Below, one piece after another: positions 1 through 64,000 of a stretch of 64,000 bases of DNA (the stretch's first letter is position 1; each line of letters begins with the position of its first letter). Origin of the DNA: a virus; IMG/VR virus record IMGVR_UViG_3300048837_000398, positions 39,012 through 103,011 of that record. One strand, written 5' to 3'. The notes beneath the pieces were generated by a model that did no database searches, was not told the DNA's origin, and saw nothing but the letters and a program-made list of their open reading frames with translations. The position numbers were made by a program, and so were the translations under genes.

Positions 1-652
1 CTTGAGTATGCGCATACTCCATCATCTCGCAGAAGGTGTCCGACCTAGTCTTGAGTACCTTCTCGACGAGATCCGCATAGGCGCTAGATGAGTGATCGTT
101 CCAGGAAACCTCTTGCTGAAACGGAAAGCGCTCGGAGAAAGCCTCGAACACAGCTTTACGCGTGTCGTCAGCAGCTGCTATCCACTCTTCGGGCACAATG
201 TTGGTGCACGCGATGATGTATTTGCATTGCGACTTGTAACATACGTTACCTTCGACGCAATACTCGCCAGACATAAGAATATCGATGAGCACTGCGAGTA
301 CGTGAGGAGGAGCGTTGAACATCTCCTCAAAAATTGCGACGGGATGGCTGATGAAGCTGGAGTCAATGTTCATCGTTATTTTCCCTTCGTCGAGGTCTTT
401 CAGCTTCATCATGCCGATGAGAGACTGGATCGATGTGCCAGCCGAAAACTGGTGTTTTTTCGGGGAAGGGTGGCCCATGACTTCGAGGAAGCCTTTAGCC
501 ACTTGAGACTTAGCGTAACCTGGAGGCCCGTAGAGAATCACGTTAGAGAGAACTCCCGCCTGGGAGAGCTCGTAGGTACGGTAAAGAAGCGCGATGGTGC
601 GCTCCATTTGGACGAGGTGAGAAAGCTCACTTTTTACTGCCGATAATGTCAT
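1..652 (-). CDS. MoxR-like AAA+ ATPase, partial (3' end beyond window)
   Basis: The leftward frame stays open to base 1. The translation has a Walker A motif GPPGYAKS, a Walker B-like stretch FEEMFNAPPHVLAVLID resembling the MoxR pattern DEhnrAPP, and a sensor-1-like IIACTNI. This is the layout of MoxR/RavA-type AAA+ ATPases, which remodel protein complexes using ATP. The start is ATG at 652, overlapping the end of the upstream gene; a second in-frame ATG at 607 would remove 15 residues. Only the N-terminal ATPase part is visible, and the C-terminal lid lies outside the window. Substrate unknown. AAA+ assignment is fairly sure, the MoxR subclass less so. Confidence 0.72.
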   Translation of the reverse strand, partial: MTLSAVKSELSHLVQMERTIALLYRTYELSQAGVLSNVILYGPPGYAKSQVAKGFLEVMGHPSPKKHQFSAGTSIQSLIGMMKLKDLDEGKITMNIDSSFISHPVAIFEEMFNAPPHVLAVLIDILMSGEYCVEGNVCYKSQCKYIIACTNIVPEEWIAAADDTRKAVFEAFSERFPFQQEVSWNDHSSSAYADLVEKVLKTRSDTFCEMMEYAHTQ

Positions 653-980
653 CAGCTATTTTTTTACGTTGATAAAGATATCCGAGCAACGCACTGTTAA
701 CCGCGATGTGCAGCTTGCGATGCGAAACTCTCATTTGAATTGTATGATAACTCATTTTGCCTGCGTAGAAGATCGGGAGAGTGCCGCTCATGACGACAAC
801 GTGTTCCCCATCCTTGTGGTAGTACCACGTCTCACACTTCTCGCGGTCTGCGAGAGACTGGAAGAGCTGATACTTGGTAATATGCGTCGGATCGGGCATC
901 CACCTTGTAAGTTCGAGCAGCCGTACTTGCCGTCTCGTGAGAAGTGTGGTAGCTATGAAAGCTTTAAACTTTTCTTCCAT
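627..980 (-). CDS. Small conserved protein, paralogue of the adjacent upstream gene
   Basis: A 117 aa protein of unknown function. It aligns along its whole length with the gene just upstream (964-1308): both have an N-terminal basic helix, an L-x-x-L-x-x-x-x-W-x-x-DPT/S segment, a central GxxxVF/IFY/FNG stretch and a C-terminal AVN-x-A-hLxYL-x-QR motif. They therefore look like a tandem duplication. The gene ends in TGA at 627-629, at the same place as its paralogue ends in TAA, so UGA acts as a true stop here. Its 3' end overlaps the start of the AAA+ gene, suggesting one operon. No domain recognised. Confidence 0.7.
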   Translation of the reverse strand: MEEKFKAFIATTLLTRRQVRLLELTRWMPDPTHITKYQLFQSLADREKCETWYYHKDGEHVVVMSGTLPIFYAGKMSYHTIQMRVSHRKLHIAVNSALLGYLYQRKKIADDIIGSKK

Positions 981-1308
981 TGGTAGAGCTAATTATGAAT
1001 GCACGCTGTTTGAGATAGGCGAGAATAGCCTGGTTGACGGCAACGTGCTTTATAGAATGGAAACGCTTAACTTCGATAGGAAAGTGCGTCGTTCTTCCGT
1101 TAAAGAAGACAGATACGACACCCTCCATCGAGAAGACATGTTCGCTAAAAAATTCGGAGTAGTGGTAGCTCCAACGTACTTTCTCGAGATCTCCTAATAC
1201 TTGGAGAAACTGGAGCTTGGTTAGGAGCGACGGATCGCGTGACCACTTAGTATCGCTGAGATAGCGTAAGTGGACTTTGGATAAGCGCGTTTGTACTAGA
1301 TGTTTCAA
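964..1308 (-). CDS. Small conserved protein, paralogue of the adjacent downstream gene
   Basis: A 114 aa protein, first of a tandem paralogous pair with 627-980, which it overlaps by 17 nt. Shared features are a basic N-terminus, a KW-x-x-DPSLLTK segment, a central FFNGRT turn and the C-terminal HVAVNQAILAYLKQR motif. It ends in TAA. The start lies just downstream, in the direction of transcription, of a strong terminator hairpin, so the pair probably has its own promoter or depends on readthrough. The size and lack of a signal peptide suggest a cytoplasmic protein. Function unknown. Confidence 0.68.
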   Translation of the reverse strand: MKHLVQTRLSKVHLRYLSDTKWSRDPSLLTKLQFLQVLGDLEKVRWSYHYSEFFSEHVFSMEGVVSVFFNGRTTHFPIEVKRFHSIKHVAVNQAILAYLKQRAFIISSTNGRKV

Positions 1309-1314
1309 TGTTTC

Positions 1315-1355
1315 ATAGAAAAAAGCTAGGGCAATCCTTTTGGACGCCCTAGCCT
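1315..1355 (-). terminator. Rho-independent terminator, leftward
   Basis: On the minus strand an 8-bp perfect stem (GCTAGGGC paired with GCCCTAGC) with a 13-nt loop is followed at once by six T. It lies just after the stop of the 1360-1539 gene and would end the endolysin/lipoprotein transcript before the paralogous pair. Confidence 0.85.
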
Positions 1356-1359
1356 GATG

Positions 1360-1539
1360 TTACTTTAATAGATTCCGGATTTCACGCATCATCCGGTCAT
1401 CGACCTCGTGCGCGTTGATTGTTTTGTAGGGAGCCTTCTCTATTGTTCTTCCGACTCTCCACGTCAGAGCAATCAGCCCTATGTGGAACAGGATAAGGAA
1501 AACAGATATTGCTCCAGCGAGGGCCCGGCTAATCCGCAT
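1360..1539 (-). CDS. Small single-pass membrane protein (possible spanin or holin part)
   Basis: A 59 aa protein with one central hydrophobic helix (GAISVFLILFHIGLIAL) and a charged C-terminal tail. A longer frame reaches 1620, but ATG at 1539 is preferred because it overlaps the TAG of the upstream lipoprotein gene by only 11 nt. The position after a membrane-anchored endolysin and a lipoprotein fits a lysis role, with this as an inner-membrane partner of an outer-membrane lipoprotein. That is inference from context; no spanin sequence motif is recognised. A terminator follows. Confidence 0.6.
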   Translation of the reverse strand: MRISRALAGAISVFLILFHIGLIALTWRVGRTIEKAPYKTINAHEVDDRMMREIRNLLK

Positions 1540-2008
1540 AGACAAAAGCTTTTCCCTGATAGGTAGGGCGGGCTGAGAGTTGAAGCTCATTACTGAGCCG
1601 CACTTTAACGAAGTTCCCATTGTTGGTCGTAATTAAGTCGTTAGTAGTAAGCCTACAGGGTGCGAGAAACACAATTTTAGACGGCGTGAGTTCCCCGTTT
1701 TCATCTTGAGCCACCAGGACACCTTCATATAAGAAGTAATGGCCTACTTCGGTGGGACACACCACTTGGCGCACACGGCGCAGTTCGTATTCACCGTCAG
1801 GTCGTAGCTCGGTAGACTCGAAACAATTGCTCCACATAGAAACGGAATCTCCGAGAGGCTGCGGGTCGACCGCTACTGCGATGGTGAAAGTAGAGTCGGT
1901 ATCCACGTTCTCCGCACTAGGCGGGATAACGTTTACGCGTGAGAGATTGTCCCTTTGACAGGAGATCAGTGCAAGTGCGAGCAGGGCAAAAAGAATAATG
2001 TTCTTCAT
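1529..2008 (-). CDS. Lipoprotein, possible outer-membrane spanin or envelope protein
   Basis: A 159 aa protein with a classic lipoprotein signal: MKNIILFALLALALISC, where the hydrophobic segment ends in a lipobox with Cys17. The mature part is rich in beta-type residues. It is encoded directly downstream of the endolysin in the same direction and overlaps a small membrane protein gene. In phages of Gram-negative hosts this arrangement often marks a two-component spanin, but the mature domain here is longer than most o-spanins. Exclusion or surface-modifying lipoproteins are alternatives. Ends in TAG. Confidence 0.68.
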   Translation of the reverse strand: MKNIILFALLALALISCQRDNLSRVNVIPPSAENVDTDSTFTIAVAVDPQPLGDSVSMWSNCFESTELRPDGEYELRRVRQVVCPTEVGHYFLYEGVLVAQDENGELTPSKIVFLAPCRLTTNDLITTNNGNFVKVRLSNELQLSARPTYQGKAFVYAD

Positions 2009-2041
2009 GTTGTGTGGAAGAATTTAGAAATGTGTGAATAA

Positions 2042-2965
2042 TCAATCTGTTGTAGTGTACGAACGGTTGATGGCTGGCTTTGCTGTAGTAGCGATCCCGG
2101 CTTCAACTACTCGTGTGTTGTTAAGTTTCTTGGTGGGTTTGGGTAACTTACCACTATCGTATTTGGCGAGACCGTGCGTTTCGATCACGCCAATAAGCGT
2201 AAGGTGATATTCGCGATCTGTCGCGTAAGTTGCGTCGCGCAGTCCAACGGCCCATTTACGATAGTTTTTACCGTATGTGAAGCACTTTTTGTACCGTTTG
2301 TTATTGACGAGAAGTTGCGAGTGTGCCCTCCATGACTCCCAAGCAGAGGAAAATTTGCGGAAGAAATCCTTGTGGCTGTCGTCGCTGTGATTCGTACAAT
2401 GCCCCACTCGACAGTTTTTCTTGTGGCATTTGATGCCAAAGTGATTGTTATTTTGTACCGCCAACTTAGACGTACCATAACGCGACTCGACCAAGCCTTG
2501 TGCAAGGCTAATAGACGCGGGAATACCGTACTTCTCCATTTCGCTAATGGCGAGTGGTGCGTATCGTTTGATGTACTCTTGTGTAGACGTAGTTTTACCT
2601 ACGTAGACAGGAGCCGTGTCCGAAACTGGAGCCGGTTTGGCTTTGAGTTTCTTAACGGGCTTCACACGCTCTTTAGGTGGAGGTGGGGGAGTCTCCTCTT
2701 CGAGAACAGGCGCAATCGTGACTGGTGCTGGATCATCGTAAGGCTGTACGACACATTGAACAGGGTAGCTATTCGCTATCCCCGTGATTTTGTTTTCTTC
2801 GAGCGAGTTGCGGAATGCCCATATGCAGACCGAGATTACAAGAAGTGAGAAAAATGAGAAGTGTAGGGTGGTCACCGGCCGTTTCATGAACGAAGTGAAG
2901 GCCGTTTTGAAGGCGGCAACTTTAAGGTTAACACCTTCGACGATTAATTGATTTGGTGTCGGCAT
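2042..2965 (-). CDS. Membrane-anchored endolysin, glucosaminidase (GH73/FlgJ-like) domain
   Basis: A 307 aa peptidoglycan hydrolase. Residues about 33-50 form one hydrophobic helix near the N-terminus (signal anchor), followed by a Pro/Lys-rich linker at about 90-115. From about residue 130 there is a glucosaminidase-type domain: AQGLVESRYGTS with the probable catalytic Glu, NNHFGIKC, then DATYATDREY, all typical of the FlgJ/GH73 family that cleaves between GlcNAc and MurNAc. The anchored layout suggests export without signal cleavage. It ends in TGA at 2042-2044; if UGA were read as Trp late in infection, six residues would be added before TAA. Confidence 0.85.
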   Translation of the reverse strand: MPTPNQLIVEGVNLKVAAFKTAFTSFMKRPVTTLHFSFFSLLVISVCIWAFRNSLEENKITGIANSYPVQCVVQPYDDPAPVTIAPVLEEETPPPPPKERVKPVKKLKAKPAPVSDTAPVYVGKTTSTQEYIKRYAPLAISEMEKYGIPASISLAQGLVESRYGTSKLAVQNNNHFGIKCHKKNCRVGHCTNHSDDSHKDFFRKFSSAWESWRAHSQLLVNNKRYKKCFTYGKNYRKWAVGLRDATYATDREYHLTLIGVIETHGLAKYDSGKLPKPTKKLNNTRVVEAGIATTAKPAINRSYTTTD

Positions 2966-2982
2966 GACGAATGCTTTTGTTT

Positions 2983-3035
2983 GTTAAGAAAATCTGGCCC
3001 CTCTCTAGAGCGAGATAGGGAGGTTTAGGCCAGGT
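2983..3035 (-). terminator. Probable leftward terminator or attenuator hairpin
   Basis: On the minus strand a CTGGCC/GGCCAG outer stem with an inner Pu/Py stem is followed by ATTTTCTT. It lies between the 3105-3335 gene and the endolysin start, so it may separate lysis expression from the upstream small genes. The T-run is imperfect. Confidence 0.5.
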
Positions 3036-3104
3036 GTGTGCTGTGTGAGACCCCCCGTTCTTTAACGAAGAATCTCACTACTCGCTCGACTTCTAATTAA
3101 AATA

Positions 3105-3335
3105 TTAGTTTCGAGGCGGACTCAACGGGTTGTCTCCGAAGATGACTTCCCACGCTTCCGCAAGTTTCTGTAGCTTGGCCTGCACCCCTTCAGGTGGGCC
3201 GTAGACGATCTGCCCAAGTTTCTCTTTGAGCAGTGTGGATGGGGTGATAGCCTTTCGAACTTTCACTAAAGACCCAAGAATGAGTCCTAAGATGAAAGCA
3301 AGAACGGCGAAACCCCCTGCGTAGATTGGTTCCAC
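3105..3335 (-). CDS. Small membrane protein
   Basis: A 76 aa protein with a strongly hydrophobic N-terminal helix (GGFAVLAFILGLILGSLV) followed by a soluble, partly helical tail. It overlaps the upstream gene by 49 nt and ends in TAA shortly before a hairpin and the endolysin gene. N-out topology and proximity to the endolysin make a holin or antiholin possible, but only one transmembrane helix is seen. Function not recognised. Confidence 0.6.
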   Translation of the reverse strand: MEPIYAGGFAVLAFILGLILGSLVKVRKAITPSTLLKEKLGQIVYGPPEGVQAKLQKLAEAWEVIFGDNPLSPPRN

Positions 3336-3541
3336 TTTACAAGAGCGTTATACTCTGCTTGTGTTATTACGATGGACGCAGAATAGACGAACCTATCTTT
3401 GTCGAGGTCGTAATACATTAGCGAGAGTTGTGTGCGAATACCCATTATGTTTACGGGTAACGCAGCGTGACCACCAAGATCACGTTCGCGTACTACCTCG
3501 ATAAACCCAAAGGGCGTGTAGACGAGTATCAGGGTCCCCAT
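3287..3541 (-). CDS. Small hypothetical protein
   Basis: An 84 aa protein of unknown function with mixed beta/alpha character. It overlaps both neighbours: its ATG at 3541 lies inside the end of the upstream secreted-protein gene, whose TGA stop is at 3529-3531, and its own TAG lies inside the next gene. The tight packing suggests translational coupling in one leftward operon. Confidence 0.55.
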   Translation of the reverse strand: MGTLILVYTPFGFIEVVRERDLGGHAALPVNIMGIRTQLSLMYYDLDKDRFVYSASIVITQAEYNALVKWNQSTQGVSPFLLSS

Positions 3542-3972
3542 CTGGAATTGAATAAGGTAAGCAAGTATGCACGTGCCTTATCAACTTGTGTCTTAGCACG
3601 TGCGGCCTTCCAGGCTGTGATGGGGGCGGGTTCATCTGCGAAATACAGGAGATAAGAGTCTCCGTAAATGAGATGGATACCGTAATTCGGCATATCGACC
3701 TCTAGAACGATATGTTCGTTGATCGATACTATTCTGTAGTAGAAGTTAGAGTCTAGCCCCCATACTTGGCGACCAAACTGCAACTTTTGTTCGAAACGTG
3801 TCGGAGAGCCCACCACAAATGTGTTGAGCTCGCCGGGCAGCGAGATGTTTAGTGTCGAATCAACTAGTCGAAACTGCGTATAGCAGACCGACGATTCGCA
3901 CTTAGTTAACTTTAGAGTGTCCTGTGCTCCGAGCTGGAAGCTCAGGAGTAGGAGTAGGATCGTGTTTTTCAT
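3529..3972 (-). CDS. Secreted or periplasmic small protein with signal peptide
   Basis: A 147 aa protein with a clean N-terminal signal peptide (MKNTILLLLLSFQLGAQ, likely cleaved after AQ). The mature part is mostly beta-type with two Cys close together (KCESSVC) that could form a disulphide in the periplasm. Its stop is TGA at 3529-3531, overlapping the ATG of the next gene, which supports UGA as a stop in this operon. It resembles the C-terminal half of the 4591-5070 product in layout (signal followed by a small beta-rich domain). Function unknown. Confidence 0.62.
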   Translation of the reverse strand: MKNTILLLLLSFQLGAQDTLKLTKCESSVCYTQFRLVDSTLNISLPGELNTFVVGSPTRFEQKLQFGRQVWGLDSNFYYRIVSINEHIVLEVDMPNYGIHLIYGDSYLLYFADEPAPITAWKAARAKTQVDKARAYLLTLFNSRWGP

Positions 3973-4219
3973 AGTAAAGGCTGAGCACTAAAATTGTTAA
4001 GACGATTAACAGGATTTTAAGGAAGATGAACTTACGCTCATCTTCCATTATCTGGTAGCGCTCTTTCTCGCCCCGTGAAGAGCGTGAAATGAGTGACGAC
4101 ATCTCTTCGTGCTGACGCTTCAGATCAAAGAGCCCGAATCCCGTAAGGAATTTGATGGCCCAGATTGTAGCATAGGCAGCGAAGAACAACAGTATTACTT
4201 CCCTAGCGGTCTCCAGCAT
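3902..4219 (-). CDS. Two-helix membrane protein
   Basis: A 105 aa protein with hydrophobic helices at about residues 7-30 and 66-84, separated by a charged segment rich in Arg, Glu and Lys, and a Pro-rich C-terminal tail. The topology would place both ends on the same side of the membrane, as in class II holins, but the long charged loop is unusual for that class. It overlaps the small membrane gene upstream and the secreted-protein gene downstream. No family recognised. Confidence 0.58.
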   Translation of the reverse strand: MLETAREVILLFFAAYATIWAIKFLTGFGLFDLKRQHEEMSSLISRSSRGEKERYQIMEDERKFIFLKILLIVLTILVLSLYYEKHDPTPTPELPARSTGHSKVN

Positions 4220-4355
4220 ATGCGTTAGAGATGCAGTAAAGGTAGCAAAGGATGAATACTAAGACGAGTAGAGGATTGTTCGCAATGAGTACTAAGAGCT
4301 CCCATACTCTGGAAGCTATGAAGCACATAACGAGTAGTCCGCCGATAACGATCAC
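4203..4355 (-). CDS. Very small membrane protein, GTG start
   Basis: A 50 aa protein that is almost entirely hydrophobic, with two adjacent helices (IVIGGLLVMCFIAS and LLVLVFILCYLYCI). The GTG start at 4355 overlaps the TGA stop of the upstream gene as GTGA, the classic sign of translational coupling. It ends in TAG inside the next gene. A different frame over the same DNA gives a Ser/Arg-rich, unlikely protein. Small two-helix proteins next to lysis genes are often holins or holin modulators; this is inference only. Confidence 0.55.
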   Translation of the reverse strand: MIVIGGLLVMCFIASRVWELLVLIANNPLLVLVFILCYLYCISNAYAGDR

Positions 4356-4606
4356 CCATCGCATAGGATAGCTTTTGCGGCGTTGAGCGCGCCGTATCCA
4401 CGTGTAAGAAGCTCAGACTTAGGCATGAACTTGCCCATCTCTGTGTAGAACTCTCGATGATTATCGAAGAGTGCTGTGAGGTAGAGCACCCCATACACAT
4501 CCGCCTCGATAAGATGACGCGAGAGTTTGCGAGCTAGGCGGAGGATGGCCTGCTCTTTCGTTTCGGCATCTACGACGACATAGGTGCCCATCAGAAGTAT
4601 CTGCAT
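4352..4606 (-). CDS. Small hypothetical protein
   Basis: An 84 aa soluble protein with a beta-strand start (MQILLMGTYVVVDA) followed by helices. No motif recognised. It begins inside the end of the upstream zinc-ribbon gene and ends in TGA overlapping the GTG start of the next small membrane gene. Both overlaps fit a compact, translationally coupled operon that uses UGA as a stop. Confidence 0.58.
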   Translation of the reverse strand: MQILLMGTYVVVDAETKEQAILRLARKLSRHLIEADVYGVLYLTALFDNHREFYTEMGKFMPKSELLTRGYGALNAAKAILCDG

Positions 4607-5070
4607 AGCGTCAAGTACTTGCGGGTGAAGAAATAGAATACTCGGCCGCGAAGTTCGTAGACGAAATAATCCTCGTCTTTGAACATGATGTCTGACGGTG
4701 TTACACGGTCCAACTTCACACGTTTGCCTTGTGGTGGCAGCGTATAAAGCGTAGATGTCGTAGAGTCGTACTGGAATGCCGTGGTGTACGCTGGGTACAC
4801 CTTGTAGAACACACCATCGTGCGAGGACGTACCAAAGTGGTAAGTCTGGCTACAGAGGGTTGTCGCAAAAAGCAGGAGCGCAAACACGACTCCGCACTTA
4901 GGGCACGGAATCACTGTGTTGTTAGTCACAAGTAACCCGTCACCGTCAGGCGAACCACAAACCTCGCATGGTGCAGGGAGCTGCTCTTTTTCTAACTCCT
5001 CTGCTGGAGTGGTTGTGAGTGGGTCGGATTTCTCGAAAGAGTCCTCCCAAAATGCTATGATCCTGCTCAT
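4591..5070 (-). CDS. Zinc-ribbon protein joined to a signal-peptide-like C-terminal part
   Basis: A 159 aa open frame in two parts. Residues 1-60 form a cytoplasmic zinc ribbon with CEVCG and CPKCG pairs. Directly after, residues 61-75 (VVFALLLFATTLCSQ) look like a signal peptide or membrane helix, followed by a beta-rich domain similar in character to the neighbouring secreted protein. It may be one protein with a single membrane pass, or the frame may hold an internal start at a Val codon (GTG near 4887) giving a separate secreted product. The ATG at 5070 overlaps the upstream TGA as ATGA. Confidence 0.55.
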   Translation of the reverse strand: MSRIIAFWEDSFEKSDPLTTTPAEELEKEQLPAPCEVCGSPDGDGLLVTNNTVIPCPKCGVVFALLLFATTLCSQTYHFGTSSHDGVFYKVYPAYTTAFQYDSTTSTLYTLPPQGKRVKLDRVTPSDIMFKDEDYFVYELRGRVFYFFTRKYLTLCRYF

Positions 5071-5336
5071 AGCTCTGAAATTGGAATACTTTCGAAGATC
5101 GTACGGTGGTACACCGTTTGTTGCTCGTCCTGCGGAATCAGGGCGGTAGTGACGTGACCATCAAAGTCATTGAGGTCACGATCGATCGGTGCGCCATGTG
5201 AAGCCGCAATGGTAGCAGCCTGAATGGCGTTGGCTTGCTGGATAGAGGGGATCTCTTGCGAGACTTCTACCTCTCCAGTTGCAAGGTCGGCCTTGACTAT
5301 GACCGCCTTGGGCTTTGACGAGAAGAATTCGAACAT
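5067..5336 (-). CDS. Small hypothetical protein, first gene of the leftward lysis/envelope operon
   Basis: An 89 aa soluble protein; no family recognised. It starts MFEFFSSKPKAVIV and contains an Ala/Gln-rich helix. It is the most upstream gene of a run of overlapping leftward genes that ends at the 1315-1355 terminator. Its stop is TGA in an ATGA overlap with the next gene, which is direct evidence that UGA ends translation in this operon. Confidence 0.58.
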   Translation of the reverse strand: MFEFFSSKPKAVIVKADLATGEVEVSQEIPSIQQANAIQAATIAASHGAPIDRDLNDFDGHVTTALIPQDEQQTVYHRTIFESIPISEL

Positions 5337-5503
5337 AATCTAAAAATTTTTGAGGAACCTGCCATCATCAGTGCGAGTAGGTAATCTCTCGCAGACGTCT
5401 TACGACGTTTCGGCTAAAATTCGGGCAAGCTGGCGGATTGACTTACTTGTGGCCCTCCCCGATCTTACGACGGGGGAGGGCGCTAACCAATAACGTATGT
5501 CTT
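5337..5503. other. Non-coding stretch with a 9-bp GC-rich hairpin
   Basis: No convincing gene lies here. A perfect 9-bp inverted repeat (GCCCTCCCC at 5452-5460, GGGGAGGGC at 5473-5481) with a 12-nt loop sits about 115 bp upstream of the first gene of the leftward operon. There is no T-run on either side, so it is more likely a protein-binding or 5'-UTR element than a terminator. No clear TAnnTTTG box was found on the minus strand. Confidence 0.4.
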
Positions 5504-5545
5504 TAAAAAAGCTCTCACCACCCCTCGTTTGGAGCGACGAGAGCT
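5504..5545 (-). terminator. Rho-independent terminator, leftward
   Basis: On the minus strand AGCTCTC pairs with GAGAGCT, with an inner CTCG/CGAG stem, followed by six T. It would end transcripts coming from the 5749-7013 genes and the structured segment just downstream of them. Confidence 0.78.
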
Positions 5546-5561
5546 AATCTCATGAATTGTG

Positions 5562-5685
5562 TGGACAGCAGGGGGAATCGACCCCCTTCGCACTTATGCA
5601 CTGTTCTTTCTCTCGTTAGAGAGCATGACTAGTGCGAACAGGCCACGGTTTAGACCCTTAAGCTAAGAGAGCCATCACGGCGTTG
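5562..5685 (-). ncRNA. Candidate structured RNA with a tRNA-like T-arm
   Basis: Between the 5749-6108 gene and the terminator at 5504-5545, the minus strand can form a 6-bp hairpin closed by AGGGGG/CCCCCT with a UCGAUU loop, an 8-bp helix TTCGCACT/AGTGCGAA (5587-5594 with 5631-5638), an alternative 6-bp helix CTGTTC/GAACAG (5601-5606 with 5636-5641) and an inner CTCTC-TAAC-GAGAG type hairpin. The first hairpin resembles a T-arm followed by an acceptor-like strand, but no matching 5' acceptor strand was found, so it is not a normal tRNA. Confidence 0.33.
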
Positions 5686-5748
5686 TACTGCGACATGTTA
5701 GTGATGAAAAAATGAAGGTTTCAGTATATACGCCTACAACTTAGATGT

Positions 5749-6108
5749 TTATTTCTTGATTTCGATAAGTGGGTAGAGTCCCTGTAACTCGCGGGAGGGC
5801 TCTTCGGCCCACCGTGCAATGATTGCTCCATTGGGCAACCGCTCGGTAGCTACGACGTGGTCGGGGTGATAACCCAGCTCACGGATCTTGAGACAGAAGT
5901 GCCCAAACGCCTCTTTAGACGTTTCTATTGGGGCATTCAACTCGTGGAGTTTTCCGAGTAAGTCTTCGCAGCTTACTGCGGGTGAGCTCCTAAGGTAGTC
6001 CTCTAAGCCAGAGTAGTTCTCCGCAGAGACGATCTTATACTCGTAGCCTGTGAAGTAAATGAACCGGAAGATCTCACGAGCATTGTTGAAGAATAGTGGT
6101 GTGTACAT
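5749..6108 (-). CDS. Hypothetical protein
   Basis: A 119 aa soluble protein with a helical middle and a C-terminal beta segment; no family recognised. A TTG codon two codons upstream (6114) is also in frame, but ATG at 6108 is preferred. It ends in TAA. It is separated from the next gene upstream by about 60 bp and from the downstream structured segment by about 60 bp. The gene belongs to a leftward trio (7013 to 5749) distinct from the lysis operon. Confidence 0.55.
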   Translation of the reverse strand: MYTPLFFNNAREIFRFIYFTGYEYKIVSAENYSGLEDYLRSSPAVSCEDLLGKLHELNAPIETSKEAFGHFCLKIRELGYHPDHVVATERLPNGAIIARWAEEPSRELQGLYPLIEIKK

Positions 6109-6172
6109 TACCAAATACGTTAGTGGTTAGAAAAAAGGGTACTCACGCAAATGCGCTTTCCCCCGTTGTTGT

Positions 6173-6511
6173 TTATGCTATCAATATTTTGACCAACCTT
6201 TCGGGGTTAGTCGCGTGTTCTTGTGGAAAGTCTTTTGGGAGCGCAGCGAGGAATTCAGGATAGACGCCTGCCTGCGCTCCGACTTCTACCCATGTTGTAA
6301 AGTCTTTTTCGAAAAAGACCCCCTTACCGAGAAACGCGTTGAAGGCCTCTATTGCGATGTTGGGGCTTTGTACAGAAACAACAGCAATTGCTTCGCCGTT
6401 TAGGATAAAGCTGTTACATTGAGCCTTTGTGCACGCTAAGTACAGGTGCGCGTCTGTGTACTTACCATCGACCTTGCGATGGTCAATGTGTGTTCTGATG
6501 TGCATTACCAT
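6173..6511 (-). CDS. Hypothetical protein
   Basis: A 112 aa protein of unknown function. The open frame extends to a TTG at 6559, but ATG at 6511 (MVMHIRTHIDHR) is preferred because AGGA lies just upstream. The N-terminal half is beta-type with several His, the C-terminal half helical. It ends in TAA. It lies in a leftward trio with the genes on either side. Confidence 0.52.
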   Translation of the reverse strand: MVMHIRTHIDHRKVDGKYTDAHLYLACTKAQCNSFILNGEAIAVVSVQSPNIAIEAFNAFLGKGVFFEKDFTTWVEVGAQAGVYPEFLAALPKDFPQEHATNPERLVKILIA

Positions 6512-6566
6512 TGTCCTATTATTTATGAGTTTAGCTATATTATGCGGGTATGGGGGCAAGGTGTGT

Positions 6567-7013
6567 TTATACTTTTATTGCGTTTAATGTTTCCAGTACT
6601 TCGGCTATTGTAGCCGGTTTTGCGTTGCGCAATAGCAACCAAGGTTTTGCGTTTGTACCTTCGCCGATTGTCCCACCTTGCGCGGTGAAACTTTTATTTC
6701 CCATCGTGAACGCAACTAAATCGCAAGCGTGCAACTTTGTGGAAAACTCTTTTTCGGCCACAACGATTTTGCAATCAAATTTGATTGCATACGTGCCGTT
6801 TGCATAGTCGCCGTTTGATCCTTCGGTCATCTTCGCAATGGGATTAAGTGCAATTGCGCTCAAAATCTCTACTTCGCGGGTTTGACCTTCAGCGAACAAA
6901 GCAGCAAGTTCGGCAGAATACGCGCCAATGGCGCGGGACTTCGGATTGACTACCAACCCATCTGCCAAAAGGCCGATAATTGAATGACCAAAACTACCCA
7001 GTTGAATATTCAT
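6567..7013 (-). CDS. Hypothetical protein, first gene leftward of the divergent control region
   Basis: A 148 aa Ala/Gly-rich soluble protein, no family recognised. It contains a Gly-rich MGNKSFTAQGGTIGEG stretch. It is the first leftward gene after the 839-bp control region, so it is likely among the earliest leftward products. The codon pattern is plainer (fewer TCT/CTC-type codons) than in the rightward genes. It ends in TAA. Confidence 0.57.
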   Translation of the reverse strand: MNIQLGSFGHSIIGLLADGLVVNPKSRAIGAYSAELAALFAEGQTREVEILSAIALNPIAKMTEGSNGDYANGTYAIKFDCKIVVAEKEFSTKLHACDLVAFTMGNKSFTAQGGTIGEGTNAKPWLLLRNAKPATIAEVLETLNAIKV

Positions 7014-7110
7014 ATGTGTGTATTTAATAAGATGTTAAAAAGTTTGTGAAAACTCTAAACACCCCTACCCCCATTTGTTCCGCAAAAGCGATAGCGGGGT
7101 ATGCAGTTGG

Positions 7111-7164
7111 GGGCCATAATATTTATCGCACACACAATTTAGGCCAGCATATTTATCGCGCGCA
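7111..7164. repeat. Two tandem imperfect copies of a 23-nt element
   Basis: GGCCATAATATTTATCGCAC and GGCCAGCATATTTATCGCGC recur about 31 bp apart, sharing GGCCA-nn-ATATTTATCGC-n-C. Spacing near three helical turns fits a repeated binding site for a regulator or replication initiator. The 14-mer CAGCATATTTATCG also occurs inside TerL (16233-16246), probably by chance. Confidence 0.5.
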
Positions 7165-7216
7165 TAAACTATCAACAATTAACACATAAAAAATATTATT
7201 TGCTAGTTACGAAAAA

Positions 7217-7277
7217 CGCAGAAAAAGGCACCCTACCCCCTCTTTTTGCGCAGAAAAGGGCACCCCGGCTCTCTTTT
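7217..7277. repeat. Two direct copies of a GCAGAAAAGGCACCC-type element
   Basis: The segment CGCAGAAAAAGGCACCC followed by a pyrimidine run is repeated as CGCAGAAAAGGGCACCCC followed by another pyrimidine/T run. Period is about 32 bp, the same spacing as the neighbouring repeat pair. Confidence 0.5.
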
Positions 7278-7337
7278 TTAAGTACCTACTCCTCTAATCG
7301 AATACACACTAAAAATATTTTAAAAATAGTTGCTCTA

Positions 7338-7373
7338 AAATGCTAGCGTTTAATTTCCTTTTTATTATCTTTG
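7338..7373 (+). promoter_or_regulatory. Rightward promoter with Bacteroidota -7 box
   Basis: TATCTTTG at 7366-7373 matches the TAnnTTTG -7 consensus of Bacteroides-type sigma factors. An AAATGCTA box lies 28 bp upstream (7338-7345), and the TAATTTC-T-rich spacer resembles the second promoter at 7747-7783. It drives the candidate RNA that starts near 7380. Confidence 0.68.
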
Positions 7374-7379
7374 CACCAG

Positions 7380-7700
7380 TTAAAGTCCCCACTCTATTAG
7401 CATACGAGTGCACGGCCCAGAGAAGGTAATCCGAGGTATGGGTCCAGAAGTCGGTTTAGTAGTTCTAAATAGGAACGAGGTTTTCACCGATAGGGCAAAA
7501 ATGGTTAGTCAAGCAGCTTCTAGTGTTCGTACTGTTTTGCTATCGTTATCAGGGCTCCATATACAAGTGATAACGAAGTACGTAAGGTGTCTCTCACTGC
7601 TAGAAGTCAAGTGCCTAACTCAAGTTACTTTAGCGCCCAAAAATCGCTAGGGGGCTTGCTATATCGTTTTCTAAACTAGCGTCCTACGGACGGAGGCGCT
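7380..7700 (+). ncRNA. Candidate structured non-coding RNA
   Basis: About 320 nt lie between two rightward promoters and contain only one weak frame (80 aa, 7408-7650) that reads like a random translation. The DNA instead shows strong nested pairing in the middle: CTTCTAG with CTAGAAG, CGTACT with AGTACG, and TCGTTATC with GATAACGA, forming one long interrupted helix. Near the 3' end AGGCG-CTTC-CGCCT forms a GC-rich hairpin. No match to RNase P, tmRNA or 6S signatures was recognised. Function unknown; regulation, packaging or host take-over are all possible. Confidence 0.5.
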
Positions 7701-7746
7701 TCCGCCTAAATGGGGTGTCTTAAATTATTTTCCTTAAAAAGCGCGC

Positions 7747-7783
7747 AAATGCTACTACTTCTAATTTCTTTTACGTATCTTTG
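7747..7783 (+). promoter_or_regulatory. Second rightward promoter with the same upstream box
   Basis: TATCTTTG at 7776-7783 with AAATGCTA 29 bp upstream (7747-7754) and a TAATTTC spacer. It repeats the layout of the 7338-7373 promoter and lies 70 bp before the first rightward gene, so it should drive the 7853 onward operon. Confidence 0.68.
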
Positions 7784-7852
7784 AGGAGCGTTAAACGAAT
7801 ACGTACATTCTAAGTCTCTACGAAAAGCTCTCGTCTTCTTTCTCTACCTCTA

Positions 7853-8257
7853 ATGTCTCTAACGTTTCCTACACTTTCTCCTAAAGAGTTTATGACGCTG
7901 TTCCTCAGGACTCTCTCGTCTCTACGTAAAGAGAAGCTGTCTCCGCAAGAGTTAGACATGCTCGTGGCTTTCTCGCTTCTTCCTCACAAGTTTACGTCTT
8001 TTCCGTTCTCTACTGTCGGCAAGAAGAAAGTAGCTAAGCAGCTAAAGATTTCTAATCAGGCTCTTCATGCGCGCATCTATTCTCTTCTCAAGAAAGGGTA
8101 TCTACGTAAGGATGAAGATGGTGTAGTGCTGCTACCAGCGTTCATACATCAGACCCTTACCTCTTTCTTGAAAGGGTCGTACGCACTAAACATTTCGTTT
8201 ACTCTTGATAACTCAAAAGACTACTCGTCTCTTACACGAGACTTCCCAGCTGACTAG
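7853..8257 (+). CDS. Winged-helix-like DNA-binding protein
   Basis: A 134 aa protein, first gene of the rightward block. Residues about 28-95 read as a helix-turn-helix with wing: KLSPQELDMLVAF, then KKVAKQLKISNQALHARIYS as recognition region, then LLKKGYLRKDEDGVVLL as wing. The position right after the promoter suggests a regulator of the rightward operon. This is inference from helix pattern, not a named family. It ends in TAG and is overlapped by the next gene. Confidence 0.6.
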   Translation: MSLTFPTLSPKEFMTLFLRTLSSLRKEKLSPQELDMLVAFSLLPHKFTSFPFSTVGKKKVAKQLKISNQALHARIYSLLKKGYLRKDEDGVVLLPAFIHQTLTSFLKGSYALNISFTLDNSKDYSSLTRDFPAD

Positions 8258-8486
8258 CATTCCTTACCATATTATCGAACACGTGATTCACCACCAGTTC
8301 TTTTGGATTGCTACTCAGCTATCTCTTCCCACCTCTCCGCACTTCAAAGTCTACCGGCTAGGCTCGTTTCATCTGCCTAAGGCCGCGCTCATCCACAGAC
8401 TTCGAAAGTCGCTCCTCATACTTAAACGCAAAGCTTCCACTCCTTCTTACGAGGCTTTTATCAGAAAGTTCATCTCTACAACTTGA
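8205..8486 (+). CDS. Hypothetical protein, UGA-terminated rightward frame
   Basis: A frame of up to 93 aa that opens with TTG at 8205, inside the preceding gene; the true start may be later. Helical, basic, with many His. It ends in TGA at 8484-8486, and the next ATG follows at 8497. Reading UGA as Trp would give an extension lying wholly inside the next gene in another frame, with no gene-like character. So UGA is probably a stop here, making this the only rightward gene that seems to use it. Function unknown. Confidence 0.45.
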   Translation: MITQKTTRLLHETSQLTSIPYHIIEHVIHHQFFWIATQLSLPTSPHFKVYRLGSFHLPKAALIHRLRKSLLILKRKASTPSYEAFIRKFISTT

Positions 8487-8496
8487 CCACTTCGAC

Positions 8497-8733
8497 ATGA
8501 AGCAAAAAACTTTTCAGACACAGCCCAAATCCGCTATTGATCCACTGCAACTCCAGCTGCTACAGCACAATGTGCACCTCGATACGCTAAAGGTACTTAC
8601 AAGCGTACTACAAGCATCTACGCCTAATACCCTTCTTCACGACACTACTTCTACTCTCATTCTTCAATTCTTAGAACCGTTCAAACATGGAAATAGCGAA
8701 CCTATCACTGATGGGGAATCGAGTGCTGATTAA
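8497..8733 (+). CDS. Hypothetical protein
   Basis: A 78 aa helical, Gln/Leu/Thr-rich protein of unknown function. It lies 10 nt after the preceding TGA and overlaps the start of groES by 47 nt, so it belongs to the same operon. It ends in TAA. Confidence 0.5.
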   Translation: MKQKTFQTQPKSAIDPLQLQLLQHNVHLDTLKVLTSVLQASTPNTLLHDTTSTLILQFLEPFKHGNSEPITDGESSAD

Positions 8734-9064
8734 GCTCGACGAACACCCAGATCACACCGTCACTTCTACAGGTATAATTGTGCCTGACTTCACTCCGTCC
8801 TACACTGACTCAGGTCGACCAAAAGACGAGCTCTCTAAGCTTAAGCACCTTTTTAAGGGTACTGTCCTCGCTCTCTCGCCCATCGCCGCCCAGAAGCTCG
8901 CTGAAGAGTCTACGCCTCTGTCACCTTCCGACAGAGTCTACATTTCACAACAAGCTTTCTCAGACTCGTACCAGTTTTTTCTGAATCGTGATGCTATCAC
9001 TCTTCCTTTCGAAGGTCTCATCGCAATACCTCACTCTCTAATCGAAGCTAAAATCAATGGCTAA
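8687..9064 (+). CDS. groES: GroES-like co-chaperonin (Cpn10)
   Basis: A 125 aa protein with the GroES layout. An N-terminal strand, LMGNRVLIKLDEH, leads to TSTGIIVPD, the equivalent of the mobile-loop region. A middle GTVLALS segment and a GDRVYIS-like stretch (SDRVYISQQ) follow, then a final strand. GroES caps the GroEL ring and helps fold proteins in the cytoplasm. The insertion between the loop and GTVLALS makes it longer than the usual 97 aa, as in some phage co-chaperonins. The partner groEL lies 4.5 kb downstream. The last codons overlap the next ATG. Confidence 0.8.
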   Translation: MEIANLSLMGNRVLIKLDEHPDHTVTSTGIIVPDFTPSYTDSGRPKDELSKLKHLFKGTVLALSPIAAQKLAEESTPLSPSDRVYISQQAFSDSYQFFLNRDAITLPFEGLIAIPHSLIEAKING

Positions 9065-9398
9065 AACTATCACTTCACTCACTAAGGAACTCTCGACAGC
9101 TCAAAAAGAGCTTTCCACCCTTTCTCTTCAGATCTCTACTCTCTCTACTGAGAAAGAGCAACTCACCGCCGTACTCCAAGAACGTCAGCGTTTGCTCGAG
9201 TACGTAGCATCTATTCTTCTCGAGATTCAGACTAACCTCGAAAAGTATCCAGCTCTCTTAAACATTCCGTCTAAAATCAAGATCTTCTGGGTAATCTCTA
9301 ATCTTGGCTCAATCATTTCTTTCCTTACTTTCCTCATTTCCAAGATCAAAGAGTTCGCAACAAACATCAAGTTTAATAAGGATGCTCCTGCTCAATAA
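9057..9398 (+). CDS. Coiled-coil protein with C-terminal hydrophobic segment
   Basis: A 113 aa protein. Residues 1-50 are a heptad-rich coiled coil (Leu/Ser/Thr/Glu), and residues about 76-96 (FWVISNLGSIISFLTFLISK) are hydrophobic enough for a membrane helix. It overlaps both groES and the next gene, showing operon structure. No family recognised. Confidence 0.52.
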   Translation: MAKTITSLTKELSTAQKELSTLSLQISTLSTEKEQLTAVLQERQRLLEYVASILLEIQTNLEKYPALLNIPSKIKIFWVISNLGSIISFLTFLISKIKEFATNIKFNKDAPAQ

Positions 9399-9876
9399 CT
9401 TTGATCCGTCACAAGACTTTTGGCTCTCTAATCCGCAAGCTCAAATCATCTTCGCTGACTACGTCAACACTCCTTCGTCACACATGTGGGCGGCTCTGCT
9501 CTATGCTCATCCAGAGTCAAAGCTGTTTAACGAGTCGCCCACGTCTCGACGTCTACTCATCATCGAAGACTATTTAAAAGACCCCTCTTTCGATTGAGAC
9601 TCTCTTCTTCCACTCATCGAAGCTATCAAAAGGCTAGCTCTTTCTAAGCCTCAACAGCTTCTTCTCAACTGGGAGAAGCGTATGTACGAACGAGAAGCTT
9701 TCATGGATTCGACCTCCTACTCTCAAGAGACGTATCAGATGAAAGAGCAGATGGCTAAGGAGACTCCTAAGATGTGGCAATCTTTTTTCCAGATACAAGA
9801 TCTCCTCTCGAAAGAGAAGGCGTCCGTCACTGAAGGAGATATCGAAGAATCGCTCTCTGAAAAAGGCTTAATCTAA
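9382..9876 (+). CDS. Hypothetical protein read through one UGA (Trp)
   Basis: A 164 aa protein if UGA at 9595-9597 is Trp (context PSFD-W-DSLLP). The two halves are in the same frame with no other stop between them and have the same composition, so this is not a frameshift. ATG at 9382 is chosen because it overlaps the previous gene by 17 nt; longer starts would run deep into that gene. The C-terminal part is helical and rich in Glu, Lys and Gln. It is the first rightward gene with an in-frame UGA. Function unknown. Confidence 0.6.
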
Positions 9877-9881
9877 CGCAC

Positions 9882-10028
9882 ATGAAACGTCACTATTCTT
9901 CGAAACTAGACAAAGATGAAGCTCTAGCTTCGTACTCTCCACCACCCTTACCAAAGTCTCCGACTCCTCCAGCAAAAGATTCTTCTCCTACACTTTGGCA
10001 AAAGCTAAAAAGGGTCGTATCTTTATAA
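9882..10028 (+). CDS. Small Pro-rich protein
   Basis: A 48 aa frame from ATG to TAA placed 5 nt after the previous stop. It is basic at both ends with a Pro-rich middle (SYSPPPLPKSPTPPAKDSSP) and ends WQKLKRVVSL. The close spacing in the operon and absence of other coding potential support it as real. Function unknown. Confidence 0.5.
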   Translation: MKRHYSSKLDKDEALASYSPPPLPKSPTPPAKDSSPTLWQKLKRVVSL

Positions 10029-10040
10029 CATCAACCGGGG

Positions 10041-10190
10041 ATGAACCAGGCTCGACTAGTTAGCTAGTATCTTTTAATCGACAATTACCACTTCACTCTT
10101 GGCCTCGACATAGATCAAGATCTGCTTCTCTCTGTAGCGGATGAAACAACAGAGACAGTACCGTCCACATTACAAGAAGTTTTAGTTTAA
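10041..10190 (+). pseudogene. Mini-gene with in-frame TAG
   Basis: From ATG 10041 the frame reads MNQARLVS, meets TAG at 10065-10067, then continues as an acidic, protein-like sequence (LGLDIDQDLLLSVADETTE) to TAA at 10188-10190, 49 sense codons in all. Elsewhere in this block TAG is a normal stop. It could be a decayed gene, a gene starting later at a non-ATG codon, or a case of amber readthrough. Confidence 0.35.
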
Positions 10191-10251
10191 TCACCACTCA
10201 CACGCTTACCCACACGCTAGTAAACTAGCCTACTAACTAGGACGCGGGGGC

Positions 10252-10803
10252 AGTGCCCGCCATCTCCAAGCGCCTATGCGAATTAAAGAAAAAGTTTGTT
10301 CTAATTGTCTTCAAACTTTCAAACCAACGTCGCGGCATCGACTCTGTCCTAAATGCAGAAACTCTCTCTGCAGGAAGGAATGCCAAAATTGCGGACGACC
10401 TATTCAGTGTAAGTCAAAATATTGCGTACTATGTTCTAACAAATTAGAGCCGCGCAATACTTCACCACTAAAGATCAGAGCCGCAAACCACGCTTTGAAT
10501 AAAGCCCGTTCTCGTCACCACGTAGTAGACATAACTGCTGACTATCTAATAGAATTATTAGAACACCAACAGTCTAGGTGTGCTTATACAGGTTTACCGA
10601 TGTACTTACCTACATCTACTAAGTCTTGTGAAGATAAACGGTTATGCGCATCTTTGGACCGAATCGACTCCACCCTACCATACACAAAAGGTAACGTACA
10701 ATGAGTAGTCGTACCAATTAATCTAATGAAAAATACTATGTCTGACCAAGACACTCGTGAATTTATTTCGTGGCTCAAGAATTCTTAGTGCCCGCCATCT
10801 CCA
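10252..10803. mobile_element. HNH endonuclease element bounded by 17-bp direct repeats
   Basis: The 17-mer AGTGCCCGCCATCTCCA occurs at 10252-10268 and again at 10787-10803. The HNH gene lies exactly between, its stop codon overlapping the second copy. The second copy sits 2 nt upstream of the next gene's ATG, so the element appears inserted in that gene's leader, with its target sequence duplicated. No splicing signals were seen, so it looks free-standing rather than an intron. Confidence 0.55.
10276..10788 (+). CDS. HNH homing endonuclease with UGA-encoded Trp
   Basis: A 170 aa protein. The N-terminus (residues 8-58) has four CxxC-type pairs (CSNC, CPKC, CQNC, CVLC), a zinc-binding region. 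The C-terminal HNH part has CAYTGLPM, then ASLDRIDS, then KGNVQ-W-VVVPINLMK, the usual pattern of phage HNH nucleases that cut double-stranded DNA. The Trp of the GNVQW motif is encoded by UGA at 10702-10704; Trp is strongly conserved there in the family, so this is one of the best indicators of UGA = Trp. It ends in TAG inside the downstream direct repeat. Confidence 0.82.
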
Positions 10804-10805
10804 CC

Positions 10806-11012
10806 ATGACACGACTCGACGCAAATCTCGCAATTATCGACATCATCGCTTCTTACGCTAAGGCCTATCCGACTCTCAGATTCGGACAGATCCTTACTAA
10901 TCTTGACGTAGCGACACATCGCACATCTGACCACGGCTACCTCGACATTTTCAACGAAGAGCCTCAGTCAACACTTCAAAGAGTTACTGATAGTTTGCCG
11001 AGGATTGACTAG
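10806..11012 (+). CDS. Small hypothetical protein
   Basis: A 68 aa protein starting MTRLDANLAI at the ATG 2 nt after the second 17-bp repeat; an upstream start at 10770 would lie in the HNH gene and is rejected. It contains YPTLRFGQILTNLDV, a stretch often seen in small phage proteins of unknown function. It ends in TAG. Confidence 0.55.
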   Translation: MTRLDANLAIIDIIASYAKAYPTLRFGQILTNLDVATHRTSDHGYLDIFNEEPQSTLQRVTDSLPRID

Positions 11013-11104
11013 TGATCGCCTCGAACGCCCGTCCAAGGGACGCTGCCTATCCTAGGCTCACGTTTAAACGAACTAAGGATGACGCTAGGAAAGACTAGAT
11101 CTAC

Positions 11105-11187
11105 GGAGAGATGGCAGAGCGGTTTAATGCACTAGTCTTGAAAACTAGCGGTCTCACGATCCCCGAGTTCGAATCTCGGTCTCTCCG
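11105..11187 (+). tRNA. tRNA-Ser(UGA)
   Basis: The acceptor stem is GGAGAGA paired with TCTCTCC, with discriminator G. There is an anticodon stem ACTAGT/ACTAGC with loop CTTGAAA giving anticodon TGA, a variable arm, and a T-arm CCGAG-TTCGAAT-CTCGG. CCA is not encoded. It reads UCA/UCN Ser codons, which are common in the rightward genes (many TCT/TCA codons). Confidence 0.9.
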
Positions 11188-11246
11188 CATCACCTGTGTT
11201 GGTGCTAAACAGTGTGGTTTAAGTTGTAAAAACTTACCACACACCT

Positions 11247-11332
11247 ACTCTAGTGGCGGAATCGGTAGACGCTATACTAAGCAGCTGAAGCTAGGCAATT
11301 CAGCAGTACAGGTTCGAACCCTGTCTAGAGCA
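11247..11332 (+). tRNA. tRNA-like element (tRNA-Leu-type D-arm), anticodon unclear
   Basis: The D-arm GCGGAATCGGTAGACGC is the tRNA-Leu type, the T-arm is ACAGG-TTCGAAC-CCTGT, and the acceptor CTCTAG/CTAGAG has an A-C mismatch at the first pair. Between D- and T-arms 35 nt fail to form a standard anticodon arm; the best helix is GCTGAA/TTCAGC with a 9-nt loop GCTAGGCAA. It may be a degenerate or unusual tRNA. Confidence 0.5.
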
Positions 11333-11426
11333 CCCTCTCGAGGTATAGTATGTGGTGTACGATGCACGTTCGAATATCCGCGCGGTCACTTCGGAAAGAG
11401 TAAGTTTAATTCTTATCATACTAACT

Positions 11427-11636
11427 ATGGATAAAATATACCAATTCTTAGGTGAGTTTGATTCTTCTAAATTAGAAGAGCTTACCGTTCAAGATCCTGA
11501 TTGGGTTCTTGCACACTTTAAACATGACAATTGGGGTACTCTAACATCTAGAGAACACTATGAGCAATCTAAAAGATTAGATAAAGAGTTCAAAGAGTTA
11601 GAGGCTTCCCTAACATTCGGAAAGAAACCCACTTAA
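11427..11636 (+). CDS. Small hypothetical acidic protein
   Basis: A 69 aa protein, start at ATG 11427 (MDKIYQFLGEF); a longer frame to 11352 runs back towards the tRNA and is rejected. Glu/Lys/Asp-rich and helical, no motif recognised. It ends in TAA one nucleotide before the next ATG, so it is co-transcribed with 11638-11877. Confidence 0.55.
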   Translation: MDKIYQFLGEFDSSKLEELTVQDPDWVLAHFKHDNWGTLTSREHYEQSKRLDKEFKELEASLTFGKKPT

Positions 11637-11637
11637 T

Positions 11638-11877
11638 ATGAAACACGTAGAATACCTTACTAAGGCAGAATTTTTAGAGCGTTTTGGTCATCTTTTGTCC
11701 GACGAAGAACTTAAGCCTCTAAACTTGAATCCAGAAGATTTAGACCCTTACAGAATACACTTTATTCCTAAGACTGAGCTAGAACTTCGTCTTAAGAAGT
11801 ACCCACGAGTTCCTGCTGAATGTTACGACAGCCCTCACACACTAGAAAATGAAGACTTACAAAGTAAAAGTACGTAA
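11638..11877 (+). CDS. Small hypothetical protein
   Basis: A 79 aa acidic protein with the repeated pattern LNLNPEDLDPY; no family recognised. The start is directly after the previous stop, and the end overlaps the next gene by 29 nt. Part of a run of small overlapping genes between the tRNAs. Confidence 0.52.
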   Translation: MKHVEYLTKAEFLERFGHLLSDEELKPLNLNPEDLDPYRIHFIPKTELELRLKKYPRVPAECYDSPHTLENEDLQSKST

Positions 11878-12103
11878 GGGTTACTTAGGTGACTTTGCCC
11901 GCGAATGGTGGACTGATGAAGACCACGTTACATGGGATAAACATGTGGAGCAGTTAAAAGCTGACGGTACTTTTGGCGAAGAATCTACAGTAGAAATCTC
12001 TCTAATACATAATCCTAAACTTGACGCTTGTCAACTATACTCTCCACTTCAAAGTGCTCGATTTGATTTTCTAGATTTTTCTAAACCACTACCTAATGAA
12101 TAA
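11849..12103 (+). CDS. Small hypothetical protein
   Basis: An 84 aa protein beginning MKTYKVKVRKGYLGDFA with an aromatic EWWTDEDHVTWDKHV segment. Beta strands flank a short helix. No family recognised. It overlaps both neighbours by a few codons. Confidence 0.52.
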   Translation: MKTYKVKVRKGYLGDFAREWWTDEDHVTWDKHVEQLKADGTFGEESTVEISLIHNPKLDACQLYSPLQSARFDFLDFSKPLPNE

Positions 12104-12470
12104 AGATCTGATAGTTCAACAAGTAATCAATAAGTTTGAAACTCGTTCAGCATTAGGAATCGCTAAGTACGGCACTACGCTACACGACAATAATACAGAT
12201 GATTTCCTTACCCATCTTCAGGAAGAACTGATGGACGCTACCCTTTATGTTGAGAAATTACGTCAGTCCCCCAAACAGCTTTTCATAAAGAACACGCTCG
12301 TCAAAGATTCGGAGGGAATAGTCCTTAGATGTATTGTCGCTGATCGTGAAACAGCTATCTTTGCTCCATATTCAGAGAATCCACAAGATGGTTCTTTCTA
12401 CACTAATTATTCTGAGCTTTCAGCGTACTTTAACGATCCTTCTATACCTAACGATCTAATAATTATCTAG
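12096..12470 (+). CDS. Phage protein with MazG-like helical motif
   Basis: A 124 aa protein. Residues 8-55 read RSALGIAKYGTTL then LTHLQEELMDATLYVEKL, a pattern common in small phage proteins related to the all-alpha NTP pyrophosphatase (MazG-like) fold, where the EExxDA segment binds metal. The C-terminal half is a separate beta-type region of unknown role. A nucleotide-clearing role is possible but unproven; the E-x-x-D spacing is only a partial match. It ends in TAG two nucleotides before the next ATG. Confidence 0.52.
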   Translation: MNKDLIVQQVINKFETRSALGIAKYGTTLHDNNTDDFLTHLQEELMDATLYVEKLRQSPKQLFIKNTLVKDSEGIVLRCIVADRETAIFAPYSENPQDGSFYTNYSELSAYFNDPSIPNDLIII

Positions 12471-12471
12471 C

Positions 12472-12834
12472 ATGGAACAACCACTACTTACACCGCTAAC
12501 ACTTGAGGTTAGCATCACTAATAAGCATGGCGATAAGATTCGTCACTATTACGAAGAAATGACTGATTCTAATGGCCACCCCATTGAGCTTCAGATAATG
12601 AATAATTTAGACTACATTTGTGAGTCCATAGCTCACTGGCTAAAATTAGATCGCATAGAATTCGAAACGCGCATTCCACCTAATGATAACGACGAGTACG
12701 TCGTCAACTACAAGAACGAAGACAGAAAGTTCCCTACAGAAACGGTTGTTTTTGCAGACAATCTTACTAACATTAGAGCTGGCATTATCAAAGGCACACC
12801 TTCTATCACAATTCGAAAAAGTTATGCTACGTAG
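12472..12834 (+). CDS. Hypothetical protein
   Basis: A 120 aa acidic protein of mixed secondary structure; no family recognised. It follows the previous gene without a gap and ends in TAG 22 nt before the UCA-anticodon tRNA. Confidence 0.5.
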   Translation: MEQPLLTPLTLEVSITNKHGDKIRHYYEEMTDSNGHPIELQIMNNLDYICESIAHWLKLDRIEFETRIPPNDNDEYVVNYKNEDRKFPTETVVFADNLTNIRAGIIKGTPSITIRKSYAT

Positions 12835-12856
12835 ATTTTCACAAGCTTAATTACTC

Positions 12857-12952
12857 GGGGGTGCTTCACTGTTGCAGAACAGGACTAGTCTTCAAAACTA
12901 GACGACTGGGGTCCAAACTCAGTTTATTCGGGTGCAAGTCCTGACACCCTCG
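12857..12952 (+). tRNA. UGA-reading suppressor tRNA, anticodon UCA, long variable arm
   Basis: The acceptor is GGGGGTG paired with CACCCTC, discriminator G. The anticodon stem CTAGT/ACTAG has loop CTTCAAA, giving anticodon TCA at 12892-12894. The T-arm is TCGGG-TGCAAGT-CCTGA. A 6-bp variable arm ACTGGG/CTCAGT (12905-12910 with 12918-12923) makes this a type II tRNA. A 5-bp D-stem CTGTT/AACAG with a GCAG tetraloop is possible. Length 96 nt, UCA anticodon, tetraloop D-arm and long variable arm recall tRNA-Sec, yet the in-frame UGAs fit Trp. CCA is not encoded. Confidence 0.85.
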
Positions 12953-12967
12953 CAAAATTCAACAACT

Positions 12968-13210
12968 ATGAACTGTCTAGAATTCGCTCTTAACGAGTGG
13001 CAGAATAATCCTAACGTCATTATTCTTTACGATGCAGACCACGTAGTATGTATTACAGACAAGTGCTACGACCAAAACGGGCCTTGCGCATACTTCTTAG
13101 ATCCTACGAAATATCTTCCACTTAAAGAATATGGTCTAAGACATCTACTCAGCTCTTTCGACTTAACTACACACTATTCGAACATTTTAAAAGCTTACCT
13201 AAATCAATAA
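12968..13210 (+). CDS. Small hypothetical protein
   Basis: An 80 aa protein starting at ATG 12968; a longer frame would begin within the tRNA and is rejected. It begins MNCLEFALNEWQNNP and reads beta-beta-alpha with VIILYDADHVVCITD, several Cys and Asp. No family recognised. It starts 15 nt after the suppressor tRNA, so the tRNA is probably processed from the same transcript. Confidence 0.53.
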   Translation: MNCLEFALNEWQNNPNVIILYDADHVVCITDKCYDQNGPCAYFLDPTKYLPLKEYGLRHLLSSFDLTTHYSNILKAYLNQ

Positions 13211-13215
13211 TCACT

Positions 13216-13404
13216 ATGTCACACATGCTAATGGAATCTTCAGCCTCTCCTTGTCCTTGTGAAGAACGCGCTTCAACCGAACTTACTCGCTACACGATTC
13301 GTTTCTCTACTCAAGAGCCCGTTAACTTAACGACAATCCAACATCTAGTAGACACAGCTTTTCCTAACGCTCGCATAGATGCTCTCGAAATCAACCGATG
13401 GTAA
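13216..13404 (+). CDS. Small hypothetical protein
   Basis: A 62 aa protein with a Cys-rich N-terminus (SPCPCEE) and a short alpha/beta C-terminus. No family recognised. It follows the preceding stop closely and its TAA overlaps the next ATG. Confidence 0.48.
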   Translation: MSHMLMESSASPCPCEERASTELTRYTIRFSTQEPVNLTTIQHLVDTAFPNARIDALEINRW

Positions 13405-13649
13405 CAGCCAACCTATCGTTTCTAGACAACGAAGTACTGCTCTATCACTCGACACTCCAACTAGAGAGTGTGAAAGATGTCGACAAAGCGCTAGACGCAG
13501 AGCTCTCAAACTTAAAGATGGCGATATTCGCTCACATCTACAAAAACCGTCCTTCAGAGTGGCACGAACCAACGCCGCTTCCTAACACAAACTTACTCAA
13601 TGACAAAGAAAGTTATTACAGGCCCATCACTCCAGACGTCACTACTTAA
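13398..13649 (+). CDS. Small hypothetical protein overlapping groEL
   Basis: An 83 aa acidic helical protein with [20 protein letters not shown] as the main helix; unknown function. Its last 50 nt overlap the start of groEL in another frame, which suggests coupled translation. It ends in TAA. Confidence 0.5.
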
Positions 13650-16191
13650 TGGCGTAAATACTATTGCTAATGCAGTAGGATCAACTCTTGGCCCACTAGG
13701 CCGTAACGTAGTTATCGAAACTCCGTATGGCGCAACAACTGTTACTAAAGATGGTGTTACAGTTGCTCAACAAATTACTCTCGAAGATCCTCTCGAGAAC
13801 TTAGCTGTTCAAATTATTAAGCAGGCATCAGAGCGCACAGCTTCTATAGCTGGCGACGGACCACAGCCCCTTTATTCGAAAGTTCTCACACCAACTGGGT
13901 GGACAACTCTAGGTGAACTAAAAGTTGGAGATACCATTTGTGGTACAAATGGTACTACACAAAAGGTCGTAGGCTTTTACCCTAAAGGACCCTTACCTTT
14001 ATATAAGGTTATTTTTTCGGACGGAAGAACAGTTGAATGTTCGGAAGACCACTTGTGGACCGTGACCACTAATTACGGAAAACAAAAAACTCTGCCTCTA
14101 AGTGAGCTTATAAATCAAGGTTTGTCGTTAATTAACGACGACGGCCACAATAAGTACAAGTTTTTTGTTCAAACTACTGAAGTAGAATTTGATGAAAAAC
14201 CCCTCCCCTTAGATCCTTACTTTCTAGGAGTATTGCTTGGAGATGGTTCCCTAAGTGGAAGTGGTGCAATTGAGCTCTCGTTAGGCCTCAAGAAGGCACA
14301 CATACTACAAAAGCTTCTTTTGCCAGAAGGCATGAGTTTTACGATCGCTTTAGATGAATCTAAAAATTATATTAGAGTTAGATTTCAAGGTGCTGATAAA
14401 AATGGGAAAAATCTAAAAGACATTCTTTTAGATTTAAATTTGCTCGGAACACATAGCGCTACAAAATTTATTCCGGACCTATACCTCTATTCGAGCTTAA
14501 AATCTCGCGAAGCCCTTTTACAGGGTCTCGTAGACACTGATGGCCATGTTAATCTTCGTGGCAAATTCGAGTTTAGTACTATAAGCGACCAACTATCTGC
14601 CAACTTTCAAGATTTGGTACGCTCACTGGGCATTCAGACGCACTACACAAAGTTAGACCGAACATATTCTGGCGGATATTCTGTAAACCCAGTCCATCGG
14701 ATAGTAGAATTAAAAGGGTACAAACACGGCATCAAAATAGTAGATGTTCAACCTCAAAACAGATTTGAGGAGATGGTCTGTATTAAAGTTTCAAACGATG
14801 ACCATTTGTACATCACAGATGAATATGTCGTCACACATAATACAACTACTGCAACAGTACTCGCGCAAAAGCTTTATTCCGAAGCACTTAAACTAGTTAA
14901 CTCGGGTGTCGCCCCTATCCACATCAAGAACGATTACGAAGCCTACTTAAAAGCTATCGCCCCTCTTATCGACGATAATACGCTCCAGATTACGACGCCT
15001 CAAGACACGTACCAGATCGCACTTATTTCTGCGAATAACGATCCGACTATTGCATCTCTTATTTCGACAGCTATCGAATACGTAGGCAAGGATGGCTCGA
15101 TTACACTCGAAGAGTCTAAGACTGGCGAGTCGTATGTAGAGCTAGTAGACGGTACTTCTTTCGAGCGCCCTTACGCTTCTCCGTACTTCGTCACTAATCC
15201 GCCTAAAGGGACAGCTGAACTCACCAATCCGCTCATCTTTATTACGGATAAGAAACTTCGCTACAATCAAGAGCTTCTTCCCGTACTCAACTTAGCAGCC
15301 GATAACTCACGTCCACTAGTTATTATTGCAGACGATATCGAAGGTCAAGCTCTTCAGACGCTCGTCATCAACAAGCTTCGCGGTACTATCGAGGTGCTAG
15401 CTATCAGAGCTCCTTCGTACGGTGAGAACCGTCTCGAAGTACTTAAAGACCTCGCAGCCCTCACTTCAGCGAACCTTATTACAGAGCTCTCTGGAACACG
15501 TATCGAAGATGTTAAGCTCACTGATTTAGGTGAAGCGGCTAAAGTGATTTCTTCGCGTCACCAAACTATCATTGTTGATGGTGTTCAAGATCCCACCCAA
15601 ATCGAAGCTCGTGCGAGTACAATCACACAGCTTCTCGCTCAACATCAGCCAGACTCATATTTCTATAAGCAGCTCTCTACTCGACTAGCTAAGCTCACTG
15701 CTAAGGTTGCAGTGCTCAATGTAGGAGCACCTACAGAAACCGAGCTTAAAGAGCGCAAAGCCCGTGTTGACGACGCACTTCGAGCTACTACAGCAGCTAT
15801 TAAAACTGGTTTCGTAGTTGGTGGCGGTACGCTTCTCGCTAAGCTCTCGACTACCCTCCCTAACGATCTTTCGTCTAAAGCCTTCGCACTAGCTCTTCAA
15901 GAACCTCTTCGTCGAATAGCTGAAAATGCTGGACAATCTCCGTCTCTCGTCCTTTCAAAAGTACTTGAGAACCCTTCGATTTCATTCGGTTATAACGCTT
16001 TAACTGACTCCTATACAGATCTTATCGAAGACAAGGTTATCGATCCTGCACTCGTAGTGAAGCAAGCGCTACTCTCCGCAGTTTCAGCAGCAAACATGCT
16101 CATCCTATCTTCGACTGCAGTCTACAATGTAGATCGCACTCCTCCTTATTCTCCAGGCTCTCTAAATGATTTTGAATCGCACGAATCCTAA
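13600..16191 (+). CDS. groEL: GroEL-like chaperonin (Cpn60) interrupted by an intein
   Basis: An 863 aa precursor giving a 536 aa chaperonin after intein removal, close to the 540-550 aa of bacterial GroEL. Family marks: [24 protein letters not shown], the ATP-site motif [11 protein letters not shown] split by the intein, [15 protein letters not shown], and the AxNAGxxPSxVL-type equatorial segment. The C-terminal GGM tail of GroEL is absent. With phage GroES it would form a folding chamber, perhaps for capsid, tail or RNA polymerase-like proteins. The last codons overlap terL (ATG 16166), tying chaperonin and packaging genes together. Confidence 0.93.
13861..14841 (+). mobile_element. Intein in GroEL ATP site, class 3-like, with LAGLIDADG endonuclease
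   Basis: A 327-residue insert (precursor residues 88-414) sits exactly between GDG and TTTATVLA. It starts with Pro, not Cys or Ser ([20 protein letters not shown]), and ends VVTHN before Thr415. Block B has DHLW (Trp153), block F has MVCIKV (Cys394), and the first C-extein residue is Thr415. Trp, Cys, Thr with no Cys1 is the signature of class 3 inteins. Two LAGLIDADG motifs ([20 protein letters not shown]) mark a homing endonuclease. No UGA codon occurs inside. Confidence 0.88.
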
Positions 16192-19100
16192 CGACTTCAT
16201 AGTCGAGATTCCGCAGCATCATCCGCTTTCTTCAGCATATTTATCGTTCTGACGCGAGCAAAAAAGACGTTCAATAGAAGGTTATTGGGTAGGTGGCATT
16301 TGAATGCCTCCTGCCCTTTACTATTATGCGAACTTCGGAACAATCAAGAAGAACCGCTCTAAGTATTCAGCTTCCTCCAAGATCTATGCGCGGCCTGACT
16401 TACGAGACATCGAATGGGATCTATTCTATCTCTATACAGAAGCGCGAGGATTCTCAGGATTTTCTCTCGACCCCGTCTACTCCTCTAACAAAGCTCTACT
16501 TGACGCAGAAGTAACTGACGATATTCTTCGACTTCACCTGCCATCTACACTCAAGGCTGACGGATCTCGCAAAACATTCGTTCCAGCTCGCGAGTATATG
16601 CGCGCTCTACACCCTACCCAACTAGGCGCACCTCTTTTCGAAAATGAAAAGCAGAACCTTCTTCTTCTCGGTACTCGAGATCTCGGCAAGTCGTATGCTG
16701 TAGGTGTAGGCATGGTTGGCCACATGTTCCTTTTCGATGGCGCAACTTCTTATTCAGAGTCTCGCGAAGAGCTCTCTCCAGCTGAAGTTCTTGTAGGAGC
16801 ATCTGTTTCAGACAAATCTCGAGATCTACTTAAAAAAACAAAAGACTCGTTCGATTTCTTACCGGGCAAGCAAATCATCGCCTCACGCACTTACCCTTCT
16901 CCTTTCTCTAAACAGTACACAGGCTCGTGAGCAGTTAATGCTGATATCAAGGCCGAATATAAAAAGAAGTCTGATGGGCGATGGGAGACAGTGGGCTCCC
17001 GCTCTACGATTAAGCATCGCTCTTTCAACGAAAACCCGTTTGCTGCACAAGGTACTCGCCCTGACTTACTTGTCATCGAGGAAGCTGGTCTAGCTTCAGA
17101 GCTCAAAGACATCTTCGTGCACACTGTCGACACACTGCGTCGAGGTCTAACTAAGACTGGGACATTGCTTTGCTTGGGTTGTGTCGTAGCTGGCACTAAA
17201 GTTTGAACATCTAAAGGTAAACTTCTAAACGTCGAAGATCTTACCGTAGAAGATGGAATCTTAGGTTACTCTGGATCAGCAATTGTACCTCTACCAATCA
17301 CTAACATTAACCCAATCGCAGTAAAACAGTGTGTCAGAATTACGACCGAAGGTAACAACGTTATCGAAGCCTCTATAGACCACCCATTTTTAGCCTCTTC
17401 TCGTAAAGAACGGCTTTCTAACACAACGTACAATTATAATTTCAAGCAAGCCGCTACACTAAACGTAGGTGATTACTTAGCGCTAGCTAACGAAATCCCG
17501 TTTTTTGGAGAAGTCGAGGAAAAAGACGCTTACTTAATAGGGCTGATGCTCGGTGACGGCTACTTTAAAGGCTCGTCAGTTTCGATCGATAACGACGAAG
17601 TCTACAACTTTATTTCGACTAACTACGAAACGTCTACACACAAAAGGTACGAAACTAAAAAAGGGACGCTGTACTACGAGCTCTACATAAAAGGGATTAG
17701 TCAAAAGCTAAAAACTCTAGGGCTAACGGATCTTACTAAAGAACAAAAAGATTTTCCGCTTACAGCACAAGAATTTTCGAAAGAGTCTTTAGCACTTCTG
17801 CTAGCAGGTTGCTTCGACTCAGATGGAAATGTCAATAGGTCTAAAAAGACAACACGTGTTGTTCTAACTAATATTTCGTTAAAACTACTTCAATCGGTTA
17901 AATGGGCCCTTTTAAAATTTGGCATCCATTCTTCGATCTACAAAGAGAAACGAAACACGAAGCCCCCTAAAGGCTACGAAAATCAGCTACCGCATATTTA
18001 CAGACTCTACATTTCTAGAGACGCAGACGTCGCCACGTTTAAGCAGTACATTCCAATTAAGCATTCTAAAAAAGTCGAAACTCTAGGCCAATTTACTCCA
18101 GGTAATCGTCAAGTTGGAAAACACTTAGGAGTCTTCACACTTACAAACCGCCATGAAGACGAAACATTCTTAGCCGATAACTCGTCGATTTCTAACTTTA
18201 GATTCGTACGCGTGACTTCTGTCGAGGCAATTGGTGAAAAAGAAATCTACAACCTAACTGCAGGAGAATATCATAACTATCTAGCCAATGGCTTCATCAC
18301 CCATAACACAGGTGGAGACATGCAGAAGGGCACGCTCGCAGCTTCCGAAATGTTTTACGAGCCCGAGAAATACGACTTCCTTTCTTTCGAAGATACTTAC
18401 GAGTCTCGAGGCAAGATAGCATATTTTGTGCCCGCCTACTATTCTCTCGATAAGTTTCGAGACGATTGGGGTTACGTAGACATTCAAAAAGCTACAGAAA
18501 GCCTACTGCTTAAACGCAAGAAACTAGCTGGTGATTCTGGAGGTTCGTTCGCTCTCGACCAAGAGATGCAGTATCGTCCTCTCGTACCTTCCGAGATGTT
18601 TCTTTCGAAAGCAGCTAACATATTCCCGTTCGCAGAAATACGCCGCCGTCTCTCAGAACTACAGACTACGAAAGAATACGAAATGTACGAGCACAAGGTC
18701 AACCTATATTTTGACCCTTCTTCACAGTATAATGGTGTGTCGTACGCTATCGACCCCTCGCTAAATCCGATCACACGTTTCCCGTGAGACTCTGACGACA
18801 GAGAAGGTGCAGTAGTTATCTACGACTTCCCGCACTTAGAAGATGGTAAAGTGCCTCCTGGCGCTTATATCATAGGATGCGACCCTTTTAAAGATGATTC
18901 ACCTGACGGGCCCTCACTCGCCGCTGTCTACGTCATGAAGACGTCTAAGTACTTTGCGACGATAGGCCACGACGAAATAGTAGCATCTTACATAGGTCGT
19001 CCATACATGGGTAAGAATGCTGTCAACGAGATCCTGCATAAACTAGCGCTCTTCTACAACGCTAAAATTTACTTCGAAAATTCTGTCGGCAACGTAAAAG

Positions 19101-19552
19101 ACTACTTCGAAAAAGTTCGACGCCTCGACCTACTCGCTACGCAGCCAACTACAATTTTCAACAAAAAAGCTTCGTTCCTTTCGAATCAATCGTTCATCTA
19201 TGGCTACCCCATGCCAAACCAAAAAGTTAAGTGGGAAGCTCTGCAGTATCTACGAGCTTGGCTACTTACAGAACGTTCAGACTCTAAAAGAAACTTAGAC
19301 CTCATCAAAGATCCAGCCCTTCTTCAAGAACTTATTTCGTTTAACCTCGACGGAAACTTCGACAGAGTCATGGGCCTCACTGGCTGCATAATAGGGCTCG
19401 AAGAAATATATAACCTACAAAGACGCACCGAGCATTATCAAAAAGAATCTTCGGAGCTAGACAAAGAATTTACTAGACTTATTGTCAACAACAAAAAACT
19501 TTTCCATGAAAATTTTTCCAAAACAAAGGCTAGCGTACTCTGAGAAAATTAA
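16166..19552 (+). CDS. terL: Terminase large subunit with intein and six UGA (Trp) codons
   Basis: An 1128 aa precursor, 752 aa after intein removal. It pumps DNA into the procapsid and cuts it. The ATG at 16166 ([11 protein letters not shown]) overlaps groEL; the N-terminus reads GYWVGGI-W-MPPALYYY, typical of crAss-like TerL. The ATPase domain has Walker A GTRDLGKS (169-176), Walker B LLVIEEAG (near 305) and coupling motif TGGDMQKG, split by the intein. The nuclease domain begins near YIIGCDPFKDD. In-frame UGA lies at 16250, 16301, 16928, 17204, 18785 and 19541; the last is followed by Glu-Asn-TAA. All fragments share one frame. Confidence 0.93.
17180..18307 (+). mobile_element. Intein in TerL coupling motif with LAGLIDADG endonuclease
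   Basis: A 376-residue insert (precursor residues 339-714) starts at Cys (CVVAGTKVWTSKGKLLNVED) and ends ANGFITHN directly before TGGDMQKG, so splicing would restore CLG-TGGDM. The block F-like stretch is EIYNLTAGEYHNYLANG. Two LAGLIDADG motifs (IGLMLGDGYF, LLAGCFDSDG) mark a homing endonuclease. This is a class 1 intein (Cys1, His-Asn end, Thr+1). One Trp of the intein (KV-W-TS) is encoded by UGA at 17204, so the element is fitted to the phage code. Confidence 0.9.
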
Positions 19553-21899
19553 GTCGGACTTCAAATGGGCGAAAGAAACTATCGACCACTTGCTTCTTAA
19601 TTTTACTCTCGAGGCTACCGTAGTCAATCAATATCACACTGACTACTTCAGAAAGCTTTCTAATTACCAGCTCTATAACAATCAGCTAAACCAAAAAGAT
19701 TTCGAAAAAGAGTGTAACCCACTCGGCATCGATGTCGGGCAATTTGCTGACGAGATTCAACCGTACAACAAAACGTACAACAAGATTCAAGTCTTGCTAG
19801 GTGAGGAGCTGCGTCGTCCGTTCAACTTCCGAACTATACTTGTCAATTCAGAAGGAGTTCGTTCGAAGATCGCACACCGTAACGCACTAATTCGTCAATA
19901 CGTAGAAACGCAAGTAAAGAAAACTCTAGCTCAATTCTCTGAGCTCTATTCTGAAGAACTGCTAGAAGAAGCTTCGACTCCGACGCTCGACCCTTCGCAG
20001 ATAGATGTCTACATGAAGACTACGTATCTCGACGCACGCGAACGACTTTCTTCGCAGATGCTGCGCTACCTACTCCGTTCACTCGACATCAAAGACAAAC
20101 AGTCTGATGGCTTTAAACACGCATGCATTGCTGGCGAAGAACTTGTCTACGTGTCTTCATTTCGTAACGAACCAGTACTCGAGATCGTTAATCCGCTCGG
20201 ATTCTTTTCGCACAAATCACCCGAGACTAAGTGAGTTCAAGACTCTCTTTTCGCAGGCTATCGTACGTATCTCACTCCTTCAGAAGTCCTAGATCGTTAT
20301 GGCGACTACTTGACAGAAGAACAACGTAAGACCATCGACTCTACTTCGATGGCACCATCAGGCATCAAGTCTGACACTATCTCTGGAGCACATCGTTACG
20401 GTCACGAAAACATGGATCGCAACGAATCGACAACTCCTTTCTTCGAAGGTTCGTATTCACCGTCATCCGTAGAAGACTGGCTAGTCGAGCACGTAGAATG
20501 GCGCTCACAACGTAAGGTAGGCTTTCTCATCACCACTCCACTAGACCAAGAACCTTCTGAGCAGATCGTATCTGAAGACTTCGAAGTTCCGTCTATCGCC
20601 TCGAAGACAACTATCTTAAAAGAGTACAATCGAAAGCAAACGTCGTACAATTGGACAGACGAGCTAGGCACTTCTTACTCACTTCACTGGTCGTGGATTC
20701 CTGAAGTTTGGCAAGGTACTCGTATCGGTCGCACTATCTACTGTATGATAGGCCCTAAAGAAGAGCAGTTCCGTTCGCAAGATAATCCGTACGAAGTAAA
20801 GCTCGGTTATCATGGCCTGGTCTATAATGCGATGAACGCTTCGTCTATCTCGATAATGGACCGCATGAAGCCTTTTGCTTATCTCTACTTTATCGTGATG
20901 CACAAGCTCAAAAAGCTCATTGCTCAAGACCAAGGCAAAGTGTTCCCTATCGACGTTTCGATGATAGATCCTAAGATAGGACTCGAGAAGACACTCTACT
21001 ACCTAAAAGAACTCAACTTAGACTTCTATAACCCGCTTCAAAATGCTGAAGTTCCTTCAGTAGCTCAGCGTGGTAAAGTTACTTCTGCGATCGACATGTC
21101 GAACATGCAGCACATACTTAACTACGTATCCTTACTCGGCGCACTAGATCAGCAAATTTCTGAAGTGGCAGGCGTAACGCGCCAACGTGAAGGGCAGATT
21201 CTACCTACTGAAGCTGTTACTAATGCAGCAGCTAACGCACAAATGTCGTCAGTGATTACGCAGATTTATTTTCAGGCTCACGATAAACTCTGGGAAAAGA
21301 TTCTCACTTCTCTTCTTCAAGTAACACGCCAAGCTTGGAAAAACAAGAAGATCGTGAAGCAATATGTTCTCGACGATCTATCAGTAGCTACTCTCGAAAT
21401 GTCTGAAGACGCGCTTCAAGATGCAGACTTAGGGGTTTTTGTTACGGACTCTGGTAAAGAAGTCGAAATGTTTGACGCGCTCAAGGGCATGGCTGATGGA
21501 TTACTCAACACAAACCGAGCTACGTTCTCAGACCTCATCAAGATGTACAAATCTAACTCTGCAGAAGAACTTCAAAAGCTTATCGAAGATTCTGAAGACA
21601 AGATGCGCGAGCAAGAATCTCAAAGTCAACAGCAACAGATCGAAGCTGCTCAACAGGCTCAACAAGCTGAACAACAGTTCGAACTCGAGAAGCAAGCGCG
21701 TGAGCACGAAAATCAAATTACTCTTGCTGAAATTAATTCGTTCCGTTTCCAAGATAACCAAGACATAAATAGCAATCAAGTACCTGACCAACTTGAAGTA
21801 GCTAAGCTTAAATACGACCAAGAATTCAGAAACCGTAAGCTCGACTTAGAAGAACGCTCTGTTAAAGTGAAAGAAAAACAAGCTTCTAAACCTAAATAA
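19506..21899 (+). CDS. Portal protein
   Basis: A 797 aa protein of the size of crAss-like portals, which form the dodecameric DNA gate at one capsid vertex. It directly follows terL and overlaps its end; start ATG 19506 (MKIFPKQRLAYSEK) is chosen over an in-frame start 24 nt upstream. One UGA (20232-20234) lies in SPETK-W-VQDSLFAGYRTYLTPSEV, a portal-like segment. The C-terminal 130 residues are a long Gln/Glu-rich coiled coil (QSQQQQIEAAQQAQQAEQQ), expected for the barrel/crown. Assignment rests on position, size and layout. Confidence 0.85.
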
Positions 21900-21968
21900 A
21901 GCTATACTCTTCCCAAGTCCTTACATTTTCTCACATCTTATTTTACTCCTGACTCAACTTAATTTTAC

Positions 21969-22961
21969 ATGGACAAGCAAATAACACTCGACGACATCTT
22001 CGACGATAACTATACTTCACCAGAACCAATCGAAGAACCAATCGAAGAACCCATCGAAGAACCCATCGAGCCTACTGACATCGACGACACCTCAGAAGTA
22101 CGCAAAGCATACTTCGATTTCTTAGTCGAAAATGAAGTTCTCGATCTCCCTTCAGAATTCGAATACGACGGTTCTTCCGAGAAACTTCAAGAAGCGCTAG
22201 AGCTAGCCAAAACAAACCAACAGAAAAAGATCGTCGAAAGCTTTTGGAACACTCTTCCCGAGGATCTACGCGAAGCATACGAATTTGTTTCGGCTAACAA
22301 CGCAACTCTCGAAGATTACTACGAATCTCGCCTACAAAATCCAGCTACTCTAGACCTTTCGCGTCCAGAGAATCAGCGCAAAATTGTCGAACGATTCTTA
22401 AAAGAAACTACGCGCTTTTCACCCGAAAAGATTAAACGCACCATTACGTCGTACGAAGAAGACGGCATCTTAGATGCTGAAGCGTCGGATGCAGCTGCTG
22501 AACTCGAAGTGCTTTTCGAACAGCAAAATGAACAGCGTCAACAACAGCTCGCAAAACAAGCTGCAGATGCTGAAAAGCAACGCAAAGAATATACTGAAGA
22601 GCTAGTGAAAGCTATCAATTCTTCGAGCTTTATTCATCCGACTCGTCGCGAAAAAGTGCGTTCCTTTTTCTTTTCACCGATCAAACAAAACAACGAGCAG
22701 ACAACAGCTTTCAACCTTACAGTGCAGAACATTCTTGCTAACCCAGAACATCAAGCTCAACTCGCAGATTTACTTTTAGATTATTCTGCGTCGCAAGGAT
22801 TTTCACTCGAGCGTTTCGAGAAACGTGTTAAAGCTCGCGCAACATCTACGTTTAAAGACGATCTCGATCGAGCTCTCGATCCTAAACGTAAAGCAGGGAC
22901 TCCTGCAAAAGTTAATAAAACTGACACTACAGAATTTTTAGAAAACTGACTTAAAAACTAA
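21969..22961 (+). CDS. Acidic scaffold-like capsid assembly protein
   Basis: A 330 aa, very acidic, mostly helical protein between portal and MCP, where scaffolds lie. The N-terminus has a four-fold repeat of the unit IEEP, encoded by a 12-nt direct repeat at about 22026-22073. Long helices rich in Glu, Gln, Lys follow. A UGA at 22947-22949 lies four codons before TAA; read as Trp the protein ends FLENWLKN and its TAA overlaps the MCP ATG by one base (TAATG), supporting readthrough. The Trp near the end could bind coat protein. Function inferred from position and composition. Confidence 0.7.
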
Positions 22962-25900
22962 TGCCAACACCACAATCCTCTCTAATTATCAAGAAGCTCG
23001 AAGGCTTCGGTGGCAACTACGTAGACTCTGACTATCTGTCATCTGCTTACGAAATTGGTAAACCACACCTTATTGAAGGCGCACTAATGAAGATCTATTC
23101 TTCGCGCTCACGTTTCTTCGGCCTCAAGCCCCTGCTCTCTATGACAGGTGGTACAGGTAACGTAATGGAAGTTCCTACTGATATCTATCGCTGGCGTCTG
23201 TCTGGTGCTGACGAGCGCACTTTCCGCTCTGTCGAGAACCTCGAATCAGGCAACACTACTCCAGGTCTCAATGGCACTACTTTCCGCATCAAGCTCGACG
23301 TAGACTACGTTCACTATCCTGACGTACTTTTCGGCGAAGATAACGAACTGCCTCTCGCTATTGTAGACGGTCCTGTACCAGATGGCACTGGCTTCGTTTA
23401 CACCGTGCGTATCCAGTCTGACAATCCTACGCTGTTCTTCCCTTCCTCACTTCTTGAGCCAGGTCGTCAGTTCAACAAAGTTTGGACTTCGACTCCTTCT
23501 GAAGCTAACAAATGGTACGGAACGATGCAAGCTCCTAACACGTTCGAACTCGAATCACAACTCGGTTTCTTCTCACAAGGTATCGAAGTTACTGACCGCG
23601 CTCTTCGTGAAGATGGTCGCCTCTCTATCCAGTTCCTTACGGACGGCGGCGAATCTATCAACAAGTTCGTACCTTACTACGAAGCTAAAATGCAGGACGA
23701 GTTAATTATACAGCTCCATTGCCGCGTAATCGGCATTGCAAATTTCTCTAATTCAAAGATAAATTAGAATATTTTTAATCAAAACCACGTATAAAAGTAT
23801 GGTCACTGATTACAATATTACGCAAAAGTTAAAAGATGGGTGGATGTCTGGGATTATAGACGGAGAAGGCTGTTTTTACGCCAAACTTGGATCTAAAACT
23901 AAGACATCAGTTTATTGCAGGTTTACTTTAAGAGTGTGCTCGGTTACAATGATTCAGGCATTTTCAACTGAACTAACCAATAAGAAGATAAAACACACTA
24001 TTAGGGAAATCACTAAAACTCAAAAAGAACATCACAGACCTAGCTTTATGCTAGACATTAATACCAAAGCTAGTCTTTTGAAATTCCTAAGAATTTACTC
24101 TGGTAATTTAATCAACAAGAAAGCTGAGGCCACTATGGTGATGGATTTTTTAGAAAAAGCTGTACTAGTAAAACAGTATAAATGTACAGACGAAGATTTA
24201 GAAATAGTAAACAAACTAAAACATCTCAAAACAATTGCATAATTTATTGCTGGGAACTCCTATAAAGGACAATCAGCAGCGAAGTTCACAAATCTTTAAA
24301 AATGAAATACCACTTAGGACATACGATAGGAAATTTGACGATCACCGACTGGAACGTCAAAAAAGCGTACTACACGTTCGAATGTACTTGTGGTAGGAAT
24401 TTCATCGGAACAACCCAAACCATTAAATTCAAAACTACGCAGTTAAACGAAATTGGGTTTACAGGTTGCAAAGTTTGCACGAATGCTCATCGCAGAAAAA
24501 GTCTCTCAGATGTAGAACTTTTTAGCGCAGTATTTGGCCTCTATAAAAATGGTGCAAACAGACGTAAAAATGTTCCTTTTGAAATTTCACTAGAGCAAGC
24601 AATTCCACTCTTTAAGGCAGATTGCCATTACTGTGGAGATGCTCCAGCTAATGTGGTTAAAATAGGTAGACGTATAGTTACATATCAGGGTATAGATCGC
24701 ATAGATTCTGCACTTGGATATACTACACTTAACGTAGTTCCATGTTGTAAGAAATGCAATTACGCAAAACATGTTTTGTCTTACTCAGAGTTTATCAACC
24801 ACATCAAAAAGATTTATGAAAACGTTCAACGACTAGAGCAACCGCTCGTAGACTCAAGTGAGTCGAAATGGGAAGCTCCCGACCTCGAAAGAGAGGGAGA
24901 TGATATAGTCTAATCTGCATGGTAACATGCAGCAGTGGTGTGAATAACTTCCACACATCACGGGGTAGGCCTAACGAACCTATTCGAATAAAATGTGTAC
25001 AAATCGATGGAAGTACAGATGATGTACGGCAAGAAATCGACTCAGGCTGGTCCCGACAAATATTGGACTAAGACAGGTGCAGGTATGCGCGAGCAACTCA
25101 AAGACTCTTGGGTAGACGTATTCTCAGGTCCTCTGACTGCAGCTCTGCTCCAAGACTACCTCATGAACATCTACTTTGCTCGTGAAGACGAAGATAATCG
25201 TCAGACACGCGTAATGACTGGAACACTTGGCTCTATCCTTTTCCACAACGCACTCGTAGCTATTTCTAATGGCTTCTTGACTGTAGACTCGCACTGGATT
25301 CAGAAAGCTCAGAATCCCGCATCCGCTGTTCCAGGTCTCGCTTACGGTAAATGTGTGCCGCTCGTAATAGTAATATTGCGATAAACTTTTCTCTATATGC
25401 TGGAAACTCCTAAAGATCTACCCCCTGTTACTACAGGTGCGAAAGCAGAAACAATCGTAGATATTAGGCACGGTGAAAATCCTAAACCCTCATTACAATG
25501 GACAATCAGCAGGTAATTATAGAAACCTTTCAAACTACAAATTCAACAGTTCAGACTGCCTCGCTACTCAACTTACCATACAGAGCAGTCTTAGCTACCC
25601 TTCAAAGAAAATCAATTCTAGGTAGGCGTAAATCCCCTCGAAAGAAACTGTCTTTTGACCTAGACTTTTTCGAAACAATTGACTCTGAAGCCAAAGCCTA
25701 TTATTTAGGACTTTTTAAAGCTGATGGTTATATAGATAAATCAAAAAACAGATTCGAAATAAGGCTCCAACTGAAAGATCGCGAATTAATCGACAAATTC
25801 TGTTATATTTTAGATCTTCCACTCACCTACACTAACATAATAAAAGCACGTAGGCCTGAGCAGCAAGACAGCATTTCGTGATCGTTTCGTAACGAACGCT

Positions 25901-26720
25901 TTACAAGTCATCTTAACAACCTAAAAACTCCACAAATTTTAAAACGTATTCCCTCACATTTAGCGCATCATTTCATTCGAGGGTATTTTGACGGCGACGG
26001 TACAATAGCTTACCGCAATCGTTCTAAAAATAAGACGCGTTACCAATTTGCGTTAGTAGGTTCTCCAAACGATGATTCTATCCTTAAGTATTTTAACGAG
26101 TTAATTGGACAAAAATTTACTCAAATTCACGTAGATAAGCGTTCCAATCTTCCATACCTGATCACACAGTCTAAAGATCTGCTTTTGGAACTTAAAGATT
26201 TTCTCTATCAAGACGCCACCCTATTCCTAGGGCGTAAATATCAAAAATTTGTAGACATGAAATTTCACTATAGCACCTCAACGACTACACGAGAAACATC
26301 CCAAGTGGATGAAGATATAGTCTAACCTTACTCGAAATAGTAAGTTAATAATTGGCACAGTACGTAGAATATCGTGGCCCTTCAGGTATCATCGTCAATC
26401 TTACGCGCAACAGCATGTACGATTCTACGATCTACTGCAAGCGTTTCCACCCGCAATATCCTGATATGCCGATCGACTCTGCTCGTATGACATTCCTCGA
26501 TTTCGGTTCGTCAGAAGGCAAGACTAACATCCAGATGCTGAAGATCAAAGATTCTTTCACATATGGTGTTGTTCAGGGCATGGTAGGTCCAGCAGGTCCT
26601 AACAAAGGCAACGTATCTTCCCTCAAGCACTCTTACGAAGTAGGTATGTCAGGAACCGCAGGTCTGTGGATTCGCGACATCACGCGTTGTGGAGAGCTCG
26701 TATTTGATTACGAAGGCTAA
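22961..26720 (+). CDS. Major capsid protein, three exons split by two group I introns
   Basis: Exons 22961-23702, 24996-25348 and 26355-26720 join in frame to 486 aa, the size of crAss-like MCPs. Junction protein reads MQDE-L-YKSMEVQMM and PGLAYG-AQYVEYRG. Both 5' sites end in T and the upstream exon bases can pair with nearby intron GCTC or GCCG, putting a U-G pair at the cut; both introns end in G. Unspliced frames stop at 23767 and 25384. It builds the icosahedral shell. Exon limits are deduced by phase and pairing, not proven. Confidence 0.85.
23799..24242 (+). CDS. LAGLIDADG homing endonuclease, intron 1
   Basis: A 147 aa protein with a single LAGLIDADG motif (WMSGIIDGEGCFYAKL) followed by the beta-strand pattern of the family and a C-terminal helix. 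One motif suggests a homodimer that cuts a near-palindromic site. It lies in the 5' part of intron 1, before the ribozyme core, about 97 nt after the exon end. Trp here is TGG. It may also act as a maturase, but nothing in the sequence decides this. Confidence 0.82.
   Translation: MVTDYNITQKLKDGWMSGIIDGEGCFYAKLGSKTKTSVYCRFTLRVCSVTMIQAFSTELTNKKIKHTIREITKTQKEHHRPSFMLDINTKASLLKFLRIYSGNLINKKAEATMVMDFLEKAVLVKQYKCTDEDLEIVNKLKHLKTIA
24302..24913 (+). CDS. HNH homing endonuclease, intron 1
   Basis: A 203 aa protein. An N-terminal zinc-like region (CTCGRNF, CKVC) is followed by the HNH core: CHYCGDAP, then YQGIDRIDSALGYTTLNVVPCCKKCNYAK. It lies between the P-Q and S core elements of intron 1, and its stop TAA comes directly after the S-element sequence GATATAGTC, so coding and ribozyme sequences overlap. 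It shares this architecture with the unrelated intron 2 endonuclease. Confidence 0.85.
   Translation: MKYHLGHTIGNLTITDWNVKKAYYTFECTCGRNFIGTTQTIKFKTTQLNEIGFTGCKVCTNAHRRKSLSDVELFSAVFGLYKNGANRRKNVPFEISLEQAIPLFKADCHYCGDAPANVVKIGRRIVTYQGIDRIDSALGYTTLNVVPCCKKCNYAKHVLSYSEFINHIKKIYENVQRLEQPLVDSSESKWEAPDLEREGDDIV
25349..26354 (+). mobile_element. Group I intron 2 in MCP
   Basis: A 1006-nt intron. The 5' cut after T25348 can pair exon ACGGT with intron GCCG. Core elements include TGCTGGAAACTCC at about 25399-25411, GGACAATCAGCAGG at 25500-25513 and S-type GAAGATATAGTC at 26311-26322. These closely match the core words of intron 1, so the ribozymes are related although their endonucleases differ. It ends in G at 26354, restoring the MCP frame. 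Confidence 0.8.
25498..26325 (+). CDS. LAGLIDADG homing endonuclease, intron 2, with UGA-encoded Trp
   Basis: A 275 aa protein with two LAGLIDADG motifs, AYYLGLFKADGYID and FIRGYFDGDGTIAY, so it acts as a monomer. The N-terminus may carry a short helix-turn-helix (TASLLNLPYRAVLATLQ). UGA at 25879-25881 lies in the linker (DSIS-W-SFRNERF) and must be read through to give the second motif. The start codon lies in the conserved intron word GGACAATCAGCAGG, and the TAA directly follows the S element, so both ends of the ORF overlap the ribozyme core. Confidence 0.85.
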
Positions 26721-26725
26721 ACACT

Positions 26726-26929
26726 ATGAGGCAACAACTTAAGAAATCAGCTAAATCTTCGAACTTCTGGACTGCGATGGCCACAATGGCAACTGTTGTT
26801 ACAGGAGCAATTTATGCAGTTCTTTCTCAAGATCCAGAAGCCTTTAAAACGATGACGCTCTCGCAGCTTGCGTCTCTGTTCTTCTTTCAAGCTGCTAACG
26901 TATTTCAACATCTAAACAAAGAAAAATAG
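26726..26929 (+). CDS. Small membrane protein
   Basis: A 67 aa protein with a basic N-terminus and two hydrophobic stretches (AMATMATVVTGAIYAVL and LSQLASLFFFQAANVF). It lies 5 nt after the MCP gene in the structural block. It might be a minor virion or membrane-active protein; a holin in this position would be unusual. A small inverted repeat GGTAAG-TATT-CTTACC follows its stop (26929-26944). Function unknown. Confidence 0.5.
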   Translation: MRQQLKKSAKSSNFWTAMATMATVVTGAIYAVLSQDPEAFKTMTLSQLASLFFFQAANVFQHLNKEK

Positions 26930-26964
26930 GTAAGTATTCTTACCGACCTAAACTCTAAGGTAAC

Positions 26965-27945
26965 ATGAGTCTTATATTCGTACAATCTATACCTCGCCCT
27001 TCAGCACTAGGGCTAAACGAGTGGACATCCGAGTCAGGAGTAAAACTCAAAAAAACCAAAGTTGGCCGTACTGCGGACTTTATCCGGGCCCTCTATTCTC
27101 CGAAAATAGGGGGCTTAGCCAACTACATCTCGTACACACCCTGGATCGAAAACGCTGAACCTCAGCTAGACGAATCAGGTAAACCGCAAATGCTTCAAGT
27201 AAAGTTCGAAAAGAAGTGGAATCTACCAACTAACTTCCTACATAATCGCCCGCTCATCATCAATCACTATCTTACGAAAGCTCCTGACGAGCTCTCGTTC
27301 TTTCAGGCACAACGCTGGAAACTTGTCGACGGAACAACTGTTCTCGATAACTCTACGATGGAAGATGAAATGGGCTACTACGTAATGTTAGCATCTTCAA
27401 AAGTTGCTAACTCAGAACGCGAATGGCGTCAACACAAGTGGCCAAAAGCACAATGGTTCATTGCTCTTGAGAACGAGTCTGATGAACTCAAGTATGAACG
27501 CGCTGAAAAACGTTCGAAAGCTTATGCTGCACTACATGCTCAAGAAATGACAGATCCTTACAAACGTAAGATCGTGTCTCTCTTAAACTTAGTTCAGTCT
27601 AATTCAGCGATAACGCACCAGCAAGTTCACAACTTACTCGTAAACTTCATCGACAACTCTACTACGGGCACTAGCTCTAACATCGACAAGTTCATGTTTT
27701 TCTTTAACATGCTGTCTACTGCACACGGACGTGAAAAGCTCGAAGCTATGTGGATTCTTAAGCAAGCTATGGATCTACGCATCATCTTCGAAAAGCAAGA
27801 TTCGTACACATGGGTTCGCCCTAATGCTAATCCACTCCCTATCGCAGATCGTTACTCAGAAGCGGTTGATTTTCTCCTTAATCCAAAGAAAGCTACTGAA
27901 CTCGAAGAAATTCAAGATCAGATAAAAGCAAAACAAAATGGCTAA
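26965..27945 (+). CDS. Conserved crAss-like virion protein, probable head/neck
   Basis: A 326 aa mainly helical protein placed two genes after the MCP. Marks include WTSESGVKLKKTKVGRT, PTNFLHNRPLIINHY and FMFFFNMLSTAHGREKLEAM. Position and size fit a conserved head-associated structural protein of crAss-like phages, but the exact role is not recognised. The stop overlaps the next ATG. Confidence 0.55.
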   Translation: MSLIFVQSIPRPSALGLNEWTSESGVKLKKTKVGRTADFIRALYSPKIGGLANYISYTPWIENAEPQLDESGKPQMLQVKFEKKWNLPTNFLHNRPLIINHYLTKAPDELSFFQAQRWKLVDGTTVLDNSTMEDEMGYYVMLASSKVANSEREWRQHKWPKAQWFIALENESDELKYERAEKRSKAYAALHAQEMTDPYKRKIVSLLNLVQSNSAITHQQVHNLLVNFIDNSTTGTSSNIDKFMFFFNMLSTAHGREKLEAMWILKQAMDLRIIFEKQDSYTWVRPNANPLPIADRYSEAVDFLLNPKKATELEEIQDQIKAKQNG

Positions 27946-28684
27946 TATTCGCGAACTACATTACGCGTTTGATCTGCACTTAGACAGGATTTCGTCTCAG
28001 GCGAAGCCCGACCTAAACGTTGCTGAAAAAGATTGGCTACTTAACGAAGCGCAACTTCTACTCGTAAAAAACTTCTTCGATCCACAACCGTCTATCCACC
28101 CTAGACAGACACGCAGACGAGGATTCGAGACTTCAGAAAGACGCGCACAAGATCTTTCGACTCTTGTCGTTAAATACCCTCTTCAGCCAGCAATCGTTCC
28201 TATAGATCAAGGCGGAGTAAGCGAAGTTCCGCTGAATTCTACTGCTTATCCTTTTCTATTCTTAGTTTCTGCGCAAGCAATTACATCTCAAGACGGCTGT
28301 AATTACACTGTCCCTCTCAAGTTTACGCAGCACGACGATCTTTCTGATGTGCTACGTGACCCGTTTAACTCACCTTCTACAGAATACTTACCGTATAACG
28401 TAGGAATGTCGTTCAACGGTAATGCGCAATCTATGTATATTTATCCTGGCACTACTTCTATCCAGGAAGTACATCTACACTACGTACGAGCCCCTAAAAA
28501 AGTTTCGTTCGGAACTTACGCATATATAGACGGTGTTACTTATCCTGAGCAAACACTCGAAGTTCCAGAGCATCTTCATTCAGAAGTTCTAGACCTTGCG
28601 TGCCAACTTGCTGCGCTAGCAACAGATAATCCAGAATACGTGCAACTTCGCACTATCAAATCATCCTTAAACGAACAAAACTAA
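27938..28684 (+). CDS. Probable head-tail connector (ring) protein
   Basis: A 248 aa protein. The N-terminal helices (RELHYAFDLHLDRISS, EKDWLLNEAQLLLVKNFF) followed by a beta-rich middle and a C-terminal EHLHSEVLDLACQLAALATD helix match the layout of phage adaptor and ring proteins. A similar plan is seen in 45087-45887. It overlaps the previous gene. The assignment is by layout and position only. Confidence 0.5.
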   Translation: MANIRELHYAFDLHLDRISSQAKPDLNVAEKDWLLNEAQLLLVKNFFDPQPSIHPRQTRRRGFETSERRAQDLSTLVVKYPLQPAIVPIDQGGVSEVPLNSTAYPFLFLVSAQAITSQDGCNYTVPLKFTQHDDLSDVLRDPFNSPSTEYLPYNVGMSFNGNAQSMYIYPGTTSIQEVHLHYVRAPKKVSFGTYAYIDGVTYPEQTLEVPEHLHSEVLDLACQLAALATDNPEYVQLRTIKSSLNEQN

Positions 28685-28695
28685 ATCTTTAACTT

Positions 28696-30051
28696 ATGAA
28701 AATGGCAACAGGTCGTCGTCGCACAGAATCGTTCATCGTGAACCTTGCAGGTGCGTCGACTATCCCCGTTACTGGTACGTTGAACGACTCTTCTACTGGT
28801 AATGTCAATCTGACCAACGGACAATTAGGCATCATCGCTGTGTCCCCTTATGGTTCAATCGCAATGAATGCCTTCACTGACGCTACTCCTACAGTAGCTG
28901 AGGCCCCGATCATCCAGATTGTACAAGGCACTCCTTATTCACAATCAGTAGCAACTTCTAACGTAGCTTACCCACTGTGGGTTCGTCCGTTCGAAGCAAC
29001 TGCCCCTATCGATGGTCGTAACCAAAACCTGCTCGTAACTAAGCAAGCTTACCGCGACGGTAAAAACAATGTTTGGGTACTTGGCGAACCTTCCGCTACC
29101 ACCACTGGCCAAATCAATGTGCTCGACGAAACTTCATATGCTCTGCATATCGCTTTCCAAGGTCGCCGCATCGAAGGCCAGTATTCACTCGAGCAAGCTG
29201 CTTCCCTTACCGTAGAAATTGAAACTCCAAACTTCACGGCACTTTCAGCTACGTACACCGAGCCTATCGACTGGATCACTCAGAAGATTGGTTACGAAAT
29301 CAACCGCTCTTCACAGCACTTCCAATTGGGAGCTCGCTTCCAAGGCAACGACCCAGTTATCGCTCTCGCAGTTTCTGACGACGATACAGCTGGTCAAGAA
29401 ATCGCAGCACTTACTGTAGGCGCTTCCGTATCAGTGTTCAAGTACCAGTCGGTTACTCGTTCACTCATCCTGACTAAAGAACTGCTCGATTCCATTCAGG
29501 CAGCTGCCACAGCTTCTGGCTTTACGCACATCTACGAAATTGACCTTTCGACCGCAGGTACTGCTTCAGCTCCCCTCGTGACCGGCCTTTTCGTAATTGG
29601 TTTGGATGCTCGCACAGCTTACTCAGACGCTATTCCCGAAATCAAGACTTCACTTCGTCTGGGTCTTCGTCGTGGCTTCAACCCTTCGACAGTAACACTT
29701 ACTAACACTGTTTCTGCAGATGAGGGCCAAGGTTATGCGCGTCAACTCGAACTGCTCTACGCAGCTACTGCTGGCCAGCGTAAGTACGCTCAAAAGCACA
29801 CTGAAGATCCCGTCGTTAAGTTCGATTCTCCGATCGTAACTGGCCAAACATACCACATCTACAACGTGCTCCACGGAGTAACTTCGCAGATAGGCCACTC
29901 GAACACGGACCACGTTCCTTTCCGCGAGATCATCGCGATCCCACGCTACTCAACTGGCACAACCACTAACCCTGTCATTGCAACCTTTGAAACTGCAATC
30001 AACGCTTACCTCGCTTCGTCCGGCTCGAACGCCGCTATCGTAACGCTGTAA
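28696..30051 (+). CDS. Virion structural protein of unknown type
   Basis: A 451 aa Ala/Thr/Ser-rich, beta-rich protein starting MKMATGRRRTESFIVN; an in-frame ATG lies two codons later. No domain named. The composition suits a capsid-decorating or tail-tube-like protein. It is followed by a strong terminator, so it marks the end of the head-gene transcript and is probably made in large amount. Confidence 0.5.
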   Translation: MKMATGRRRTESFIVNLAGASTIPVTGTLNDSSTGNVNLTNGQLGIIAVSPYGSIAMNAFTDATPTVAEAPIIQIVQGTPYSQSVATSNVAYPLWVRPFEATAPIDGRNQNLLVTKQAYRDGKNNVWVLGEPSATTTGQINVLDETSYALHIAFQGRRIEGQYSLEQAASLTVEIETPNFTALSATYTEPIDWITQKIGYEINRSSQHFQLGARFQGNDPVIALAVSDDDTAGQEIAALTVGASVSVFKYQSVTRSLILTKELLDSIQAAATASGFTHIYEIDLSTAGTASAPLVTGLFVIGLDARTAYSDAIPEIKTSLRLGLRRGFNPSTVTLTNTVSADEGQGYARQLELLYAATAGQRKYAQKHTEDPVVKFDSPIVTGQTYHIYNVLHGVTSQIGHSNTDHVPFREIIAIPRYSTGTTTNPVIATFETAINAYLASSGSNAAIVTL

Positions 30052-30070
30052 GTCTACCGAACTTTCTTAG

Positions 30071-30118
30071 AGGGCTCTGGTCAGGAATGTACTTTCCCGA
30101 TCCGGGCCTTTCTTTTTT
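30071..30118 (+). terminator. Rho-independent terminator, rightward
   Basis: GGCTC/GGGCC, GGTC/GATC and GGAA/TTCC segments stack into one long stem (30072-30108) followed by TTTCTTTTTT. It lies 20 nt after the stop of the 28696-30051 gene and separates head genes from fibre genes. Confidence 0.8.
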
Positions 30119-30134
30119 AACTCTCTAACTCTAA

Positions 30135-30596
30135 ATGTTAACCACACAACAACTTTCCCGCATTTTCCTGCCTCTCTCTTTTTCGAAGCGGTCTAATTCT
30201 TCAGCGTCTCTCTACGAAATCATCAACTCGTATCTCAAGCTTTTCCCAACCAATAAGATAGTTGTCAATACGTCAGCTCCTGCCGCAACAGTCACTGCTG
30301 GTGCCGCTGCTGGAACAACTCCAACGCTTTCTATTTCAGGCAACAAGTATGCAGGCACGATCACTGTTACGACAGGGACTTCCGCAGCTACAGGCGTTCT
30401 CGCTACTATCGACCTCAAAGTCATGGGTGCTAACGCTAATCGCGTAGTTTTGTTCCCAGCTGACGCAGACGCTGCTGCTGCTAGCGCTAAGATTTTTGTC
30501 GATTCTACGACATCAGGATTTACGATCAATGTAACAGGATCTGCGCTCGCAAACTCGACAGCACACATTTGGAACTACGTAGCATTTAACGCTTAA
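30135..30596 (+). CDS. Small beta-rich virion or fibre protein
   Basis: A 153 aa protein with a basic N-terminal helix and an Ala/Thr-rich C-terminal part (ATVTAGAAAGTTPTLSI, then TITVTTGTSAATG) suggestive of an Ig-like or fibre domain. It is the first gene after the terminator, so a promoter should lie nearby; none was clearly seen. Function unknown. Confidence 0.48.
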   Translation: MLTTQQLSRIFLPLSFSKRSNSSASLYEIINSYLKLFPTNKIVVNTSAPAATVTAGAAAGTTPTLSISGNKYAGTITVTTGTSAATGVLATIDLKVMGANANRVVLFPADADAAAASAKIFVDSTTSGFTINVTGSALANSTAHIWNYVAFNA

Positions 30597-30598
30597 TA

Positions 30599-31660
30599 AT
30601 GGCTAAATATTCTCTAGATACGCTTGTGTCGATCTTCATTCCGAAGAACACGCGCAAACCTCGCGACAACTTTGCAGAGTCGCAACGTACTCTAGTGCCA
30701 CACGCTGATGCTATTAGTTTGTACCACGCAATCAAAGACATCCTAGAGTATCTAAACATTACTACTGGTGGTACTACAGATTTAACTTCAATCCACTCTA
30801 CAACAAACGTTGTGATCGAGTCTTCGTCAGGCACAGATGCAACGATCAACGCTTCGACAACATCTTTAGCAGGCGTAATGACGGCTGAGGACAAACGTAA
30901 ACTCGAAGCGTTAATTACTCTTACTGGAGTTGCTGCAGAAGCAACAGATCTTGGCACGTTTACAGGCACCATTATTTCTGACTCAGCAACAATAAAGCAA
31001 GCTCTACAAGAACTAGAAGACGCTATGCCTAATGCTGGTGGTAACGGTATTTATGGTGGATCAGGAACAATAGCTCCGAACACTATTGCTCTACTATCAC
31101 TCGACTCAGTGTTCAGTATCGAATACACTGGTGGTGGAGTACCTCTCTTCATTTCAGACCTCAACGAAATAGTGACGGTCTCTTCGCCTAATGGGCTACA
31201 CACACTTTCTACGTCGCCCACCAACGCTGCGATAGAAGGTCCAGCAGGAGAACTTTCGTTCAACGCTCTGACCACAATTTACGACGACAATCTATCAGGA
31301 CATGGTATCCAGTATGCCGCAGACTACTCAGCGACTTTCACAAACCGTTCTCTAGTAGACAAACAATATGTAGACAACGCAGCTTCTGCAGGAATTCCAC
31401 CAGGCACCACGAATGGTCAGATCCTCTATTGGGACGGCACTTCCTGGGAGAATGCCAAGCTCATCACGAATACGCAAACTAACTTATCGACTTCTGTTGT
31501 TACGCTACCGCATATTCCGATAGCGTCCTTACCTATCGATGTCTATCTAAACGGTGTTCTGAAAGAACTAACTGAAGACTACACACAAGCAACCAACCAA
31601 GTTGTCTTCTCGATACCAATTGTCACCTCTGATAAAATAACAACTAAATACTACTACTAA
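30599..31660 (+). CDS. Tail-fibre-like protein
   Basis: A 353 aa protein. The N-terminal 60 residues are helical (attachment region), followed by repetitive Thr/Ser/Gly-rich sequence. Fibre marks are GIYGGSGTIAPNT, GTTNGQILYWDGTSWENA and the C-terminal YLNGVLKEL-type beta domain (also in the next gene). Its TAA overlaps the next ATG (TAATG). It probably forms part of the host-binding appendage. Confidence 0.65.
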   Translation: MAKYSLDTLVSIFIPKNTRKPRDNFAESQRTLVPHADAISLYHAIKDILEYLNITTGGTTDLTSIHSTTNVVIESSSGTDATINASTTSLAGVMTAEDKRKLEALITLTGVAAEATDLGTFTGTIISDSATIKQALQELEDAMPNAGGNGIYGGSGTIAPNTIALLSLDSVFSIEYTGGGVPLFISDLNEIVTVSSPNGLHTLSTSPTNAAIEGPAGELSFNALTTIYDDNLSGHGIQYAADYSATFTNRSLVDKQYVDNAASAGIPPGTTNGQILYWDGTSWENAKLITNTQTNLSTSVVTLPHIPIASLPIDVYLNGVLKELTEDYTQATNQVVFSIPIVTSDKITTKYYY

Positions 31661-33867
31661 TGGCTTTAACAAAAATACGGATTGGTAAACAGCTTGCTGC
31701 TTCATCTAATCCACGATCAATTTTAATTACGGACTCTTCTTCAGAGCCCACCTATCACGCACCAACTACAGGATCAGACTCTCTCCTTATGTGGGATGAC
31801 TCTGCTTCTAACTGGGCACCTGCGGTTTTGGGTACAAATCTGTCGTTCTCCGGTACAACTCTTAATGCGTCTGCTGGAGCGGGTGGTTATGCAACTATCC
31901 AAGAAGAAGGTTCTACAGTAGGCTCAGGTAATACTACGATCAACTTTATTGGTGCTGGTATTACTGCTGCCAATGCTGGTGGTGGAGTAACTTCTGTCAC
32001 CATTGATCCCACTCTTAACGCTCTTGCTGGTTTAGATGCTGCTGCTGGCTATCTAGTGATGACTGGTGCAGATACGTTTGCTAAGAGAACAATCACAGGA
32101 ACTTCTAACAGGGTTACCGTTTCTAATGGTGATGGCACTACTGGAAATCCAGTAATCGACATTTCTGCTAGCTATGTTGGCCAAACTTCTATCACCACGT
32201 TAGGTACGATCGGAACAGGTACTTGGAACGCTACTGCGATTTCTGCTGTTAAAGGCGGTACAGGACAAACATCCTATGCTGTAGGAGACACTCTCTACGC
32301 AGACACTACTACATCTCTTGCTAAGAGAACGATAGGCTCCGCTGGCAACTTTATGCGTGTTTCTGGTGGTTTACCTGTTTGGGCTACGGCTGCCTCGACT
32401 GATCTTTCAGACACAGCTAACATCGCCTTACTTAACGCTACTCAAACCTTTACAGGCACAAACACATTCTCGAATAATATTACTGTGCCTGTTACTCCGA
32501 CAGCTGCTGGCCACGCTACTTCTAAGCAGTACGTAGATGGTTTAGTACAAGGCATTTCTGCTAAAGAATCAGTTCGTGTTCTTTTAGACGTCGACTCTTT
32601 AGATGTTGCGAGCAGAACCGCTCAAACAATTGTGTGGGCTTCAGCTCCTTCAACAATTGATGGCGTAACAATGACTGTGAACGACAGAATGTTAATTATA
32701 AGTTCTAACCCTGAATACCATCCTGGTATCTATATTTATAGTGGAACTAATACTTGGACACGTTCTACAGATGCAAATATATGGGATGAATTAATTTCTG
32801 CTTTCGTATTTGTAGAAGAAGGTACTACTTACAAAGACACTGGTTGGTTATGTACAGTAGACGCTGGTGGTACGATAGGTACTACAAACGTTACTTGGGT
32901 ACAATTCTCGGCTGCAGGTCAAGTAGAAGCTGGTACTGGTTTAACAAAGTCTGGCAATACTATTAACGCTATTGGCACTGCTGGACGTATTGTAGCTAAT
33001 GCAGATTCTTTAGATCTTGCTACAACTGCTGTTACTCCTGCATCTTATGGCTCAGCCACTCAAGTAGCTACATTCACTGTAGATGCTTATGGACGTTTGA
33101 CTACTGCTGGCAACACTACTATCGCTCTTACAGATACTAATATATCTAACTTCAACGAAGCTGCTCAAGATGCGGTTGGTAGCATTCTTACGGATACGGC
33201 TACTATTGACTTTACGTATAGTGATGCTGGTAATACAATTACTGCTGACGTTATTAATGCTTCTATCACCTTTGCTAAGATTCAAAATATTAGCACGGAT
33301 CGTCTTATTGGGCGCGATGCTGCTGGTTCTGGCGTAACTACTGAGATCGCCGTTACTAATGGTTTACAATTTACAGGCTCTAATTCTATAGGGCACTCTA
33401 CTACGGGAGCTGGAACACCCACCTTAAGCGGGTCGAACGTTCTTGCTACACTAGTTATCGACTCATGGGGTCACGTAACTGGCGCAACAACACGAGCGTT
33501 CAGCATAGATGATCTCTCTGAAGTAGTTATAACAGGAGTAACTTCTGGTCAAGTACTGACGTATAACGGCACTAACTGGGTAAATGGAGCTGCTTCAGGT
33601 TCTATCACAGAGGCTTACGTAGATTCATTTACTGGTAACAATCTTGACTTAGATAGCAACTCTGCTGTCGTAAATGTTGATGGTACGCCAACTGCCTTTA
33701 CGGCTCCTTCTGATCTCACTAAGTTATTTGTGTACCGTAACGGTATCATGCTGTCACGTACAGGTACTGTTTCACGCGATTACTCTGTGAATACTGGAAC
33801 ACACGTTATCACTTTCTCTGTAGACATCGCCGCTGGAGAGACTCTTAAATTTGTAAAAATCTCTTAA
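31660..33867 (+). CDS. Large tail-fibre protein
   Basis: A 735 aa fibre. Repeats include RTITGTSNRVTVSNGDGTTG, GTGTWNATAISAVKGGTG and VSGGLPVWATAA, the peptide style of phage long fibres with beta-helical shafts. The C-terminal part (FVYRNGIMLSRTG) is a receptor-tip-like beta domain. All Trp are TGG here. One segment is homologous to the UGA-containing region of the next fibre, where Phe stands at the UGA position, consistent with an aromatic residue. Confidence 0.75.
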   Translation: MALTKIRIGKQLAASSNPRSILITDSSSEPTYHAPTTGSDSLLMWDDSASNWAPAVLGTNLSFSGTTLNASAGAGGYATIQEEGSTVGSGNTTINFIGAGITAANAGGGVTSVTIDPTLNALAGLDAAAGYLVMTGADTFAKRTITGTSNRVTVSNGDGTTGNPVIDISASYVGQTSITTLGTIGTGTWNATAISAVKGGTGQTSYAVGDTLYADTTTSLAKRTIGSAGNFMRVSGGLPVWATAASTDLSDTANIALLNATQTFTGTNTFSNNITVPVTPTAAGHATSKQYVDGLVQGISAKESVRVLLDVDSLDVASRTAQTIVWASAPSTIDGVTMTVNDRMLIISSNPEYHPGIYIYSGTNTWTRSTDANIWDELISAFVFVEEGTTYKDTGWLCTVDAGGTIGTTNVTWVQFSAAGQVEAGTGLTKSGNTINAIGTAGRIVANADSLDLATTAVTPASYGSATQVATFTVDAYGRLTTAGNTTIALTDTNISNFNEAAQDAVGSILTDTATIDFTYSDAGNTITADVINASITFAKIQNISTDRLIGRDAAGSGVTTEIAVTNGLQFTGSNSIGHSTTGAGTPTLSGSNVLATLVIDSWGHVTGATTRAFSIDDLSEVVITGVTSGQVLTYNGTNWVNGAASGSITEAYVDSFTGNNLDLDSNSAVVNVDGTPTAFTAPSDLTKLFVYRNGIMLSRTGTVSRDYSVNTGTHVITFSVDIAAGETLKFVKIS

Positions 33868-33870
33868 TAC

Positions 33871-36800
33871 ATGGCTACTCAACTCAAGTTAAACCAGCTA
33901 CAGCAAGAAGGAGCTACTTCCAATCAAGTAATTGCCTGGAACGGTTCTGCTTGGGCCCCAACTACTAACGGTTCTGGAACCGTTACGGAAGTAGCTGCAA
34001 CACAACCTGCCGCAGGTCTTACGATTACTGGCGGTCCTATTACTTCTACAGGAACATTTACTTTTGCCCTCGCTAACGATCTTGCTGGGCTCGAAGGTCT
34101 TTCGACCACGGGCCTTGCAGTTCGTACTGGCGACGGAGTTTGAGCGACAAGAAGTATCGTAAGTTCTTCTGTTGCAGACTCTTTTGCAGGAATAGGTATA
34201 GGTAATGGTGATGGTTCAGGTAATCCAACTATAAATGTTAACACTGACAACTCGACAATTAAATTATCTGTAGAAGCTGCTACAACAGCTGACATAACAC
34301 TTTCAGGTACGCAGACGATTGATGGAATAGCTCTATCTGCTGGTCAACGTTGTTTAGTTCAAAACCAAAGTTCAGGTCAAGATAACGGTATCTGGACAGT
34401 GGCTTCAGGCTCTTGGACTCGCTCAACTGATTACAACACAACAGCAAAAGCAGAGCATGGACTTATCGTATTCGTACAAGGTGGGACAGTCAACGGAAAC
34501 AAATTCTTCAAAGTTGACCAATCTAAACCGACTATTGGAACTACTCCTCTAACATTTACAGAAGTATTTGGAGCTACGGGAGATGGTAACGGAATATACT
34601 CGGGTTCAGGTAATATAGCAACCGCTGCTGTAGCTACTGTAGCATCTGGCTCTACATTTACGATTGATTATAATGGAGGAGCTGATGCCATCTTAGTTTC
34701 TGATAGTGGAAGTTCTACTACGATTAAATCTAAGAATGGATCTAATGCCGCTCTTGTTGATAATGCGTCAGTGACCCTTAGCGCAGGAAGTAATAGTGCA
34801 ACCCTCACATCTACAGGCTACGATGTTGTTACTAATGTTGGTGGCCCGCAATTATCTCTTAATGCTACTGAAGCGTTAATTTTTAAAGGTTCTCAACAGC
34901 TTCTTGTTAGGGCAGGAGATTCATCGCTTGGAACAGGAACGTATTATTACCAAGCGGACAGCACAAACTCGAAACTGTACTTAAAAGCATCTACGTCTGA
35001 GCTAGATATAAATGCTACGCGCTCTCTCGCTAAGGCACCTTATCACGCTCTGCAAGGGCATAACTCTACAACTCAAGCTGAGTTACGTCTGTACGAGCAA
35101 TCTTCTGCAGGTAATAACTACACAGCAATCAAAGCTCAAAACCAATCTGCAGATATTACGTACACATTACCAGCTGTTGCACCAGCTTCCGATGGGCACG
35201 TACTTTCCGCTACTACAGCAGGAGTTATGTCTTGGATTGCTAATGGTAGTGGAGGTGATGGTAATGGTATCTACTCAGGTTCTGGAACGATTGCTTCTGC
35301 GGCTGTCGCGAAGTTAACTGCTTCATCTACGTTTACAATTGACTGGTCAGATAATACGAATGCCTTACACTTTATCGACACTACAGGAACATTCTTGTTA
35401 AACGATAAAACTGCAAATAATGGTGTATATGGAACTGCTACTACGTCAGAACTGTATTCAGTAGAAGCGTATATGCGTCTTAGCTCTTCGGGTGGTGGGA
35501 CTGATACTAACGTACCTCTCAACATCTTATTGGGTCACCTTAGCATGAACTCCGTTATTTCTCCCAGTCAGATAACGGCTAACCAAAATAACTATGCACC
35601 AGCAGACTTACAGACTGCGAATGTTGTACGATTGAATTCTGACGCTTCAAGAAATATAACTGGTCTTTCAACAGCATCTGCTACTAAGGTTGCTGGTTGG
35701 GTATTAACTCTTCATAATGTAGGCTCGTTTGATATTGTACTAAAGAATGAAGATGCGGCTTCAACTGCGGCATACAGATTTGCTTTAGGTGCTGATGTAA
35801 CGATTGGAGCAGGACGTTCTCATACACTCATTTACGACAGTACTTCTTCTCGTTGGAGATCTTTTGCTAGTGACACAACTGGAGCTGGAGGCGGGATAAC
35901 ATCTCTTAATGGGCTTACAGCTGCAACTCAAACATTTGCTACAGGAACTTCAGGTACAGATTTTAATATCGATTCTACAACCTCTACGCATACGTTTCAT
36001 ATACCAGATGCTTCTGCATCAAATAGGGGATTAGTTACTACTGGAACTCAGACATTTGCTGGCAATAAGACTTTTAATGGAACTGTTTCTATAGGATCAA
36101 CTACTCCAACTGTACAATCTAATAGTGCGTTAACTACGGCAACTACATATACAATTGGTAATTCGTCAAGCACTCTTAATGTTGGAGGTAGTTCTGGCAT
36201 CGTAAACATTACATCTTCGGCTGCTTCAGGTGTTGCCATCACGGTGGATACTTCTACAGCTGTAGGAGCTTCTACCCGGTTTGGTACAGGAACATATTCG
36301 GCGACTTCAGGAACAATATCTTCGTTCTTAGTAGGCAACGGATTTGCACCGACTTCAGGTACAGGTGTGTATAACGCACTATCCTTTGTAAATTCACTTA
36401 ACCAAAGTGGAGGTGCTAGCGGCATCACACGATTACTTTATCTCAATCCGACGTTAACTGCTATTGCAGATCTTAGAGCTTTAGAATTTACAGCTTCTTA
36501 TACAGCTAGCTCAGGAACTGGTGCGACAACAGGTTTACGAATATCCCCAACGTATAACTTAACGTCAACTCAATCTGGTACCCAACGTGGGGTACATATT
36601 GTGCCCACACTAACAGCCTTAGTTTCTGCAGGACAGTTTAGAGGTATAGATGTTGAAACAAGTAATGCCAACATGATTGGTGTTTACCAGTCTGGTGCTC
36701 TTACTACAAATAACTTTGTAGGACGCACTTCATTTGGTACAACATCTGCACCACACGCTTCTGCCGCAATAGATGTAGTAACTACGTCGACAGGTGTTGG

Positions 36801-37239
36801 ACTACCAGTAATGACTTCTACGCAACGTGATGCTATCAGCTCACCTCGTCAAGGATTGATGATCTACAATACAACTGACGATAAAGTATCAGTTCGTAGA
36901 GCATCTGATTGGGTTGATGTTGCTCCTGACAGGGCTACAATTAATGCGCAAACAGGAACAACTTATACTCTTGTGCTTGGAGATGCTGGTAAAACAGTAA
37001 CTATGGACAACGCTTCACCAATGACATTAACAATTCCTGCTAATGGAACTGTTGCATTCCCAGTTGGAACAACCATTGACGTTGTCCGTAAAGGTGCGGG
37101 AACCCTCACAATAGCAATCACAACAGATACACTCCGTTCAGCAAGTTCATATGTTAAGCTTGCTTCTCAATATTCTGGCGCAACTTTATTGAAAATCGCA
37201 ACTACTGAGTGGATTTTATTTGGTAACTTATCTGCATAA
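33871..37239 (+). CDS. Very large tail-fibre protein with one UGA (Trp)
   Basis: An 1122 aa fibre, continuous only if UGA at 34141-34143 is Trp (GDGV-W-ATRSIVSSS). In many fibres this position follows the pattern W-x-x-R-(T/S)-(L/I) before an NGDG-GNP motif, which is present here. It contains two copies of GDGNGIYSGSG-type repeats (near 34580 and 35262), a LNGLTAATQTFATGTSG segment, DASASNRGLVTTGTQTF, and ends in a beta domain. It is the main candidate for receptor binding. Confidence 0.78.
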
Positions 37240-37241
37240 TT

Positions 37242-38165
37242 ATGACACAAAAACACGTAGGAATAAAAGCATCTGCAATGGCTCCTAGTGGACCATCTTA
37301 TGCTCTAGATTCATATGAAACAAATTTAGGATGAGCTTTTAGCTTACGCAGATTGCGTACCGGCTATACCGGAAACGCAATTAGAGTAAAAAGAAGTTCA
37401 GACAATACCCAGCAAGATATAGGGTTTGATGGTGAAGATCTCGATGTAGCTGCTCTGGAATCTTTCGTAGGAGCTAATACGGGTTACGTCGTTACGTTCT
37501 ACGATCAGTCAGGCAATAGTAGGAATCTAGAAACCGTAAGTTCGGATGGAACTTCTCCACGAATAATTATAAGTGGTACTACTCAAACTGGTACAAATGG
37601 ACGAGTTGGAATATACTTCGATAGCTCACGTGTAGATCGAATTTATAAAGCGGACACTGTAGCTTTGTCGGCTACCGTATCTACATTTGGAGATAACACG
37701 ATGATTTGCACATACAAAGTTGATACTAGTGCTTCTAATTATGTCATATTAAAGCATGGCGACGGTTCAGCAACACCCTCATATACTTTACAAGTACCCT
37801 ACGCCACAGATATTTATTACGATCACGGGAATAACTCAAGTTTACGCTTAAATACTGCGTATCCAGCTGGATACTTTTCCGAAGATTATCACGTCTTAAG
37901 TGGTAGAGCAGGATCTACTACTTTAGGCGAAGATGGTTACGAGAAGCTACGTTTTAATGGTAGTGAAATAGCTTCCACTACGTTTACAGGAAACCAAAGT
38001 AATAGTGCTAAACGTTTTTCAATTGGCGCTAACTATGCCGGGGGCTCAACATATAATACACCTTTTAAAGGACTTTTTCAAGAGGTTATTATCTATAACA
38101 CATTTATTGGTGACAGCGCATTAGCTGCAATCGAATCAAACGCAATAACATACTACGGAACATAA
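37242..38165 (+). CDS. Fibre-associated lectin-like (concanavalin-fold) protein, UGA (Trp)
   Basis: A 307 aa protein starting at ATG 37242; UGA at 37332-37334 joins the N-terminal 30 residues to the rest (ETNLG-W-AFSLRRLRTG). The pattern SLRRLRTGYTGNAIRVKRSS and VVTFYDQSGNSRNL is that of arabinofuranosidase-B-like/LamG-type carbohydrate-binding folds found in phage fibres. It probably binds a capsular or surface glycan. The next gene follows after 2 nt. Confidence 0.68.
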
Positions 38166-38167
38166 CT

Positions 38168-38734
38168 ATGAATAATACATCATTTCCATTAAAAAAGAAC
38201 TTAGTTCTTCCGGCAACAGGTAATCCTAATAAAGGATACTTGCTATTTCCGGCTCAAATGTTTAGTCTATCTTACGACGTAACACCAAGACCTAAACAAC
38301 AACAGATTGATATTGCGCTTACTGTGTCAGAAACCTCTACAGAAGATACAGTATGGATACTCGGTATTTATAAAATAACTGAAGATGGCTTTAGAAATCA
38401 AACTAATTCAACAGAATATTCACAGTACTTAGCTGATAAAACTGCACTTGAAGTAATTCTTTCTTCTAAAGAAGCTGAGCTTGAAATCGCTAATTCAAAT
38501 TTACAAATCGATGAAACTACTCTTCCCCAATATGAGATAGCTGAAGCAGCTTGGCAAGAAGCCTTTACAAATCTTCAAGCTCTACCTATTGTCGAACCAG
38601 TTTACAATACGATCAACCGTTATTCAGAAGTTATAGGTTACTTTAAAGGCGACGGAACTCTGACAAATGAAGGTGTTGAGTGGGCTAAAACAGTATCTTT
38701 CTTAGGAGAACCTTTAGGTAACTACATCGACTAA
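38168..38734 (+). CDS. Hypothetical fibre-cluster protein
   Basis: A 188 aa protein with a beta N-terminal half and a helical coiled-coil middle (TALEVILSSKEAELEIANSN). Possibly a fibre chaperone or attachment protein; no family recognised. TAA overlaps the next ATG as TAATG. Confidence 0.5.
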   Translation: MNNTSFPLKKNLVLPATGNPNKGYLLFPAQMFSLSYDVTPRPKQQQIDIALTVSETSTEDTVWILGIYKITEDGFRNQTNSTEYSQYLADKTALEVILSSKEAELEIANSNLQIDETTLPQYEIAEAAWQEAFTNLQALPIVEPVYNTINRYSEVIGYFKGDGTLTNEGVEWAKTVSFLGEPLGNYID

Positions 38735-39165
38735 TGACACTAACACCAGATATATTACGAGGAATTTACTTACCTGTAGGGCTACCACCTTCTTACTGAA
38801 ATAGTAAGTTGGCTAAAGCTTCTCTCTTTGATCTAGTTACGCTAGTGTCAGGGGGGGATGCTTCGTCCGTAGTGGTTACTCCTACAGGTAACCTTTCTTC
38901 TAACAACGTTCAAGACGCCTTAGAAGAACTTCAAGCGGATATAGATGGTTTATCTAGCGGCACTATCCCTGTCTACACCAAGACATTTACTGACGTCCTT
39001 ACAGATACTATCACTTTTGCTACGCATAGCCTGCCAACTATCCACGGAGTAATAGTGAAGACACCCACTGACGAGTTAGTTAGTACCGAAATCACTATAT
39101 CTGGAACAACAGTTACAATCGATTCAAACGTTTCCTTATTAAATCATAAACTACTTATTTACTAA
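38734..39165 (+). CDS. Small fibre-cluster protein, UGA (Trp) near the N-terminus
   Basis: A 143 aa protein. ATG 38734 overlaps the preceding TAA; UGA at 38797-38799 (LPPSY-W-NSKLAKAS) joins the first 21 residues to the body. The body has NVQDALEELQADIDGL, a helix common in fibre-attachment proteins, then a beta domain. TAA overlaps the next ATG. Without readthrough this start would give only a 21-residue peptide. Confidence 0.6.
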
Positions 39166-39911
39166 TGGCCTCAAAACTAATTTACCACGATCTAGACCTC
39201 GTAAAAGTCTCACAACTTAAACAGGCCAGGATTCAAAATATTACGACCTCAGACAGGACTACGTTAGGTGGAACGCTAAATTCTAATCATGTAGGCTTAC
39301 TTGTCTACGATACTGATTTAGAAACTCTCTATCTGTGGGATGGCACTGCTTGGTTAGCAATCAACACTACCATTACTGGAGCTATGACTCTTAAAGGAGT
39401 TGTAGCGCACAACGCTATAGAGCCGGGCTCACCTGCGGTAGGCGACTACTACATATTTTCTTCGGCAGGCTCCAATACTTGGGAAACTGACGAAGCTGTA
39501 GAAGCTGGAGATCAGGTTGTTTGGGACGGTACTAACTGGCGATACATCAACCGCAACGTTTACGATGCTACTGAAACCTTAGCCGGTAAGATCGAGATAG
39601 CTACTACATCAGAAACTAATACTGGAACTGATGACACACGAGCAGTTACTCCACTTAAGTTAGCTGGATTCATCTCTAACCGAGCTCTCGCCAAAGTCTA
39701 CTTTGCTTCGGGGCTTTCGCTTACAGCCGATACGCCACTTACAGTCACACATAACCTTGGACTCCAGAATCGCAACGCTTTTACTATTAATGTAGTAGAT
39801 TCTACGCACTCATCTATCTCTGTAGATGTAGACTCGACATCCGTTAATGCTCTAACACTTACTTCAGCAGTTGCACTTACTAGTGTGTCTGTCACAATAA
39901 TCGGATTCTAA
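39165..39911 (+). CDS. Tail-fibre-like protein
   Basis: A 248 aa protein with fibre-style segments LLVYDTDLETLYLWDGTAWL, GDQVVWDGTNWRYINRN and ATETLAGKIEIATTSE, ending in a beta domain. TAATG overlaps at both ends join it to its neighbours in one coupled series of fibre genes. Confidence 0.65.
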   Translation: MASKLIYHDLDLVKVSQLKQARIQNITTSDRTTLGGTLNSNHVGLLVYDTDLETLYLWDGTAWLAINTTITGAMTLKGVVAHNAIEPGSPAVGDYYIFSSAGSNTWETDEAVEAGDQVVWDGTNWRYINRNVYDATETLAGKIEIATTSETNTGTDDTRAVTPLKLAGFISNRALAKVYFASGLSLTADTPLTVTHNLGLQNRNAFTINVVDSTHSSISVDVDSTSVNALTLTSAVALTSVSVTIIGF

Positions 39912-40513
39912 TGGCTGATACACTTAACAACGCCCTCAAACTTGCAGAGCTTTCTTCCGATCCTGCCAGTCCATCTTCAGGTTACCAAGCTATTTACGCA
40001 AAGACGGACGGTAAAGTGTATCGTAAAGACTCTTCAGGAGCTACTTCAGAATTAACTAATGTTGCTGGCTCTGGTATAGGCACTCTAAATACTCTTACGG
40101 GAGCTACTCAGACTTTTGCTGCAGGCACTTCAGGATCTGACTTCAATATTTCTTCAGTAGGAACAACTCACACATTCAATATTCCAGACGCAGCTACAAG
40201 TGCTCGTGGCTTAGTAACAACTGGAAGCCAAACGTTTGGAGGAGACAAAGGATTTTTTGGCGCACTTATCGCAGGCAATATTAGTGGGACTTCTGCTGGA
40301 ACACTCAAAATTTCAGGTGGAGATAGCAATTTTGTTACGATCACCGCAGACTATTATAGTGAGAATTGAACACTTAAATTACCGACAACAAATGGTGATC
40401 CGGGTCAAGTTCTTACTACTAATGGATCAGGCGTTACTTCTTGGACAACTGTTTCAGGTGGAGGCGGTCTAACTGAGGCAAAAGCACTAATGATCTCATC
40501 TTTAAGAATATAA
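39911..40513 (+). CDS. Tail-fibre-like protein, UGA (Trp)
   Basis: A 200 aa protein continuous if UGA at 40367-40369 is Trp (YYSEN-W-TLKLPTTNGDPG). The continuation QVLTTNGSGVTSWTTVSGGG is a standard fibre motif. The middle repeats the module found in the 33871-37239 fibre (LNTLTGATQTFAAGTSG and ATSARGLVTTGSQTF), so the two share a duplicated domain. It ends in TAA. Confidence 0.68.
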
Positions 40514-40515
40514 TT

Positions 40516-41718
40516 ATGATTATACTAGATTCAACAACTAAAAAATTACAGGCTTACACATCAGCTACGCCCACTACAGACCTTACTTACTACGTGTCTT
40601 ACATAGACATGTCTTCCTTAGCCGTATCTAACATAGCTTCTGCTAATGGGACTTTTGATGAAACTGCTGATGATATAGTACCAGCCCCTGGAGCCTCTAC
40701 TCAAAGGCAAATTAAATATATGTCTTTACATAATGCAGATAGTCAGCCACACACTGTTACTGTAGTATTAGATGTATCTGGTACAGATACTGTACTTATT
40801 CAAACTGTACTTCAGCCTTCGTACACACTCATCTATAATAATGATGGTAAGTGGGAAGTAGCAACAGGCCCTACCGTATTTGATGAAGCACTCCTCTTAC
40901 CTGGTGTTTTATCAGAACCTGCTAATCCTGCATCAGATACGCTATGGCTTTATTCTAAAAATATATCAGGTAGAATGATGCCTAAGTGGAAAGGTCCATC
41001 TGGATTAGATACTTCTGTTCAACCTTTCTTAGGGCAGAATACAGTTATGATGATGCTACCTCAAGTAACCACTACGATCACTCTATGGGGAATGACTAAT
41101 ACTTCTGTTGGAACTGTTGCTACCCCAACATTAACAGCAGGTAGTCTTTCTACTTCTATGAGAAGGTGGAGATGGACTTCTGCTGCTACAGCAAACGCTG
41201 CTTCAGAAGGTAGAACAGCAGCAGGTTTAGTTTGGAGAGGAGATGCTGCTGGATTGGGAGGATGGTTTTACTCTTGCAGATGGGGCATTGCTTCTACTAC
41301 TGCTAACCAACAAGCAGCAGTTGGTTTATGGGCTGCTACAGGTGCTACTGCTACTACAACAGTTCCTTCTAACTTAGTAAATTGCATTTTTGCAGGTTGG
41401 GATTCAGCAGATACTAATTTGCAGATAATGCACAACGATGCTACTGGAACATGTACTAAGATTGATTTAGGTGTAAATTTTCCAGCCAACGAAACTTTAG
41501 CAGTCTACGAGTTTATGATGTTTGCACCTCCTAATGGATCTTCTGTATTTTATCGTGTAATAAGACTGGATACTGGAGACGTGGCTGAAGGAGAGATTAC
41601 TACTAACTTACCAACTTCTACTACGTTTTTAACAAGACACGAATATATGAATAACGGTGGTACTGCGGCTGCTGTAATTCTTGAAGTATGCCGTATTTAC
41701 ATTGAAACTGACTACTAA
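40516..41718 (+). CDS. Fibre or appendage tip protein
   Basis: A 400 aa beta-rich protein. The C-terminal 230 residues, from MPKWKGPSGLDTSVQPFLGQ, are rich in Trp and Gly and look like a compact globular tip domain. The N-terminal part is a typical fibre connector. It follows the preceding fibre gene by 2 nt. It may be the receptor-binding tip; no family named. Confidence 0.58.
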   Translation: MIILDSTTKKLQAYTSATPTTDLTYYVSYIDMSSLAVSNIASANGTFDETADDIVPAPGASTQRQIKYMSLHNADSQPHTVTVVLDVSGTDTVLIQTVLQPSYTLIYNNDGKWEVATGPTVFDEALLLPGVLSEPANPASDTLWLYSKNISGRMMPKWKGPSGLDTSVQPFLGQNTVMMMLPQVTTTITLWGMTNTSVGTVATPTLTAGSLSTSMRRWRWTSAATANAASEGRTAAGLVWRGDAAGLGGWFYSCRWGIASTTANQQAAVGLWAATGATATTTVPSNLVNCIFAGWDSADTNLQIMHNDATGTCTKIDLGVNFPANETLAVYEFMMFAPPNGSSVFYRVIRLDTGDVAEGEITTNLPTSTTFLTRHEYMNNGGTAAAVILEVCRIYIETDY

Positions 41719-41728
41719 ACTCTTTTAA

Positions 41729-42181
41729 ATGACAGCCATAATCTCTGATGATTGCACGACAATCACAATAAACTCTAACCTTTTTGCCGCAGATAATGTC
41801 TCTAACGTTCTCACTCTAAAGCATGCTGGTACTACGTACACTATTCCAGTAGACGCAGACAACATGGCCGAAGTAGTAGTAAACGCAGAAAGCCTTGCTC
41901 TCGACGAACTGCCTGAAGGTCCATACTTAATTACACTTACCACTACGAACGACGTTTCTACAGTCACAACTGAGCAACTCTGTGTGACGCCAATCTGCTC
42001 GCTAAACTGTGACATGTACACACTCTACACTTCCACTGATAACTTAGAGCAGATCTTAGCTTACGAAGCACTCAAGCTTTCATCTGATTGCGTAACATGC
42101 TCATGCACAGTAATGCAAAAGCTCTACGACAAAGCAACTGCTACTACCGATGCTCCTAACTGCAACTGTCAATCAGCTTAA
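41729..42181 (+). CDS. Cys-rich virion-associated protein
   Basis: A 150 aa protein: a beta sandwich-like N-terminal half and a Cys-rich C-terminal half (CVTPICSLNCDMY, CVTCSC, NCNC). The Cys pairs could bind metal or form disulphides. It overlaps the next, also Cys-rich gene by 32 nt, so the two probably work together. Confidence 0.52.
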   Translation: MTAIISDDCTTITINSNLFAADNVSNVLTLKHAGTTYTIPVDADNMAEVVVNAESLALDELPEGPYLITLTTTNDVSTVTTEQLCVTPICSLNCDMYTLYTSTDNLEQILAYEALKLSSDCVTCSCTVMQKLYDKATATTDAPNCNCQSA

Positions 42182-43520
42182 ATGCGCTTTCGTCAAGTCA
42201 GTTTACGACTACTTCTATTGTCAGACGTACTCACTAGACTGCTGCTTAGACGAAGCTAAAGATCTTTTCTTGAAAGCGAAGCTAGCTACTCAAGAAGAAT
42301 GCCCCCTTTCTCCAGAGGTCGAGTGTGTACTCGCTGAAACTAAGGTCGAAGACTATACACTCGATTGTTCTTCGTTCGATCCTCCCGCCCCCTGCGAAGA
42401 ACAGCTACCGTATTCTATAACAGTCAGCGAGACTTCTAATCAGTTGTATGTTCACACACTCAACAATTATAGTGGCACGGCTAAAGTGTATTATCCAATC
42501 ATGCCTGATACTGGAGGTCAAATAGGCTCTATCACAAGTATTTTAACTAACTCACCTACAGCTACGGCTAGTATGGGAGCGTACGTTTTACAACCAGGAG
42601 CGGTGCTTTACGATTTTGAAATAACAAACACTACCCCAGTCAAAACAGCTACTGGTGTAACTTTACCTATAAACTGGTTTACTCAAGGAGATTCGTACTT
42701 AACAGTAATGAAGTTCGCCAAAACCCAGTTAGACGGAACTGTCAATCCTATAGATCAATTCCTCCAGATTAATGTTAGCCCAATTAATTCACCTTACCTA
42801 AGCTGCAGTGGTTGCACTACTGTTGACCCGTTACACTTGCGGTTTGGTAATGTCAATTGGGCAACAGCCATAAAGAATGTTGTTGAAAATGCAATCTTAA
42901 CTTTGACAGGTTCTGCAAGCAACATAGACTTCGTAGGGTTTAAAGCCGGAAACACCACAGCTACTTCCGCATCTTCAGCAGGACAAGTTTATTTGGCAAC
43001 GTATGTTAAACATCAACCAGCTTCCACATGAATAGGGTTTAGCATAAACCCCACTGTCTCAAACGCCATTTGGTATAATCATATTACTGGGACTCTTAAC
43101 ATTGTTCAACCAAGCCCAACAGGCAACAACCTTCTTACAGGAGGCTTTCTAGAAGATTATTCCATCACTCTAAACGGTCCAACTGGAACAATAGATGTTA
43201 ACTACGATTACAAGCAATTTGGTCCAGTACCTACGGCGTTAGCAAACTTTAACACTTGTGCATTTTTACCGCCAGCATATTCTTCCAACTCGGTGAGCTT
43301 CACAACATCTGGCGATTTGGGCGGTGCTAAAACTTGGACAATCAACATAGTAGTAAACGCAACGAATTACAGTATTGTGCTCACTAACTCGAGCGATGTA
43401 GAAGTTTCTCAGACAACCAATAACTCGCTCGTTTACCAGACCTCTACCTCAGGCACATATACAGCAACTATTACGAGCCCTAATGGCTGCACTTTTACTG
43501 AAGAAATCATACTCGACTAA
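42150..43520 (+). CDS. Cys-rich beta-structured protein, UGA (Trp)
   Basis: A 456 aa protein if UGA at 43029-43031 is Trp (HQPAST-W-IGFSINP). N-terminal 80 residues are helical and Cys-rich (YCQTYSLDCCLDEAKDLF), paired with the previous gene; the rest is beta-rich and ends in an Ig-like domain (TYTATITSPNGCTF). The stop overlaps the next ATG as TAATG. Probably a virion appendage protein. Confidence 0.6.
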
Positions 43521-43948
43521 TGGAACTAAAACTTAAACGCTACATACTGACTGACAAGTCCACTATCTCAGACCTCTTTATCGACGGGCACTACTTCTGT
43601 AAAACTCTCGAAGACACTGACCGTGGGCTGACGTCTACCATGTCACTAGACGAAATCAAGAAGATCAAAGTGTGGGGGCAGACTGCTATTCCTAAAGGAC
43701 GCTACGAAGTAGTGATCTCCTACTCAAACAAGTTTAAGCGGCTTCTTCCCGAACTTCTTAATGTCCCTGGATATGGGGGCATACGTATTCACGTAGGCAA
43801 TAGGCCGCAAGACACTGAAGGCTGCATACTTCCTGGCAACTGGTTCTACGAAGACCAAGTAATCAACTCTAAAGCAACCTTCACTACACTATTTCAGATG
43901 ATGCAGTCTAGAGCTAAGAAGGAAAAAATATTTATTACTGTTGAATAA
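43520..43948 (+). CDS. DUF5675-like protein
   Basis: A 142 aa protein matching the DUF5675 layout: SDLFIDGHYFCKTLEDTDRG, then TAIPKGRYEVVISYS, then YGGIRIHVGNRPQDTEGCIL. The His and Cys in the last segment resemble an L,D-transpeptidase-like active site, and a cell-wall role has been suggested for such domains; this is inference. It is the last gene before a promoter and the next transcription unit. Confidence 0.75.
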   Translation: MELKLKRYILTDKSTISDLFIDGHYFCKTLEDTDRGLTSTMSLDEIKKIKVWGQTAIPKGRYEVVISYSNKFKRLLPELLNVPGYGGIRIHVGNRPQDTEGCILPGNWFYEDQVINSKATFTTLFQMMQSRAKKEKIFITVE

Positions 43949-43995
43949 TTTAACTATGCGCTACGCATAAAAACGTGAAAACATACAACTACAGC

Positions 43996-44003
43996 TAACT
44001 TTG
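43996..44003 (+). promoter_or_regulatory. Rightward promoter -7 box
   Basis: TAACTTTG matches the TAnnTTTG consensus and sits just before ATG 44008, so the transcript would be nearly leaderless. No AAATGCTA box lies upstream, unlike the two promoters at 7338 and 7747. A small inverted repeat TATGCG-CTA-CGCATA precedes it (43954-43968). Confidence 0.5.
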
Positions 44004-44007
44004 TGCT

Positions 44008-44682
44008 ATGAACTTAATCACGCACGCTTACGCTGTTAGAAATCTACTGTCTAAGGGGGCGTCAAGTGATGACGCCTCTTTTTCGTTACGCCTGATCGCA
44101 CATTTCTTGCGAGTGGCTCGTGGACTTCTAATAGAGCAAAAAGCCAACAAATACAACACGATATCAGAGCAGTCGTTTCAATCGCTCTGCTTAGATTTAG
44201 TTAAAGGGCAGTTCCACAATTGCTGTGATGCACCAACTTCTAAGTGCCTACTTCTCAAATCAACTACGAAGATCCCTAAAGTTCTAGTTACTCGCTGAGG
44301 AGATCTGTCTAAAGTGATGACACTCGACGGTAAGGTAATCGCTAAGAGCTCGCTTACGTACTCTAGACTATCTAAATATTCGATAACGAACAGAGATCCT
44401 AAGCCAGGTTGGTTTATACACGACGGTTATCTCTACGTTATCAACAATTCTAACTTAGAGAAGATCCTGCTAAACTCTCTTTTCGAAGATCCTACAGAAG
44501 TAACACAAGCTAATTGCAGTGCTTCACAAGAGAACTGCCCAGGGTTCCTCGAATCAGAGTTCCCAATCGACCCAGACTTGATTCCAGCTATGTACGATCT
44601 GACCCTTAAGTATCTGACAACTTCTTTGAATATGCCGCCAAAGGATAATCTTAATAATGCCCAAGACGACCAAACAAATTAA
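44008..44682 (+). CDS. crAss-like conserved structural protein, UGA (Trp)
   Basis: A 224 aa protein continuous across UGA at 44296-44298 (VLVTR-W-GDLSKVMT). Contains PKPGWFIHDGYLYVINNS, characteristic of a conserved neck/tail protein in crAss-like phages. The N-terminal half is helical, the C-terminal half alpha/beta. It overlaps the IHF-like gene by 26 nt. The exact role (ring, adaptor) is not known from sequence. Confidence 0.62.
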
Positions 44683-45097
44683 GAGTTGAACCGACATGTT
44701 CGCGGAATATGAAAATCCTCACAACATAACGCGCACTGAATACCGCAAGATACTTTACGCCTTCAACAGCCTACTTGCTAACGCGATTATCTACGAAGGT
44801 GTGACATTTGTCTTACCTAAAGGAGTCGGAACTCTCGGAGTCTACAAGAAGCCAACAACCAAGCGCGGTTACTTTGACTACGCAACGTTCAACAAGACAG
44901 GAATAAAGCGTTGGATTCAGAATCACCATTCAGGTAATTTCAGAGCTAAAGTCATTTGGAACTTATCAGTACCATGGTGCCAATTGCCGGTCATAGTTCA
45001 CAACATGTTTCGGTTTAAACCTGCACGCTTGGTAAACAGAACGCTGGCAAAAGCAATCAAAGAACAAAACACCATAAACCTATACTATGACTACTAA
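44657..45097 (+). CDS. IHF/HU-like virion-associated protein, UGA (Trp)
   Basis: A 146 aa protein. ATG 44657 with UGA at 44687-44689 (KQIKS-W-TDMFAEYENP) gives a longer N-terminus than the frame after UGA. The core, YRKILYAFNSLLANAIIYEG then LPKGVGTLGVYKKP, resembles the helix-helix-strand start of IHF/HU, which bend DNA. crAss-like phages carry such genes beside tail genes. The C-terminal tail (HNMFRFKPARLVNRTLAK) is extra. It overlaps the next gene. Confidence 0.65.
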
Positions 45098-45887
45098 CTA
45101 CGTTTCAATTAAGTCTGTGCTGCACGATCTTTCGTCGATGATAGATGAGCGTTATTGGAACGAATCTGCGATGGAAGAATGGATTACTAAAGCTCTTCGG
45201 CAACTCAACATCGAACCTGCTCTAGAGCAAGCTGTAGCACTGCTCGAAATATGCGAGCACAAAGCGCAACTCCCTTCTGATCTTAAGTATCTTACTCAGA
45301 TAACGTATAAGGCTACACCAATGCCTGAAGACGAACTCGCTGCGATTATCGCTGACTTAGATCTTCCTTCGAACTCTAACCTCTTTCTCTACCACTCTGC
45401 CCTAAAGAATCTGAAGTGGCTGCCACTACGGCTAGCTACGAATCCGTTTCACAACTCGATCTGCTTAGACGAAACTCTTACGAAATGCCTTAACTGCCAA
45501 TACGAGTTTACTGTTTCACCTTCGATGGTGCTGACTACTAACTTACGCTCAGGGCTCATACTTGTTTCGTACTTACGTTTCCCCGTAGATGAAGATGGCT
45601 CAGCCCTTATTCCAGACAACGAAACTCTGAAAGAAGCGATCCTTCATTATGCCCTCTACCGCTACTGGATGACACGCTACATAATGAAAGAAGACGGTGC
45701 AGACTCTCGCGTTAAGTTCCACTCGACTATGTGGGACACGCTTTCTAAGAAAGCGCTAAACCTGAACCTACCTGATCTCTCTATGCTCGAGAACATAAAG
45801 AACCAACGTAATAGACTTGTTCCGCGTTCACGTATGTTCCAAAATAATTTTATGAACTTAAATAGCGAAGAAAATGTTGACTTCTAA
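45087..45887 (+). CDS. Tail-tubular/ring protein (P22 gp4-like layout)
   Basis: A 266 aa protein. N-terminal VLHDLSSMIDERYWNESAME and ALRQLNIEPALEQAVALLEI helices, a middle beta part with LPSDLKYLTQI, and C-terminal helices (EAILHYALYRYWMTRYIM) match the layout of adaptor/tail-tubular proteins that join portal and tail. Placed between the IHF-like and muzzle-like genes as in crAss-like phages. It overlaps the next gene by 14 nt. Confidence 0.68.
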   Translation: MTTNYVSIKSVLHDLSSMIDERYWNESAMEEWITKALRQLNIEPALEQAVALLEICEHKAQLPSDLKYLTQITYKATPMPEDELAAIIADLDLPSNSNLFLYHSALKNLKWLPLRLATNPFHNSICLDETLTKCLNCQYEFTVSPSMVLTTNLRSGLILVSYLRFPVDEDGSALIPDNETLKEAILHYALYRYWMTRYIMKEDGADSRVKFHSTMWDTLSKKALNLNLPDLSMLENIKNQRNRLVPRSRMFQNNFMNLNSEENVDF

Positions 45888-48800
45888 AGGCATCGTAAAA
45901 GGGATGTCTCAAGACGTGCATCCCCGCTACCAACCACCCAACACATATTATTCTGCTCTTAACGCTGTGCTCGAGTCTAACGATGGTGACATACTTACGC
46001 TTTCTAACGAGCTAGGCAATCTTCAAGAACTCTCTACTTACCCGATCAACGAAGACGGTATCCCTAAGAAAGTGATCGGTAATCGGCTCTTAGATGACGG
46101 TACAACAGTGCTCTTTATTTTTGATCCAGCTGAAACACGTCCTGTTCACGAAATAGGAATATGGGACCCATTCAAAAATACGTACACAACTTACGTTAAG
46201 GGCGAACCTCTTTACTTTTCTGACAAGCACTACGTCAACGCTATCTACCGCATAAAGAATGGCTGTGAGCGCGTAGTCTACTTTACGGATAATCTTAATC
46301 CGTATCGCGTAATTAACTTAGACCGGCCAGAGTACTATACTCAACCACCTAATCCGCAGCTACTGTCTGTAGACAAGCTTAAGTACTCTCCAGACACGCG
46401 GCCAATATCTCTCGATCTTTCGACGCAGACTTTTGGCGGATCGCTAAACGTAGGCACATATGCTTTTGCAGTGCGCTTGCTAGACCAAGACTACAATCCT
46501 ACTAAGTGGCTGATAGTTTCTTCGTCCATTCCAATTACAGATGACGATCTAAAGATGCTCGAGCCTCTTCAGATAGATGGTGCAGCATCGAACATAGACG
46601 ACGTTGGTTACGTGCCCAAGACTACTAAGTCCATTAAGGTGGATCTCGAAAAGGTAGACACTCGCTTTACGTACGTACAACTTGCTGTCATAAAGTGGGA
46701 AGATGTTTCAGGAGCAGTTACGGGCGTAGAGATCCTCACGCCTACTAACATACCGTTCTCGTCGCTCCCCATTACAGATATGTCGATAGTCTATACAGGA
46801 CTCACTTCGCAGATCGAAAGCTTTTCCTCACTCGAAGACATCCTTACAGAGAAGGTACAGCTGGAGCAAGTTGTGACGCACGCGCAAAAGGATAATCGTC
46901 TGATGGTGGCTGGTCTCACATATACACCTAAAGACTACACAGGCTTCCAACGGCACGCATCTAAGATCTGGACGGAGTACGACATCTCTGATGGAGATCT
47001 AATTCACGAAACTATCAACGCGAAAGCTAAGCTCTCTAAGACAGATCTCTATTACTTCGAGCGTGGTTCGTTTACTTTCGACGAAGTCTACGCACTAGGC
47101 ATTGTCTATATTTGGGATGATGGCACAGAGTCTCCTGTGTTCCATATACCAGGACGCCCAATGTTTGATAATACTCTCGAAGTCTTTGGCACGAACCCAT
47201 ACATAACTACTAACTTAGACGAGTGGGATTCTTACGACGTAACAGGAGACATCAACATCTTTAACGATCTCAAGACCTCACGCTGGCAAGTGTACAATAC
47301 GCACATTCGCTCGTCCAACAACGCTGGCTACATGGGCTACTACGAGACTTCTACTCAGTATCCTCTTATCGATACGTGCAATGACGATCCGCTTACTTAC
47401 TGGGGCGAAGATTATTGGGGTAACGAAATAGAACCGCTAGTAACTAACATTCGTCACCACAGAATGCCTTCGTACCTAAAACCTTCAGGAGCTGACTTCT
47501 CTGCACTACGCTTAGGCATCAAGTTCCACATGTCTGAAGACTATCCACACGAACGTATTGTCGGACACTACTACGTATTTGGTGATCGTACTGAAGAGCG
47601 CACTATCGTCGACAAAGGATTCATCACTACACTAGGTGACGCTGGTAACGACAACTACCTTTTTAAATACAACATCTATCCGGGTGGAGCAAACGCAGTT
47701 CCTTCTAAAGAACTCTACGCCTATATTTCTCCAGAGGTTACATTCGAAGGTCGCACTGTTTCTGGTGACTACCTTACGGTAGAAAAAGCATACGATGGTG
47801 GTGATAACATGATTGCTACTAGCAACGCTCTAGTTGTTGCTAACGATATTTATGAGCAACCCATAAACGTGTGGGCAGTTCAACAAGTCTTCAGGAACTT
47901 TAATGAGCCAGTAGAGCTTAACTACAAACTTAAAGAGGCTGTCTACTTAGCTAAGTCACCTACAGAAAAGCTTCCTAATTATGTGTATGCTCATAACGAA
48001 GTCGCCACAGTTGAAAATCGTTCGATCCATACTAACGTGATGCTCTATCAAATTGAGCGTCCGTTTAAAGAAGTTGACGATTGGGCAGATGATTTCTACT
48101 CTTATGGTGGTAGTGGTGGCACTCCTTCTAATGGAGCTCGTACTCTCCACGTATCTGTTAAGAGAGATATCGACGTATTCGCTAATCTATTCGTAGTGCA
48201 ATATAAACGCATCGGCTCTTCGTTCTTAAATCGTTCAGGACTCTCAGGAGACTACGAGCAGCTTCACTATGAAGGAGATTCTTTCGTTACCTACTTCTCT
48301 GTGTTCGATTCTACGTGAACAGTTACACAAGGCCCTACTGAAGTAGATGCTACCGCATACGTAGGTATTCACGTAATAGACTGCGCAACTAATCCTGGTT
48401 TACGTTATGGCTCGCCGTCTAATCCACAGTTTACGTATCTCAAGCCACTGCTCAACACGACTAATGCTGACAATATAGGTCAGTACGTCGCATCAAAGTA
48501 CTACGAGACCATCCAAGGCCAAGGAGCTTTTTATCCAGAGTACTACGCTTCGAACAAAGCGTTCGACAACATCGGCTCGATAAAGCGCTATTATCCTATT
48601 TCTTTCGACTACGACTTTTGCTCGGAGTGCATCGAAGAGTTTCCTTATCGGATCTACTATTCGCAACTAGATGATATCGAACGGAGAAAGGATGCGTACA
48701 GAGAAATACTGCCTAACAACTATATAGATCTTGACGGCTCTAATGGAGCAATAACAGACCTGTTCGTAAACTTCAACGAGTTCTACGCAGCTACTCCACA

Positions 48801-50043
48801 CGCGCTCTACCTTATTCCTACTAACCAGCAAGTCCTTACGACAGAAGATGCTGAGTCAGTCTACATAGGATCTGGTAAAGTGTTTCAGCTACCACCCCGC
48901 CCACTTAAAAGCGCCGACAATGCGTTCGGTGGATTAGAGCTCTGGAAGTCGCGAGTGCTTACTGAGTACGGAGCATTCTACATGGACACTGCTTCAGCTA
49001 GACCGATCCTCCTTACTTCTAATCTCAAAGACCTTTCGCTAGAAGGCATGCGCACGTTCTTCCAAAAGAATGCTAAAGTTAAATTCTTAGGACAGTTCAA
49101 AGAACTCACAGGACAGACATACACTAACACTTCTACAGCTTCTGACGAAGGAGTAGGCTACATGTCGACGTATGATCCACGGTTCAAGCGCCTTATTATC
49201 CACAAGAAAGATTATACGTTCACACCTTCTGCTGCAGCACAACTTAAGTACTACTCGCCAGAGGTAGTTGCTACCGAAGAGTTCGTCCCTCCTCCCACAC
49301 TCTGGACAGACGGCTCTAAGTTCTACATCGATACTACTAAGGTAAGCTTAGATACTCCCGACTATTTTCAAAACAGAAGCTACACGATCTCGTATTCGTT
49401 TCTCAATCAGGCGTGGGTGTCCTATCACTCGTACTTCCCGTACTACATGTTCTTCGACAACAACTCTTTTTACTCGGACAACATCTTTACGCACGGTACC
49501 TCTAACTACCAGACTTTCTACGGAACTAAGTACGATCACTTCTTAGACATTATCGTGCCGATAGATCCTAACGAGCAGAAGACTCTTTCCTCCTTATCCT
49601 ATGTTTCTGACACGTGGCTGTACGACACTACTCTCGAAGCTTACGCTAAAACTGACGACACGTTCGATAGAGCAGTCTTCTACAACTCTACGCAGTCTTC
49701 AGGTAATAACTTCATAATCTCTAATCCTTCACCATTCGCAACAGTAGTCCCGCCTTCTTTAAAAGCTGTGCGTACTGACTCTAAGTGGCACATCAACGAC
49801 TTCAGAGATTACACTCTCAACGCGAACACACCTGTTTGGGATAACGCTCCATTCATACCTAACCCCACACTCTGGATAGACAGGAGCCCTAATCAAGCGA
49901 ACATCGATTCCAACAAATCTTTGTTCACGCTTCCACGTTTCAAAGACTTCTATCAGGGCGTGCGACTCTTCTTTAAACCAGACACTAACTTGAAAATTAC
50001 GACAGATCTAATTCAGACTCTGCATACCAATAAAAACCGATAA
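45874..50043 (+). CDS. Tail muzzle-like (stabilisation) protein, UGA (Trp)
   Basis: A 1389 aa protein, close to the size of the muzzle protein that closes the tail of crAss-like phages. UGA at 48316-48318 (SVFDST-W-TVTQGPTEVD) joins two large halves of the same frame and style. N-terminus MLTSKGIVKGMSQDVHPRYQ followed by long beta-rich, Tyr/Asp-rich sequence as in P22 gp10-type needle/hub proteins. Stop and next ATG overlap (TAATG). It would form the distal tail gate. Confidence 0.75.
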
Positions 50044-51758
50044 TGAAAAAGACAAAAAAACGTGCTACTGGTGGAGACATAGGTAATGTTGTTTCGAGTG
50101 TCGCACCACTGCTCTCACTTATTCCTGGAGCACAGCCTTTCGCTATGGGAGCTGCTGCTCTTTCCCCGCTACTTTCGATGATGGACACGCTAACAGAACG
50201 TAAGAAGCCAACAGGCGGTTCACCAGGAGCTTACAATACTGGCGGCGATATTTCTCTGAACTCGCAGTCGACACAGATAAAAGGTAATCCTAATGTCTAC
50301 GACTCTGAGACGTACGATACACCTAACGGCAAAATAAAGCTCGATCACAACGAAGTTATCAAAGGAACATTCGCTTATTCTAATCGTCTACGCAATCCTA
50401 AGACTGGAAACACGTTCGCTGAAGACATCGCTCCTATCGAAAAGTCTTCGGGCAGAGCTGCTAAGAGAGGACGCATTAACGATCCTATATCTAACAACAC
50501 GATCTCTGTTAACGAACAACGTGCTCAGCTTATTGCGCGCACTCAAGAGATTCTAGCTACTAAGTTAGGGCACCGTACTCCACAAGGTATGGACCCACAA
50601 AATGCTGCTGCAGCTGGCTATCAAACTGGTGGGCCAATAACACCTTCAGCCGAACGACCTTACATGTCTGTTGGTGGAGACTATTTCTACGACCCTTACG
50701 ACTCACACTTCCTTCGGCGCAATCCCCTCACTGGCTCCTACACTCAAGAAGACAATCCTGGATTCGGTAGTGGAAAAGGCTTCAGGCCTTACCAAGAAGC
50801 CTCCCCAACTGATTGGGAAATGGCACAGTTTGGCCAAGAAGGTGTAACTCCTGGTGGAACTCTTCCAGAAGTAACGATCAGCGGTAAGCGTAATGTTCCT
50901 GCTCCACGAGGTACGAGGCGAGCCCCCTCACCAGTAGCTGCCTTAGATTCTCTTACACGTGCAGAAGAGTTCACTGCAAATCCTGCACTCGTAAACAGAG
51001 TTGGACGTTGGAGAACTGATGATCCTGCGCCAGAACTAGGCGCTCCTCAAGGGCTGCAGCTCCCATACTCTGCGCTACAGTACAGCCAAACTGCTCAACA
51101 AGAAATGGATCAACGTGCTCAACAAGTAGCCGCCGCTCAAACACTTCCAGCTGGAGTAACTCCTCCATCAGCAGTAGATTCGAGAACATATGGCTCTGCT
51201 CCCACTGCTCCTACAAACAAGTATGGTACTACTGTTGGGGATGTGTTTCAAGCCATCGAAGTCGGCTCTAAGTTTGGCCAGTTGGTTGGCGGTCCCGAAA
51301 AGGAAACTCCTCACCTCGATAGAAGCCAGATCTCTAAGCAAGCGTACGATCCGCGTCCAGTTCTTCAGCGTAATCAAGCTAACTTCCAAGCACAGTCTAA
51401 CGCTCTTCAGACTTCTTCTCCTAACCTTCGGCGAGCACTCCAGAATTCTCTTTACGCTAAGAAACTAGAAGCTGATTCAGGAGTTCTTTCGAAGTACCAA
51501 GAAATGAACAACCAAGCTACGACTCAATACGAAGATCGTATCTCTAATAGAGCTCGCTACAACAATCAAGTGATGACTCTTACGGACGACATGAATGCAC
51601 GTAACCGTGGTCAGTTCATGAACGCCTCTCAAAACGCAATGACTTCACTAGGTAACTTTGGCGAAGCTCTAAATCGTAAGAAGCAAAACTACGATGCTCT
51701 GAACATCTTACGTACTATTTATCCAGATGTGTACGGACGCATAGGCTCAATAATCTAA
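50043..51758 (+). CDS. Virion/cargo-type protein with TGG repeats
   Basis: A 571 aa protein. The N-terminus has a hydrophobic Ala/Pro-rich stretch (SSVAPLLSLIPGAQPFAMGA), then several TGG-type turns (RATGGDIGN, KPTGGSPGAYNTGGDI, YQTGGPITP) and a long helical C-terminus. It follows the muzzle gene and precedes two more large proteins, as do the ejected cargo proteins of crAss-like phages. TAATG overlaps on both sides. Confidence 0.58.
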   Translation: MKKTKKRATGGDIGNVVSSVAPLLSLIPGAQPFAMGAAALSPLLSMMDTLTERKKPTGGSPGAYNTGGDISLNSQSTQIKGNPNVYDSETYDTPNGKIKLDHNEVIKGTFAYSNRLRNPKTGNTFAEDIAPIEKSSGRAAKRGRINDPISNNTISVNEQRAQLIARTQEILATKLGHRTPQGMDPQNAAAAGYQTGGPITPSAERPYMSVGGDYFYDPYDSHFLRRNPLTGSYTQEDNPGFGSGKGFRPYQEASPTDWEMAQFGQEGVTPGGTLPEVTISGKRNVPAPRGTRRAPSPVAALDSLTRAEEFTANPALVNRVGRWRTDDPAPELGAPQGLQLPYSALQYSQTAQQEMDQRAQQVAAAQTLPAGVTPPSAVDSRTYGSAPTAPTNKYGTTVGDVFQAIEVGSKFGQLVGGPEKETPHLDRSQISKQAYDPRPVLQRNQANFQAQSNALQTSSPNLRRALQNSLYAKKLEADSGVLSKYQEMNNQATTQYEDRISNRARYNNQVMTLTDDMNARNRGQFMNASQNAMTSLGNFGEALNRKKQNYDALNILRTIYPDVYGRIGSII

Positions 51759-53677
51759 TGGTAAACAGATACTTCAATCCAGTAGCATACGAAGGTGAGC
51801 TCTATGCACCACCTATCGACTACATCGAAAAAAGTCTTAAGCAACTTCAAGAAACTTACGACACTAACTTCGCAGCAGCAGATAAACTCAAAGACTCGTA
51901 TCTAGAGTCACTTCCTAAAGATCGTGCCAGGGCTGACGAATTCCAAAACGACATCATCAAGTCTATCGACGACATCACTGCTAAGTATAGTGGTGACTAC
52001 TCGCAAGCAACTAAAGATCTGTATGCGCTCCAGTCTGACATCAAGCGTAAGCTACGTCCAGGCACAGAGTATTATACTATCGGCAAGAACTTTCAGATCT
52101 ATTCAGAGGCTCTTAAGAATGAGCAAGCTCGCCTAGCTAAAGGAGAGATTTCAGAACACCAATATAGAGCACTCGTCGCTAACATCGACAAAACTTATAC
52201 GGGTGTTAAAGCAGATCCAACTACGGGCACCTACAATACTATTCGGGTGTCACCACTAGCTAAGTACATGGACTCTAATGCAATCGCTACTAAAGCACTC
52301 GACTCACTCAAGCCTCGAGAGATCACGCAGACTAAGGTTGTGAAAGGGCCAGATGGTTACTACACAACTCTCAAAGAGACGACAGTAGGTATCGATCCTC
52401 AAGAAGCATACAACGCAATGAAAGCTGCGCTTACAAACGACGATCAGTTCATAGCTTATTGGCAGCAGTTTAACGATCTGCAAGGAAGTGACGCAGAGAC
52501 AGAGATGTCGAACGTACTCAACGATTACGCGCACAATCTCGTACCGTCTAAGTCAGGTATCTTCAAGCAATCGAATGACATCGACATGAAAGAAGACATC
52601 GTAGCACGTGACGCTAGAGCTTATCACCGAGCAGTTAGCCTCGAGAATCTGCGACTACGTAATCGCATGCACTTCGAAGACTACAAGAACAAAGCTGATG
52701 CTCCAATAGATGGTGGCGATCTCGAGATCTTGGGGCAGTCCAACACTGGCTTTAGCCGTTATCGTAAGATCGAACCTGCTACAGGTTTCTTCTCGACTAA
52801 CCAAGTTAACGTAGATCAGTTGCTCAAGACTCGTTCACGGAACGACATCAACTATAAGCAACTCGAAGCTATCAGAGCTGCTAATCCTAACAAGTCTTCG
52901 CGCGACATTATCGAGCTCTACAATAACTCACTCTCGTCAGATAAGTACGGTTCAGAGATCTACTATACTCGCTACAAGACTACGGCTGCTCAAAACGAAG
53001 AAGCTCAGCGTACTGTTCCGACACTACTCAACGCTAATTCACCGATCATCGAATATGACTTAGCTACGGGAGCTATTACACACCTACTCAAAGCAAGTGA
53101 TCGTGAAGCTGCTATCAAAAAGATGTATGACAAAGCGGACAAACCAACTAAGATAACAGCTAAGGGCTTAGGCAAAACCTCGCCTTCGTCAGGCCACCTA
53201 CCTTTTGGCACGATCTTAGCACCACAGAACTTCGAAGGTAAGTACTACATTGTCCCTGACCAGTCTACTAAGTTCAACGAATTTAACACAGGCTTCTCAG
53301 ACGATCCTACGCAATCACGCCGTTACAAGATGTTCGGCTGGATGCAAGAAACTACGGAAGGACCGATGTTCGAACACTACGTAGAAGGACAACGCGAGCC
53401 CTACAAACTTATGGGAGTCAAAGAGTACTTCTGGAACCCACAAGCTAAACGAACTGAAGAGGATGTGCGTTACTACGGAGCTAAACCGATACGCATGGCA
53501 GACGGCTCGATCACTTGGACACCCGATAAAAACGATCCTCTCATGGAGAATGGTCAGTTTGTAACACCGTTCGAGCTAGAGCGCAAAGAAATTCCTGCTT
53601 CAGCAATATATGCACGTTCACCACGTAAACCAAGAAGCGCTTCATCTGAAAGCGATGTCTCACTAGAAACATTCTAA
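51758..53677 (+). CDS. Virion/cargo-type protein
   Basis: A 639 aa, mostly helical, hydrophilic protein. The N-terminal 150 residues form long coiled coils (IEKSLKQLQETYDTNFAAAD). The C-terminal tail is Ser/Arg-rich (ARSPRKPRSASSESD). No enzymatic motif seen. Between the TGG-repeat protein and the giant protein, all tightly spaced, so it is probably packaged in the virion. No UGA inside. Confidence 0.55.
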   Translation: MVNRYFNPVAYEGELYAPPIDYIEKSLKQLQETYDTNFAAADKLKDSYLESLPKDRARADEFQNDIIKSIDDITAKYSGDYSQATKDLYALQSDIKRKLRPGTEYYTIGKNFQIYSEALKNEQARLAKGEISEHQYRALVANIDKTYTGVKADPTTGTYNTIRVSPLAKYMDSNAIATKALDSLKPREITQTKVVKGPDGYYTTLKETTVGIDPQEAYNAMKAALTNDDQFIAYWQQFNDLQGSDAETEMSNVLNDYAHNLVPSKSGIFKQSNDIDMKEDIVARDARAYHRAVSLENLRLRNRMHFEDYKNKADAPIDGGDLEILGQSNTGFSRYRKIEPATGFFSTNQVNVDQLLKTRSRNDINYKQLEAIRAANPNKSSRDIIELYNNSLSSDKYGSEIYYTRYKTTAAQNEEAQRTVPTLLNANSPIIEYDLATGAITHLLKASDREAAIKKMYDKADKPTKITAKGLGKTSPSSGHLPFGTILAPQNFEGKYYIVPDQSTKFNEFNTGFSDDPTQSRRYKMFGWMQETTEGPMFEHYVEGQREPYKLMGVKEYFWNPQAKRTEEDVRYYGAKPIRMADGSITWTPDKNDPLMENGQFVTPFELERKEIPASAIYARSPRKPRSASSESDVSLETF

Positions 53678-53678
53678 T

Positions 53679-56600
53679 ATGCCAGATATTACAGGTAAAA
53701 AATCTTATTCTACCCTTGAAGGTCCAGCTCGGCCTAGCATGGGTCAACATTATACGTACGAAACACTCGGTTCAAAAGACACCGCACTAGGACGCGTCTT
53801 CGACAACTATTACGACAAAGCTTTCATTCCTTCGTATTCTCAAGCAGACCAGCGCTACTACAATCAAGGGCACGTCAATGCGTCGATGAACTGGCTAGCA
53901 TCCCTAGGAACTAAAACAGTTATATCTGGTCTACCAGCAATAGCAGGTGGCATCACTTCACTAGTAGCCTCCCCCCTAGCTCTGTCTAAAGACATTAGCT
54001 TCGAAGACGTGTTCGCTAAGAACCCGCTCAACATAATTTCGAAGAGTGTGTCCGAGGCTGCTGACAATTACTTTCCGCTCAACCAGCGTGGCGACTTTAA
54101 CGATCTCACGTTTCTTCAGCAGCTCTCTCGTCCTGGTGAGCTAGCTACTGCTAACATCGACACGTTTTCGTTTCTAGCGCAATCCTTCTTAGGCGGTGGT
54201 CTAGCTGCTAAAGCTGGACTAGGCGCTAAGCTTGCTCCTAAGTTCTCGAAAGCCAAGGACGTATCCGAAGTACTAAAGAATCTCACTGGGCCTAACTTAG
54301 CGAAGACAGCTTCAATCATAGACTTCGAAGTTACGAACGCCCTTATGACCATTAACGAAGCTGCTGCCGAAGGTAAAGATGGATCAGAGCAAGTTCGTGA
54401 AAAGCTTTATGCAGATCGTGCATACGGTAAGAACAATCTTACTGACGCTCAGATCGAAGAGAAAGCTAACCAAACTAACTTCAACGTCTTTTGGCAAAAC
54501 GCCATCACACTTGGACTCACTAACCGCGCATTCACTAAGCTTCTTTCGCCCCTTTTCAAGAGTGCTCCAGCAGCAACACGAGCTAATCCTTATGCACTTC
54601 AGAAGTCCGAAGAGCTGCTCGCTAAAAATAAAACGTACTCTGGTTTCCAGAAGTTTCTGTTCGACAAAGGATATGCTCCAGGTCAAACGACTAAAGCTGT
54701 TCTAGGTCAAACATTATCTGAAGGTTTCCTCGAAGAAAACTTGCAGTTCTCGATTCAAAAGGTTAACGATGCTGACCACGTTCGCGAAGGGTTTTGGGAT
54801 TCACTCAAGAGTTATGGCGAAGACTTCGTTACTTCAGGCTTAGATCTCAACGACAAAGACCGTGGCAAAGCTGTAGGTCTCGGAGCTCTCTTAGGTGGCG
54901 GTTCTGTAGCAGTGCCTAACGTTATCGACACGTTCACTTCTAACGAGAATTCTTTCGGCACTATTGGGGAAGCTCGTAAGCACCGTGAGAACAGAGATCG
55001 TCTGACTACTAAGCTCAACGAAACTTATACGGACTTCATTACGTCTTCTGTCGCTAAGAAAACTCCTAAGACAACAGGTAAACTCGAAGAGGTAGACGGC
55101 AAGTTCTTTCACACGATAAACGGTAAGAAAGAAGAAATAAAACCCGAGACATTCGCAGCACTTTCACAGCAGCTTCCACTCGACGATAAAGGAGCATACG
55201 AAGTTCCTGAGCGTTTCGAGTTCGACGAAAATGGCGACATAGTTATCGACGAAGTAAAAGCTAAGAAGCTTGCTCGCGATGCTAAAGTGCATTCGACGCT
55301 CGACGATCTACTTTCTGAAGAGCTCTCTAAAGTAAACCCCGATGATCTCAAGCTGCGCCTTTATCAGCGTGAGAAACTTTCTGCTATGGCGTACACTGCT
55401 TTCGAAGCTGGTGCAACAGACATATTGCTAGCTAAGCTCGAAGCTCTTGCTACCATTGGTGACGCTACCGCACTCGGCATAAAAGATCCTACGCAACTAC
55501 GCGCAGAAGTAGACTCGATGAAGTCTCACGTTACTCGTCTCGAAGAGCTCTACAAGACTACGCAAGACTCGACAATCATCGGTACACAGAACGCTGCTAC
55601 ACTCAAGCTTAACGGAGAACGTAAAGAGTTTATCGCTACACTTGGCGCACGCATCATTACGCTCGACGATCTAGTAGAGAAGTCACGTGCTGACTACGAG
55701 AACGCCATCTCTGAGATCGCTTCTAAGTATTCAGAAGAAGATAAGAAAGTAATCGAGCGCATTGCTCGCGAAACCTCTGAAGCTTCTACGATGGCTACTG
55801 AGCTGCTCAACCTTTACCGTAAGCGTGCTAAAGCAGTTGGTAAGCCACTAACTGCTAACGAAGTTGCTAAGTACGACGAAGCTATTAAAGAAGGTACGCG
55901 TAAATTAGCTGAACGAGAACTTTCGATAAAAGAAGCGCGTGAATTGACTAAGGCTGCGCAAGACACTGAAGTACGCCAGATCTCTACGTACAAGATTAAC
56001 GAAGACTATCTTACTAAAGCTCGCGAAGAAGCTGGACGGAAGTTCAACGCACTCATCGAACCTAAAGAAGGACTCGCTAATTTCAAAGAACACAAAGCAA
56101 AGCGCACACTCGACACTCCCTACGATTCGTCGAAGCTTCCTTTCGAGCTCTCTACTGATACTACTAAAGAGGAATACGATTTCTTCGAAGCGCGTAAAAT
56201 CAAGCAACTCGACTACTCGCAGAACTTGCAGGCAGCACAATTCGAGACGTACTCTGAAGTTGTGTCTGAATTAGCTTCGTGGGTTAATGCTAAGGACATA
56301 CTTGATGAAGAGACTGCTGCTTCCTTAAAAGACTATGTTGGAGATGTTCTCGACTCACAGACACGACTCTATCCTCAAGATGCTGACGCTCTAGCCGAGT
56401 TAGTAGAAACTAAAGTCTTAGAACTACAGTCTGCTATCGACGCTATCACTAATGACTTTACTTCTCGTGGGATACCTGTTGACGAGTACGGTGCTGACGA
56501 AGACTACTTATTCGATGCTCCCGAAGACGATAGAAAGCTTTCAAATCAACTAGCTGACTTATACCAAGTACGTTCTGCTCTAGGCAACCTAGCTACACAA

Positions 56601-59600
56601 ACACCAGAGATTGTAGCTGCTATCAAAGAACGTGGAACCTACAACTTCAAAGTGCTTTCTCCGAACGAGATCCGTGCTAAGGCAGCAGACTCTCTACTCG
56701 ACTCTCCCGATACTGTAGTTGCGAACGCTATCAAGAACGAACAGTTTAACGAAGACTTCGATGGCCTACTTCGCGTCGAGCTAGAGATGTCTAACGTAGA
56801 GAATTACATTACTATCCTCGAGCAGAAAGTTAAAGAAGATGCTCTATACGAACCAGTGCTCGAAAAGGCTAACTACCTTCTAGAGTCTTTAAAATTTATA
56901 GTAGATGAGATTCAACGTGTTCGTGCTAATAAAGAATTGAAGATTCGTGAATTCAGTCTTATGAGGCTCAAGGGACTCCTCGCCACAATAGACGACTTAA
57001 AAATAAAATTCCCTGATAATCTCGAAGCTTCACTGCGCCTCTTAGCAGAGCAACAACCTCAACACGCGTACTACGTTATTATGGACGCTCTCGCAGATCA
57101 GAAGGTTGATCTGGAAGTGCTCAAAGCAACGATGCGTGAAACCGTGACTGCTCTTCCTATCTGGCAAGTTAAAGGTCTTATCGTTCAAAACATTAGCGAA
57201 GAAGAGTTGGACGTGCTATTCTCTTCACCGGCTCGTGGCTTAGAACTTATCGCCGAAAAAATTCGCACTAACGAACGCAACCAAGGAGCTACAGGGCAAT
57301 CACCGCTCAACGACTTCTTAGATGACTACGATATCGTACGCTTCAAAAGGAATCTCGATAGCTACGTAGGCACAGTAACTACTGCTGCTCAGCTACAGTC
57401 TCTCGTAGATCTCTACCTCAAAGCGCTCGCAATTAAAGACCTCGAGCTTTCTAAGTCTAATCAAGCGTATCGTAATCTAACGACTAAGTTCCTCAAGTTT
57501 GCGCAGGCTCAAGAAGTTAAGAAGGGTAAGGGTGAAAAGGCGATCGCTCCTCCTACAGATGCGCAGCTACAAGCTGTCTCTGAACTAGCGCGCTTCATAT
57601 TCTCTCCGCCATCTCCCCGTAACTACTTGTTCGATAATGTGGCTGGTCTTAAAGCTCCAGCTGGTGCAGGCAAGACGTCCGTGGTTATTCCGCTTCTAAA
57701 AGAAGTGTTAGGACTCGCTAAGACAGCCATGCTGACTGCTGCTCCAACTAAGGGTGCGTCAGAGCTTATCGCTAAAGAAACTGATTCGCAGTACGGAGCT
57801 ACAGACTACGAAGCTCTCATCAACTTACTCGAGAATAAAAGCTTACCGCCAGCAGTGTCCGTAATTGTGTTAGACGAAGCTGGCGCCCTTTCTATTCCTG
57901 AACTCACACGTCTGACTACAGCTCTCGTGCGTTACAACGATACGTCAACCACTAAGGTTAAACTTGTCATGGTGTACGATCCAGCGCAGTTAACTACGGG
58001 TGACAACGCGACAGCTTCTATCGACGCTAAACGCTTCTACGAAGTTCCTAGCCCGATTAACGATTATCACTCTGGTACTCCAGAAGTTAAAGAAGGCTAC
58101 AAGAAAGCTAAGGTCGATAATCCTGAACTAGGTAAAGGCGTAGGTGTTCCTTTCGTACACCACATGTACGATCTTTCTCCGCTTTCGACTACGTTCCGTT
58201 CACCTCTCACAGAGATAGTAGAACTGCAAAACGCGTTCAAAAGTTCTGAGACCGTCTCACAAGTACGCACTTCTTCGAACGCTACTACTAAAGACATGAC
58301 TAATGCTCTAGGTACTGTAGCAGCTTCTTCGCCAGCACACCTCATCGCTACGATAGTTCAGTCTACTAACGATAACAGGGCTCTAGCTCGTACTCGCATG
58401 GTTGTAGTTGGCTCTGAAGACAAGAAGCGTAAGTACACTGAAGATCTGAAGAATGCTAATGTGCAAGATGTTAGCGTCCTTACTGTCGAAGAGTCTCGCG
58501 GTCTCAATGCTGACGAAGTATATGTAGACGTAGTAGAAACAGATGCTCGCGCATATCGGATTCCTAAGAAGCTTAATCAAGCTATCTACACAGCAACCTC
58601 ACGAGCTATCAAGTTCATCTATCTTACTAACGTACAGTCAGGTAAACACGTGCACGATCCTTCGCTACCGTCTAAGCTCGAAGCAATTCAGCAAGCACAA
58701 GAGTCTAAGTATGCTGAGCTTATAGAGCGTCTTAAAGAACGTGTCGAAGCATTTAAAGCTCTAGGCGAAGAAGTAGTTGTTCCACCACCTACCACACCAC
58801 AGGAAGCCCCTGAGGTGACAGAACCGTTGACAGAAGAAGAAGCTTCTGAAGACTTCGCCACAGATATTCCCGAAGAGATCACTCCTACGCCACCTACAGA
58901 TCCGTCAGTTAATCGTCATACGATACGTCGTCCTCAGTCAGAAGTATTCGGGACTACTAAGCTACAGCCTATCACTCCTGGTACTGAAGTGTACTTCGTG
59001 CGAAACGTTGATTCTAACGGTGAGCGTATCGAGATGTATGTGCAGCATACGCCCACCTTGTGGCGATTGGTTGGAATCCTCGAAGACTCCGAAGTAGAAG
59101 AAGTCTCTACTAAGATAGGCGCTAACCTTAGAGAGCTGCCCGAGACACAAGTACGGAAAGCACCATTCAGTGAAGACACTACGCAGCGAAACATCTTTGA
59201 ACTCTCTACTCCACCCTCGCACTTCGCGAATGCACGCATAGGTGTTAATTCGCACGATATTATCTACCACTATGGTGGAGAAGCTACTGCGATGTTTGCA
59301 TCTACGCCCGAAGATCCTAACGGTCTTCAGCACTACGCTAAGTGATGGCTAGAGCAGTGGTACGTAGATCCAGCTAAGCACATTTCTAATTATGCAGACA
59401 TCATTGCTAATCCGCACAACTACTTACGCGTAGTATCGTTCAAGTCTGCTAAAGAGGTTGAAGCTGCTTTTAAATCGATAGCTGATCCTACCAAACGTCC
59501 TAAGCTTAATCGCCCGTACCTCATCATTAGAGGCGCTAAGTCTACTAAGGGTACAGACATTGCACCACAGTTCGTAGCGCTTCGCCCTGCTATCCTGAAA

Positions 59601-62600
59601 AGGGAGTCAGAGGAAGTCAAACAGGTCGAAGAAGCACTCAAGCTTATCGATAAACTGCAGCAGCTAATCGCTTCGTCTTCTCTTCCAGGCCAATACTCTA
59701 AGCTCAAGTTAGGCGAGTCGATCACTATTGGTAAAGACATTTTCTATCCGTTCCACAAGTTTGTTGTCGAACTCTCGACTGCGCATAAGCAGCGCACTAC
59801 AGATCCCACAACTCCGTACGAAATCCGCATGTATGGTGAAGCAGCTCAAGGTTCACCTATCGCAGCCCTCCTTCCATACTTAGATTCGTCACTTCTGTCA
59901 GCCGAGTTACTCGAAACAGCTTTCAAGTTAGACGCGCTCATACATGGTGAAGTTAAGGACGGTAAGCGTCGTTCATACACAGGTCCAGCACAAAAGGCTT
60001 TCAACGCTATTGCACGTCAAAACTTAGTTGCAAGTCTACCTTCTGGCAAGACTCTACTTCTTCGCGACTACTATCAGACAGAAGACCGCGACGACAAAGA
60101 GATCGAAGTTGCTACAGGCGCATCGCTGCTTGGGCCTATCAAGTTCTTACGTGAAGGCGGCCAGTCTTACAATCCTACAGTAAAGAAGTCACTAGTCGAG
60201 ACGATCAAACGCTACTTAGCTTCTCTTGAAGCACGCAATCAAACCAACTCGCCACGTCACAAAGTACTTTCGCAAGTTGCGTCTAATCCTTTCTACTCTG
60301 TCATCAAGCCACCAACTCTCTTAGAGCTTAACGAGTTATTCGTAGGTTCTGCAGATGCTAGCGGTAGGCTCTCTAATGTCTCTGAAGGATTCGGTCTACG
60401 TCGACCACTGCCCACATGGGCACGAGAAGAGTTCTACAAAACTAAGACTCTTGCAGACGTAACGATCTCTGACTACTTAGAGACTACTCTCGAAAAGATA
60501 TCGCCTACACGCATAGACATAGAGTTCGGAGAAGTAGATTCAGAACTAGAAGTAGTCGAGACTAAGCCGCTTCGTGTATCTAAGCAAATGCTTATTCGTA
60601 AGCGTATTCGCGAACAAAAGCCAACTCTGAATCCTCTGGACGCTCTCGAAGAACAAAGAGTAAATGACTTACTTCGTGTTGGCAATGAAGTTCTTCCTCA
60701 AGAGATAAAGGACTTTTTTGAGATAGGTGTGTCTACCAATAATAAAATTAAAGTTAAAATTAAGGATATTCCAGGACAATCTTTAGACGCTTCTATGCGT
60801 GCTTGGATAGAACGTAATATTCCGAACGTAGTTTTAGGCAAGATTACTTTTGCAAAAGGCATAGCTGAAGTTGAAATTAAACTTCAAGGCTGGGCTGATT
60901 TCCAACAGTGGCCAATACAAATTGTGAGCGGAATGGGTGGTGCTAGTGAGTTCACGCCAGCTTCGCTACTCGAGTGGGGACGAACTCTAATTGAAACTGA
61001 CTTCCAAGCAAAACTCGCGAACCTTCCTAAGCAAGCACCTCAAGTTGACGTTGTAACGCGACTACGACAGGAGTTTTCAAAAGAAGAGCTCCAAGAGTTT
61101 GTCACTCAAATGCAGGCTAAAGACTTGAAGCAGGCTGTCGAACAATACTTATCAGACTCTACGCAACTAATGTCGTACGAACAGAAGGTTCGAACAATAG
61201 CAGCTGCTATCCGAGCTTTACGCCGTAATGTCACTACGACTACTCTTGAAGAACGTGTGAGAGAAGCGATCACATCTTCAGATACTATCATGGGTATCGG
61301 ACGTGAGAAAGAAAAGTTTACTCCTCGTGACTTCATTCGTGCTGCGATGTATCTCGAGATCTTACCTGACTTAGATCCTAAGCTTCTTATCGAGATCCTA
61401 GACTACGCCCGAGCATACTATGCAGAGAACTACGACGGACAGGTTGCTGACCTCGAAGCTCTGATTCAAGCGTATGGTGGAGTTAGTTTCGATCAGCACG
61501 TAACAGATCTAGCAACTGCGTACGTAAAAGTATTTGGAGAGCTGGGCTACACACTCGAGCCTCTTACAGGCACCACTACAGAAGAAGTCTTAAGCTTCGT
61601 AGAAAAAGCTGTCATTCAGTCCTCTGCTTATCGTGGTACACAACGTGCAAGTTCATCACTCGTTCCTACGCCAGAGTTCCTTACGTGGGTTAACTCTGTT
61701 AAAACAGCGTACGATGCTAACGACGAAATTATACTTAACGCTAAGCTAACAGGTAAGAAGAATAAGGCTCACGTCGATAAGCTAGGTGAGTTCTTCAACG
61801 GCGATGTCACTGCTGACAACATTGGAGATGCTCTTCAAGCAGTAGAATCGTTCATTAGCATCGAGCGTCAAATGACGTTTACTTCTGAAGATGAGAATAT
61901 CGGCCAGCTTATCTCTGAAGAAGAAGCTGACGAGATAGTGCGCCACACTACTCCGCCAACACTCATCGAAACGATAACGTCTATCTTCACAGGTAAGACT
62001 CCTAACAGAGAAGTCACGCGCTTCGTGAACTTCAACTTGCGTCAACAGCAGTTAGGGAAAGATGTTTGGGGCCTCTACAAAGATGGCGTCATCTCTGTCG
62101 TACGTGCGCGCAACGGTAAAGTAGGTACTAAGATCGTGCGTCACGAGCTTTTCCACCGCATCTTTTGGGAATATCTTACTAAAGAAGAACAGCTTAGAGC
62201 TCTCGAATTAGCTGAAGCTCAATGGGGTAAAGCAGATACTATAACTCAAGAAGAAAGACTAGCCGATGCTTTCGGAGAATACTTTACACCACCTTCTACT
62301 TGGTTAGTAGCGCTTTGGGATTTCATGCGCAACATCTGGCGTTTACTAGGATTTACCTACAACAACATGGGATCACTCGATTCTCTGTTCAACTCGATAG
62401 ACGCTGGCTACTACAAAGGAAGTGGGCGTAAAGTCGCAGTAGAACGTACGATGCAGTACATCGGCTCTAAGTTCGACTCGCCCGAAGCCTACGCTTTCGC
62501 ACGTCACGTAGTGTTCGAGCACTTCAACGAAATCTTTTACAATCGCAAGCTTTCTGACAGAGTGCTTTCTTACGAAGAAGCTGTTCGCCAGTCCTTAGAG

Positions 62601-64000
62601 TTCGCTAAAAATTACGAGCCCGAGAATGTGAGTGTTGCCGAAAAGCGTTGGCAAAAGAAAGCACTCGCTACTCTTACGTCTGATAAAGCAGTTAGACGCG
62701 GGTTCATCGACGAATACTTCGGCTCGGCTAACCTCGTACAAGCTCAGCTTATCGAGAAGTGGAAAGAGAAGGGCGAAGAATACTTAGAGACTAAGCGCCT
62801 TATCGAAGAGCTTCAAGAACTCAGAGAGAGCGACGAAGAGTTTGGCGAAGACGAAAATGCTGACCTCGATGACCTACTCGTTAAAGAAGCTAATCTCCAC
62901 GCAGAGATCTTCGAGTCTGAACTTCAAAATCCAGAAGACTCTGTTACGGGACGCGTCAAGCAACGTTTCGTAGGTATCAAATACGAAGAAGCTGGTCAAC
63001 AGAAGTACGCTGATTTCGGATCAGTCTATCAGTTCGTAGTAGAGACGTTCGCAAATGTACCTACTGCTAATCTAGAGACAGTTCTCGAGTCCTTACGTAA
63101 GCGCCTAGCAATCTACGTAGACTCTAAGTCGAACAACATTCGCGCTAAGACAGCACTGCACCTTTCTACCTTAATCGATAAACTCGAAAGAGATGTTAAG
63201 CGTCAAAACTGGAAAGGCGAGCCTAATCCTACGGACGCAGTGTCTTTCCGCAAAGATGTTAGCTCTCCTCTAGTTTATGCTGTAGTTCATAAGCAGGGTG
63301 GTAACGCTAACGTATCGTACGAAGAGGCCTTAGCCAATCCTGCTACTTACGAGATCGTAACTATGGATACACACGCTGACTTCCAAGACCTCGTAGACAG
63401 CATCAAAAGAATCTCTGAGCTCTCTCAAGAAGTAGTGGCTAAGACGTACTATCACTTCGAAGACGTCAATTTCTTTAAAGCTCTATTGATGGCAGCTGGT
63501 TCCTTAGGACGAGCTTACCCTCACGTAGCTATCCAAGAGTTTTACTATGGCCGCTACAAGTCTAGGTACATCGCTAACAGAACGTCGTCATCTAGAAAGG
63601 TATTCGAATCTAAGATAGACTCGGGATTTCAATCGTATGCAGCGGCTCAAAGCACTACGCTATTCTCAGAGCAGTTTATGACTGATATCTCAGGTAAGAC
63701 TACGATCGAAGATCAACGCATGGCGATACACCGCTTCTTAGCTCTGATAGGCATTCCTACTGACAAGCTCAAGACAGCCACTCCTAACGACGTAGCACTC
63801 ATCTACGATAAGCTGCCGATTTCCCTCCGTGCTATGCGCGAAAACTTCGACAACTATTATCTCAATGTTCAGCCTAGCGAAGAAGAATATATGTCGCTAA
63901 AGGAGATCATTAGCTCAGAGTCTACTCTAGTTAGTAATCTCGTTCAGATGCTCAACAACAACTCTTCGCTTATCGAGAACTCGAGCTACCGGCGTGGTGA
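53679..64000 (+). CDS. Giant virion protein with SF1 helicase and HExxH zincin motifs, partial
   Basis: At least 3440 aa, running off the window, with UGA (Trp) at 59343-59345 (HYAK-W-WLEQWYVD). N-terminal 450 residues hold several hydrophobic Ala/Gly-rich stretches (VISGLPAIAGGITSLVASP; GLGALLGGGSVAVP), then long coiled coils. Residues about 1320-1665 form a superfamily 1 helicase: APAGAGKTS (GAGKT 1329-1333), VIVLDEAGAL (D1399), VMVYDPAQLTTG, PLSTTFRSP and YTATSRAIKFIYL. A zincin motif HELFHRIFWE (2822-2826) with downstream EERLADAFGEYF follows. Likely packaged and ejected with the genome. Confidence 0.8.

Follow-up and report, generated by a model that had tools for sequence, protein, structure and literature searches.

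Phage tRNAs with two anticodon arms: a probable division of labor between stop-codon reading and tryptophan identity

Phages have likely evolved, on repeated occasions, tRNAs in which the jobs of the anticodon are split between an arm that reads a stop codon and an arm that confers Trp identity, and this appears to include tRNAs by which UAG is read as Trp. One of these genes is located in the window, i.e., the 64,000-nucleotide stretch analyzed here, which comprises bases 39012-103011 of the 103,011-base virus record IMGVR_UViG_3300048837_000398. With good confidence it can be assigned to a stop-reading Trp tRNA with two anticodon arms, the second of which would present CCA to the host TrpRS. 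The two-armed build, its conservation in many lineages and the placement of Trp at UGA and UAG codons were established by sequence comparison.

The window tRNA is a real tRNA encoded in an intergenic gap (Table 1), and further contigs of this phage, obtained from other samples, carry it as well. Direct reading confirmed what a preliminary description had reported of it, namely a UCA anticodon, G73, a 6-bp variable arm and, given there as possible, a D-arm with a tetraloop. Overlooked at that time was the loop of the variable arm, which has the form of a 7-base anticodon loop with U33, C34 C35 A36, A37 and A38, and whose CCA is the anticodon of tRNA-Trp. In the first arm, a stem of 5 bp closes a 7-base loop with UCA, as required for decoding of UGA. 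The tRNA belongs to a two-armed class in which arm 1 has a stop anticodon (UCA or CUA) and arm 2 has a paired stem with a 7-base loop containing CCA, combined with G73 and with acceptor and T stems of 7 and 5 bp. The window copy shows some degeneration, with G1-C72, G2.U71, a G at position 55 and no GG in the D loop. It folds more stably than most of its dinucleotide-shuffled versions (z = -2.7), and the cloverleaf is within 1 kcal/mol of the minimum free energy. ARAGORN, one of the checks proposed in the preliminary description, did not call this tRNA, and a blastn search with it yielded no useful match among phage and plasmid records. Neither a second UCA tRNA nor, in particular, the standard tRNA-Trp(UCA) that had been named beforehand as contrary evidence was found elsewhere in the 103,011-base record.

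Table 1. Elements of the two-armed tRNA gene and UGA-containing reading frames of the window (numbered from the first letter of the window).
Feature	Positions	Strand	Evidence or remark
tRNA gene, UCA anticodon, G73, long variable arm with CCA loop	12857-12952	+	direct reading, Rfam, fold, homologs
Acceptor stem, GGGGGUG/CACCCUC, 7 bp including one G.U	12857-12863/12945-12951	+	direct reading
D-arm CUGUU[GCAG]AACAG, 5 bp and tetraloop, without GG	12869-12882	+	direct reading, fold, covariation with L142
First anticodon arm CUAGU[CUUCAAA]ACUAG	12885-12901	+	UCA at 12892-12894, for UGA
Second anticodon arm in the position of the variable arm, ACUGGG[GUCCAAA]CUCAGU	12905-12923	+	loop 12911-12917, CCA 12913-12915
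T-arm UCGGG[UGCAAGU]CCUGA	12928-12944	+	direct reading; G at position 55 unusual
Discriminator G73	12952	+	direct reading
Terminase large subunit (TerL) with intein, six in-frame UGA	16166-19552	+	residues 29, 46 and 255 Trp in relatives
ORF with UGA at residue 72	9382-9876	+	Trp at this site in 75 relatives of the 78 aligned
ORF in portal position directly downstream of TerL, one UGA	19506-21899	+	residue 243 Trp in nearest relative

The best matches of TerL among annotated records were proteins of crAss-like phages, and the head protein and the intein-bearing GroEL of the window also matched phage families. Besides TerL, in-frame UGA codons were present in the adjoining ORF and in many other genes on both strands. 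At the UGA of TerL residue 29, the relatives contained Trp in 82 cases and UGA in three, and Trp was found in 84 of 85 relatives at residue 46 and in 68 of 84 at residue 255. Compared to the nearest relative, about 10 of the window's UGA sites corresponded to Trp and five to a shared UGA, whereas Ser was never observed opposite these sites in the aligned relatives. Less conserved sites, such as TerL residue 874 and those in the intein interior, showed mixed residues. Judged by these matches and alignments, the source record is a crAss-like phage of 103 kb in which UGA encodes Trp. The preliminary description had rightly pointed out the puzzle of a long variable arm combined with UGA sites that look like Trp positions. 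The ORF in portal position served as the query that retrieved further related phages. A phage-encoded synthetase of the TrpRS/TyrRS type was considered and rejected, since no gene of this family was found in six phage records with such tRNAs.

Inserts bearing LAGLIDADG motifs are present in the phage GroEL (13600-16191) and in TerL. An intein splicing domain was matched in TerL, and the GroEL of the nearest relative, with 533 amino acids, is intein-free by its length. The 'Candidatus Dependentiae' MAG RXKB01 includes two contigs of crAss-like relatives (L162, L163), either because of a link to the host or because they were wrongly binned.

No loop criterion was involved in finding the tRNAs of the window and of the contigs L142 and L126. 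A pattern composed of a UCA loop, UCCAAA and a T loop matched 52 viral stretches, compared to an estimated 4-5 expected by chance, and nearly all of these stretches fold as perfect tRNAs of the two-armed build. Because UCCAAA was part of this pattern, by which most family members were retrieved, the search was repeated with only a D-arm motif and the UCA loop. This unbiased scan agreed with the former one: it yielded 31 UCA tRNAs, 23 with a long arm and eight of type I, and CCA in a 7-base loop was present in all of the long-arm tRNAs (22 with UCCAAA, one with UCCAUA) and in none of the type I tRNAs. Ordinary type II tRNAs for Ser, Leu and Tyr from the contigs analyzed had UCCA at that place in 0 of 58 cases. 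Pairing in the second stem amounted to 94% over 47 distinct UCA tRNAs, the window included, whereas controls with shuffled 3' strands reached a mean of 56% and a maximum of 66% (5000 shuffles) and those with slid strands 30-47%. Taken together with the amber case described below, the UCA tRNAs formed 24 clusters at 80% identity. Some of these suppressors are labeled 'tRNA-Sec' or 'Pyl' by tRNA finders.

All 47 tRNAs carry G73, for which the structural filter gave a bonus without requiring it, and A1-U72, G3-C70 and G5-C68 are present in 36, 37 and 38 of them, respectively. These acceptor features agree with the bacterial Trp identity set, which includes G73, G3-C70, G4-C69, G5-C68, C35 and A36 (PMC9976931). 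The window tRNA possesses all six of these elements, but instead of A1-U72, G2-C71, A9 and C34 it has G1-C72, G2.U71, U9 and U34; CCA in a 7-base anticodon loop is present, but in its second arm. At in-frame UGA codons of the other phages of the family, Trp was the commonest counterpart (35 of the 75 sites at which the partner was not UGA), and there was no majority for Ser.

A homolog of the window tRNA was located at L142:1270-1366. The variable loop GUCCAAA is identical in both, and compensatory changes occurred in the acceptor, D, anticodon and variable stems, including the D stem (CCGUU/AACGG in L142) and two pairs of the first anticodon arm. A further homolog with compensatory changes is present in L204. 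In L126 and near-identical contigs, a long-arm UCA tRNA occupies the same position upstream of GroEL and TerL. L010, the nearest relative covering the tRNA region, has an ordinary type I UCA tRNA at this position and reads UGA as Trp, so that some phages evidently manage with no CCA arm. L143 and L144, two recoded relatives represented by fragments, showed no two-armed tRNA within these fragments.

Several other RNAs were observed in these phages. Genes for phage tmRNA lie upstream of the UCA tRNA in two contigs (L010:6935-7215, L126:4360-4606). In L171, which belongs to the recoded phage L144, the minus strand at about 1500-1600 contains a 3' half that resembles tRNA-Trp and includes a GUCCAAA arm; a search for the 5' half of this RNA did not find one, and the tRNA may be split or permuted, or it may have degenerated. 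The window itself encodes a tRNA-Leu-like RNA at 11247-11332 (+) with an Rfam tRNA score of 32 bits and no recognizable anticodon arm, and two relatives encode similar anticodon-less tRNA-like RNAs, namely L175 and L020, the latter with a strong fold (z -4.65). A tRNA-Phe-like stretch extending from the D to the T arm, which lacks a matching acceptor stem, was seen at L006:11082-11138 (-).

If arm 2 sets identity, a tRNA with CUA in arm 1 should give UAG as Trp. When UCA was exchanged for CUA in the search pattern, one perfect two-armed tRNA was retrieved, located on the 146-kb contig IMGVR_UViG_3300028805_000058 (L251); the other six of the seven matches were chance matches without a tRNA fold. 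The CUA/CCA tRNA adjoins the phage's own tRNA-Trp(CCA), and no other CUA tRNA was found in the 146-kb record. When UAG was treated as a sense codon in the regions first examined, the total ORF length increased from 16,651 to 26,305 amino acids with 145 in-frame UAG codons, whereas treating UGA as sense in the same regions led to little gain. Opposite the UAG sites, the relatives had Trp in 19 of 35 cases, a stop codon in four and Gln in none. The exchange is visible across three phages in the sequences STKSTG-UAG-SIF, STKSSG-UGG-AIF and STKSSG-UGA-AIF. As UAG mostly stands opposite UGG or UGA of the relatives, these alignments argue that UAG is Trp in the 146-kb phage. This phage carries genes for a tape-measure protein and a DNA polymerase, and the class is consequently not confined to crAss-like phages.

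In the mechanism that we propose, arm 1 at the normal place would read UGA on the ribosome by means of UCA, while arm 2, which replaces the variable arm, would offer CCA to TrpRS, which recognizes this anticodon along with G73 and an acceptor stem rich in G-C pairs. The enzyme of the host could then charge the tRNA with Trp despite its non-CCA decoding anticodon, and the charged UCA tRNA would cause phage UGA codons to be read as Trp. Bacterial TrpRS depends on C34, C35 and A36 (PMC9976931), and this requirement would explain why a change from CCA to UCA alone is insufficient in many hosts. We infer that TrpRS contacts the CCA arm and that charging proceeds through it, and likewise that decoding is carried out by the two-armed tRNA and not by another one that escaped notice. 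Among the three options offered by the preliminary description, these data fit the one in which TrpRS accepts an unusual type II tRNA, and with a variable arm that mimics the Trp anticodon arm the puzzle of the long arm and the Trp sites is resolved.

With respect to origin, the 3' half of one family member, from the second arm to the end, matched ordinary phage tRNA-Trp(CCA) genes at 83-87%, and a normal tRNA-Trp(CCA) gene lies close to the two-armed one in three phages (G025, G026, G027), with an identical T arm in G025, the phage with UAG as Trp. The match and the neighboring genes suggest that the anticodon arm was duplicated and that the first copy was turned into a stop anticodon. In L179, the CCA arm sits on a body that is 75% like a phage tRNA-Ser, and for this reason the combination of a stop arm and a CCA arm probably arose more than once. 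Two further candidates were not two-armed tRNAs: a 'tRNA-SeC' called by ARAGORN in the relative L060 is a chance call inside a reading frame, and a match in an Ochrobactrum phage (H47) is an ordinary tRNA-Trp(CCA).

Such a duplication also bears on an alternative, in which the tRNA has two states and either the CCA arm or the UCA arm stacks under the D stem, the former for TrpRS and the latter for the ribosome; in the CCA state, such a tRNA may also read UGG. We regard this as less probable than the mechanism described above. The order D arm, arm 1, linker, arm 2, 4-nt linker and T arm resembles a duplication of anticodon arm plus variable loop, the second linker has the normal length of a variable loop (4 nt) in 40 of the 47 tRNAs, and the alignment of the 3' half with ordinary tRNA-Trp points in the same direction. 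Against two states speak the variation of the linker between the two arms, from 2 to 10 nt, and the position of arm 1 immediately after the D region, which is the usual arrangement in type II tRNAs.

It is rather improbable that the second arm is a relic, i.e., that an ordinary type II suppressor is recognized by TrpRS through the acceptor, G73, C35 and A36, and that the CCA loop is a functionless remnant of a duplication. L010 and some other phages have type I UCA tRNAs that lack a second arm, in accordance with such a relic. The retention of CCA in each of the 23 long-arm tRNAs and across the 24 clusters speaks against it, as do the maintenance of the second stem by compensatory changes and the occurrence of the CCA arm also on the tRNA-Ser body of L179 and together with CUA in L251.

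Capture and re-purposing of a tRNA-Sec, as considered in the preliminary description, is very improbable. The UCA anticodon, G73, the long variable arm and the D tetraloop are indeed features of tRNA-Sec, and tRNA-Sec (RF01852) was the best match of the window copy within the tRNA clan of Rfam. The score of this covariance model, which had been suggested as a check, was 26.8 bits compared to a cut-off of 47, and the relatives reached at most 38.9 bits. In the window, L142, L126 and other members, the acceptor and T stems add up to 12 bp (7/5), with the T stem running straight into the acceptor strand, whereas tRNA-Sec has a branch of 13 bp (8/5 or 9/4). No SelA gene was found in six phage records with such tRNAs, although the host could encode SelA, and the nearest annotated sequences of the family members were tRNA-Trp and, for one of them, tRNA-Ser. 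A tRNA-Sec identity was rejected based on the stem lengths, the Rfam score, the Trp codon sites and the absence of SelA from the six records. Charging by SerRS with UGA being partly Ser, the remaining suggestion, has equally little probability: a long variable arm and G73 are determinants for SerRS (PMC9976931) and the window tRNA also has C72, but it contains G2.U71 in place of G2-C71, L142 has the known SerRS antideterminant C2-G71 together with U72, the second arm is separated from the T stem by 3-4 nt compared to 1 nt in the phage's own tRNA-Ser, and the codon sites contradict it.

In the textbook view, a single anticodon of a tRNA serves the ribosome and, for enzymes like TrpRS, also the synthetase, and this coupling is thought to limit which codons can change their meaning. 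If our proposal of a decoding arm and an identity arm is correct, a second anticodon that serves identity only breaks the coupling of decoding and charging. A stop codon could then become a Trp codon without a new synthetase, which would explain recoding by phages in hosts with the standard code and provide a design rule for genetic-code engineering. It would also help to account for the failure of tRNA finders to detect or correctly name these suppressors. In the open-access literature, we found neither a natural tRNA with two anticodon arms or with a variable arm containing the Trp anticodon nor a report on phages reading UAG as Trp. The two-armed architecture is provisionally considered as new, since the search covered open-access papers, whereas the surrounding UGA recoding is of a known kind.

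Allo-tRNAs, which have an 8/4 or 9/3 branch, share the long variable arm with the window tRNA, which differs from them by the 7/5 branch and the CCA loop. Ordinary phage tRNA-Trp(CCA) genes, e.g., those of Proteus phages and of G025, G026 and G027, have G73 and similar acceptor and T arms, to which the two-armed tRNA adds an upstream arm with a stop anticodon. tRNA-Sec (PMC7609411) has UCA, the long variable arm and G73 in common with the window tRNA and differs by its 13-bp acceptor/T branch, the lack of a CCA loop and the amino acid, which is Trp here. Also close are the opal suppressors tRNA-SUP-TCA (Trp) of crAss-like phages, for which reading of UGA as Trp is known (Yutin et al., 2021, PMC7886860; zeta group, PMC12386605). 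As in our case, a phage-borne UCA tRNA is combined with UGA as Trp in TerL and other genes, but the available portions of these two papers mention no second anticodon arm. Their authors suspected that divergent suppressors escape detection, and the single example from the zeta group, that of phage Lera, was classified by tRNAscan-SE as Trp or Arg. The thrS operator of E. coli likewise attracts a synthetase by mimics of the anticodon arm (PMC9976931); there, the mimic belongs to an uncharged control element of an mRNA, whereas here it would act inside a tRNA.

Follow-up and report, generated by a model that had tools for sequence, protein, structure and literature searches.

A giant gene of a crAss-like phage predicted to join a gp47-like N-terminus, an SF1 helicase, a zincin and a gp50-type RNA polymerase

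What kind of phage protein carries both helicase and zinc-protease motifs in a single giant chain? The gene raising this question begins at position 53679 (+) of a 64,000-nucleotide stretch of viral DNA, hereafter the window, which spans bases 39012-103011 of a virus record of 103,011 bases and stops where the record, and the contig, ends. The last 127 bases of the record are identical to the first 127, forming a 127-bp terminal direct repeat; therefore, the contig is circular. The frame crosses the contig junction and terminates with a TAA at record position 6209. Codons 1-3440 lie in the window (53679..64000) and the rest at record positions 128-6209. The motifs of the initial annotation all fall in the one frame from 53679, at 57654 (APAGAGKT), 57873 (DEAG), 57975 (YDPAQL), 58188 (TTFRS) and 58590 (TATSRA) for the helicase, and at 62142 (HELFH) and 62262 (ADAFGEYF) for the protease. 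However, the frame of at least 3440 aa is not fully open as first reported, because a TGA occurs at codon 1889 (59343..59345, +). A second in-frame TGA is found past the junction, at record position 162. The chain is also longer than the part first seen: when the TGA codons are read through, it comprises 5,467 codons (~5,470 aa, 613 kDa).

Profile matches in the genome to the crassvirus major capsid protein (PF23898, 9.3e-19) and to CrAss_Ring_1 (1.6e-33), together with PHROGs matches for the TerL, portal and muzzle genes, provide the Crassvirales marker set of major capsid protein, TerL, portal and ring/tail genes. The crassvirus capsid protein was also detected in five of six relatives tested. 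Judged from these markers, the phage is crAss-like (Crassvirales) and distantly related to crAssphage. In the window, the TerL frame (16304-19552, +) contains an intein-like insertion, spanning roughly positions 17190-18190, besides several TGA codons in frame. The major capsid gene (22961-26720, +) is seemingly in pieces; in the capsid profile, the match of the first piece is limited to the first half, and small endonuclease-like ORFs follow. A GroEL-like chaperonin gene (13600-16191, +; Cpn60_TCP1, 1.2e-53) is split between GDG and TTT of the ATP site by an intein-like insertion, which includes a homing endonuclease domain of the LAGLIDADG type.

The reading of TGA determines the extent of the giant chain. 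Among late ORFs with 100 or more codons, 28 of 38 end with TAA and nine with TGA; several of the latter, namely the giant, muzzle, TerL and portal ORFs, run on in the same frame. Among early minus-strand ORFs, 11 of 38 have a TGA stop. At the TGA codon of TerL in the window, tryptophan stands opposite in all three close relatives. The residues opposite are Trp, Trp and Tyr for the portal TGA, Trp, Phe and Leu for the muzzle TGA, and Trp and Tyr for the TGA within the polymerase portion of the giant chain. A TGA of the relative L006 aligns with a TGG tryptophan codon of the giant gene. Since the sites in TerL, portal, muzzle and RNA polymerase face tryptophan in relatives, the comparison well supports the reading of TGA as tryptophan in the late genes of this phage. 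Recoding of UGA to tryptophan in late genes is known in crAss-like phages, other cases of which also have no detected UGA suppressor tRNA (PMC7886860). Here, tRNA searches with ARAGORN and Rfam found no UGA suppressor tRNA. An Rfam tRNA match of 32 bits at window positions 11247-11332 (+), with Leu-like arms, lacks a clear anticodon arm and was not called by ARAGORN. At codon 1889, which lies in an indel-rich stretch, the relatives show Arg and Ala and no Trp, and this site is uninformative alone; from the comparison as a whole, it is probably read as tryptophan.

With profiles built from six lineages, hhalign aligned the N-terminal region of the chain, residues 54-406 (53838..54896, +), to gp47 of crAss001 (probability 96.7%, E 4.7e-10). 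Membrane-active-like stretches had been proposed at this end. Hydropathy gave this idea no support, no 19-residue window having a mean Kyte-Doolittle value of 1.6 or more, and the N-terminus is homologous to that of gp47.

Profile and alignment evidence places an SF1B-type helicase at residues 1282-1660 (57522..58658, +). Pfam AAA_30 was matched at 1.6e-7 with the 1,888-aa ORF and at 1.2e-8 with the excised domain, in each case passing the curated threshold, and Viral_helicase1 was matched in other members (best 8.2e-14). The helicase profile finds the structures of RecD, Pif1 and Dda. The G-x-G-K, DE, DPxQ, RS and Y-x-A-x-S-R signatures (motifs I, II, III, IV and VI) are invariant in six lineages, as are residues K1332, D1399, E1400, Q1437, R1507 and R1642. 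With AAA_30 above cut-off and an active site invariant across relatives, the SF1 motif set of the initial annotation is real. The domain is thus a predicted SF1 helicase of the SF1B (RecD/Pif1/Dda-like) type, for which 5'->3' translocation and unwinding are predictions only. No counterpart was found by hhalign in gp50 or in gp47 of crAss001, Dulem virus 41 and cr111_1; a helicase as a general feature of gp47 was therefore rejected. Likewise, when three queries were run by tblastn against 50,697 phage records, no such helicase was revealed in annotated phages; the last query matched the zincin region alone. Apparently, carrying the helicase within the chain is a trait of a mostly uncultured crAss-like branch.

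The second enzymatic domain, residues 2740-2960 (61896..62558, +), was delineated by profile and by hhalign homology to the C-terminal HEAFH domain of gp47 (98.3%, 1.2e-14). In hmmsearch, its profile matched gp47 of crAss001 (4.4e-13) and of Dulem virus 41 (3e-23), while searches for a Pfam family or a PDB match were negative. Residues H2822, E2823, H2826 and the candidate third ligand E2859 are invariant in six lineages, and crAss001 gp47 has the same HExxH with the downstream third-ligand pattern. HELFH and ADAFGEYF are thus confirmed in the frame, the active site is invariant across relatives, and we predict a gluzincin-like zincin metallopeptidase. The same zincin also ends the separate, unfused gp47 of crAss001 and Dulem virus 41. 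This indicates that it did not originally serve to separate gp47 from gp50. It also weakens the earlier proposal that the protease is there to process the giant chain, since the unfused proteins keep it with no fusion to cut.

The zincin is followed by the region leading to an RNA polymerase (62676..64000, +), the core of which lies beyond the junction in L002. Its motif GSDYDVD occupies residues 4172-4178, outside the window. The polymerase aligned to gp50 in hhalign (100%, 2.9e-40), and its profile retrieved the solved polymerase of phi14:2 (PDB 6VR4, E 3.9e-30) as the sole PDB match at E up to 1; single-protein PDB and Pfam searches gave no matches. An N4-type, T7-like single-subunit polymerase was rejected in view of this sole match and of the catalytic motif DxDxD. 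The domain is a predicted crAss-type virion RNA polymerase of the gp50 type; its presence in virions and its role in early transcription would follow by homology. The phi14:2 polymerase is a virion component and transcribes early genes (PMC7886860, PMC10136315). In crAss001, gp47, gp49 and gp50 were found in virions by mass spectrometry and are thought to exit the tail partly unfolded (PMC10172136). Because of the homology to gp47 and gp50, ejection of the giant chain with the genome, as first suggested, is likely, but its central activity, the RNA polymerase, had been missed since it lies beyond the window.

The gene neighbourhood agrees with this assignment. The tail-tip (muzzle) gene (45874..50043, +) comprises 1,389 codons, carries a TGA in frame at 48316 and matches phrog_15100 on either side of this codon. 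It is followed by genes in the places of cargo proteins C1 (gp45; 50043..51758, +) and C2 (gp46; 51758..53677, +), the giant gene and a 1,517-aa gene. crAss001 has muzzle, C1, C2 and gp47 in this order, then gp49 and gp50 on the opposite strand, while in cr111_1 gp47, gp50 and gp49 follow on one strand; the gene order around the giant gene is the same as in these two phages. The C1 and C2 assignments come from position and synteny with crAss001 only. No sequence match to gp45 or gp46 was found, which was counted against the preferred explanation, together with the indel-rich, Trp-free surroundings of codon 1889, the missing suppressor tRNA and the separate helicase and zincin frames of two relatives described below. 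The following gene (L002:6210-10763) contains DWKTG, a motif of the PD-(D/E)XK kind, as well as a second HExxH (HEYYH); in G001 and G003, the final part of the giant frame matches it.

Overall, both ends of the chain match gp47 and gp50 and the helicase has no counterpart in either; judged by these homologies, the giant chain is a gp47 that gained a helicase and became fused to gp50. We give a probability of about 0.7 to the reading that it is a fused virion cargo/transcription protein of a crAss-like phage, composed of the gp47 N-terminal region, an inserted helicase, the gp47 zincin and the gp50 RNA polymerase.

In order to follow these features in relatives, alignment-based searches were needed, single-sequence scans with the helicase and zincin having found none. 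The RNA polymerase profile retrieved 29 viral loci and two in genome bins, and the zincin profile 32, the two sets overlapping; L041 and L044, with weak helicase matches and neither zincin nor polymerase, were left out. Wherever the contig covers the sites, the helicase P-loop and HExxH are intact (more than 20 relatives). Mutant helicase or zincin residues, named at the outset as evidence against the two activities, were thus not found at any readable active site. Many relatives have single stop-free frames of 4,300-6,240 codons, and in at least 16 lineages helicase, HExxH and RNA polymerase share one stop-free frame with intact active sites. The longest frames (6,047-6,239 codons) include the second HExxH of the following gene. 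In the divergent L067 and L071, an HExxH is in frame and the zincin profile does not match, while L108 and L119 have zincin-polymerase fusions with no detectable helicase. In L060, and identically in L061, the P-loop is split between GLAG and TGKT by an intein-like insertion (starting with C and ending with HN; protein residues ~1105-1386). In a tree of the polymerase core, 25 sequences of the set, that of the window included, stand apart from four gut/faecal crAss-like polymerases. In L006 (11230-11930) and L008 (2180-2490), the polymerase gene is broken downstream of its catalytic site, where ~200 additional bases are present and the frame shifts; a known intron at the L006 break was rejected, as Rfam gave no match. 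Finally, the relatives L074 and L075 come from genome bins labelled Candidatus Dependentiae and Spirochaetaceae, which may hint at a host outside Bacteroidota or reflect misbinned phage contigs.

In L117 and L100, helicase and zincin are in two overlapping frames, so that the chain is split between the modules; one chain is therefore not needed in every relative. This bears on whether the gene studied here could also yield two proteins, codon 1889 stopping most ribosomes to release a 1,888-aa gp47-N/helicase protein, with zincin and polymerase made by read-through or re-initiation. Indeed, the TGA separates the helicase from the zincin at about the place of the L117/L100 gene break, an ATG at 59829 opens the remainder of the frame, and the suppressor tRNA is missing from the search results. 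However, TerL, portal and muzzle are also interrupted by TGA where relatives have tryptophan, the 161 codons from the TGA to the ATG are open and aligned to relatives, and most relatives have no stop at the site. We consider two separate products quite improbable, and the single fused chain is retained below.

By analogy with its homologues, the fused chain would be packaged in the capsid, would be ejected through the tail in a partly unfolded state, before the DNA or together with it, and would refold in the host to transcribe early genes. Adjoining a virion polymerase, the helicase may be a translocase opening the template or internalising DNA. Tentatively, and with clearly less than even odds, it would translocate on the entering genome, open the template for the polymerase and possibly help to draw DNA in. 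A general proposal couples fusions of virion RNA polymerases to DNA entry (PMC10770324). For the zincin, regulated cleavage of cargo proteins or of the giant chain itself is a slightly stronger candidate role, still short of an even chance, while an action on host proteins is rather doubtful. Trimming of cargo proteins in the capsid before release, with no role after ejection, also seems unlikely: the P1 protein DdrB, which has a metallopeptidase at its C-terminus, undergoes cleavage before it is packaged (PMC5512222), and both the fused and the unfused forms of gp47 have the zincin, but the N4 virion RNA polymerase, which has such a domain, is packaged unprocessed (PMC5512222).

Having helicase, zincin and polymerase in one frame behind the tail genes, the giant gene combines several disparate enzymatic domains, which is how polyvalent proteins are recognised. 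Like these proteins (Iyer et al. 2017), it would bring many activities, a zincin included, in one phage-delivered chain. Helicase and zincin, injected with the polymerase, might then strike host targets or defences and not phage DNA or cargo. Iyer et al. describe injected phage proteins with many combined activities and list host targeting among possible metallopeptidase roles (PMC5512222). In contrast to the shuffled domain sets of polyvalent effectors, the domains here and their order are stable over a deep clade, and the chain has a crAss-type polymerase; crAss phages are unmentioned in Iyer et al. 2017. We hold such a conflict role to be as unlikely as capsid trimming, and keep the fused cargo/transcription protein as the preferred reading.

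Compared with known systems, crAss001 gp47 and gp50 provide the homologous N-terminus, zincin and polymerase in the same neighbourhood, but as separate genes on opposite strands and without the helicase, and the fused chain is ~700 residues longer than both together. The phi14:2 polymerase gp66 (6VR4) has the homologous core and DxDxD site, whereas, judged by the sequence match, neither helicase nor zincin belongs to the chain that was solved. Giant polymerases of 'up to ~6000 aa' are already recognised as a hallmark of crAss-like phages, and other genes of this kind show a similar size and a fused transcription block (PMC10136315). The N4 virion RNA polymerase (Schitoviridae) is also a giant injected polymerase with an HExxH zincin-like domain (PMC12633501, PMC5512222), but it is T7-like, with the zincin behind the polymerase and without helicase, hence an analogue and not a homologue. 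In Thermus phage P23-45, the two-barrel virion polymerase lies in the 5,002-residue gp96, for which coupling of DNA entry to transcription was proposed (PMC10770324); it is fused to a tape-measure protein, with no helicase reported. Thus, giant crAss-like polymerases and N4 polymerase-zincin fusions are already known, and the helicase-bearing layout is apparently undescribed: in the literature searched, which left the 2018 crAss-family paper outside its scope, we did not find an SF1 helicase in such a chain or the order gp47-helicase-zincin-gp50.

These results touch on how short-tailed phages finish importing ~100 kb of DNA once capsid pressure falls. The usual candidate motor for late DNA entry in these phages is a host or phage RNA polymerase. 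Finding the zincin also in unfused gp47 narrows the possible purposes of the protease, and the catalytic residues are now named for mutation. With a helicase within the injected polymerase, intact over a deep clade, a phage-carried motor becomes directly testable. It is conceivable, though we regard it as a long shot only a little less doubtful than the conflict role, that this clade couples an ATP-driven DNA translocase covalently to an injected RNA polymerase, some members doing so in one chain of ~6,050-6,240 codons with a second HExxH and a nuclease-like motif, and would thereby carry a self-contained engine for genome internalisation and transcription.
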